Source: a virus
Strand: one strand, 5' to 3'
Length of the DNA: 34,605 nt
Virus record (IMG/VR): IMGVR_UViG_3300044961_000248
Coordinates: 1 to 34,605 of that record
In this document: positions 1-34,605 of the stretch, piece after piece
Layout: each line of letters opens with the position of its first letter
How positions within the stretch are numbered: position 1 is the stretch's first letter
Notes under the pieces: model-generated
What the model was told of the DNA's origin: nothing
The model's database searches: none
The model's input: only the letters and a program-made list of their open reading frames with translations
Program-made: the position numbers and the translations under genes

Positions 1-127
1 TGGAGCGGCTCGCCAGCGACCGCTCCTCGGATGTTCGTGCCGCGCTGGCATACAATCCGGCGCTGACGCCGGAGCTTATGGAGCGGCTCGCCAGCGACCG
101 CTCCTCGGATGTTCGTGCCGCGCTGGC
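1..127 (+). repeat. Near-perfect 78-bp tandem repeat within the LRV gene
   Basis: Positions 1-49 are identical to 79-127, an offset of 78 bp (26 codons). Each copy encodes ERLASDRSSDVRAALA. Identity at the DNA level indicates a recent duplication. The first copy is cut by the window edge, so the array may be longer upstream. Confidence 0.9.
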
Positions 128-566
128 TTCGAGGCCGGACTTGAAGCCAGAGCTTCAAGAGCGGTTGTTCGAAGCCAGTGCGTTACATTCCTTAGCCTCC
201 AACCCGGCGCTGACGCCGGAACTTCAGCGCCGTATCGCTGAATGTGATTTTTTCACAGCTCGCAAGGCTTTGGCCGGGAATCCTGCGTTGGTTCCCGATG
301 TTCAACGCTTTCTATCCGGAGATCCCGAATGGGAAGTCCGGCAAAAACTTGCACAACAGAAGAATTTGGTGCCGGACGTAAAGCTCCGGCTGTACGACGA
401 CCACGATGGCAGGGTCAGTACAGCTTGCACGCTGACCCACGAGTTCAAAATCGAGTATTACTTAAAAGAACGCGTATTTGCGGTCTACGCGGGCGGATAT
501 GTCGGATCAGCCCGCACGATGACGAAAGCTAGAGCGATGCTCCTCAAGGCTTTGGCGGAGCAGTGA
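3..566 (+). CDS. Leucine-rich-variant/HEAT-like repeat protein, 5' truncated
   Basis: The reading frame is open from the left edge of the window (first full codon at 3), so the true start lies outside. About 187 codons are visible. The protein is made of short helical repeats of roughly 24-26 residues with a recurring pattern like 'ALAxNPxLTPEL' (for example YNPALTPEL, SNPALTPEL, GNPALVPDV). This matches leucine-rich-variant or HEAT-like alpha-solenoid proteins, which act as protein-binding scaffolds. The last 50 residues lose the repeat and include an aromatic segment (EYYLKERVFAVYAGGY). There is no signal peptide or catalytic motif in the visible part. The next gene starts 53 bp downstream. 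It may be a host gene at a prophage border or a phage gene; the sequence does not decide. The repeat class is fairly secure, the function unknown. Confidence 0.72.
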   Translation, partial: ERLASDRSSDVRAALAYNPALTPELMERLASDRSSDVRAALASRPDLKPELQERLFEASALHSLASNPALTPELQRRIAECDFFTARKALAGNPALVPDVQRFLSGDPEWEVRQKLAQQKNLVPDVKLRLYDDHDGRVSTACTLTHEFKIEYYLKERVFAVYAGGYVGSARTMTKARAMLLKALAEQ

Positions 567-619
567 GGATAACAACCTTTCCCGAAGCTACGGCGCTGCC
601 AACACGCAGGAGAAAGAAA

Positions 620-988
620 ATGAATCAGGTAAAACGATTCAAAGCAACAACGCAGGAACTGTCAGCAAAAGGTTACACGTTTCGACCGTCACGTGACGGT
701 CGAATGGAAATAATGCACATTTCTACTGGCTTGATTGTCGGGCACTTCTATGCCCCCGAGGCTGTTGCCGCAGTAAAGGAATGGGAAGATCAATTTCCTG
801 TATGTGAACTCTGCGGCGACATTGTGTGCGCCGAGCCAGGCGTGAATTGGGAGTGCGACGAAACTGGAGGTTGGACGGTGGTTCACGCCGACTGCTATGC
901 AGATACGCTTCCCTACGTTCCGACAGATGCGGAATTGGCAGCAGAAGAAGCCGAGATTGACGCAGCACGTGAAGAGTTTCTACGATAG
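620..988 (+). CDS. Small cysteine-rich (possible zinc-binding) protein
   Basis: The product has 122 residues and I do not recognise its family. I chose the start at 620 because AGGAGAAAG lies just upstream; an in-frame start at 563 would overlap the preceding gene and lacks this site. Residues 62-92 contain C62xxC65, C70, C79, H89 and C92, a spacing compatible with one treble-clef or ribbon zinc site. The N-terminal 55 residues are basic and mixed alpha/beta. The C-terminus (from about 100) is an acidic helix rich in Ala and Glu. The gene sits alone between the LRV gene and a strong hairpin, and upstream of the promoter for the lysis genes. A DNA- or protein-binding role is possible but not shown. 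Confidence 0.65.
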   Translation: MNQVKRFKATTQELSAKGYTFRPSRDGRMEIMHISTGLIVGHFYAPEAVAAVKEWEDQFPVCELCGDIVCAEPGVNWECDETGGWTVVHADCYADTLPYVPTDAELAAEEAEIDAAREEFLR

Positions 989-994
989 TATATA

Positions 995-1044
995 GCGTAA
1001 CTGCAATGACAGCGCTCTGGCGGGCGCTGTCATTGCAGTTACGC
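995..1044. terminator. Perfect 21-bp hairpin, probable transcription terminator
   Basis: The left arm at 995-1015 is exactly complementary to 1024-1044, with an 8-nt loop. It begins 7 bp after the stop codon of the small Cys-rich gene. No T-tract follows on either strand, so it is not a classical intrinsic terminator. It may be a bidirectional stop, a protein-binding site or the relic of a small element end. Confidence 0.5.
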
Positions 1045-1121
1045 TTACGCTACCTACGGCTAGGCATGTGGTAGCGCATCTGCGCGTCATTGTTACGTGG
1101 TAGCTTATAAAGCGAGGAGTG

Positions 1122-1130
1122 TGTTATAAT
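1122..1130 (+). promoter_or_regulatory. Extended -10 promoter upstream of the lysis genes
   Basis: TGTTATAAT is a perfect TATAAT with an upstream TG (extended -10), 35 bp before the endolysin start codon. I see no convincing TTGACA-like -35 at 16-18 bp, which is tolerated in extended -10 promoters. The site follows the 995-1044 hairpin, so it would open a new transcription unit running through the lysis, modification and possibly head genes. Confidence 0.55.
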
Positions 1131-1164
1131 ATATCGGCGCTCGCTCTCACGCAGGAGATGTGCA

Positions 1165-2730
1165 ATGCCGCCTGCGCTCGGTATCGTTCACACGTACGCA
1201 AAACTCGATGATTGCAGCGCGGCTATCGCTGCGCTGCGTGGCACTTGGCTCAAGATTGTGCCAGCCTGGTGGCCGCATGGCGCGGCTGCGCTGGCTGCGC
1301 TGCCTGGCCGCAAAGTCATCCGCACGTCGTGGGGCGATCCCTCGTATGCCAACGGCGCACGCGCCTACCCGCTGCCACGTGAGGTGATCGCCGAAGTGCG
1401 ACCGTATCTCACGTTGATTCCCGACGCCGTCATTGAGGTCGGCAATGAGCCAAGCGGACACGGCCTCGACATCCACCGCTACAACGCGCACCTGGTCGAA
1501 ACGGTGCGCACCCTCCGTCAGAACTTTCCCCGTGCGACCATCCTGCCTCCAGCGCACTCCCCCCACGCGCCCGAACGTGTCCGCTGGCTCCAGATTCTTG
1601 CACCGATCTCGCGTGAATGTGACGCGCTGACCATCCACGGCTACAGCGACGAGGAGGTGCACGGCGAGCAGCGCCTGGTGCGTCAGCACGTTAGCGCTTC
1701 AAAGCCGATCTGGTTGACGGAAGTGAACTACGGTCGAGATATGTCCGACGCTGATCGCGCCGCTGGTCTGCTTGCGCTGTTCCGCGAGCTGCCAGACGTT
1801 GAAGTCGCGTTGCTCTACCACCTCGACACGTATACCGGTGATCCGCTGGAGCAGCAGGGCGGAGCGTTTTATCGTCTGAGCCTGGCGACGCTTCAGGCGA
1901 TGGGAGCACAGCAGATGATTATTCGCGATGTGCGTGCGGAGCTTGCGCACTACCGCACGCATACGCTTAAGCGCGGCGACTGGTTGATCGGACGCCGCAC
2001 GCGTACCACTGCCCAGACGTTGCACTGGAACGGCCCGGCGGTACCTGTCCACCGGCAGCGCGGCGCGGGCGTCATGGAGCAGTTGCGCATTGATGTCGAG
2101 TGGCAGACCCGGCCCGGCTGGGCCGGTACGCAGCGCGGTGCCGATGGATTGCAATATCACACGGCTGTAGACGCCGACGGCGTGATCTATCGCTGCCGCG
2201 ACGAGGACGCCAAGCTCTGGCACTGCGGTCACGCGACAGGCAACGCGGAAAGTCTAAGCTTACACCTGCTCCTCGGTCGCGGCCAAGCGCCGACCGAGGA
2301 GCAGTGGCGGGCCACGTTGTGGTTGCTGGATGACTGGCGCGTGCGCTACCGCTTCCCGATCAGCCGCTCTTTCGGCCACATGGAGTGGGTTTCGTCGGAA
2401 TGCCCCGGCCCTGACGTAATGCGTCTGTTGCGGGCGTATCGGAGCGCTCCGGCACAACCACCAGCGCAAATTGTGCCGCCGGGCATGCGTCGGTTCGTGG
2501 TCAGCTTGCCTGCCGAGAGCCGGGCCACGGTTCGCCAAGGGCCGAGCCGGGCGTACGCCATCGCCGGCCACCTGCGGCCAGGTCACGAGATCTACGTCGA
2601 TGCAGTGTTACCCGATGAGCAAGGCGAGACGATTGGAGGTCGCCGCGAGTGGGCGCATATGGCCCATATCGCGGATCAGCAAACCGACCTGGGTTTTGTG
2701 CATCTATCTGCGCTGCGTGAGCAGGTGTAA
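1165..2730 (+). CDS. Endolysin-like: GH-A-type glycosidase domain + amidase/PGRP domain + SH3-like tail
   Basis: The product has 521 residues; GCAGGAG sits upstream of the ATG. Residues about 1-250 resemble a TIM-barrel glycoside hydrolase of clan GH-A: GNEP (93-96, E95 as likely acid/base) and WLTEVN (183-188, E186 as likely nucleophile). Residues about 305-428 resemble an N-acetylmuramoyl-L-alanine amidase/PGRP fold: YHTAVDADG (331-339), LWHCGHATGN (351-360), SFGHMEW (402-408) and SECPGP (411-416). Residues about 443-520 look like an SH3-type wall-binding domain (TVRQGPSRAY, FVHLSAL). The expected role is peptidoglycan cleavage at lysis, with two different chemistries. H405 and C413 fit the amidase zinc site, but the position of the first His ligand appears to be E312, so the amidase half may be altered. 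It overlaps the next gene by one base (TAATG). No signal peptide is seen, so export would need a holin. Confidence 0.75.
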   Translation: MPPALGIVHTYAKLDDCSAAIAALRGTWLKIVPAWWPHGAAALAALPGRKVIRTSWGDPSYANGARAYPLPREVIAEVRPYLTLIPDAVIEVGNEPSGHGLDIHRYNAHLVETVRTLRQNFPRATILPPAHSPHAPERVRWLQILAPISRECDALTIHGYSDEEVHGEQRLVRQHVSASKPIWLTEVNYGRDMSDADRAAGLLALFRELPDVEVALLYHLDTYTGDPLEQQGGAFYRLSLATLQAMGAQQMIIRDVRAELAHYRTHTLKRGDWLIGRRTRTTAQTLHWNGPAVPVHRQRGAGVMEQLRIDVEWQTRPGWAGTQRGADGLQYHTAVDADGVIYRCRDEDAKLWHCGHATGNAESLSLHLLLGRGQAPTEEQWRATLWLLDDWRVRYRFPISRSFGHMEWVSSECPGPDVMRLLRAYRSAPAQPPAQIVPPGMRRFVVSLPAESRATVRQGPSRAYAIAGHLRPGHEIYVDAVLPDEQGETIGGRREWAHMAHIADQQTDLGFVHLSALREQV

Positions 2731-3071
2731 TGTCGCGGCTTGAGGCGGAACTCGCCGCGCTGCGCGTCGCCGAACTGCGGCTCGCACGCGATCCAGACAG
2801 TCGCGCTCTGCACCTCGAAGTCCACCTACGCCGCCGCGCGCTGCATGCCGCCAAGCAGCAGACGCCACAGGAACCATTAGCAGAACTGATTGCAAAACTA
2901 CTGCGCAACGAAATTACCACGGATACGGCAGGTCATGCAATCGCTCGTGATCCATCGCTCGCCGGCCAGGTTGCCGCACTGACTATCGGACAACACGCTC
3001 AGTTTGGTGAGTTTCGCACGGGAGACATCGCGGCTGGCAATATCATCAATATTCGAATCGGATCGGCATGA
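2730..3071 (+). CDS. Small hypothetical protein with a GD-I-xxG-N-I C-terminal motif
   Basis: The product has 113 residues and I do not recognise its family. Its start shares one base with the endolysin stop, so it is translationally coupled. Residues 1-50 form a basic, Leu/Ala/Arg-rich helix that could be a coiled coil. Residues about 50-90 are a second helical segment (AELIAKLLRNEI). The end, TGDIAAGNIINIRIGSA, is a short beta-prone stretch. Its shape recalls GD-hydrophobic-AG-N/D-I segments that I associate with Chloroflexota and cyanobacterial signalling or NTPase proteins; that likeness is from memory and weak. Its place between endolysin and holin candidate suggests a lysis accessory role, which is inference. 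Confidence 0.6.
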   Translation: MSRLEAELAALRVAELRLARDPDSRALHLEVHLRRRALHAAKQQTPQEPLAELIAKLLRNEITTDTAGHAIARDPSLAGQVAALTIGQHAQFGEFRTGDIAAGNIINIRIGSA

Positions 3072-3370
3072 GCTTAGACAGTATTGAACAAGAACTTTTG
3101 ACAACACTCCGCAGTGTCGATGCCGAACTGCGGATGGTCAAGCACGTTCAAGAAGAGCACGCGGCGGCGATTACGCAGCTTACGCAGCGCATGCAAGCAT
3201 CGATCAACAGCCTGTCCTCCTGGGTGTCTGATGTGCAGCATGCGCAACGATCCGCGACGGTGCTTTCGATGCGTTTGCTCTGGTGTTTGATCGCGCTGAC
3301 AGTAGTCGCGCTCGTGGTGTTGTTGAGCTTTGAGGTATTCTTGCTTTGGCAAAACGTGGTGTGTCGATGA
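3068..3370 (+). CDS. Coiled-coil protein with one C-terminal membrane segment, holin/XhlA-like candidate
   Basis: The product has 100 residues and starts in an ATGA-type overlap with the preceding stop. Residues 1-62 are an amphipathic heptad-like coiled coil (LRSVDAELRMVKHVQEEHAAAITQL). Residues about 68-93 are a strongly hydrophobic membrane segment (LLWCLIALTVVALVVLLSF), followed by a short polar tail. This topology, N-terminal coiled coil plus one C-terminal membrane helix, resembles XhlA/haemolysin-type phage lysis proteins. Together with the endolysin 340 bp upstream it makes a holin or lysis-accessory role likely. No family signature is decisive. Confidence 0.6.
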   Translation: MSLDSIEQELLTTLRSVDAELRMVKHVQEEHAAAITQLTQRMQASINSLSSWVSDVQHAQRSATVLSMRLLWCLIALTVVALVVLLSFEVFLLWQNVVCR

Positions 3371-3750
3371 CTATGCTGCATGACGATGACCATGACCGAC
3401 TGAAAGCATTGCTTGCCGAACATACGGCAACGATTCTAAAGCTGATCGATGAACGTCATACGCGACTTGCTGGCGCGTGTACTGAGATCATCATTGCTTC
3501 CGAAGAACGCACTGATGCTGCGTTGCAGAGATTGCATGCGGATATGCAGCGTTTGCACCAGGCGGTAGACGACTTGGCCGCCGGGCGGCGGGGAGACACG
3601 ATTGATCAAACGCGTCAGATCGCTGAACGTCTTGACGTGATCGACGCGCATATCCATCTAATCCTCGAACGCCTGGAGCGCGACGATCTCCGCTTTGCAG
3701 ACATTGATGCGCGAATGCGTGCAGTCGAATCGAAGGACGCCACCGTATGA
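3367..3750 (+). CDS. Coiled-coil protein of unknown function
   Basis: I prefer the start at 3367, where ATGA overlaps the stop of the preceding gene; an in-frame start at 3346 is possible. The resulting 127 residues are almost entirely predicted helix with heptad periodicity (DRLKALLAEHTATILKLI, ALQRLHADMQRLHQAVDDL, RLDVIDAHIHLILERLERD). No membrane segment or cysteine is present. The stop overlaps the start of the methyltransferase (ATGA at 3747). It may partner the neighbouring membrane coiled-coil protein, given similar length and pattern, but that is only suggested by position. Confidence 0.62.
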   Translation: MTMLHDDDHDRLKALLAEHTATILKLIDERHTRLAGACTEIIIASEERTDAALQRLHADMQRLHQAVDDLAAGRRGDTIDQTRQIAERLDVIDAHIHLILERLERDDLRFADIDARMRAVESKDATV

Positions 3751-4451
3751 CTTTGACGCGACGCAAGAAGAATTCGATACGCGGTGGCGATGACTTTGGC
3801 GAGACGCGTTGCAATGCGGGCGACCTGTGGGTCATCGGCGGAGTTCACCGGCTCATCATCGGCGATAGCACCGAACCGGCGACGGTGGCGCGGCTGATGG
3901 ATGGAGAGCGGGCGGCGTTCAGCGAGATTGATCCGCCATACGACATGGCTGCCGATGTTCAAGCAAGCGTTTGCGCTGCGTCAAGTGGCACGATTGCATT
4001 GTGGGGAATGGCGTTTGAGTTGTGGCCTGTCTGTCAATGGTGGGGGAAATGGCCAGAACTTGATCTGATTTGGCGCTTTTACTTCGGGAGGCTGTACAGC
4101 AAGGCGCGTCCGTTTTGTCACCATCGCAATATATGGATGTTTAATATTGACTATTACAATGCTGGTTGGCGAGGCAAAAACGGCATTCCGCCATCCACAT
4201 TTTTTGAAGCAGCGTATGTCTCGAAACATCACAAACACGAAAAGCCCGTTGCGTTGTTGCAAACTATTCTCGAAATTTACAGCCCGCCTGAAGCGCTGAT
4301 CTACAGTCCTTTTCTCGGCTCAGGCACCACGCTCATAGCCGCGCACAGGACAGGGCGGCGTTGTTACGGCGTCGAGATCGAGCCGCGCTACGGCGATGTG
4401 ATCTTGCGGCGAGCGGAGGCCGAAGGGCTGACGGTGGAACAGGCAGTTTAG
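3747..4451 (+). CDS. Beta-class DNA methyltransferase (N6-adenine or N4-cytosine)
   Basis: The product has 234 residues. It transfers a methyl group from S-adenosylmethionine to an exocyclic amino group in DNA. Motif IV, DPPY (62-65), comes before motif I, FLGSGTT (189-195), followed by RCYGVEIEP. This order defines the beta class. The N-terminal segment GDLWVIGGVHRLIIGDST (25-42) is typical of phage methyltransferases that often carry an upstream ParB-like domain; here that domain is absent, and the protein is shorter than usual for this group. KHEKPVALLQ (163-172) before motif I fits the family. The gene overlaps the coiled-coil gene upstream and lies 8 bp before the DpdA-like gene, so the two modification enzymes are probably co-expressed. 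DPPY cannot tell N6A from N4C. Confidence 0.85.
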   Translation: MTLTRRKKNSIRGGDDFGETRCNAGDLWVIGGVHRLIIGDSTEPATVARLMDGERAAFSEIDPPYDMAADVQASVCAASSGTIALWGMAFELWPVCQWWGKWPELDLIWRFYFGRLYSKARPFCHHRNIWMFNIDYYNAGWRGKNGIPPSTFFEAAYVSKHHKHEKPVALLQTILEIYSPPEALIYSPFLGSGTTLIAAHRTGRRCYGVEIEPRYGDVILRRAEAEGLTVEQAV

Positions 4452-4459
4452 AGAACGAT

Positions 4460-5266
4460 ATGACGTGGGATGTTCGACAGCAAACGCTCTTTGACGATCC
4501 GGCGTTGACGGCTATCGCTGAACGTGCGGCGCTTCGAATGCGGCGAACGAAACAGCCTGCTCCTAGTTCGCCCGTCGATCTGATCTTTACTTTTTCTGGC
4601 GGAAACGGATTGTGCTGCATTGCGCGGAGTGCGGGCATGCTCTACGGTGTGCGATCAACCGATAACGCTTGTGTGTATTGCAATCCGGTTTTTATCGACA
4701 ATCATTATCATGCCTACGACCACGCGCACCACGTTTCGGTAGTTCGACAGCACCGGCCCAGGTACGCCACTGTGCGCGATGTAATGACACGCGAGCAATG
4801 CGCGCAGGCGGATATTGCGTATTATGAATTGTCGCAGATCTTAGATTGGGCTGAAGAACTTGCGGAGTACGCAGAGCACGTGATTGTCATTCCTAAGTAT
4901 GATTGTCTGGATCGCATTCCAGAATCGTATATGCTCGGTTATAGTGTGCCAACGTCGTACGGCGGAACGCCATTACCGATCAGCGCATTTCGCGGACGCC
5001 GTGTGCATCTCCTCGGTGGCGAACCACGATTGCAGGTCGAATACTGGCGAGAACTTGGCTCGGATGTGGTCAGCATTGACAACAACTACATTCAGCGCAA
5101 GTCGCAATTCGGCATGGTGCTCACAGAAACATTTGAGTGGAAGCAACTGTATGAGTATGGAGACTTAGGCTCATTGCCAAATCCGTGGTATGTGTGCTTT
5201 GCAATGAATTGCGGGCGCGTTGTGCAACTGTTTGGCCAAGAAGATCGTATGAAGGAGAACGCATGA
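4460..5266 (+). CDS. Putative DpdA-type transglycosylase (7-deazaguanine insertion into DNA)
   Basis: The product has 268 residues. I chose the ATG at 4460, just after the methyltransferase stop, because upstream in-frame starts lie inside that gene. The pattern matches what I know of tRNA-guanine-transglycosylase-like TIM barrels of the DpdA families: DLIFTFSGGNGL (40-51), RYATVRDVM (101-109), VIVIPKYDCLDRIP (141-154), MLGYSVPTSYGG (158-169), VHLLGGEP (182-189) and DVVSIDNNY (202-210). Segments like 'HLLGGxP...Q...W..L...VVSxDxN' recur in that superfamily. DpdA enzymes exchange guanine in DNA for a 7-deazaguanine base. D149 and D207 are candidate catalytic aspartates. The next gene is a YhhQ-family precursor transporter, overlapping by 4 bp, which strongly supports this reading. 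A DpdA2/DUF6610-type assignment is my guess. The substrate base cannot be read from the sequence. Confidence 0.62.
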   Translation: MTWDVRQQTLFDDPALTAIAERAALRMRRTKQPAPSSPVDLIFTFSGGNGLCCIARSAGMLYGVRSTDNACVYCNPVFIDNHYHAYDHAHHVSVVRQHRPRYATVRDVMTREQCAQADIAYYELSQILDWAEELAEYAEHVIVIPKYDCLDRIPESYMLGYSVPTSYGGTPLPISAFRGRRVHLLGGEPRLQVEYWRELGSDVVSIDNNYIQRKSQFGMVLTETFEWKQLYEYGDLGSLPNPWYVCFAMNCGRVVQLFGQEDRMKENA

Positions 5267-5784
5267 GATCCTTTTTGATTGCCGCGCTGTACTGTTTGTC
5301 CGTGTTCGTTGCCAACCTGCTTGCCGGCGTGCTCATTCCGCTGCCGTTCTTCGGTCTGTTGTCGCTCGGAACGGTTGCGTTTGGCGCAACGTTCACCTTG
5401 CGCGATTATGCGCATCAGTATGGTCGAACGTTCGTTTATCGCATGATCGCTGTTGCCGCCCTCGTTAACGTCATCGGCGCACTCCTGACCGATACGCCGT
5501 TGCGTTTTGTCATCGCATCGTTTATCACGATTGTGATCGCCGAATCGGTGGACACCGAAGTGTATCACCGTATCAACGCTGCATGGATGTATCGTGTCAT
5601 GGGCAGCAACGCTGTCAGCATTCCGACGGATAGCGTGTTGTTTGCGTTACTCGCGTTTGGCGGTACGATGCCCTGGATTGCGGTCGCCGCGATCATCTGG
5701 GCTGACATTGTCGTGAAAACGCTGGTTGGCACTCTTGTTGGCGCAGTGCGCGTGTTTCGCACCTCGCGCACCACAGCACCATGA
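5263..5784 (+). CDS. yhhQ: YhhQ/VUT-family queuosine precursor transporter
   Basis: The product has 173 residues. The start at 5263 overlaps the preceding stop (ATGA) and has GAAGGAG upstream. About five or six hydrophobic segments are visible, with family hallmarks ANLLAG (17-22), TFTLRDYAHQYGR, ESVDTEVYHRI and SNAVSIPTDSVLFALLAFGG near the end. The length is near that of phage and actinobacterial YhhQ members, and shorter than many cellular ones. The family moves 7-deazapurines (preQ0, preQ1, queuine) into the cell. In a phage next to a DpdA-like gene, the likely role is to supply the modified base for DNA. No FolE, QueD, QueE or QueC homologue is present in the window, so the phage would depend on import or host synthesis. 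Confidence 0.82.
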   Translation: MRSFLIAALYCLSVFVANLLAGVLIPLPFFGLLSLGTVAFGATFTLRDYAHQYGRTFVYRMIAVAALVNVIGALLTDTPLRFVIASFITIVIAESVDTEVYHRINAAWMYRVMGSNAVSIPTDSVLFALLAFGGTMPWIAVAAIIWADIVVKTLVGTLVGAVRVFRTSRTTAP

Positions 5785-5813
5785 TTACACTACGGAGCAG
5801 GATGCCACTTGAA

Positions 5814-5854
5814 GTTTTGGAGAGCCAAAACGATCATTATGATCGTTTTGGCTC
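5814..5854 (+). promoter_or_regulatory. Overlapping alternative hairpins upstream of the terminase genes
   Basis: A near-perfect 15-16-bp stem pairs 5822-5837 with 5839-5854. A competing shorter stem pairs GTTTTGG (5814-5820) with CCAAAAC (5825-5831), which uses part of the left arm of the larger stem. The two cannot form together. No T-run follows. The site lies between yhhQ and terS and may be an attenuator, a processing site or an operator. Confidence 0.45.
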
Positions 5855-5871
5855 GCTAGGGCCGAAATGCT

Positions 5872-6453
5872 ATGAGCAAAGAATCAACAACATTAATCAA
5901 GCCGCTCACAGCTAAGCAAGAAGCGTTTGTTGCGCATTATTTGCGTACGTGGAACGCGACTGAATCCGCACGGGCAGCGGGATACCCGGAACGTTCAGCG
6001 CGGCAAATTGGATCAGAAAACTTGTCAAAACCTGGCATTCAGGCCGCCATTCGCGAACGTTTGAATGAATTGCACATGTCTGCCGACGAGGTTCTGTCTC
6101 GCGTGACGGCTATTGCTCGTGGCTCGCTCGCTCCGTTTCTGCGCCGTGGCACGGAGGGCGATCTTATTGGTTTTGATCTCAGCGACGATCAGTCGTTGGG
6201 ACTACTCAAAAAAGCCAGCGTTACGGAGCGACGCTTAAGATCAGGCGATACAGAACGCACGGTGACGATTGAGCTTTACGACGCCCAGGCCGCGCTCACG
6301 AAACTCGGCGAGCATCACAAGTTGTGGGGCGACAAGAGCCTGAACGGCTTGATGAAGCTGATCGACCTGAACAAGCTGACGCCGGATCAGCTTGAGCGCA
6401 TTGCGAATGGAGATGATCCGCTTGCTGTTCTCCTCACTCCAACTCAGGGCTAA
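5872..6453 (+). CDS. terS: Terminase small subunit (terminase_2 type)
   Basis: The product has 193 residues. Residues about 12-60 carry the classic helix-turn-helix start of this family: LTAKQEAFVAHYLRTWNATE, SARAAGYPERSARQIGSENL and KPGIQAAIRERL. Small terminases bind the packaging site on phage DNA as a ring and hand it to the large subunit. Residues 70-170 continue with AIARGSLAPFLRRG and a helical C-terminus (QAALTKLGEHHKLWGD) likely to form the oligomer. The ATG at 5872 has only a weak ribosome site, but the homologous region begins soon after, so an earlier start is unlikely. The gene overlaps the large subunit start by about 45 bp, the usual pairing. Confidence 0.9.
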   Translation: MSKESTTLIKPLTAKQEAFVAHYLRTWNATESARAAGYPERSARQIGSENLSKPGIQAAIRERLNELHMSADEVLSRVTAIARGSLAPFLRRGTEGDLIGFDLSDDQSLGLLKKASVTERRLRSGDTERTVTIELYDAQAALTKLGEHHKLWGDKSLNGLMKLIDLNKLTPDQLERIANGDDPLAVLLTPTQG

Positions 6454-8098
6454 GGCTGCGCTGGAGCTGCGGCGGCGCGGCGGCGTCGTTGATCGATTCT
6501 CCGCGTATCGCTTTGCGCCTGAGCGCTACATCGTTGATCATCTCGGCTGGCAGCCATGGCGCGGTACGGCGCAACACCCCGGCCAGGCTGACATTCTCGA
6601 CGCTTACGCCGATTCGCTGCGCCTGCAACACCTGCGCCGCGACGAACCCGACGCCTACCCCGATCCCGTACCGAACATCATCAGGATCGAAAGCGGTCAC
6701 GGCATTGGCAAAACGACGCTGCTGGCGGGGATTGTTTCGCACTTCTTTGACTGCTTTGAGAAGTCGATTGTCTACGCTTTTGCGCCAGGCTATGAGCAGA
6801 TTAATGACCTGCTCTTTAAAGAGATCCGCCTCCAGCGCAGCGGTAAGGCTTTGCCGGGCCGCGTGCTGGAGACGCCTGAGATCAAGGGCGGCCCGGCGCA
6901 CTTTGTGAAGGGCCGCGCCACGAATGATGCACACGGACGCGGCACCGAGCGCGTGCAGGGCCAGCACGGGCCATACTTGCTCTTTGTCATTGATGAGGCT
7001 GAAGGCGTGGCCGACTTCGTTTACGACGCTATCAAGAGCATGGCCAGCGGCGGCATTGCAATCGTGGTTCTCGCCGCCAACCCGCGCACGCGCACGAGTC
7101 GCTTCCATCGCCTGGCCAGCGGGCGACTGGTACAAAACTTTCGGATCTCCTGCCTCAATCATCCGAACGTGCTCCACAATCGCCCGCTCATTCCCGGTGC
7201 CGTTGAGCGCGCATATGTCGAGACGATGATCGACGACGGAGAGACACAGCATTGTGAGGTGGTGAGCCAGCACGACCCTGATAACCACACGTTTGAGCTA
7301 CCCTGGCAACCGGGCGTGATCTACCAGCCTGATGCTGAGTTTCTGTTTCGCGTGCTGGGCTTTGCACCGGCGAACATCGCCAGTAATACGATGTGCCCGG
7401 TCGGTCGGTACGAGGCCGCCAAGTCGCGCACTCCGGTGCCGGAACTGCCGTCCGTGGCACGCATCGGTGTTGACGTGGCTCGCTTTGGCGACGATGCTGG
7501 CGCGGTCTACGTGCGCCACAGTGGTGCAGCCTGGCGGGCTGAGCGTCTAAGTAAACTTGACACGACTGAGTACACTCAGTCGGTGAAGCGACATGCGCTA
7601 CGCCTTGCCAGTTTAGGTGTGAACTCGCTACACGTCCGCATCGACGGCGGCGGCGGGTTCGGTGGCGGTGTGATTGATCAACTTCGACGTGATCATGATC
7701 TGCGCCACGCTTTCAGCGACTTTCAGGTGCTGGAGGTCAACAATAACAGCACGCCACGCGACGACAAGGCGTTTGCCGATCTCGGCACCGAGATGTACTG
7801 GCACGCCGCCGAGTCGCTAAAAGCGCTGGCGTTGGTGCGCCCGCCAGATGCGCTGGAGTTTGATCTATGCGAACGCACATATGAGTGGATGAAGGTGCGC
7901 GGACATGATGTGAAGCAACTGGAGCCAAAGAAGGCGTACAAGAAGCGCCACGATGGGCGCAGTCCTGACGACGGCGACGGCTTTGCGTTGGCCGTGGCCC
8001 CGGATCATCTGTTCAGCCGTCAGGCTCAACCCGTCACCGGCGGCACACGCCAATCTACTACTCCCCCAGAGCTGCCCAAGCGAGGAAGACTCCGATGA
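6407..8098 (+). CDS. terL: Terminase large subunit (packaging ATPase and nuclease)
   Basis: The product has about 563 residues. It drives DNA into the prohead and cuts it. Counting from 6407: Walker A GHGIGKTT (97-104), Walker B LLFVIDE (191-197), then an RNase H-fold nuclease with GVDVARFGDD (D356), VRIDGGGGFGGG (D413) and SPDDGDGFALA (D521, D522, D524). All key acidic residues are present. The exact start is uncertain: TTG at 6392, ATG at 6407 and ATG at 6413 are in frame and none has a clear ribosome site; all overlap terS, suggesting coupled translation. The stop overlaps the next start (ATGA at 8095). The LSDxGI-like DVARFGDD signature is of the type seen in siphovirus and Mu-like terminases. 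Confidence 0.93.
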   Translation: MEMIRLLFSSLQLRAKAALELRRRGGVVDRFSAYRFAPERYIVDHLGWQPWRGTAQHPGQADILDAYADSLRLQHLRRDEPDAYPDPVPNIIRIESGHGIGKTTLLAGIVSHFFDCFEKSIVYAFAPGYEQINDLLFKEIRLQRSGKALPGRVLETPEIKGGPAHFVKGRATNDAHGRGTERVQGQHGPYLLFVIDEAEGVADFVYDAIKSMASGGIAIVVLAANPRTRTSRFHRLASGRLVQNFRISCLNHPNVLHNRPLIPGAVERAYVETMIDDGETQHCEVVSQHDPDNHTFELPWQPGVIYQPDAEFLFRVLGFAPANIASNTMCPVGRYEAAKSRTPVPELPSVARIGVDVARFGDDAGAVYVRHSGAAWRAERLSKLDTTEYTQSVKRHALRLASLGVNSLHVRIDGGGGFGGGVIDQLRRDHDLRHAFSDFQVLEVNNNSTPRDDKAFADLGTEMYWHAAESLKALALVRPPDALEFDLCERTYEWMKVRGHDVKQLEPKKAYKKRHDGRSPDDGDGFALAVAPDHLFSRQAQPVTGGTRQSTTPPELPKRGRLR

Positions 8099-8295
8099 AA
8101 CCTAAGCGCGTCCCTGCCACCGTCGTCGATCCGACGCTTCAGCGCTACGCCCGCATGTTGCGATGCGTGGCCGGGCAACTGGAGGCCGCCGCGTATCAGC
8201 GCGAGCGTGCGCACGCCGTGCGTGCCGAAGTGGTGCGTATGTTACGACCGGTACTGCAATGGAGTCAGGCAAAATCAGAAAAGGTGAACCCATGA
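8095..8295 (+). CDS. Small basic hypothetical protein between terL and portal
   Basis: The product has 66 residues, starts in an ATGA overlap with terL and ends in another with the next gene. It is rich in Arg and Ala and predicted almost entirely helical (YARMLRCVAGQLEAAAYQRERAHAVRAEVVRML). I do not recognise a family. Double overlap indicates a real, coupled gene. A packaging or head-assembly accessory is plausible from position only. Confidence 0.6.
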   Translation: MKPKRVPATVVDPTLQRYARMLRCVAGQLEAAAYQRERAHAVRAEVVRMLRPVLQWSQAKSEKVNP

Positions 8296-8753
8296 ACACC
8301 AACAAGCTCAAGGGCCGCATCGTTCCACAGCCCATCCCACGCCTTGATCCGACGGTCGTGGTGCAGCACACGATTCCGGCGGAGTTTGCCGCCGTTGATC
8401 TCGCCATCTGGTACGCCATGCAAGCGCCTGCGTGGGGTCCAGAGTCGCGCCCTGATCTCTCTGCGAACACCATTCTTGCGCTCAAGGTCGGACTACTGAT
8501 CACTCGTGTGGCAGAGCATCCTGCACAGGTGAGCTACGTGCTTGCAGTCATTGCCACGCAGAAGATTCTTGGTTCCATCGTGATCGCGGCGGGGCTTGGT
8601 GAAACACATCTGGGCTTGCTCGTCGGTGATGTGCCGAACGCTCGCGAGGCGTTGACCGACCTCCTCGACAATCTGCGCCCAGCGTTGGCACACGCGAACG
8701 AACTCCTGGATCAGCGTCCTGTGCCGTGGGCGCAGATTGTCGAAGAGGCGTGA
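8292..8753 (+). CDS. Hypothetical protein between terL and portal
   Basis: The product has 153 residues. The start at 8292 overlaps the preceding stop and has AAGGTGA upstream; the same frame is open further upstream, but that would run through the previous gene. The protein has a mixed hydrophobic character without a clear membrane helix: ANTILALKVGLLITRVAEHPAQ and KILGSIVIAAGLGETHLGLLVGDV are helical or beta-prone. The C-terminus (ALTDLLDNLRPALAHANELLDQ) is a helix. No family recognised. It is the last gene before the promoter/terminator leader of the portal gene. Confidence 0.65.
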   Translation: MNTNKLKGRIVPQPIPRLDPTVVVQHTIPAEFAAVDLAIWYAMQAPAWGPESRPDLSANTILALKVGLLITRVAEHPAQVSYVLAVIATQKILGSIVIAAGLGETHLGLLVGDVPNAREALTDLLDNLRPALAHANELLDQRPVPWAQIVEEA

Positions 8754-8772
8754 TAAAAAAAACCAACTGTGA

Positions 8773-8802
8773 TTGACGAACGTCGCTCGTTCGTGCTATC
8801 AT
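8773..8802 (+). promoter_or_regulatory. Sigma-70-type promoter before the portal gene leader
   Basis: TTGACG (8773-8778) and TATCAT (8797-8802) are separated by 18 bp, with TGC (8794-8796) giving an extended -10. Transcription should start near 8809. The region is a rare 160-bp gap in an otherwise packed operon. Confidence 0.65.
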
Positions 8803-8808
8803 ATAACT

Positions 8809-8907
8809 AACTGAAGACGCCCTAGCGCCTCACCTGCGCCTCGGCCCCATTGACTTGGTCTAGCTTCCAACAGTTGTGAAGCCTCACCGAAGCGGTGAGG
8901 CTTTTTT
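8809..8907 (+). ncRNA. Candidate small RNA or attenuator leader, about 99 nt
   Basis: A good promoter (8773-8802) is followed by about 70 nt of non-coding sequence and then a textbook intrinsic terminator (8880-8907). The sequence GCCTCACC occurs twice (8827-8834 and 8881-8888), and both copies can pair with GGTGAGGC (8894-8901). The first copy could therefore displace the terminator stem and act as an antiterminator. AACTG (8809-8813) can also pair with CAGTT (8871-8875). The product would be either a free phage small RNA or a conditional leader controlling portal expression. The boundaries are predicted, not measured. Confidence 0.5.
8880..8907 (+). terminator. Intrinsic terminator directly upstream of the portal start
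   Basis: A 9-10-bp GC-rich stem (8880-8889 with 8893-8902), a 3-nt loop and a run of six T (8902-8907) form a canonical terminator. It ends only 9 bp before the portal ATG at 8916. GGTGAGG, the only ribosome-site-like sequence nearby, is buried in the stem. Confidence 0.85.
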
Positions 8908-8915
8908 GTATTCTT

Positions 8916-10316
8916 ATGACTGATCTTACCGTCGCCACAATTCGGCCTGAGCGCACCGACCTACAGCGTGAATACGTTGCAGGTTCTGACGACTATTGGC
9001 TCTCGGCGTTTCGGCAAGCGGTACGGGCGCTGCCGCACTACGTTGATACGCTCGAAGCGGAGTTGGGCGACGATTCGTATCAGCGGATGCTTAACGACCC
9101 CCAGGTCGAAAGCAGCGTCGATCTTCTCAAAGCGGCGATACTTGAGGATAGCATCAGCCTTAACCCCGCTCAGACCGAAGATGGCGACGAGGCTGGTGCT
9201 GCGCAAGCCGCCGAGATGCTCGCTTTTGTGCGCCGAACCATCGACAATCTCACCACGCCGCTCGAAGATGTGCTGTGGGATATGCTTGACGCGCTGGCCT
9301 ACGGCGCTCGTATCGCCGAGCTTGTCTACACAATGCCTCCCACGGGAGATGATGCCGGACGCTATGTCCTGACAGCAATCAAGCCAAAGCCCCGCGAGGT
9401 GCTCGCATTCGTGGTCGACGTGTACTTGAATGTGATTGGCTTTCTGGCAAACCGCCCTGGCCAGGCGCGGAGACTGATTGGTGTACACCTGAACGATGAG
9501 CAGCGCCGGAGTCTGTTGTCGCCGGATAAGTTCGCTGTTCTCACTTGGCGTCCCCGTAATAGCGACCCACGCGGGCGCACGGTATTGCGAGCCGCGTACA
9601 ACGCTTGGTGGATCAAGACTCAGGCGCTCCCGGAGTTTCTTAAGCTCCTCGTGCAGTTTGCAACGCCAAGCGTGTATGGCACCACGTCGCCCGATGCCGT
9701 GGGCAACCCTGAGACCGGCGAGAGTCCGGAAGACCTGCTGCTAAAAGCGCTGATCAACATTCAGAACGGAAGTGCGGCGGCGCTTCCGCCCGACACCGTA
9801 CTCGGCACGATTGAGGCAGGAAAGGGCGGTGCCGAGGCGTTCGACATCATCATCGAACTGCTCAACCGCGAGATCACCAAGGGCATCCTGGGGCAAACTC
9901 GCGCCACGATGGAGGCGAAGAACGGCAGCAAAGCCGACAGCGAGACCGGAAAGGAACTGTTTGATACGCTCGTTCGCGCCGGTCAGCGCACGGTTGCCCG
10001 CATGCTTCAGCGCGATGTGGTAGATCGCCTCATTGCGCTGAACTTCGGCAACAACCTCGTGCCGCTGGCGCCGGTGATCACCGTCGGCGTCGAGAGCGAC
10101 GCCGAACGCTCGGATGCTTGGAGCGCAGCGGCGAGCCTGGAGCGCAGCGGCTACCTCGATCCGAGTCAATACCAGCAACTTGACGCCCTGCTCGGCCTAG
10201 CACCGCGCACTCCTGCCGAGATTGACGCACGTCGCACAAAGCGCAACGCTCCGACTCCTGCGCCGGTGTTGCCACAGGCCGCGCCCGACGACGACGATGA
10301 AAACGAGGAGTCCTGA
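8916..10316 (+). CDS. Portal protein, DUF935/Mu gp29-like
   Basis: The product has 466 residues from the ATG at 8916; a GTG at 8895 is in frame but lies in the terminator stem. Portals form the dodecameric ring at one capsid vertex through which DNA passes. Family-like features include the N-terminal helical region with LNDPQVESSVDLLKAAIL, PLEDVLWDMLDALAYGARIAELVY, the stem segment AFDIIIELLNREITKGILGQT, and the C-terminal ELFDTLVRAGQRTVARMLQRDVVDRLI, all characteristic of DUF935. The last 30 residues are Pro-rich and acidic (DDDDENEES). No ribosome site is visible in front of the ATG. The stop shares one base with the next start (TGATG). A Mu-type portal with a lambda-type capsid downstream shows mosaic ancestry. 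Confidence 0.87.
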   Translation: MTDLTVATIRPERTDLQREYVAGSDDYWLSAFRQAVRALPHYVDTLEAELGDDSYQRMLNDPQVESSVDLLKAAILEDSISLNPAQTEDGDEAGAAQAAEMLAFVRRTIDNLTTPLEDVLWDMLDALAYGARIAELVYTMPPTGDDAGRYVLTAIKPKPREVLAFVVDVYLNVIGFLANRPGQARRLIGVHLNDEQRRSLLSPDKFAVLTWRPRNSDPRGRTVLRAAYNAWWIKTQALPEFLKLLVQFATPSVYGTTSPDAVGNPETGESPEDLLLKALINIQNGSAAALPPDTVLGTIEAGKGGAEAFDIIIELLNREITKGILGQTRATMEAKNGSKADSETGKELFDTLVRAGQRTVARMLQRDVVDRLIALNFGNNLVPLAPVITVGVESDAERSDAWSAAASLERSGYLDPSQYQQLDALLGLAPRTPAEIDARRTKRNAPTPAPVLPQAAPDDDDENEES

Positions 10317-11722
10317 TGCACCTGCTGAGCGCCGTCTGTAATCGCCCGTGGCTGATCACACAGGATTGGTTACACACCATCGTGAAGATCGTGAGCCGCG
10401 AGCATCTTGATCCCGCGCTCGCGCAACAGATTCGCGAGGATCGCGCCAGCCGTCCCTCGGCGATCGCGATGCAACGCGGCCGGCGTATCGACGGCTCGCG
10501 GGCGGTGCTGCGCGGTAACGTGGCGATCATCCCCGTCGTCGGGCCGATTGTGCGCCGCGCCGATATGTTTACCGAGATGAGCGGCATGCAGAGTCTGGAG
10601 ACCATCGTCACCGATCTGCGCGTGACGCTCGAAACACCCGAGGCTGAGGCGATCCTTTTTGCGATGGATACGCCCGGCGGCGAGGTGACCGGCATCAGTG
10701 AGCTGGCGGCGCACATCTACGACGCCCGCAAGCGCAAGCCGATCCAGACGTATGTGGAAGGTCTTGGAGCGTCCGCTGGATACTGGCTCGCCAGTGCCAC
10801 CGAGCGCATCGTTATGGCTGACACGGCAAGCGTGGGATCTATTGGCGTCGTGCTTGCCGTCTACGACCCGGACAAAATGTCCAGTCGCACGATTGAATTT
10901 GTTTCCAGCCAGTCGCCGAGTAAGCGGCCTGATCCGCGCACTGAGGCAGGCAAAGCGGTATTCCAACGCATTGTTGACGATACGGCCTCGGTGTTCGTTG
11001 GCGCCGTCGCGCAGTATCGCGGTGTGAGTGAGGCGAAGGTGCTTGCCGACTACGGTCAGGGAGATGTGTTGGTCGGTGCGCGGGCCGTAAAGGCCGGCCT
11101 TGCCGACGAGGTGTCGACGTTTGAATCCACGCTCGCGGCGCTTGCCGCCGAACCGCAGCGCAGACGTAATGGGCGGCCTATTCGCTTTGCGGTACAGGAG
11201 AATTCTATGAATCTACGTGAGATGTTTACCGCCATGTTCGGCGGCGCTCAGGACGCCGGATTGATCGCCGGTGACGGCACGCACGAACCGATTGCCGATT
11301 CCTTGCTCGTCGCCCAGTCCGCGCCCGCTGAGGTGGCCGCGCTTCACGAAGCTCAGACCCGTGCCGCCGCCGCTGAGGCGAAGCTGAAAGAAGTGCAGGA
11401 AGCCGCGCTCAAGCAAGCGGCTACGATCTTTGCCAAAGAGCAAATTGCCGCTAGTCGCGCCGTTCCAGCTCAACAAGCGCACCTGGAAGCGCTGTACATC
11501 TTGTGCGAGACGCACGGACAGACCGCTGCGCTCACCGGACTGTTCAGCGCCGCGCCCAAGCACGGGCTGCTCGCCGAGCAAGTACCCGCTGATACGGCAC
11601 TGCTCGGCGTGCCGCTCCAGCGGCCCGATGCGGGCACCACAAGTGTGGAAGACGCACGCAACGACGCCCGCGCATACGCCGAGAAGCAAAACAGCCGCGA
11701 GCGCCGCAACGGAGCCGCGTAG
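10316..11722 (+). CDS. S49-family head maturation protease fused to scaffold domain (lambda C-like)
   Basis: The product has 468 residues; GAGGAG precedes the ATG. Residues about 65-275 form an S49 (SppA/protein C-type) serine protease: FAMDTPGG (115-122), GLGASAGYWLAS with the likely nucleophile S153, ASVGSIGVV, and K203 (SPSKRPDP) at the expected place of the general base. It should cleave scaffold and itself during prohead maturation. Residues from about 298 on are a charged, Ala/Glu-rich helical region (RAAAAEAKLKEVQEAALKQAATI) typical of scaffolding proteins. An internal ATG with a strong ribosome site begins this part (see the nested gene). The layout copies lambda C/Nu3. Confidence 0.88.
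   Translation: MHLLSAVCNRPWLITQDWLHTIVKIVSREHLDPALAQQIREDRASRPSAIAMQRGRRIDGSRAVLRGNVAIIPVVGPIVRRADMFTEMSGMQSLETIVTDLRVTLETPEAEAILFAMDTPGGEVTGISELAAHIYDARKRKPIQTYVEGLGASAGYWLASATERIVMADTASVGSIGVVLAVYDPDKMSSRTIEFVSSQSPSKRPDPRTEAGKAVFQRIVDDTASVFVGAVAQYRGVSEAKVLADYGQGDVLVGARAVKAGLADEVSTFESTLAALAAEPQRRRNGRPIRFAVQENSMNLREMFTAMFGGAQDAGLIAGDGTHEPIADSLLVAQSAPAEVAALHEAQTRAAAAEAKLKEVQEAALKQAATIFAKEQIAASRAVPAQQAHLEALYILCETHGQTAALTGLFSAAPKHGLLAEQVPADTALLGVPLQRPDAGTTSVEDARNDARAYAEKQNSRERRNGAA
11207..11722 (+). CDS. Nested in-frame scaffolding protein (Nu3-like)
   Basis: An ATG at 11207 lies in the frame of the protease gene (its residue 298) and has ACAGGAG six bases upstream, a better ribosome site than many gene starts in the window. 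It would give a 171-residue protein equal to the C-terminal scaffold part, starting MNLREMFTAMFGG. Lambda makes its scaffold Nu3 from the same kind of internal start in gene C. Scaffolds guide capsid assembly and are removed by the protease. The reading is inference from site and layout. Confidence 0.62.
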   Translation: MNLREMFTAMFGGAQDAGLIAGDGTHEPIADSLLVAQSAPAEVAALHEAQTRAAAAEAKLKEVQEAALKQAATIFAKEQIAASRAVPAQQAHLEALYILCETHGQTAALTGLFSAAPKHGLLAEQVPADTALLGVPLQRPDAGTTSVEDARNDARAYAEKQNSRERRNGAA

Positions 11723-11763
11723 TCGTCGCCCAGCCGTTCATCGAAACACAAAGGAATGCATGT

Positions 11764-12531
11764 ATGAGCAGTTATGGCCGCCAAGTATTGCAAGAAACTG
11801 GCTATCCGATTGCCGTCTCGGCCGACGGTCGGCCCGAGTGGGGGCCGGTCGGCATCACGTTGGACTGGTCAACCGTCGCCGCCGTCAGCGGCACGGACGA
11901 GACGTACCTCGATGGCACGGTGGTGAAGGTCGGCGCGAAGGGGTTGCCGTTCGGTACGATCCTCTGCCGCTTGGGCGTGGGGGAGGTGCAGACGATCACC
12001 ATCGACGCGACCGGCGGCACGTTCACCATCACGTATGAAGGTCAGACGACCGCCGCGATTGCGGAGAACGCCACCGCCGCCGCTGTGCAGGCCGCGCTCG
12101 AAGCGCTGAGCAACATTGATCCAGGTGACGTGGTTGTGACCGGCAGCGCGGGCGGGCCGTTCACCCTCACCTGGGATGCACGCTTGGGGAACGTCGCCGC
12201 TCCGACCACCGACGCTAGCGCACTCACCGGCGGTGCCGGTACTGCCATCGTCGCGACGATCACCTCCGGAACGAACCCGGGCACCTGGGGGCCGTACGAC
12301 GCCACGGCCACCGATGGACGGCAGACGCTCGCTCGTGGGCGCTGCGCCATCCTCAATATGAGCGTACTGCAAGAAAATGCGGGCGGCCTGCCCGGAACGC
12401 CGTCCGATCACCCGCCCGTGTTCACCGGCGGACTGGTCTTCAAAAAGCGTTTACGAGTGGGCGGCAGTGGTCAGCCAACCCTGAACATGTTTGAGGCGGC
12501 GTTTCCGCGCATTACCTACGTCGAAGCTTAA
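11764..12531 (+). CDS. Head decoration/fibre protein with an inserted beta-rich domain
   Basis: The product has 255 residues; AAGGA lies 8 bases before the ATG. The N- and C-terminal parts (GYPIAVSADGRPEWGPVGIT; GLVFKKRLRVGG) frame a central beta-rich module at about 75-180: EVQTITIDATGGTFTIT, ENATAAAVQAALEAL, GDVVVTGSAGGPFTLTW and ASALTGGAGTAIVA. This module recurs in many phage head and tail proteins as an exposed appendage. Its place between protease/scaffold and major capsid genes is that of lambda gpD. It probably stabilises or decorates the capsid surface. The class is likely; the exact fold of the outer parts is unknown. Confidence 0.7.
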   Translation: MSSYGRQVLQETGYPIAVSADGRPEWGPVGITLDWSTVAAVSGTDETYLDGTVVKVGAKGLPFGTILCRLGVGEVQTITIDATGGTFTITYEGQTTAAIAENATAAAVQAALEALSNIDPGDVVVTGSAGGPFTLTWDARLGNVAAPTTDASALTGGAGTAIVATITSGTNPGTWGPYDATATDGRQTLARGRCAILNMSVLQENAGGLPGTPSDHPPVFTGGLVFKKRLRVGGSGQPTLNMFEAAFPRITYVEA

Positions 12532-12575
12532 GATCGCCGCAAGGCGCAGCGCATCATAAGGAGAAGGAGAACGAT

Positions 12576-13724
12576 ATGGCTCCGATCGCATACGAATGGC
12601 TCAAGGCGCTGCGCCTTACAGCCATCATCCAAGAATTGCAGGACGTGCGGCAACTGCCACAGCAGTTGCGCTTTCTCAGCCGCACGCCCATCGTTCCAGC
12701 CACTGACGGCGAGATTCTTGCTCGCTGGACGGGCTATGTCCAAATCGCCGATCTCGTGGCCGACGACCAGCGGGCGCTCGTCTACAGCAGCGGCAAGCTC
12801 AGCTACGAGACCACGAACATTCCCAACATCAAGCACGGCGTGTCGTTGTCGCAGGAGCAACTGAATCAGATGCAAGCGATTGCCGCTAATCCCGGCATTC
12901 AGCGGGACGAGGCGATGGTCACCGATTGGGTGATGCGCAACATCGACGGGCTGCTGCTCGGCGTTCGCCAGCGCATGGAAGCGCTGTGCGTGGCGATGTC
13001 AATCGACGACCTCGATTACAATCGCTTCGGCATCACCATCACCAACGGCTCGTGGGGCATGCCAGCAGATCTTAAGGTGACCACCTCGACGCCGTGGGCG
13101 GCAAATCCGACGACCGCCACGCCCGTTAACGATGCCTGGGCTATTCGGCGCAACGCGCTCGTTCGCTACGGTCAGGAGTTTGACCGAATGACTATGAGCA
13201 CACAAGCGCTCATGACGATGGTGGCGACCACCGAGTTTCAAAACAAAGCGCGGGCGTACCTCGCACCGAACGTGAGCTTTGTCAACCTCAACCAGGCCGA
13301 CCTCGGCAGTATGGAAAGCTTGGCGCGAACGGTGCTAGGCGTGGCAGAGATCGAACTCTACGACGCTCGCTATTGGTCGCAGTCGGCAAATGGCGAACTG
13401 ACGAGCGCACCGTTCCTGCCAATTAATCAGATCGTCTTTTCCTCGCGAGCCGACGACAACAACCCCATGGTCGCGGACTTCGCAAGCACCGTCGTCACCG
13501 AGACGATTGTCGATAGCCTGACCGGCGGTCAGGTGCTCGGCGGCCTCGCGCCACAGCGCGGCCCTATCGCTTACGCGACGCCGACCACGCCCGACCTGAA
13601 CGCCCCCGGCGTGACGATGTGGGGCGTGGCTCGCGGGTTCCCGCGCAAGCACAAGCGGCAGGCGACAGCCGTGCTAAACATCGGCCCGCTGAACGACACG
13701 ATCCCGGTTGGCCCGCCCTTTTAA
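12576..13724 (+). CDS. Major capsid protein, lambda gpE-like
   Basis: The product has 382 residues, led by a very strong ribosome site (AAGGAGAAGGAG). It should be the main shell protein with an HK97 fold. Hallmarks of the phage capsid E family are the N-terminal RFLSRTPIVPATDGEILARW, the ETTNIPNIKHGVSLS segment, REALCVAMSIDDLDY-type helix (RQRMEALCVAMSIDDLDYN) and the C-terminal PGVTMWGVARGFPRKHKRQ. Long central segments ITNGSWGMPADLKVTTSTPW and IELYDARYWSQSANGEL match the usual insertion regions. The upstream S49 protease and nested scaffold fit the lambda type. The strong ribosome site agrees with the need for hundreds of copies. Confidence 0.88.
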   Translation: MAPIAYEWLKALRLTAIIQELQDVRQLPQQLRFLSRTPIVPATDGEILARWTGYVQIADLVADDQRALVYSSGKLSYETTNIPNIKHGVSLSQEQLNQMQAIAANPGIQRDEAMVTDWVMRNIDGLLLGVRQRMEALCVAMSIDDLDYNRFGITITNGSWGMPADLKVTTSTPWAANPTTATPVNDAWAIRRNALVRYGQEFDRMTMSTQALMTMVATTEFQNKARAYLAPNVSFVNLNQADLGSMESLARTVLGVAEIELYDARYWSQSANGELTSAPFLPINQIVFSSRADDNNPMVADFASTVVTETIVDSLTGGQVLGGLAPQRGPIAYATPTTPDLNAPGVTMWGVARGFPRKHKRQATAVLNIGPLNDTIPVGPPF

Positions 13725-13754
13725 TTGACGAATAGATACGGAAGGATGACATCC

Positions 13755-13985
13755 ATGGCTACGACACTTACACGCGAGCAGATGGAAACCGTGATCAGGC
13801 GCGGCGGTTCGGTGCTGCACAACGGGCAGACGATCACCCGAGTACAGGATCTGCCCTCGCTGGCAGAACTGGCGCAGGGCGATCCGGCAGCCGAGGCCGA
13901 AGCGCTGAAGGCGTTGCAGCAGCAAATGGCCGAGGTGCAATCACAGATCGCCAAGTTGCAACCGAAAGCCAAGGCAGGAGCATAA
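13755..13985 (+). CDS. Small head protein with C-terminal coiled coil
   Basis: The product has 76 residues. I chose ATG 13755 because GGAAGGA lies 8 bases upstream; ATG 13746 overlaps that site. The N-terminus (TLTREQMETVIRRGGSVLHNGQ) is a pattern I recall from small proteins found after capsid genes in other phages. The C-terminus (AEALKALQQQMAEVQSQIAKLQ) is a short coiled coil. It occupies the place of lambda FI, a packaging accessory, but sequence identity to FI is not visible. Confidence 0.65.
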   Translation: MATTLTREQMETVIRRGGSVLHNGQTITRVQDLPSLAELAQGDPAAEAEALKALQQQMAEVQSQIAKLQPKAKAGA

Positions 13986-13988
13986 CCA

Positions 13989-14453
13989 ATGGCCGCGTAC
14001 GGCAGCGTGAATGGCGTGCAGGCGCTGACCGCGCACATCAACTACAACGAAGCCAACGCTCCAACTGCCGAGGATGTGGAGGGGTGGCTGACGGCGCGTA
14101 GCGGCACGCTAAACAGTTGGCTCGCGCTGGCCGGGTTTGTGACGCCGGTAGTGTTGCATGAGGCCAAGGCGGTGCTTGACCGCTACGCCAATTATGGAGC
14201 AGCCGCCGACGCCGAAGCTTCACAACGCACGGCTGGCTACCGCGAAGACGACGAAGACCGGCGCGAGGTCTACTTTGCTCGCGAGTTCCGCCGCGCCGAG
14301 GAGTGGATCGCGTCGGGCGCACTGGCTGCGCTCGGCGTGCCGCAGACGTTGGTGGAAGCTGGCGTGCAACCCCGCGGAGCCAGAGTGGGACAACTGGCCG
14401 CTGGCGGGCCAGTCGATCCGCGCAACCGGCGCGGGCGCGGGGGGCTGCGATGA
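13989..14453 (+). CDS. Head-tail connector candidate
   Basis: The product has 154 residues; AGGAG lies upstream. The order of helices (PTAEDVEGWLTARSGTLNSWLALAGF, VVLHEAKAVLDRYANYGAAADAEASQRT, REVYFAREFRRAEEWIAS) is that of gp6-like head-completion adaptors, which form a ring under the portal. The C-terminal 30 residues are Gly/Arg-rich and probably disordered. The stop overlaps the next start (ATGA at 14450). The role is inferred from position and helical pattern. Confidence 0.6.
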   Translation: MAAYGSVNGVQALTAHINYNEANAPTAEDVEGWLTARSGTLNSWLALAGFVTPVVLHEAKAVLDRYANYGAAADAEASQRTAGYREDDEDRREVYFAREFRRAEEWIASGALAALGVPQTLVEAGVQPRGARVGQLAAGGPVDPRNRRGRGGLR

Positions 14454-14920
14454 TTAGCGTTACCGTTCGCATCATCGAGGGCGAAACACTGCGCGGCTTT
14501 GCGCGAGTTCGTAGCGGCTTTGCCGAAGCCGCTCGTGAGGTTATGCGGCCCGTCGGTGATCGCTGGCGCGATCACCTTATTGCCGAGACGCCACGCGGTA
14601 GGGGAGCGCCTCACAGCCCGCGCCTGCACGCCAACTACCAGACGACCGAGCGATACGACGAGCGCGGAGCGGAGTACCGCATCGCGAACGATGCTGATTA
14701 CCTGCCATTTGTCTTACGCGGGCGGGGGGCGGTGGTTGCCGGGCCGGGGAAGATGCTCCGTTTTGAAATAGATGGACAGGTGTTCTTTCGTAAGCGTGTC
14801 GGCCCGGCCAAGGCCAATCCGTATCCAGATCGCGTGCGGCGCGTGATGCAGGTGCGGATTGATGCGATGGGGCCGATGCTCGTGCAGGCGCTGGTACGGC
14901 AATACCGAGGGCGGCCATGA
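14450..14920 (+). CDS. HK97 gp10-like tail completion protein
   Basis: The product has 156 residues from ATG 14450, overlapping the preceding stop. HK97 gp10-like proteins join head and tail. Typical features are an N-terminal helix (FAEAAREVMRPVGDRWRDHLIAETPRGRGAP), a central beta segment with NDADYLPFVLRGRG and the conserved C-terminal VGPAKANPYPDRVRRVMQ. The length is usual. It ends in an ATGA overlap with the next gene. Confidence 0.77.
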   Translation: MISVTVRIIEGETLRGFARVRSGFAEAAREVMRPVGDRWRDHLIAETPRGRGAPHSPRLHANYQTTERYDERGAEYRIANDADYLPFVLRGRGAVVAGPGKMLRFEIDGQVFFRKRVGPAKANPYPDRVRRVMQVRIDAMGPMLVQALVRQYRGRP

Positions 14921-15441
14921 GTACGTTTTTAACCGCACAAGCAGCACTTCTTGCCGTGTGCCGTACCTATACGACGCCTGCGCCGAACGAAGACGATCCG
15001 CCGGTTATGGTGTTTACAGAGACAAACAGCAGCATTGATGATTGGCGCGTGCTGGATCGTCACGGTGCTCGTGCACTTGTCATTGAGATGGGCGGCGATA
15101 GTCTTGAGGGGGACAACCTTGAGGGGCGCGGATCACAAGGGATGTTGCAAGAGATCCATATCTTTACGGTGGTTGTGGCCCGCGACCTGGGCAACGGGCG
15201 CGACGGCCCAACGGCGATCATTGGAGCGCTGAAGATCGACGTTGAGGGATTGAAAGCGCATCTACGGCAGAACGACCGGCTAAACGTCGGAGCGCCGATT
15301 AGCCGCGCATGGCCAACGCGCACCGGGCGGCCCATCTTCCGCGCCCCCGGCGCACGCGAGATGGCCTCACACGTTCTGCAAGAGATTACCGTTACCGTCT
15401 GGTGCGAAAGCGACTATCCCGCCGGAGAGGGCGGCTATTAA
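14917..15441 (+). CDS. Tail terminator/completion protein candidate
   Basis: The product has 174 residues. The pattern of an N-terminal helix (TFLTAQAALLAVCRTY) followed by beta strands (ALVIEMGGDSL, QEIHIFTVVVARDL, ALKIDVEGLKAHLRQND, MASHVLQEITVTVWCES) fits the gpU/tail-terminator type fold, in which a hexamer caps the tail tube. The gene directly follows the gp10-like gene, as expected. No signature is strong enough to be certain. The next gene starts after a single base. Confidence 0.6.
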   Translation: MSTFLTAQAALLAVCRTYTTPAPNEDDPPVMVFTETNSSIDDWRVLDRHGARALVIEMGGDSLEGDNLEGRGSQGMLQEIHIFTVVVARDLGNGRDGPTAIIGALKIDVEGLKAHLRQNDRLNVGAPISRAWPTRTGRPIFRAPGAREMASHVLQEITVTVWCESDYPAGEGGY

Positions 15442-15442
15442 T

Positions 15443-16498
15443 ATGCGTATCCAAGTGATTCATCCTGGTAGTCCTTATAGCACCGCTGACGTGTACGACG
15501 GCCTCTGTGCCGGCCTACGCCACGCTGGTATGGAGCTGATTGAGTCGCGGCTTGACAGCGGACTTGCGTTCTTCGGCGATGCGCTCGATTTAATGACCGA
15601 GCGCTACGGCGAGCAAGGAATACCGGAGTGGGGGAAAGACGCATCAGCACTGGCAAGCGCGCGCATCATCGCACAGGCCGCCGCGCAGCGAACCATTGGC
15701 CAACCCGTAGATGCCGCGATTGTCGTAACAGGACTTAAACTCCATTGGAGCGTACCGATCACGCTGCGCGGCCTGGACATCCCCACGGCGCTACTCACGA
15801 CCGAGACGCCCTATGACGACCGCGAGAAAAAAATCAGCGCACTCTACAATCATGTGTTCACGCACGAGATGCGCGGTCTTGAACTCTTCAAGGGCCACCC
15901 GTCGCTGCACTACCTTCCGCACGCTTACAATCCTGAGCGCCACAAGCCGGGGCCGTGCGAGCCGGACAAAGCCGCAGACGTGTACTTCGTCGGTGCGGGC
16001 TTTCCTGAGCGGCGCGAGTTGTTCAGCAGTCTGGTTGCCGATCCGGCGATCCGATTTGAACTTCAGGGCGTGCTGTGGAAGGGTGATGCGCTCGATGAGA
16101 AAGGGATGCATCTGGGCGCGGTACCAAATAGCGAGGCGATCCGCTGGTATCGCTCTGCGGCGATCAACCTCAACCATCATCGCACAACCACCGCATACTT
16201 GAGCGGAGATCACATCCCAGCCGGTTCTGCGGTCTCGCCGGGGCCACGCGCATTTGAGATTGCGGCGTGTGGCGGCTTTCAGTTGTGCGACGACAGCCGA
16301 CCCGAACTGCACGCGATCTTCGGCGACAGCGTGCCGACGTATCGCGCTGGTAATGCCGAGGATTTACATGCCGCTGTGCACTACTGGTTGGCCCATCCTG
16401 ACAAGCGCGAACGCCGCGCTGCTGAAGCGCTCCAGCGCGTGCAAGAGCACTCGTGGTACCGTCGCGCTGCACAGATTCTGGAGGTTCTTTATGCCTAA
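15443..16498 (+). CDS. CgeB-like GT-B glycosyltransferase
   Basis: The product has 351 residues. It is a GT-B fold glycosyltransferase of the CgeB/Glyco_trans_1_2 type. The C-terminal nucleotide-sugar domain shows DVYFVGAGFPERRELF (179-194), the weak-conserved AINLNHHR (240-247) and the family hallmark GPRAFEIAACGGFQLCDD (267-284), where E272 should bind the donor ribose. The N-terminal half holds VVTGLKLHW and TALLTTETPYDD. The gene lies between tail completion and tail tube genes, with start 1 bp after the preceding stop, so it is produced with the tail proteins. A role in glycosylating a virion protein is more likely than wall or DNA glycosylation because of the operon, but the acceptor is unknown. 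Confidence 0.8.
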   Translation: MRIQVIHPGSPYSTADVYDGLCAGLRHAGMELIESRLDSGLAFFGDALDLMTERYGEQGIPEWGKDASALASARIIAQAAAQRTIGQPVDAAIVVTGLKLHWSVPITLRGLDIPTALLTTETPYDDREKKISALYNHVFTHEMRGLELFKGHPSLHYLPHAYNPERHKPGPCEPDKAADVYFVGAGFPERRELFSSLVADPAIRFELQGVLWKGDALDEKGMHLGAVPNSEAIRWYRSAAINLNHHRTTTAYLSGDHIPAGSAVSPGPRAFEIAACGGFQLCDDSRPELHAIFGDSVPTYRAGNAEDLHAAVHYWLAHPDKRERRAAEALQRVQEHSWYRRAAQILEVLYA

Positions 16499-17090
16499 CC
16501 ACCCGTCACAGCATCCGACCGAAGCGTATTGGCACGATCCCGATGGCGATACCGTGCCGGTCTTTCAGCGCCCTGGTGAGTTCGACCGGCTGATTGCGCT
16601 CTACCGCGAGCGCAAGCCTAAGCGCGTATTGGAAATCGGCACGTATTACGGCGGCACGCTGCGCCAGTGGCTCAAGCACGCGAACAAAGGTGCGACCGTC
16701 GTAAGTGTGGACACCTACGCGATCCCCCGCGCCGACAACCGCCGTCACTACGCAGCGTGGTGCCCGGTCGGCGTACGCTTGCTCTCCTGGCAGGGGAGCA
16801 GCCACGATCCGCACATTATTGCGCACGTCACAGCATCGGGGCCGTACGACTGGATCTTCATTGATGCCGACCACACGTTGAAAGCGGTAAGTCAAGACTG
16901 GCAGGTATACAGCAAACTCTGTGCCGAGGCTGGCCTGATCGCGCTACACGACATCCTCCCGGCACCGACGATGCCCGAGCTACAGGTGCATCGACTGTGG
17001 CCAAAGCTCGTGAAGTCCGAGGCACGCACTGAGGAGCTTATCGACGACTCCAACGCGAGCTGGGGCGGGATCGGGATTGTCTACCGATGA
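16491..17090 (+). CDS. Class I SAM-dependent methyltransferase (methyltransf_24/CmcI-like)
   Basis: The product has 199 residues; the start at 16491 overlaps the glycosyltransferase stop and follows GGAGG. Motif I is VLEIGTYYGGTL (46-57), motif II is TVVSVDTYAIPR (69-80), and motif IV is WIFIDADHTL (121-130), with GLIALHDIL further on. This set is typical of sugar or natural-product O-methyltransferases of the methyltransf_24/cephalosporin-hydroxylase-like group. No DNA-binding or DPPY/PC motif is present, so it is not a DNA methyltransferase of the usual classes. Lying between two glycosyltransferases, it most likely methylates the sugar they add. This is inference. Confidence 0.78.
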   Translation: MPNHPSQHPTEAYWHDPDGDTVPVFQRPGEFDRLIALYRERKPKRVLEIGTYYGGTLRQWLKHANKGATVVSVDTYAIPRADNRRHYAAWCPVGVRLLSWQGSSHDPHIIAHVTASGPYDWIFIDADHTLKAVSQDWQVYSKLCAEAGLIALHDILPAPTMPELQVHRLWPKLVKSEARTEELIDDSNASWGGIGIVYR

Positions 17091-17611
17091 AACTGACTCT
17101 GCACATCCTGACGGCCTGTAGTCGAACTGAAGGACTACCGGCGATTGAGCAGGCACTTGATTGTCTCCAGTCGGCACAACTTGATGTGCATTGGCACATC
17201 GGATATGACCTGGAGCGTCAGCACGTTGGCGGGCAAGCCGTGAAGAATGCGCTGCTCGACAGCCTACACGGCGATGGCTATGTCTGGATCTGCGACGATG
17301 ACAACCTGCCGCATCCCAATCTGGCTCTGCTGCCTGACATCTTAGAACCCAACGCTCCTGGTCTGCTCGTGGCTCAGGAGCGAGCGCCGGGACGCATTGT
17401 TGAGGCACGCCCAGAACTTAACCACATTGACGCAGCGCAAATCATTGTGAAAGCGTCATTGATCGGCGGCGAGCGTATCCCTGAAACGTACAACGGCGAT
17501 GGCCGATGGATCATCGCGCTCCATCGCCGCCTACATCTTTCGGCGGTCAGGCATGTCCTGGCTTATTACAACCGGCAGCGGTGGCCGGAACTATCTACCA
17601 CCACCATATAG
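17087..17611 (+). CDS. GT-A (family 2-like) glycosyltransferase, compact
   Basis: The product has 174 residues and overlaps the preceding stop by 4 bp. The N-terminal MKLTLHILTACSRTEGL and the acidic YVWICDDDNLPHPN (65-78; D70-D72 as the DXD metal/donor site) mark a GT-A Rossmann-like glycosyltransferase. A third block, WIIALHRRLHLS, may correspond to the acceptor side. The protein is shorter than common family 2 members (about 230-300), so it is a minimal domain. It forms a three-gene unit with the GT-B enzyme and the methyltransferase. It is followed 9 bp later by the tail tube gene. Confidence 0.72.
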   Translation: MKLTLHILTACSRTEGLPAIEQALDCLQSAQLDVHWHIGYDLERQHVGGQAVKNALLDSLHGDGYVWICDDDNLPHPNLALLPDILEPNAPGLLVAQERAPGRIVEARPELNHIDAAQIIVKASLIGGERIPETYNGDGRWIIALHRRLHLSAVRHVLAYYNRQRWPELSTTTI

Positions 17612-17620
17612 GAGACTTTT

Positions 17621-18079
17621 ATGGCAAACAGCGGAACAGGCCACGGGCGCACTGCCCGAATCTACGTAAAGACGAGCGGCGTGCCCAACTACGAACTCAT
17701 TCCGAAGTTGGGCAGCAACGGCACCGCCGTATCTGAAGCGGAAGTGCAAGAGCCGAACAACTTCCAGGAAGACACGGGCCAGGGCGACGTAACCAAAACG
17801 TACGTGCCGGACATCGGCGACTTCTCGGCATCGCTGACATTCTTCATGCAAGACGCAAACACCGATCACATCCAGTATCGGATGATGCAGGATGCACGCA
17901 ACCAGCGCCCGGTCGACGTGCTGATCTATCCAATGCTGGGCGCGGGGGTCGCAAACTTCTATTACAAAGCAAGTGTGTACTTGTCGCTCGGTTCGCTTCC
18001 GATTGGCGTATCGGCACTCATCTCGGCACAGTTTGAGATGCGTGCTGCTGGCGCAATCACGCTCAACACACCGGTATAG
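17621..18079 (+). CDS. Major tail tube protein
   Basis: The product has 152 residues, with GGAG before the ATG. It is beta-rich (ARIYVKTSGVPNYELIPKLG, DFSASLTFFMQDANTDHIQYRMM, RPVDVLIYPMLGAG, FEMRAAGAITLNTPV), as in phage tail tube proteins that stack as hexamers. It comes before a paired chaperone and a long tape measure gene, the fixed order in siphoviruses. A strong hairpin follows, which could favour this highly made product over the chaperone. Confidence 0.82.
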   Translation: MANSGTGHGRTARIYVKTSGVPNYELIPKLGSNGTAVSEAEVQEPNNFQEDTGQGDVTKTYVPDIGDFSASLTFFMQDANTDHIQYRMMQDARNQRPVDVLIYPMLGAGVANFYYKASVYLSLGSLPIGVSALISAQFEMRAAGAITLNTPV

Positions 18080-18094
18080 TCTACGCCGGGGCGC

Positions 18095-18134
18095 GTAACG
18101 ACGTTGGATGTCCCTTCCCCTCCAACGTCGTTAC
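18095..18134. terminator. 14-bp hairpin between tail tube and chaperone genes
   Basis: 18095-18108 pairs exactly with 18121-18134 around a pyrimidine-rich 12-nt loop. No T-run follows, so it may be a partial terminator or an mRNA-stabilising structure that sets the ratio of tail tube to chaperone. Confidence 0.5.
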
Positions 18135-18161
18135 ATTCGCCCACAATCGCAGGAGGGGGCG

Positions 18162-18599
18162 ATGGCATATTTAACACGCGAGCAGATTCTACTGTCTATT
18201 CCGTTACTTGAGGCAGACTACGAGGTCGGCGATGGCACAAAGGTGCGTATCCGCGAACTTATGGCAGAAGAGCGTATCGCCGCGCAAGAAGCGGGCGATC
18301 TTGATCCTGAAACGCGCCGCTTTCGTAATCTTGGCATGTTTTACGCATACATTGTGCGTTTCGGAGTGATTGCGGAGCCATCTGGAGATCCGCTCTTTAC
18401 GGACGCGGATCTTCCCGCACTGGCACGCGCACGTACGCCGATCCTGCCTCGCGGCGTACGCATTCGAAACCTGGGTGATGCCATTTGGTCTCTTTCGGAG
18501 GCCGACCCAGACTCGTTTCGTACAAGCAGTACTGAAACTGACGACGTGGGGAACGCTGACGCGGACAACCGCGCTGGGGATGGCAGAGGGGAAGATTGA
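18162..18599 (+). CDS. Tail assembly chaperone, G-like short form
   Basis: The product has 145 residues; I chose ATG 18162 because AGGAGGGGG lies upstream. Helical N-terminal region: LTREQILLSIPLLEADYEVGDGTKVRIRELMAEERIAAQ, with an acidic, low-complexity end (TETDDVGNADADNRAGDGRGED). The place between tail tube and tape measure is that of lambda gpG, which binds the tape measure during tail assembly. The second reading frame overlaps from 18370 to 18786 and has no good start, suggesting a frameshifted long form (see next entry). The acidic out-of-place tail after residue 119 looks like the default product when no shift occurs. Confidence 0.75.
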   Translation: MAYLTREQILLSIPLLEADYEVGDGTKVRIRELMAEERIAAQEAGDLDPETRRFRNLGMFYAYIVRFGVIAEPSGDPLFTDADLPALARARTPILPRGVRIRNLGDAIWSLSEADPDSFRTSSTETDDVGNADADNRAGDGRGED

Positions 18600-18786
18600 G
18601 CCTGTTGGCCGAGAGGCCGATTTGCTTGTGTCTGAGCGTGTTGGCATCATGGATCTCGCCGCCGAACTCGGACTAATTGATGATGAACTGTTAGCACGTA
18701 TGACAAGCCGACAGTACACCCGCTACCGCGCACGTGCTCTGGTAAAAGCCGCCGCCGCAAAAGTTGCACAGATAGGCCAACGATGA
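18520..18786 (+). CDS. Tail assembly chaperone, T-like extension made by probable +1 frameshift
   Basis: This frame (88 codons after the shift) continues smoothly from the G-like protein: ...SEADPDSF then VQAVLKLTTWGTLTRTTA. The join is at TTT-C (18516-18519): tRNA-Phe on TTT can slip forward to TTC, which skips C18519 and enters GTA CAA GCA. The fusion would have about 207 residues. Its last part (RVGIMDLAAELGLIDDELLARMTSRQYTRYRARALV) is helical. The stop overlaps the tape measure start (ATGA at 18783). An alternative is an independent start at ATG 18580, but no ribosome site supports it. Most such pairs in siphoviruses shift by -1; +1 and -2 cases are known. Confidence 0.62.
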   Translation, partial: VQAVLKLTTWGTLTRTTALGMAEGKIEPVGREADLLVSERVGIMDLAAELGLIDDELLARMTSRQYTRYRARALVKAAAAKVAQIGQR

Positions 18787-21700
18787 GCGACAAGATCGAC
18801 ATCCGCATCGGCTCATCCTTCGATCCGCGTGGCACGCAGGCAGCGGAAAAAGCAATCCGCGCACTCATGGATGCCGCCAGTAAAGCTGGTAGCGCGAGTA
18901 GTGGAGGCGGAGCGGCAAAAGCAAGCGAGGAGCAGGCCAAGGCCGCTCTGGCAGCAGCCAGAGCAATGACCGAGCAGGCCAAAGCTGCAATCGCACAAGC
19001 ACGCGCCGAAGATCAGGCGGCGCGTGCTTCAGCCGCTTCAGCAATTGCACAGCAGCGCCTTGCTCGCGAAACGGCCATGGCTGAAGCAGCGCAAACCCGT
19101 GCAGCGGCAGCGGCAGCGCGTTTCACGGCGCAGCAAGATCGCATGGCGAGTAGCGCACAGCGCACCGCCAGCGGCGTGGCGGTGCTGCCGCGCACCATTG
19201 CCGGACTCTCGCACGAGGCGGCAAACTTCGCACGGTCGGCGCTCTCCTTCACTGCCGTCGGCGCAGCGGCTAGCGCACTCGGCAGCGTCCTGGCCGGCGC
19301 GGTAGGGACGGCGGCAACGTTTGAACAAGCCATGGCGAACCTGGGCGCGGTGTCTCTCGCCAGCGCGGCCGATATGCAGGCGTTGGAGGAAGCGGCACGC
19401 ACTGCCGGCGCAACCACGAAGTTTAACGCCACAGAAGCCGCCGACGGGTTGACGTTCCTCGCGATGGCGGGCTATGACTCGCAAGAGGCCATCGCCGCGC
19501 TACCGGGCGTGATGAACCTCGCTGCTGCCTCAAACATCAGCCTGGCTCAGGCTGCGGACATTGCTTCAAACATCCTGACGGCATTCGGCAAGGACGCTAG
19601 CGAAACCGGAGCGCTCGTTGATGTGATGGCAAAAGCCGCCGCATCAGCCAACACCAACATCCCGCAACTCGGTCTTGCCATGACGTACGTGGCACCGATT
19701 GCGAAAGAGCTAGGGCAGAGCGTCGAAGTCAGTACGGCGGCCATCGGCGCTTTGAGCAATGCCGGCATTCAGGGAGAGAAAGCCGGTACGGCGCTACGGG
19801 CGATCTTTTCGCAGTTAGCGGAACGAGCTGATGAATTCGGCCTCAAAATCACTGACGCCCAAGGGCGCATGCTGCCGTTTGTGGATGTACTCGACGAACT
19901 TGCAAATGCCACCGAGAATCTCACCGATCTGCAACGTCTGGGATACTTTACGAAAATCGTCGGCGTTGAGGCGGCCGGCGCATTGGCAAACCTCGTCGCC
20001 AATCGTGACAGCGTGGCCGAGCTGGCAAATGAACTGGAGAACGCTGGCGGCGCGGCGCAGGCGATGGCGGATCGGCAACTGGAGACGCTTCAGGGACAGA
20101 TGACGCTCCTGAAAAGCGCAATCGACGGTGTTGCGCTCTCCATTGGTAGCATGCTCACTCCGGCGCTGACGACTGTGGTTAGCGATGGCCTGATTCCGTT
20201 CGTGCAGAAGGTGCAAGAGGGAGTCGATGCGCTGACCGCGCTTCAGGCAGCAAGCGGCGCCACGCAGCAAGCAGTTGCCACAGAAGCAGCGACGCTCGGT
20301 AAGAGTTACGAAGATTACGTTGCGCAAATTCGTGCTTCCGGCAAAGAACTCGAAGAACAAATCGAGCGCGATCATTTTGGCGAGATGGCACGCCAGGGCA
20401 TCCCCGCACTCAATCTGCTGCAAAACGTGCTTACGGGGTTTGCGCCACTGGTCAATCTTGCTTTTGAGCCAATTCCTGAAGCTGCGTACAACGCAGTCGC
20501 AGCGCTTGAAGCCACCGGCGCGACGGCAGATCAGGTTGCCGCCGCCATGGCCAGCATGCCGCCCGTCGTAGATGCGTACGGCACGGCGCTGGCATTCGCC
20601 GCATCGCAGGGCGCAGAAGCCGCAGGGATTGTGCAAAGGCTTGAAGGCGCTATCTACGGACAAGCTGCGGCAAGCCAGGCCGGACAAAGCGCTGTGATGA
20701 GCCTGCTGAACGCATTCAATCAAGGCGTCATTGGCGCTGATCAACTCCGCAGCGGCATGGACATTCTCAGCGCGGCGGAGATGCAACTCGGCAGCGCAAC
20801 CGACGAGACGCGCTCACAGGTGATTGCAGCTATCCAGGCGTTCGCCGAAAAGAGAATTACCAGCGCTGAATTGATCGTCATCCTCCAGAACCTGCGCACC
20901 ATTGAGGAGTTGGTGGCCGGAGCAACGCAAGAGGCTACCGCCGCAATTGACGACGACACGGCGGCCAAGGATGCAAACGCGGCAACCACCGATACATTGA
21001 TCGGCGCTATTACCGATGAAATTGTTGCAAAACAAGTGGCGGCGGTGGAAAGCCAGATCCTTGCGGAGCGGCAACGCGAACTGATGAGCGCGGCGCAGGC
21101 GGCTGCCGCTGGCTCAGGCTCGCTCCAGAGCGCCGCTGCTGCACTGGCCTCTCAGTTTGGCGTGAGCGAAGCCGAAGCACAACGGCTGATCGGCGCATTG
21201 CGCCAACTCGCAGCACTCGGCGGCGCGTCAGCAAAGGGCGGCGGCGGATACACGCCGCCGACAAGAGATCAGATCGGCGCAGCCGCCGCCGCTGCGTCCA
21301 CCGCACCACCAGGACGCCGTGGTGGCGGCGGTGGTAGGGGTAGGGGTGTTGGTGGTGGAGGGCGCGAACGTGTCGACGAGGCGGCAAAAACGGCAGAGCA
21401 ACTCGCAAAGATTCAGTCCGACGCGGGAAAAAAACTTGAAGAGATCAATCAACAAACGGCAGATCGGCTCGTTGAGATCGACAAGCGTGCCGCCGAAGCG
21501 CGTGCGGCTATCGCGGCAAAACTTGCCGAAGAGATGGCCACCAGCGCCGCCGACGCTGCATACAGGCGCGAAGCCAACGACTTAGAGATCGTCGGCGAGG
21601 CTGACGAAAAACGTCTAGCGGCATTGCATGCACGCGAGAGGGCCGAAGCCGAGGCTGCGCAACGTATGGAAGCGCTGCGGCAGGCAACTCTGGCAGCGAT

Positions 21701-24700
21701 TGAAGCGGGCGAGGTCGAGAGCGCAGAGGCGAATTACGAGGTGATGGCGGCGGCGATTAGAGAACGTGAGCAGCTTGATCAGGAGTACTATCAGCGCCAG
21801 GCTGAACTTGCGGGCGATCCAGCTTTGCTCGCTGAACTGGATCGACAGTATCAGGAGGCTGTCGCTGCACTCGAAAGCCGGGTCGCCACAGAGTTGGCGA
21901 TTGAAATGGCAAAGATCGCGGCAAAGAAACAGGCGCTTGACGAGGAAAAAGCTGCAGTCATTGCCAACGCCGAAGAACAAAAGATCGCGGTGATCACCGC
22001 CGCCGAGACTGCTGCCGCTGCCGTGAAAGGGGCAACGGAAGCACAGACACGCGCTGTTGCCGAGGGACTAAGCCGCCAGAGTGCGGCAGCCAACGATTGG
22101 GCGGCAGCCGTTGCGGCGGCGTCTGATCGCGCTATTGCAGCGGCGCAACGCGCTGCCGCTGCAATTAGCTCGATCCCGGCACCATCGGCAGCCGGTGGAG
22201 GCGGTGCGTCGGTTGGAGGTGTCGAAGCGCGAGCCGCAGGCGGTCCGGTCAAACGCGGCGACCCCTACCTCGTCGGCGAGCGGGGCCCAGAACTGATCAT
22301 CCCTGACAGCAATGGCACCGTGCTAGACGCCGCAAATACGCAACGCCTCGTGCGCGGCGCACAGCAGGCCGCACGCCAGCCCGTCGCGCCGCCATCTGCA
22401 CCAAGCGGCTCATCTGGAGGATCATCGGGCGGCTCATCTGGAGGATCATCGGGCGGCTCATCTGGAGGATCGTCGGGCGGCTCATCTGGAGGATCGTCGG
22501 GCGCATCAGGCGCGATGGTAAGCGGCGCACAACCGAGCGGAGCCGCCGCACTCCTGAGCAACGCCGTGCTGCTCTCCGAGGCCGACGGTGAGGCGCTGAA
22601 ACGATATAAAGAGAGCGTTGAGGCGATGGTCGGCACGCTCAACGCACTCGATGACCTCGCAGCGGCGACCGCACGCACCGCGCTGCGTAGCCCGATTGAC
22701 CCTGCGATGATCACCGCACTGGCAAGCGAGGCCAACGCCGTCGCGACGCTAATTGCATCAACACTCATCCCGGTCTCCGAGGAAGAGCAAGAGGCCGTTA
22801 GCCGCTACACCGATCTGGTAACGCAGTCGCTTGGCATCATTGCCGACGTGGCGGATCTGAGCCGCAACCTCGCCGATCCGACGCCACCGATTAACGGCAA
22901 CCAGGTGGCGATGCTTGCCGAGGCGGCGCGTGGCGTACTGGGCATCGTGGCAGATTTTCTCCATCCGCTCAGTATCGAGACAATGGTGCAGTTGGAGCGC
23001 TACGCCGATGCAAGCGAGATCAGCATTGGCATTCTGAGTGATGTATCGAAACTGGCGCGTGAACTGAGTGAGCCAACACCACCGATCAACGGCAACCAGG
23101 TGCGGATGCTTGCTGAGGCGGCGCGGGGCGTGACTGGTATCGTACGTGACTGGCTCTGGCCGACAACCGAGGAGCAGGTACAGGCACTCGAACACTACGC
23201 CGATGCCGCTGCATCCAGCATTGGCATCTTGAGTGATGTGGCGAGCCTGAGCAGGGAGCTAGGAGAGCCCACACCACCGATCAACGGCAACCAGGTGCGG
23301 ATGCTTGCTGAGGCGGCGCGGGGCTTGACCGGTATCGTACGTGACTGGCTCTGGCCGACAACCGAGGAGCAGGTACAGGCACTCGAACACTACGCTGATG
23401 CCGCTGCCGACAGCGTGGGCATCCTCAGCGACATTGCATCACTAAGCCGTGATCTTGTCGAGCCGACGCCACCGATTAACGTCCGCCAAGTGCGGATGTT
23501 GGCCCAAGCGGCTCAGGGCGTGACCGGCATCATTCGGGACTGGCTCTGGCCAACGACCGAGGAGCAGGCCGATGCACTGAGCTTGTACGCTAGCGCCGCC
23601 GCCGACAGCGTGGCAATCCTGACGGACGTTGCTGCGTTGAGCCGTGACCTTGTCGAGCAGACGCCGCCGATCCGCACGGCAACCGTACAGCGTCTGGCGC
23701 GTGAGGCGCAACAGGTGACCGGCATCGTGCGCAGTGCGCTGTTGCCGACCACCGAACAGCAGTCCGATGCGATCAGCCTTTACGCCAGCGCCGTTGCCGA
23801 CAGCGTGGCAATCCTGACGGACGTTGCTGCGTTGAGCCGTGATCTTGTTGAGCCGACGCCAGCAATCAACGTTGCGACCGTACGCCGCATTGCCGGACAC
23901 GCGCAGGATGTGAACAAGATTGTGCGCAGTGCGCTGGTGCCGACCACCGAGGCACAAGCGGAGGCAATCAGCCTCTACGCCAGTGCCGCTGCCGCCAGTG
24001 TTGGCATTCTGAGTGACACGGCGCAATTGGCGAGAGACCTTGCAGAACCAGCGCCGCCGATCTCGTTTGACATGGTCAGGCGACTGATCGGGCATGCGCA
24101 GGGCGTGACAAAACTGGTACGCGCCGCACTGGTGCCGACCACCGAACAGCAAGCCGATGCAATCAGCCTGTACGCATCGGCAGCGCAGAACAGTGTTGCT
24201 ATTCTGAGTGACACGGCGCAATTGGCGAGAGACCTCGCAGAACCAGCGCCGCCGATCTCGTTTGACATGGTCAGGCGACTGATCGGGCATGCGCAGGGCG
24301 TGACAAAACTTGTACGCGCCGCACTGGTGCCGACCACCGAACAGCAAGCCGATGCAATCAGCCTGTACGCATCGGCGGCGCAGAACAGTGTGAGCATTCT
24401 ATCGAGTGTTGCCGAACTGAGCCGGAGACTTGCCGAGCCGACGCCACCAATGAGCATGGCACAGGTTACCCGTCTCGCCGACGATGCCAAACGCATTACA
24501 GCGACGGTGCGCGGGCGTCTATTGCCAACCACTGAGGCTCAGGCCGAAGCCGTAGGGCTGTACGCATCGGCTGCGCAATCAAGCGTCGGAGCGCTCAAGA
24601 GTGTGCTCGATCTTTCCGGCAAACTATTTGCCGACTACGTAAGCCCCACCGATGCGCAACTCAACATGATCGCCAACGATGCGCAGCGCGTGGTGAGCGC

Positions 24701-25208
24701 GGTAGACCGTGCGGCGCGTGTGTTCAGCACCGAGGGGCTAGAGAAAGCGAATATGTACGCCACGGTGGTGGGGCAAACCTTCACCGCATTCAAAGACGGG
24801 CTGCTGTTTTTCGACGCATTAAAGAGCGGCGATTTTGGACTTGACCCCGCACGGCTCGCCACGTTTGAACGTGGCACGCTGGCGACGCTAGCGACGTTGG
24901 GACGGCTCGGCAACGCAGCGGCGGCGATCCCAGCGCAAAACATCGCCGCACTCCAGAACGCGACGGGCGCATTGACGGCACAGGCCGAGGCGCTGATCCG
25001 CCTGGCTGCCGTGCCATTTGACAACATCGGGGCGATCACTGGAGCATTCAGGCAGGCCGGGCTATCACCCGGAGCTGGCGGGGGAGGCGGCGGCGGCGGC
25101 GCAACAACTGTGAACGTGACGATCAATGCGGCTGCCGGGCAGGATGTGAATGCAATTGCCAACGCGGTGATCACGCGGATTAATAGTCAGATTGGAGCAA
25201 GACGATGA
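18783..25208 (+). CDS. Tape measure protein with eleven 65-residue repeats
   Basis: The product has 2141 residues. It sets tail length and may enter the host envelope. Residues 1-125 are Ala/Gln coiled coil. Residues about 179-425 carry the TP901-type core: ATFEQAMANLGAVS, TTKFNATEAADGLTFLAMAG, NILTAFGKDASETG and GEKAGTALRAIFSQLA. A Gly/Arg-rich linker near 843 precedes a long coiled coil (about 855-1130). GGPV (1153-1156) and YLVGERGPELIIPD (about 1162-1175), often near the C-terminus of tape measures, are here followed by a GSSGGSSG linker and about 715 residues of repeats. The end, TTVNVTINAAAGQDVNAIA, is the usual C-terminal strand. At about 0.15 nm per residue the tail would be about 320 nm, long for a siphovirus. 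Start overlaps the chaperone stop. Confidence 0.92.
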   Translation: MSDKIDIRIGSSFDPRGTQAAEKAIRALMDAASKAGSASSGGGAAKASEEQAKAALAAARAMTEQAKAAIAQARAEDQAARASAASAIAQQRLARETAMAEAAQTRAAAAAARFTAQQDRMASSAQRTASGVAVLPRTIAGLSHEAANFARSALSFTAVGAAASALGSVLAGAVGTAATFEQAMANLGAVSLASAADMQALEEAARTAGATTKFNATEAADGLTFLAMAGYDSQEAIAALPGVMNLAAASNISLAQAADIASNILTAFGKDASETGALVDVMAKAAASANTNIPQLGLAMTYVAPIAKELGQSVEVSTAAIGALSNAGIQGEKAGTALRAIFSQLAERADEFGLKITDAQGRMLPFVDVLDELANATENLTDLQRLGYFTKIVGVEAAGALANLVANRDSVAELANELENAGGAAQAMADRQLETLQGQMTLLKSAIDGVALSIGSMLTPALTTVVSDGLIPFVQKVQEGVDALTALQAASGATQQAVATEAATLGKSYEDYVAQIRASGKELEEQIERDHFGEMARQGIPALNLLQNVLTGFAPLVNLAFEPIPEAAYNAVAALEATGATADQVAAAMASMPPVVDAYGTALAFAASQGAEAAGIVQRLEGAIYGQAAASQAGQSAVMSLLNAFNQGVIGADQLRSGMDILSAAEMQLGSATDETRSQVIAAIQAFAEKRITSAELIVILQNLRTIEELVAGATQEATAAIDDDTAAKDANAATTDTLIGAITDEIVAKQVAAVESQILAERQRELMSAAQAAAAGSGSLQSAAAALASQFGVSEAEAQRLIGALRQLAALGGASAKGGGGYTPPTRDQIGAAAAAASTAPPGRRGGGGGRGRGVGGGGRERVDEAAKTAEQLAKIQSDAGKKLEEINQQTADRLVEIDKRAAEARAAIAAKLAEEMATSAADAAYRREANDLEIVGEADEKRLAALHARERAEAEAAQRMEALRQATLAAIEAGEVESAEANYEVMAAAIREREQLDQEYYQRQAELAGDPALLAELDRQYQEAVAALESRVATELAIEMAKIAAKKQALDEEKAAVIANAEEQKIAVITAAETAAAAVKGATEAQTRAVAEGLSRQSAAANDWAAAVAAASDRAIAAAQRAAAAISSIPAPSAAGGGGASVGGVEARAAGGPVKRGDPYLVGERGPELIIPDSNGTVLDAANTQRLVRGAQQAARQPVAPPSAPSGSSGGSSGGSSGGSSGGSSGGSSGGSSGGSSGASGAMVSGAQPSGAAALLSNAVLLSEADGEALKRYKESVEAMVGTLNALDDLAAATARTALRSPIDPAMITALASEANAVATLIASTLIPVSEEEQEAVSRYTDLVTQSLGIIADVADLSRNLADPTPPINGNQVAMLAEAARGVLGIVADFLHPLSIETMVQLERYADASEISIGILSDVSKLARELSEPTPPINGNQVRMLAEAARGVTGIVRDWLWPTTEEQVQALEHYADAAASSIGILSDVASLSRELGEPTPPINGNQVRMLAEAARGLTGIVRDWLWPTTEEQVQALEHYADAAADSVGILSDIASLSRDLVEPTPPINVRQVRMLAQAAQGVTGIIRDWLWPTTEEQADALSLYASAAADSVAILTDVAALSRDLVEQTPPIRTATVQRLAREAQQVTGIVRSALLPTTEQQSDAISLYASAVADSVAILTDVAALSRDLVEPTPAINVATVRRIAGHAQDVNKIVRSALVPTTEAQAEAISLYASAAAASVGILSDTAQLARDLAEPAPPISFDMVRRLIGHAQGVTKLVRAALVPTTEQQADAISLYASAAQNSVAILSDTAQLARDLAEPAPPISFDMVRRLIGHAQGVTKLVRAALVPTTEQQADAISLYASAAQNSVSILSSVAELSRRLAEPTPPMSMAQVTRLADDAKRITATVRGRLLPTTEAQAEAVGLYASAAQSSVGALKSVLDLSGKLFADYVSPTDAQLNMIANDAQRVVSAVDRAARVFSTEGLEKANMYATVVGQTFTAFKDGLLFFDALKSGDFGLDPARLATFERGTLATLATLGRLGNAAAAIPAQNIAALQNATGALTAQAEALIRLAAVPFDNIGAITGAFRQAGLSPGAGGGGGGGGATTVNVTINAAAGQDVNAIANAVITRINSQIGARR
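22407..22502 (+). repeat. Four tandem 24-bp repeats (Gly-Ser linker) in the tape measure gene
   Basis: Four 24-bp units at 22407, 22431, 22455 and 22479 encode (GSSGGSSG)n. They differ only at single positions. The result is a flexible 32-residue linker just before the long repeats. Confidence 0.93.
22569..24719 (+). repeat. Eleven tandem ~195-bp repeats in the tape measure gene
   Basis: Unit boundaries recur every 195 bp from 22770 (22770, 22965, 23160, 23355, 23550, 23745, 23940, 24135, 24330, 24525), preceded by a 67-codon divergent unit from 22569 and followed by a partial unit. A typical unit is PTTEQQADAI..LYASAA.. then a helix-rich block ending VRAALV. Units 8 and 9 share about 187 bp that differ at only a few positions (near 24013 and 24208); units 3-5 are also close. 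The outer units diverge more, the pattern expected when central units duplicate and are exchanged. Confidence 0.93.
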
Positions 25209-26410
25209 GTAAACCACAAGCGTACATTACCGCACCAGGATCGTCTAGATTTCATCTCAGCACAGCACAGCCATTTCCTACGCCGTACGACGGTACAGGA
25301 ACACCATGGATCGATCCGTTTACATCGCCGATTGAGATCGCGATGAACGAAAAAACTGGCGAGTTCTTCCGTGTGCAGTCAATCACGCCTGAACCGATTT
25401 TATCGGGATCTACGCCCCGAGCCATAAACTTTAGTGTGGTAGACACTGCGCTTCCGTTGCGCACCATCAGCATTCCCTTGCAACTCCACGCAACGTCAAA
25501 AAGAAATCTTATCCTGTTGCGCCGTCAAGTTGTGCGCTCGTTTCGCGCATCTAATCCAGAGTTAGGGATTGATTACGAAAGCGAGAGTGTCCGCATCCCG
25601 ATCTACTCTGGAGTATTTCAAGACGACGGAGCATATTGGAATAATGAAGCGTTCACAAACAAGCATATGATGCGCGGTATTTTGACGCTTCAGTGTGGTA
25701 TTGGCTACCGTTCAACGCCCGTTGAATTTACTCTTAACACCGCATTTGTCAACGGTACGCGCCGATTCCCTACAGAATACGGCGACTACAACAAGACGGT
25801 TGGCGATCCCGCCATCTATTTTTTTGGCTTCCCTCGTACCGGAACAACGCGATTATACATCGCTTCGAGTTCGTTGGTGAACGAAAACACTCTTACAGGA
25901 TCAGTAGTCACGTCATTGACGACATGGCAAACATTAAGCACTCCAGCGGTCATAGGGACGCGGCAGATGCGTGTATTTGCGTTGGTCCAAAACGCATCGT
26001 CTAATTTACGGATGCGCATGTCCAACAGCGGCATTGAGCCGCTGACACCTGAGATAACACCTCGCGCGCAGGCGGCTATCCAGATTGTTGACATGGGAAC
26101 CATCACTATCGTTGGTGGTGGCGGCATTACATTGCGAATCCAATTCCGCAGTAGCAACGGATCTCCAACAACGGGCACCGTGACGCGACTTATGGCTGTT
26201 CAGTACGAGCAGTTTGGTTTTGTCGACACCGCAAATACCATCACACTGAACAGCGAAAGTGAGTTTCCGCCGTCAGGCTTTCGCGGCGTCATTCCTCGTG
26301 TGTTTGGTGGTGGCATTTTCGCGTTATGGGAAACAAATAACATATGCGATATTGAAGAAACGGCGAGCTTCTTTAATGGCTTAATCAGACCATTGCGGGA
26401 AACGATATGA
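25205..26410 (+). CDS. Distal tail protein candidate (Dit-like)
   Basis: The product has 401 residues and overlaps the tape measure stop (ATGA). It is beta-rich. The N-terminal 180 residues include PFTSPIEIAMNEKTGEFFRV, RTISIPLQLHATSKRNLILLRRQVVRSF and GILTLQCGIGYRSTPVEF, a layout like Dit proteins that form the hexamer linking tail tube to tip. Residues about 190-345 look like an inserted carbohydrate-binding-type beta sandwich (LYIASSSLVNENTLTG, TWQTLSTPAVIGTRQMRVFALVQ, LMAVQYEQFGF). Position directly after the tape measure supports the call; no motif is decisive. Confidence 0.62.
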   Translation: MSKPQAYITAPGSSRFHLSTAQPFPTPYDGTGTPWIDPFTSPIEIAMNEKTGEFFRVQSITPEPILSGSTPRAINFSVVDTALPLRTISIPLQLHATSKRNLILLRRQVVRSFRASNPELGIDYESESVRIPIYSGVFQDDGAYWNNEAFTNKHMMRGILTLQCGIGYRSTPVEFTLNTAFVNGTRRFPTEYGDYNKTVGDPAIYFFGFPRTGTTRLYIASSSLVNENTLTGSVVTSLTTWQTLSTPAVIGTRQMRVFALVQNASSNLRMRMSNSGIEPLTPEITPRAQAAIQIVDMGTITIVGGGGITLRIQFRSSNGSPTTGTVTRLMAVQYEQFGFVDTANTITLNSESEFPPSGFRGVIPRVFGGGIFALWETNNICDIEETASFFNGLIRPLRETI

Positions 26411-27540
26411 TCGCATATCTCTATCAGCCAACGCTCACGACCACGCCTGGCGAAACTGTTGGCAATATGCTGTCAGTCTATGAATCCTACGAGCACACGA
26501 TCAGCGCCACGTTCGGTTTTGAAACGTGTAGCATTGAGCGCAGCACCACAATCGACGCCGCGATGCGCTACACCGATCTGCTTTTGGCACCGCTGATCGT
26601 CTACGGTGAAGATGCAAGCGTTGCCTGGGAGGGATACCTCAATACCGTGACGATCAGCGCAGGCGAACGGGCGCGATCAGTCAGCCTGGATGCACTGCAA
26701 AACCGCGTGAGGGTGCGCTACCAAACCGTACTCGGCACGCCCGGTGTAACTGCCGCAACGAGCGATGCCGCCAGCATCGCGCGGTACGGCACGCGTGACG
26801 GCGTGGTGAGTGTGGGGGTTACCACTGCAGCCGTAGCAGCTACCACGGCGGCAGCCGTGCTTGCGGAGCGAGCGACACCGCAGGCACAGCCAACCAGCAG
26901 CGCACGCACGACGCGGGGCAGCGTGCCGGTAGACACGGTGCGATTACGCCTGGAGTTTGTGGGCTGGTACAACACGCTCGACTGGGTGGTACTGGAGCGC
27001 ACCGACACCAGCACCGAACAAACAAGTAATCAGATCGCCACGCTGATCGGTGGGAGCGCTCCAGGTATTGGCGCGATCAATCCGCTGATCAGCACATCAA
27101 CTGCTCGCATCACATCGACTGGCGTCAGCGATACACGCCAGATCGCTGCTGATACGACGTATCGCAGCGCGATTGAGCAACGCCTCAGCAAGGGGAACAG
27201 CAGTAATCAGCGCCTCGCGTGGGGCGTGTACGAGGATCGGGTGCTGCGCGTAGAGACGTGGGCAGGCGCAACACCGTCTACTATCGCGTATCAATTGCGA
27301 TTAAGATCAAGCGTGATTGCGACACCTGAAGGATTGATCGTGCCTGGATATGCCGTGCGCCCCAACGCAATGATAGAAGAGACCGACTTTGCCGATCCAA
27401 CACCCGGCATCGGTGCAGACACCGCATCACGATTCTTTGTCGAGCGCGTAACGTACCGGCGCGATGCCGGTGGCGACACTGTGACGTTTGAGCCAGCGTC
27501 GTATAGCGGACTAGATGCCAGATTAGCGAGAATTGGATGA
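26407..27540 (+). CDS. Tail tip/baseplate hub protein candidate
   Basis: The product has 377 residues and overlaps the neighbours on both sides by 4 bp. The start, MIAYLYQPTLTTTPGETVGNMLSVYESYEHTISATFGFETCSIERS, and the phrase VAWEGYLNTVTISAGERARSVSLDALQNRV resemble the first two domains of siphovirus tail hub (Tal/gp27-like) proteins. A middle linker rich in Ala and Thr (138-175) separates the halves. The end, RFFVERVTYRRDAGGDTVTFEPASYSGLDARLARIG, returns to a beta pattern. The role is inferred from order and folding pattern. Confidence 0.6.
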   Translation: MIAYLYQPTLTTTPGETVGNMLSVYESYEHTISATFGFETCSIERSTTIDAAMRYTDLLLAPLIVYGEDASVAWEGYLNTVTISAGERARSVSLDALQNRVRVRYQTVLGTPGVTAATSDAASIARYGTRDGVVSVGVTTAAVAATTAAAVLAERATPQAQPTSSARTTRGSVPVDTVRLRLEFVGWYNTLDWVVLERTDTSTEQTSNQIATLIGGSAPGIGAINPLISTSTARITSTGVSDTRQIAADTTYRSAIEQRLSKGNSSNQRLAWGVYEDRVLRVETWAGATPSTIAYQLRLRSSVIATPEGLIVPGYAVRPNAMIEETDFADPTPGIGADTASRFFVERVTYRRDAGGDTVTFEPASYSGLDARLARIG

Positions 27541-28040
27541 GCAGCATTCTAAGCATTGAGGATCAGCGTTTGGCGCAACGTCTCGCCGACGGCGGCCTGT
27601 GGTCGTTGCTGCAACGAAACTGGTATGAAGAAGGGACGTTTACTCCTTCGTTTGCGGGAACAACCACGCCGGGAGTGTTTGGGCCGGGCTTTGCGCGTGG
27701 CTTTTATTCGCGCCAAGGCCGTCGCGTAGATTTTATTATCAATCTGGGCATCAATGGGATCACCACGCCGCCCGTGGGCAACATGGAGGTACGTGGCCTG
27801 CCTATCGCCTCGGCGATGCCGGTGGCGAGCATGGCCGCGCCGCTCACGGTCTATACATCCAACCTCGACTATCCAGCGACGGCGCTGGAGATTAGCGGTC
27901 GTATTCTCGACGGATCGAGCGCAATCCAGTTGTTGTACACACGCGACAATAACAGCATCGTCCTATACCCCGCTGCGTCGTTCACCAACGCGAACACACT
28001 GGTGTTCATCCAGGGATTTTACTACGTTGGTGGTGTGTAA
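27537..28040 (+). CDS. Tail tip fibre/receptor-binding protein candidate, short
   Basis: The product has 167 residues. After a 25-residue helical anchor (ILSIEDQRLAQRLADGGLWSLL), the segment EEGTFTPSFAGTTTPGVF...YSRQGRRVDFIINLGING matches the common 'GTWTPTF.G....G.Y...GR.V.F...' start of C-terminal phage fibre and head-fibre tip domains, which fold as a trimeric beta sandwich. It is the last gene of the late operon and so the likely host-contact protein. It is followed immediately by a hairpin. Alone it is small for a receptor binder; the domain insertion in the Dit-like protein may share that role. Confidence 0.65.
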   Translation: MSSILSIEDQRLAQRLADGGLWSLLQRNWYEEGTFTPSFAGTTTPGVFGPGFARGFYSRQGRRVDFIINLGINGITTPPVGNMEVRGLPIASAMPVASMAAPLTVYTSNLDYPATALEISGRILDGSSAIQLLYTRDNNSIVLYPAASFTNANTLVFIQGFYYVGGV

Positions 28041-28066
28041 CGCCCTGAGCAATGTCGCTCAGGGCG
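28041..28066 (+). terminator. Hairpin at the end of the late operon
   Basis: CGCCCTGAGC (28041-28050) pairs with GCTCAGGGCG (28057-28066) around a 6-nt loop, starting right after the TAA of the tip gene. It has only a short TT after it. It lies between convergent operons and probably stops late transcripts. Confidence 0.62.
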
Positions 28067-28099
28067 TTGTGACGGCTGTCGTTGGGGGGGGGGGAGGGG

Positions 28100-28591
28100 C
28101 TACTCCCATACTGCCCATCGTTCAGCGTCACACCAGAGGTATTCTGCGATGCTGTTAGATGCAGACTCGTGCAGTTCGTAATTGAACTGCTGATCGTTGG
28201 ATGTTACCGATACGCGATCTTCTGTGGCGTTCCAATCAATTTCCACCTGCACTTGCTCACTGCCTAACGCGCAATCGACTGCTATCCACTCAGCCACCTC
28301 TGTGACAATGCGTGCTTCTGTGGCGTTCCAGTCTAACGTTTCCATTCGGCCTGTTACCATCGTGTCCAGTTTCGATCCGGCGACAACGATGTGTACGTTT
28401 GCCTTCGTATTGGCAACCGCTTCCATCATCGAAACCAATTCACGGTACGCTTGATCCATCTCCCCACGATCTACCGCGACGTCGTAGTCGTAAGTTCCGT
28501 CGGTCAGGACGTAGCTGATGCCGTCGATTGACGGCTCCCAGCGCAGCGATGTGAGCGCGGCGCGGGCTTCATCCGGTGTCATAGACTGCAT
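28100..28591 (-). CDS. Hypothetical early protein
   Basis: The product has 163 residues, starting at 28591 with AAGGAGC upstream on the minus strand. I do not recognise the family. It is acidic (rich in Asp and Glu). Two similar segments, ETLDWNATEARI and VEIDWNATEDRV, lie about 32 residues apart and are encoded by related DNA (TCTGTGGCGTTCCA occurs in both). The N-terminus (MTPDEARAALTSLRWEPSIDGISYVLTDGTYDYDV) may be a small alpha/beta domain. The stop overlaps a run of G on the plus strand. Being the last gene of the minus-strand operon and having its own promoter, it may be expressed separately. Confidence 0.65.
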   Translation of the reverse strand: MQSMTPDEARAALTSLRWEPSIDGISYVLTDGTYDYDVAVDRGEMDQAYRELVSMMEAVANTKANVHIVVAGSKLDTMVTGRMETLDWNATEARIVTEVAEWIAVDCALGSEQVQVEIDWNATEDRVSVTSNDQQFNYELHESASNSIAEYLWCDAERWAVWE

Positions 28592-28632
28592 GTGTTGCTC
28601 CTTATTATTTGCGTTTCTCGTTCACATAACTA

Positions 28633-28641
28633 ATTATATCA
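28633..28641 (-). promoter_or_regulatory. Extended -10 promoter for the 28100-28591 gene
   Basis: On the minus strand TGATATAAT contains a perfect TATAAT (28633-28638 in plus coordinates) with TG one base upstream. It lies about 42 bp before the start codon in an AT-rich gap. No good -35 is visible at 16-18 bp. Confidence 0.5.
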
Positions 28642-28643
28642 TA

Positions 28644-29591
28644 TTAGCGTCGTTTGGTACCATCAGTCACTGATCTGCGGATCATCCGCTCGATCGGTGT
28701 CTCGTTCACGCAGTGCGTGCTAAACCAGATGGTTTCGCGCTTGGCGTTGATGCGGCCTGCGCCGTTCGCCCGATTGCCATAGCCGCCGTTCGCTTCCCAC
28801 CGATACACGTTCCACCCCGGAGGAACAGGCCGTCCGTCGTCATAGCCGCAGATGGCAATGCGCAAACGAGGCGTGTCGCCGTTGGCGATAGCCCATGCCC
28901 ACGCCTCCTCCCACACGTTCGTTACGCCGTCGGCGTAAAGCATGCCGGTGTTAGGATACGGCGGATCAAGGAATACGGCGTTCGTGCCGCGCTGCATGAC
29001 AGCCGGAGTCACGACGCGCCGCCAGTCGCCGCACACGATCCGCATATGACGGAGGCGGCGTGCGTATTCCTCCAGCAGTTCACGCACCGTCATGCCGCCG
29101 GAGCGGTGCGAGCGGCGGTGTACGCCCATGCCCGTTCTGCCCTCACCACCCAGGTGAGGAATTTGCTGGTGCAGTTTGCCGGAGCGGGGGCACCAGCCGT
29201 CGCCGATCCACTGGCAGATCCCCCACAGCCACCAGCCCGCGATCTTGGTGTCGTAGTAATCCGGGTCGGTGCGGAGTCGAGCTTCGAGCGCATCGCGCTG
29301 CTCGACCAACCAGCGATGACGTGCATGCAAGTCAAGTTCGCTGACCGGCCAGTCAACCCCACGCGCTACAGCGTCAGGATCGGCGGCGATAGCGCGGTAG
29401 CAGTTGGTGATAAATCCGTCAGCATCGTTTACCGTCGTTGTCGCGCCGTCATCGTGAGCAGACAGCGCCCATACCGCTGTGCCTGCGAACGGCTCGATGC
29501 GTGCGGCAACGCGGCCCATGCGTTCATGCACCAGAGCGACGACGCGGCTTTTTCCGCCATGGTAGGGGAACAACGAAGGGATCGTCAGCAT
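28644..29591 (-). CDS. D12-class DNA adenine methyltransferase (Dam-like)
   Basis: The product has 315 residues. It methylates adenine N6 in DNA. Motif I with the preceding segment: PYHGGKSR (9-16) and IEPFAGTAVWAL (32-43); motif IV: FLDPPYPNTG (207-216). This order, motif I first, is the alpha/D12 class used by Dam and T4 Dam. A basic, His/Gly-rich insertion at 145-167 (LGGEGRTGMGVHRRSHRSGG) probably touches DNA. It overlaps the HAD gene upstream by 7 bp. It is the second DNA methyltransferase in the window and belongs to another class than that at 3747, and is placed with the early genes. Confidence 0.86.
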   Translation of the reverse strand: MLTIPSLFPYHGGKSRVVALVHERMGRVAARIEPFAGTAVWALSAHDDGATTTVNDADGFITNCYRAIAADPDAVARGVDWPVSELDLHARHRWLVEQRDALEARLRTDPDYYDTKIAGWWLWGICQWIGDGWCPRSGKLHQQIPHLGGEGRTGMGVHRRSHRSGGMTVRELLEEYARRLRHMRIVCGDWRRVVTPAVMQRGTNAVFLDPPYPNTGMLYADGVTNVWEEAWAWAIANGDTPRLRIAICGYDDGRPVPPGWNVYRWEANGGYGNRANGAGRINAKRETIWFSTHCVNETPIERMIRRSVTDGTKRR

Positions 29592-30088
29592 TTCCCCTCA
29601 CAGTATTCCAGAACACGGGTAAAAAATTCGCTGGCGTCTACGTAGCGCACACCAGCCGCTGCTGCGGCCTGCTTATCTTCGTGCCGATCACCGATGTAGA
29701 TCGCGTCCGCTGCGGATACGCCAGCGGACATCATTGCCTCAACGAGCATTGCCGAGCCTGGCTTCCGGCGTGCGACCTGGGCCGGGTCGTTGTAGCGCGG
29801 ATCGCGTGAGCGGGAGTCCGCATAACACACATGCACCGGCGTGTCTGCCGGGAGATGCAACGCTTTAAGCGCAGCGGCAATCTTTTCCTGTGCTTGTTTT
29901 TCCGTAACGAAGCCAAACGCGACGCCAGCCTGATTGGTGACAATTGCCACTTGATGCCCCCGACTTCGGATGTGCGCGAGATACGCAATCCGATCTGGTA
30001 GCGGCATCCAGATATTGTATTCTTTGTTGTCGTTCTCCATGTACGAGCTAATCAGCGTCCCGTCGAGATCGAAAATAAATAGTGTCAT
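29585..30088 (-). CDS. HAD-superfamily phosphatase (HAD-IIIA, PNKP/HisB/GmhB-like)
   Basis: The product has 167 residues. The four HAD motifs are complete: DLDGT with D7 and D9, TNQAGV with T51, the lysine K109 in RRKPGSA, and GDRHEDKQAA with D134 and D138. HAD-IIIA enzymes remove phosphate from sugars, histidinol-phosphate or 3'-phosphate DNA ends. The zinc loop cysteines typical of GmhB/HisB are not evident, so a polynucleotide 3'-phosphatase role is attractive for a phage, more so beside a nuclease and methyltransferase. The substrate cannot be read from the sequence. It is co-operonic with the methyltransferase. Confidence 0.8.
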   Translation of the reverse strand: MTLFIFDLDGTLISSYMENDNKEYNIWMPLPDRIAYLAHIRSRGHQVAIVTNQAGVAFGFVTEKQAQEKIAAALKALHLPADTPVHVCYADSRSRDPRYNDPAQVARRKPGSAMLVEAMMSAGVSAADAIYIGDRHEDKQAAAAAGVRYVDASEFFTRVLEYCEGKC

Positions 30089-30109
30089 ACGTCCCTGTCA
30101 AACCTCCTG

Positions 30110-30568
30110 TCATCGCTCCAGCGCTCGTCGCAGTAGTGCAACGCATCCTGCCGGATCTTCGTTAAGTGCTGTGCCGCTAAAACGCAGCACGCGCCAGCCG
30201 ATTGCGGAAGCACTGTTTAACTTGAAGCGATCCTCATCAGTGTTGTGCCTGCCGCCTCCGGCTTGCCATTGGCCGCCGTCGAGTTCGACGGCGACCAGGT
30301 GCTCCGGCCAGGCGTAGTCGAATCGGTGGTTGCGCCAAGGCTGCAGGAACGCGTACTCACGCTGAGCATCCGGCAGATCCGCGCCATACCGTGCAAGCGC
30401 GTTGTTCCACGCATCGTGGTGCTGCGCCTCGTGCGATCGTGCTGGATGTTCCTGCGGATCATTCACGCTGCGACGAGATCGCTTCGGTTTGTCAATTTTG
30501 TTTTTTGCGAGCACGTCAGGCGATGCATGACGGAGCACGTCATCGATGCTGTCGTATCTTGCGGTCAT
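30110..30568 (-). CDS. DUF559/Vsr-like PD-(D/E)XK endonuclease
   Basis: The product has 152 residues. I chose the start at 30568 because it has GAGGAGG upstream and overlaps the previous stop; the open frame continues upstream without another good start. Residues 80-131 show the nuclease core: NHRFDYAWPEHLVAVELDGGQW (D84, E96), GGRHNTDEDRFKLNSASAIGWRVLRF with K116. This is the DUF559 arrangement, related to very-short-patch-repair endonucleases. The N-terminus (DSIDDVLRHASPDVLAKNKIDKPKRSRR) is basic and probably binds DNA. Roles range from nicking in DNA repair or replication to a homing or anti-host nuclease. Confidence 0.78.
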   Translation of the reverse strand: MTARYDSIDDVLRHASPDVLAKNKIDKPKRSRRSVNDPQEHPARSHEAQHHDAWNNALARYGADLPDAQREYAFLQPWRNHRFDYAWPEHLVAVELDGGQWQAGGGRHNTDEDRFKLNSASAIGWRVLRFSGTALNEDPAGCVALLRRALER

Positions 30569-30783
30569 GAACGCACCTCCTCGACAAACATGGCTTTGTA
30601 CGGCACGTCGCCATGCATGCGACGCAGCGCTTCCAGCGAGCGGTACACCGGCATGTAGCCGACGCTCGGATCGGCAGCGCACCGGCCCGGCCAGCGGCGC
30701 ACGATCAGCGGAACGAAGTGCGTCGGCGTGACATCGGCGAAGTCAGCCGGATTGCTCTGGTGCTCGTTGGTACCTGGCATCAT
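30565..30783 (-). CDS. Small hypothetical early protein
   Basis: The product has 72 residues; AAGGAGG lies 8 bases before ATG 30783. It starts directly after the stop of the gene upstream and ends in an ATGA overlap with the nuclease gene. Pro- and Arg-containing sequence with no known family (PTHFVPLIVRRWPGR, YRSLEALRRMHGDVPYKAMF). The tight packing supports a real gene. Confidence 0.6.
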   Translation of the reverse strand: MMPGTNEHQSNPADFADVTPTHFVPLIVRRWPGRCAADPSVGYMPVYRSLEALRRMHGDVPYKAMFVEEVRS

Positions 30784-31050
30784 CTAGAGATCCTCCTTGT
30801 GTTGCAATTCCACTTCTGAGACATACCGTTGGAATGACGACGTTTTCTTGCGATACTGCTCTGCCACCTCCACACGCCTCATACGCTCATGCTGCGCATA
30901 AGCGTACGTGTTATTGAGGATGCGTAGATGTTCAGCGACCGGGCCGAAGCGCCAGCCGCACGTTTCGTCGCGAAACAAAATACGGTAGATCGTTCTTCCG
31001 TCGTCAAGACGTACGGCCCTGGCGGAAAACGGCTGTTCAATGTCGAACAT
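30784..31050 (-). CDS. Small hypothetical early protein
   Basis: The product has 88 residues. I start at 31050 (MFDIEQPF), which overlaps the upstream gene by 14 bp; a much longer open frame upstream gives an Arg-rich out-of-frame translation and is not credible. Residues 1-45 are beta-like (SARAVRLDDGRTIYRILFRDETCGWRFGPVAEH), and the rest is a basic helix (QHERMRRVEVAEQYRKKTSSF). No family recognised. Confidence 0.55.
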   Translation of the reverse strand: MFDIEQPFSARAVRLDDGRTIYRILFRDETCGWRFGPVAEHLRILNNTYAYAQHERMRRVEVAEQYRKKTSSFQRYVSEVELQHKEDL

Positions 31051-31693
31051 TGTGAATCGCCTCCAGCGCCTCCGTGGTCGGCGCGGGTACGTGAGGATGC
31101 GGCGCGTAGAGCGCATCGGCATCGGATTGCATGCCCATATCTTCCAAGCATACAGCCAGCGCCGCAAGCTGGCTGTTGATCTGCTTTTGACGACCCTCGT
31201 TCGCGGCGTTAGCCCAGAACAGCGCCTCGTCCGCTTCAAACATCCGACGCAGTGCGTCGGTGATACGCGGATGATCCGGCGTTCGATACGCTGTCGTTGT
31301 GATGCGAAGCCGTCGGAGATCCGAGTCGCTCAACGGCTGTCCAGCGTCGCGCTGCGCACGCACCAGTGCATACGCCGACCACCGCGCTCGCTCTTCGTCG
31401 CTGAGCGCGTTGTATGCTGCCTGGGCAGCGCGCGCACAGATCTGCTGTTGCCGGATCACCGCCTGGCGCTGTGCTTCCAGGCGTTGTCGTGCATCCGCCG
31501 GCGCAGTCACGCACACGATGCACACTGCGTGATCGGCGTGCGCTCTCACAACGTTCTGCACGCCGCAAACCACGCACGCACGCAGCGGCTTCGGGCGCTT
31601 CATCGGTTCCTGCGACGCAGCAACGTTAGGAAACAAATCGTCGCTCTCCGTGTTTGAACTGCGTTTCAGCGCGACGGATTTGGCTGGAGCCAT
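31037..31693 (-). CDS. Zinc-ribbon-like early protein
   Basis: The product has 218 residues; GGAGG precedes ATG 31693 on the minus strand. C40xxC43 and C58xxC61 (CVVCGVQN...HAVCIVC) form a likely zinc ribbon. The remainder is helical with many Arg and Gln (RQRLEAQRQAVIRQQQICARAAQAAYNALSDEERAR; HPRITDALRRMFEADEALFW). It is the first gene downstream of the iteron region. DNA binding in replication or control is plausible from the zinc ribbon and position, not shown. Confidence 0.65.
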   Translation of the reverse strand: MAPAKSVALKRSSNTESDDLFPNVAASQEPMKRPKPLRACVVCGVQNVVRAHADHAVCIVCVTAPADARQRLEAQRQAVIRQQQICARAAQAAYNALSDEERARWSAYALVRAQRDAGQPLSDSDLRRLRITTTAYRTPDHPRITDALRRMFEADEALFWANAANEGRQKQINSQLAALAVCLEDMGMQSDADALYAPHPHVPAPTTEALEAIHNVRH

Positions 31694-31840
31694 GTTGTTG
31701 TTCCTCCTTTCCGCATATCGAGGGTGTAACTTTTGTAGACCAAGGGTGTAACCTTCGCGGCAGGATGTAACCGCATTTTAGCGCATTGTGATGCGGTTAC
31801 ACGTTTTCGAGGTTACACCTTGTTTGTAAGGGTGTAACCT

Positions 31841-31870
31841 CATTTTAGCGCATTGTGATGCGCTAAAATG
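31841..31870. repeat. 13-bp perfect hairpin within the iteron region
   Basis: CATTTTAGCGCAT (31841-31853) pairs exactly with ATGCGCTAAAATG (31858-31870), loop TGTG. The left half recurs near 31775-31794 and the right half near 32044-32060. Confidence 0.85.
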
Positions 31871-31923
31871 ACACAGGTTACAGGTTACACCTTTGCAACA
31901 CACATATATAGAGAGAGATCAAG

Positions 31924-31981
31924 AAAACAAAAGTAAAAGTTAAAATCAGGATCGGTTAATTTAACTTTTACTTTTTGTTTT
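31924..31981. repeat. AT-rich inverted repeat
   Basis: 31924-31944 pairs with 31960-31981 with one bulged A: a 21-bp stem of A/T with a 15-nt loop. In the middle of the iteron region it could be a DNA-unwinding element or a terminator for the minus-strand transcript from the primase gene. Confidence 0.75.
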
Positions 31982-32095
31982 TCATCTGCTATAAGGAAAA
32001 TCGAAATGGAGGGTGTAACCTGTAACCTGGCCCTTTTTTTGGCATTGTAATGCGCTAAAACGAGGTTACATCCTTGGTTACACCCTGGTTACAGG

Positions 32096-34531
32096 TTACA
32101 CCCTGCTCGGTGTGCGCCACGCACTGAGCGCCTGCACCGGAATGCGGAGGACACGTGCAGCGCCCTCGTTGCCGATCTTACAAACGTGCGTTGACTGCCC
32201 GTCTTCGGCGGCTTCGATCCAGCCGCGCTGCGCCCAGGTCTGTCCATACAACTGCACAGCGTGTGGCCCGATACGTTCACAGAGCACCGCGCTGCGTGTT
32301 GGTACACGCCACACGTCCTCGCCGGTGCGACGATAAGCGACCGGCTCACGGTTTATCGTGCGCACTGTCCAACCCGACGACTGATTAAACGCCGGTTCTT
32401 CAGCGCCGACGATGAGCAACACGAGCGCCTCCCACGCATCGGCGGCTGGATCGCTCGCTTGTTTGCCGACCTGAAGCAGTGCGCTCCACTGCGCTAACAG
32501 CGCGTTGACATCGTCGTCATCGAGTGAAACCTGAGCGATCTCCATCGCCACACGCAGCGTCGCCATGGCGATCGCCAGCGTGTGGCGCCACGGCGCAGGT
32601 GCCGCTATCAGCGCTTCGTGCTCATAGATCGTTTCGGCTGATCCGGCGAATGCATGCCAGTCGCGCCACACCGCCTCAGCGAGACACGCGCCAAAACGCC
32701 CGGCTCCCGTCGTCCAAGCCGCTTCGAGCATCGCGGCTCGCGCCGCACCCTCGGTCGGATCAAGAGTTCCCATGGGCGACCAGCGTTGCCCATCAAGCCA
32801 CAGCACACGGTTGTGCGCACCGCTGTGCTGGAACTCGACACGCGCTTCTCCGGCCATGAGCAATGTACCGCTCAGTAATTCGCCACCGCCGGCAGCACCG
32901 CTCGTGGTTCCCTTCGTATAGCTTTGTCCGTTCGCAAAGTTATACGCCAGGCTTTCCAAACGGTCGGGATGCTGTGCCGTGTGCGCTTCATCGACGAACA
33001 ACGGCAACCCGCCAAGACCAGCGAGCGTCTGGAGATACCCGGCGGTGCTCGTGCGCGTCGCTTCAACGCGGAACGGTGCAGCCGTCGGTTCGCCCCAGGC
33101 TCCGACAGCAAATTGGATCAGTGTGGTCTTGCCGCTGCTCGGTGGCCCGGCCAGGTACACTGCGGGATTGCGGCGCGGACGTAACCGGGCAATCATCGGC
33201 CCGGCGAACGCAAACGCCAGTACGAGCGATGGGATTGACCCGAAATCCTCCCACGTGCTCATCGCTCGCAGCGCCGCCGGGTACGCCGCATCATCGTCGC
33301 CGCAGAAGATTGGGCGAGCACTCTGGTACAGCACGGAATCGCCGATGCTGCGATCTGGCAAAACGAGAACGTCGCCATGCAGGCCAAGACGGCTTGTCAC
33401 GTGGATGCGTGGCAATTCAGCGGCATTCATAGCGATGAACTCTGTCAGGTACGCGGTCAGCAACTTCGCGTTGCCGTCGTGGATGAATGCGCCGCGTGCC
33501 GCCAGGCGATCGCGCAACGCACGCGCGTTCGCCAGATCGGTGCGCGGCAGCGCAAGTCGGCCATGCGCTGCACCGGCCCACTGAACGGTCGCTGCTTCTT
33601 CGCCGGTGCCAAGATCAGTGCCGAGACTATGCACGTAGATCGCGCCGTCGTAAACGGTTTGTGCTTGGCCGTTCGGCCCGACGCGAACGATTCGTTGGTG
33701 TTGCACATCGTAGCTTGGCGGTAAATGCAGCTCAGTCAGCGTGTCCGGATGGACACACAGCGGCACACGCGCCATGGCGTTGACCACATCGAGGTTGGTC
33801 AACGTTGCGAGGACATCTGCCGTGCTGTGGCCAGCAGCTAGGTAGTCATCAATGCCGACCTTCGCGCCGCCTGGGCCGTCTGGCAAAGCGGCAAACCGCA
33901 CCGCTGACGCGCCACGCGCGGTCAGCAGTCGTGAGAGTCGCGCCAGCGCGTTGCGGACATCCTGGTTCGTTTTGACATCACTGTCAAATGCCAGGACGAT
34001 CTCACGACCGTTGAGCGCGACTTCCTCCAGATCGGGAATAGCGACCTTGCCGCCGGCGCTGCCGGTTCCGCGCCAGCCGTACACGCCGTTAATCGACGCC
34101 GGCACAATCGCCGCTCCAAACGCTGTCGCCAGCGCATCGGCTTTCTTAGCGCCCTCGGTGATCCAGAGCGGAATGCTCGGATCACCGAGGATGTTGCGGT
34201 ACTGCGGTAGCACATCGAGCAAATTTGGCGTGCTCTGCGGGTACTCGTATTTGATCGGTTTGCCGCGCTTGTTCGTGCGCGGCAAGTCGGGCCGCAGCAC
34301 CCACGCGTTCGGCGCGTCAACACCAAGACGGCGCACGGGGAACGCCAGTGCGCCGCTGTGGAGAACCTGTTTGAGGATCTTGGTGCCGTGCGTGCATCCG
34401 AGCGCTTGCGCATCGGAGACCGCACCAGGCGCAAGGCTCACATAGCCTCGCGCGGCGATCACATCGGCACTAATGGCCGATGCCGCAAGTGCAGCGGCAT
34501 GCCGCTCGGCAAGCATGAGCGTCTCGGTCAT
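32096..34531 (-). CDS. Primase-helicase (Toprim/DUF3854-like + DUF927-like ATPase)
   Basis: The product has 811 residues, with AAGGA 8 bases before the ATG at 34531. Residues about 100-235 form a Toprim-like primase region: WITEGAKKADAL (123-134, E126), IVLAFDSDV (178-186, D183 and D185) and GIDDYLAAG (226-234). Residues about 370-640 form a DUF927-type helicase with Walker A GPPSSGKTT (462-470) and Walker B PLFVDEAH (510-517). The C-terminal 150 residues resemble a winged-helix region. It should make RNA primers and open DNA at the phage origin. The gene's 3' end reaches into the iteron region (last copy at 32094). All catalytic residues are present. Further early genes probably lie upstream outside the window. 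Confidence 0.85.
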   Translation of the reverse strand: MTETLMLAERHAAALAASAISADVIAARGYVSLAPGAVSDAQALGCTHGTKILKQVLHSGALAFPVRRLGVDAPNAWVLRPDLPRTNKRGKPIKYEYPQSTPNLLDVLPQYRNILGDPSIPLWITEGAKKADALATAFGAAIVPASINGVYGWRGTGSAGGKVAIPDLEEVALNGREIVLAFDSDVKTNQDVRNALARLSRLLTARGASAVRFAALPDGPGGAKVGIDDYLAAGHSTADVLATLTNLDVVNAMARVPLCVHPDTLTELHLPPSYDVQHQRIVRVGPNGQAQTVYDGAIYVHSLGTDLGTGEEAATVQWAGAAHGRLALPRTDLANARALRDRLAARGAFIHDGNAKLLTAYLTEFIAMNAAELPRIHVTSRLGLHGDVLVLPDRSIGDSVLYQSARPIFCGDDDAAYPAALRAMSTWEDFGSIPSLVLAFAFAGPMIARLRPRRNPAVYLAGPPSSGKTTLIQFAVGAWGEPTAAPFRVEATRTSTAGYLQTLAGLGGLPLFVDEAHTAQHPDRLESLAYNFANGQSYTKGTTSGAAGGGELLSGTLLMAGEARVEFQHSGAHNRVLWLDGQRWSPMGTLDPTEGAARAAMLEAAWTTGAGRFGACLAEAVWRDWHAFAGSAETIYEHEALIAAPAPWRHTLAIAMATLRVAMEIAQVSLDDDDVNALLAQWSALLQVGKQASDPAADAWEALVLLIVGAEEPAFNQSSGWTVRTINREPVAYRRTGEDVWRVPTRSAVLCERIGPHAVQLYGQTWAQRGWIEAAEDGQSTHVCKIGNEGAARVLRIPVQALSAWRTPSRV

Positions 34532-34575
34532 ACCAGTTTTCCTTCAGCCGCAATGTTTTTGGTGCCATACGAGTA

Positions 34576-34603
34576 GCGCGGCCTTGGCATGCCAAGGCCG
34601 CGC
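34576..34603. other. Perfect 28-bp palindrome upstream of the primase-helicase gene
   Basis: The GC-rich 28-bp sequence equals its own reverse complement with no spacer (centre GGCATGCC). It lies 45 bp before the primase-helicase start. It may be a terminator for the preceding minus-strand gene outside the window or a dimeric repressor operator. No T-run is seen. Confidence 0.7.
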
Positions 34604-34605
34604 GT

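Follow-up and report, generated by a model that had tools for sequence, protein, structure and literature searches.

Three overlapping late genes of an uncultivated phage, encoding two predicted glycosyltransferases and a predicted methyltransferase, are best read as a system for virion-protein glycosylation with methyl decoration of the glycan, and this reading, in which the tail tube is the most probable acceptor, is considered likely. The sequence analysed is a 34,605-base IMG/VR virus record, hereafter called the window. Support for the reading comes from gene content, protein domains, the predicted fold of the first enzyme (GTB), its conserved adjacency to tube and capsid genes, the clade structure of its relatives, the recurrence of the other two enzymes (MT and GTA) as a pair, and purifying selection. 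From these lines of evidence we infer catalytic activity, the acceptor protein, the order of the steps, methylation of the glycan and the biological benefit of the trio.

Gene order and predicted enzymes of the trio

The late genes of the window run from small terminase, large terminase, portal, S49-type protease, decoration-like protein and major capsid protein (Phage_cap_E match, 1.8e-11) to connectors, tail terminator, GTB-MT-GTA, tail tube, chaperone and tape measure, several of these names being assigned by position. All on the plus strand, the putative tail terminator gene (14917-15441) is followed by the genes for GTB (15443-16498, 351 aa), MT (16491-17090, 199 aa) and GTA (17087-17611, 174 aa), then by the tail tube gene (17621-18079), whose product is the proposed acceptor, and the tail assembly chaperone gene (18108-18599). 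The terminator stop at 15441 is immediately followed by the GTB ATG at 15443, the GTB stop (16498) and the MT ATG (16491) overlap by 8 bases with GGAGG before the latter, the MT stop and GTA start share ATGA (17087-17090), and the tube ATG at 17621 has AGGAGA on its 5' side. Within the trio, no promoter- or terminator-like sites were found above chance. The location between tail-terminator and tail-tube genes, and the overlapping order, that a preliminary description had claimed are confirmed by these open reading frames. Neither the tail terminator nor the tail tube protein of the window has a Pfam match above cut-off, and the two labels rest on position, on homologues and on a weak tail-tube match of one homologue (L036). 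Homologues of the tail terminator are found in 11 other loci, immediately 5' of GTB or a few genes away, and those of the chaperone in 13 other loci, 3' of the tube gene.

GTB matches Pfam Glyco_trans_1_2 (1.3e-24, 87.3 bits against a cut-off of 25), as do 39/39 of its relative records, and has a weak N-terminal match to DUF3880; a search of PDB sequences with the GTB profile gave no match. Its AlphaFold (AF2) model, built with 35 relatives, has a pLDDT of 94 and a pTM of 0.91 and can be superposed along its full length on PimA (298 aligned residues, Z 25.0, rmsd 3.1) and on other GT4 enzymes such as BshA and MshA, with E272 conserved in an R-x-x-E-I-A-A-C-G motif. A two-Rossmann, GT4-like GT-B fold is thus firmly predicted. 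Among the GT4-type fold matches listed, identity to GTB is just 9-17%, and the acceptors of the known enzymes (PimA, BshA, MshA) are small molecules or lipids. The acceptor cannot be read from the fold alone, since the DNA glucosyltransferase T4 AGT is also among the fold matches (Z 21.3). Residues invariant across the 35 relatives include H246, R247, R269 and E272, and a comparison of L009 with L011 (dN 0.014, dS 0.229) indicates that GTB is evolving under purifying selection in close relatives.

MT is a predicted class I SAM methyltransferase with matches to Methyltransf_24 (4.6e-12, 47.2 bits against a cut-off of 26.3) and RMNT_CmcI (9.4e-9), and a four-member MT profile gave weak matches in the PDB to O-methyltransferases (1e-5 to 1e-7), including 6g7d, MycE (3ssm) and YrrM. 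Classed as sugar-O-methyltransferase-like, it has its Methyltransf_24/CmcI-type domain in common with the sugar O-methyltransferases MycE, M. hassiacum 6g7d and CmcI/RMNT, a likeness that is confined to this domain. GTA itself has no match in Pfam, PHROG or NCBIfam; its relatives match Glycos_transf_2 (PF00535), and its DDD motif (D70-D71-D72, equivalent to DXD) is invariant in 6/6 of them. The GTA model is of moderate quality (pLDDT 68.5), with weak top fold matches to GlcAT-P and TarP (E about 5e-4 to 9e-4), and the assignment of this compact enzyme to GT-A is weaker than that of GTB to GT-B.

Linkage of GTB to tail tube and capsid genes

GTB is present in 39 uncultivated virus loci, which amounts to about 30 diverged GTB genes in phages other than that of the window. 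By tblastn with GTB and with GTA, no match was found among 50,697 cultured-phage records, and the window tube and window GTA retrieved no relatives as single-sequence baits. With an iterative tube-protein profile, a tube gene was detected in nearly all GTB loci (in L042 by eye). When near-duplicates and contigs ending too early (L025, L031, L035) are omitted and the window is not counted, 27 lineages have GTB on the 5' side of the tube gene, which it adjoins directly in 24/27 and from which it is separated by one gene in 3/27 (L009, L015, L037). In L009, the closest relative, this intervening gene encodes a methyltransferase of another Pfam family, Methyltransf_23.

The remaining GTB genes on sufficiently long contigs are located 3' of the major capsid gene (L012, L014, L016, L018, L021, L022, L024), either directly after it or with one ORF between, and L012, L014, L016, L018 and L022 carry both a tube-linked and a capsid-linked copy. 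The capsid-linked GTBs form a single clade (support 100/98) that was recovered in 200/200 bootstrap trees, and among contigs reaching far enough no GTB was found at sites other than tube-adjacent or capsid-adjacent ones. That GTB stays so close to the tube gene even in highly diverged phages, and that the capsid-side copies form a clade of their own, suggests substrate-specific pairing. Judged from gene linkage, this favours the earlier proposal that a virion protein is glycosylated and makes the tail tube the leading candidate. By eye, the ORF between the capsid gene and GTB in L021 and L022 resembles a GIY-YIG homing endonuclease.

Baits other than GTB served as controls. The tube bait found GTB in 12/12 loci, all already among the GTB-bearing ones, and the connector bait found it in every locus reaching the site, including partial genes in L063 and L065, with L061 left out because its contig ends too early. 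These two baits reach close relatives only, whereas the capsid bait reaches further. Among capsid-bait relatives of at least 45% identity, GTB is present in 9/9 and follows the capsid gene in 8/9, L077 (the same virus as L013) having a tube-linked copy only; L073 and L075, which the GTB search had missed, carry it 3' of the capsid gene. At 36% identity or less, GTB was found in 0/71 capsid-bait loci, several of which encode recognisable tube homologues and many of which are short contigs. GTB therefore belongs to the core genes of one lineage and is missing beyond it.

In bacterial genomes, five GTB matches were found, all distant (26-31% identity) and flanked by what look like chromosomal genes of glycosyltransferase or polysaccharide type, and hence no recent acquisition of GTB from a bacterial host is visible. 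That the trio might exist in relatives as host-derived pseudogenes, as the preliminary description had considered, is excluded for GTB.

Candidate acceptor residues were sought in the tube proteins. Y103 (34/34) and Y114 (33/34) are the sole near-invariant columns of the GTB-linked tubes, which are otherwise highly diverged, and 10 GT-less tubes have no tyrosine at the aligned positions. Because the GT-less tubes are locally misaligned by one residue (EYGP versus IYP, KYTG versus YYSG), this contrast is a lead and not evidence; the two residues might mark tyrosine O-glycosylation. Applied to the capsid proteins, this column test identified 33 clade-specific columns, none of which stood out as a candidate.

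The GTA-MT pair and known virion glycosylation systems

Comparison with relatives, proposed earlier as a check on joint gain and loss of the three genes, indicated that the trio as a whole does not behave as a unit, GTB being a core gene of one lineage; what holds together is GTA with MT, a separable pair that changes place and also occurs without GTB. In L027-L029, homologues of GTA and MT are adjacent in the order GTA-MT-connector-terminator-small ORF-GTB-tube, so that the same three enzymes are found in another order. An MT-like gene, GTA and GTB are consecutive in L037, and L025 encodes a GTA-methyltransferase fusion. The MT bait retrieved a GTA-MT pair without a GTB of the window family in L150, L151, L152 and L158, within late structural regions where the neighbours are readable; in L151 the pair is preceded by a different GT-B gene and a GT-A gene. 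As judged from these arrangements, GTA and MT form a mobile unit of their own, separable from GTB. At the corresponding position, other potential decorating enzymes are found, among them a hexapeptide acyltransferase next to GTA (L019) and a protein with a weak sulfotransferase match 5' of GTB (L032). In L153, a gene run at 2908-6624, between capsid and connector genes, contains a Methyltransf_24 homologue followed by a UDP-galactopyranose mutase gene, the latter suggesting galactofuranose in a virion glycan.

Mycobacteriophage glycosyltransferases, including Che8 gp110 and Corndog gp38, reportedly add glycans to the capsid and the tail tube, which shields the particles from antibodies (Freeman et al. 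2023, as cited in PMC12363180). By profile search, Che8 gp108 is a fusion of Glycos_transf_2 and Methyltransf_24 domains, and the window GTA profile matches its glycosyltransferase domain (22.5 bits, 3.9e-6). This gene overlaps into gp109 and gp110, opening one gp108-110 cassette. The cassette thus resembles the trio in its overlapping glycosyltransferase genes and its Methyltransf_24 domain, with gp108 alone having the composition of window GTA plus MT. However, it lacks a GT-B gene of the GTB family, gp109 and gp110 being unrelated to GTB, and it is located at the right genome end, away from the tube and capsid genes. The substrates reported for the Che8 cassette, capsid and tail tube (as cited in PMC12363180), correspond to the acceptors proposed for the window GTB and its capsid-linked relatives. 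No homology to GTB was detectable for the glycosyltransferases of Che8, Firecracker and Corazon; a Glyco_transf_25-type enzyme (Che8 gp110/Corndog gp38) was not found in the trio, GTB having no match to gp110 and the GTA profile giving 9 bits against gp110 in a smaller search and no match in a larger one. The public annotation of Che8 gp108 (L060, 3172-4347), 'glycosyltransferase', misses its second domain (Methyltransf_24/TylF).

Corndog carries an O-methyltransferase and three glycosyltransferase genes within its structural operon; the enzymes were not detected in virions, and in 2015 they were proposed to modify the capsid (PMC4351075). Firecracker, which has the same layout, was used in place of Corndog for comparison of cluster O at the sequence level. 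The overlapping genes of this cluster (Corndog gp35-38, Firecracker gp33-36) are trio-like, but they sit between portal and protease genes instead of between tail terminator and tail tube, and their products have no detectable homology to GTB, MT or GTA. Adjacent glycosyltransferase and methyltransferase genes in a late or structural context are common to the window and to cassettes of the Che8 and Corndog kinds. Relative to Che8 and Corndog, the window system follows the same logic with a different main enzyme, and its layout of enzyme beside proposed substrate is duplicated for the capsid in related phages.

Proposed mechanism and alternative acceptors

The trio would act as a late-expressed cassette on a virion protein of the phage itself, the likeliest being the tail tube subunit, whose gene follows the trio directly. 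Produced along with the tail proteins, GTB would transfer a sugar from a nucleotide-sugar donor onto the newly made tube subunit, GTA would add a further sugar to the glycan, and MT would O-methylate the glycan as a cap or disguise. The methylated disaccharide on a virion protein that had been suggested earlier is plausible. In related phages, GTB would have been duplicated and a copy placed beside the capsid gene for capsid glycosylation. The modification might benefit the phage by hiding the virion from binding molecules, by stabilising it or by promoting adhesion. More generally, and with somewhat less than even confidence, siphovirus cytoplasmic glycosylation may rely on a dedicated GT-B enzyme beside its own structural substrate, with the tube GTB duplicated once to give the capsid GTB, and with exchangeable modules (GTA-methyltransferase, other methyltransferases, hexapeptide acetyltransferase, possibly sulfotransferase) varying the glycan. 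On the main reading, likely virion glycosylation would extend from a few mycobacteriophages to uncultivated siphoviruses without a cultured-phage match, carried out by another class of enzyme. From the gene layout one can predict the structural protein that each enzyme modifies, which makes the pairing of enzyme and substrate directly testable, and one may ask what role sugar-coated tails have outside an animal host.

Gene adjacency is an indirect pointer to the acceptor, and late genes can serve other substrates too. The acceptor could be another late virion component, such as a decoration, baseplate or receptor-binding protein, with the site before the tube gene reflecting operon timing only, given that late genes are all co-expressed and that the Che8 cassette lies far from the genes of its substrates. 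The persistence of GTB-tube adjacency in highly diverged phages and the separate capsid-side clade make this unlikely.

Less probable still is that the glycosyltransferases add sugar to a modified base in the DNA, such as a 7-deazaguanine, and that MT methylates this sugar. The window does encode, at 4460-5784, a DUF6610 protein (1.7e-40) followed by a Vut_1/YhhQ-type transporter (1.6e-10), a gene pair that probably specifies 7-deazaguanine DNA modification, with DUF6610, we infer, acting like DpdA; 7-deazaguanines occur in phages that have DpdA-type enzymes, and YhhQ is encoded by some of these (PMC6884629). GTB also has its GT-B fold in common with T4 AGT. However, DUF6610 is found in just 3/23 GTB-bearing records and in 3/11 of those of at least 30 kb, many records being fragments, and the GTB copies track tube and capsid genes rather than DNA-modification genes. 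The low incidence of DUF6610 disfavours DNA glycosylation, which the preliminary description had named as its alternative.

Modification of the host envelope, for serotype conversion or superinfection exclusion, could be imagined from the polysaccharide- or glycosyltransferase-type neighbours, as read from sequence, of the distant bacterial GTB homologues and from the action of some phage glycosyltransferases on the host surface, but it is very improbable, since 0/3 trio proteins match a flippase (GtrA/GtrB) or gtr-type membrane glycosyltransferase in profile searches and the trio lies in the late tail operon at a conserved position beside the tube gene.

Several further features were observed. 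The control genomes gave a DUF6610 match too, in Haloferax volcanii. At 3747-4451 and 28644-29591, the window carries two DNA methyltransferase genes that differ in type (N6_N4_Mtase, MethyltransfD12), and a putative endolysin gene (1165-2730) encodes an Amidase_2 domain after a weak glycosyl-hydrolase-like N-terminal domain. The tape measure protein (18783-25208, 2141 aa) contains in its C-terminal half roughly ten or more tandem units of ~70-80 aa, which are variants of EPTPPINGNQVRMLAEAARGVTGIVRDWLWPTTEEQVQALEHYADAA.
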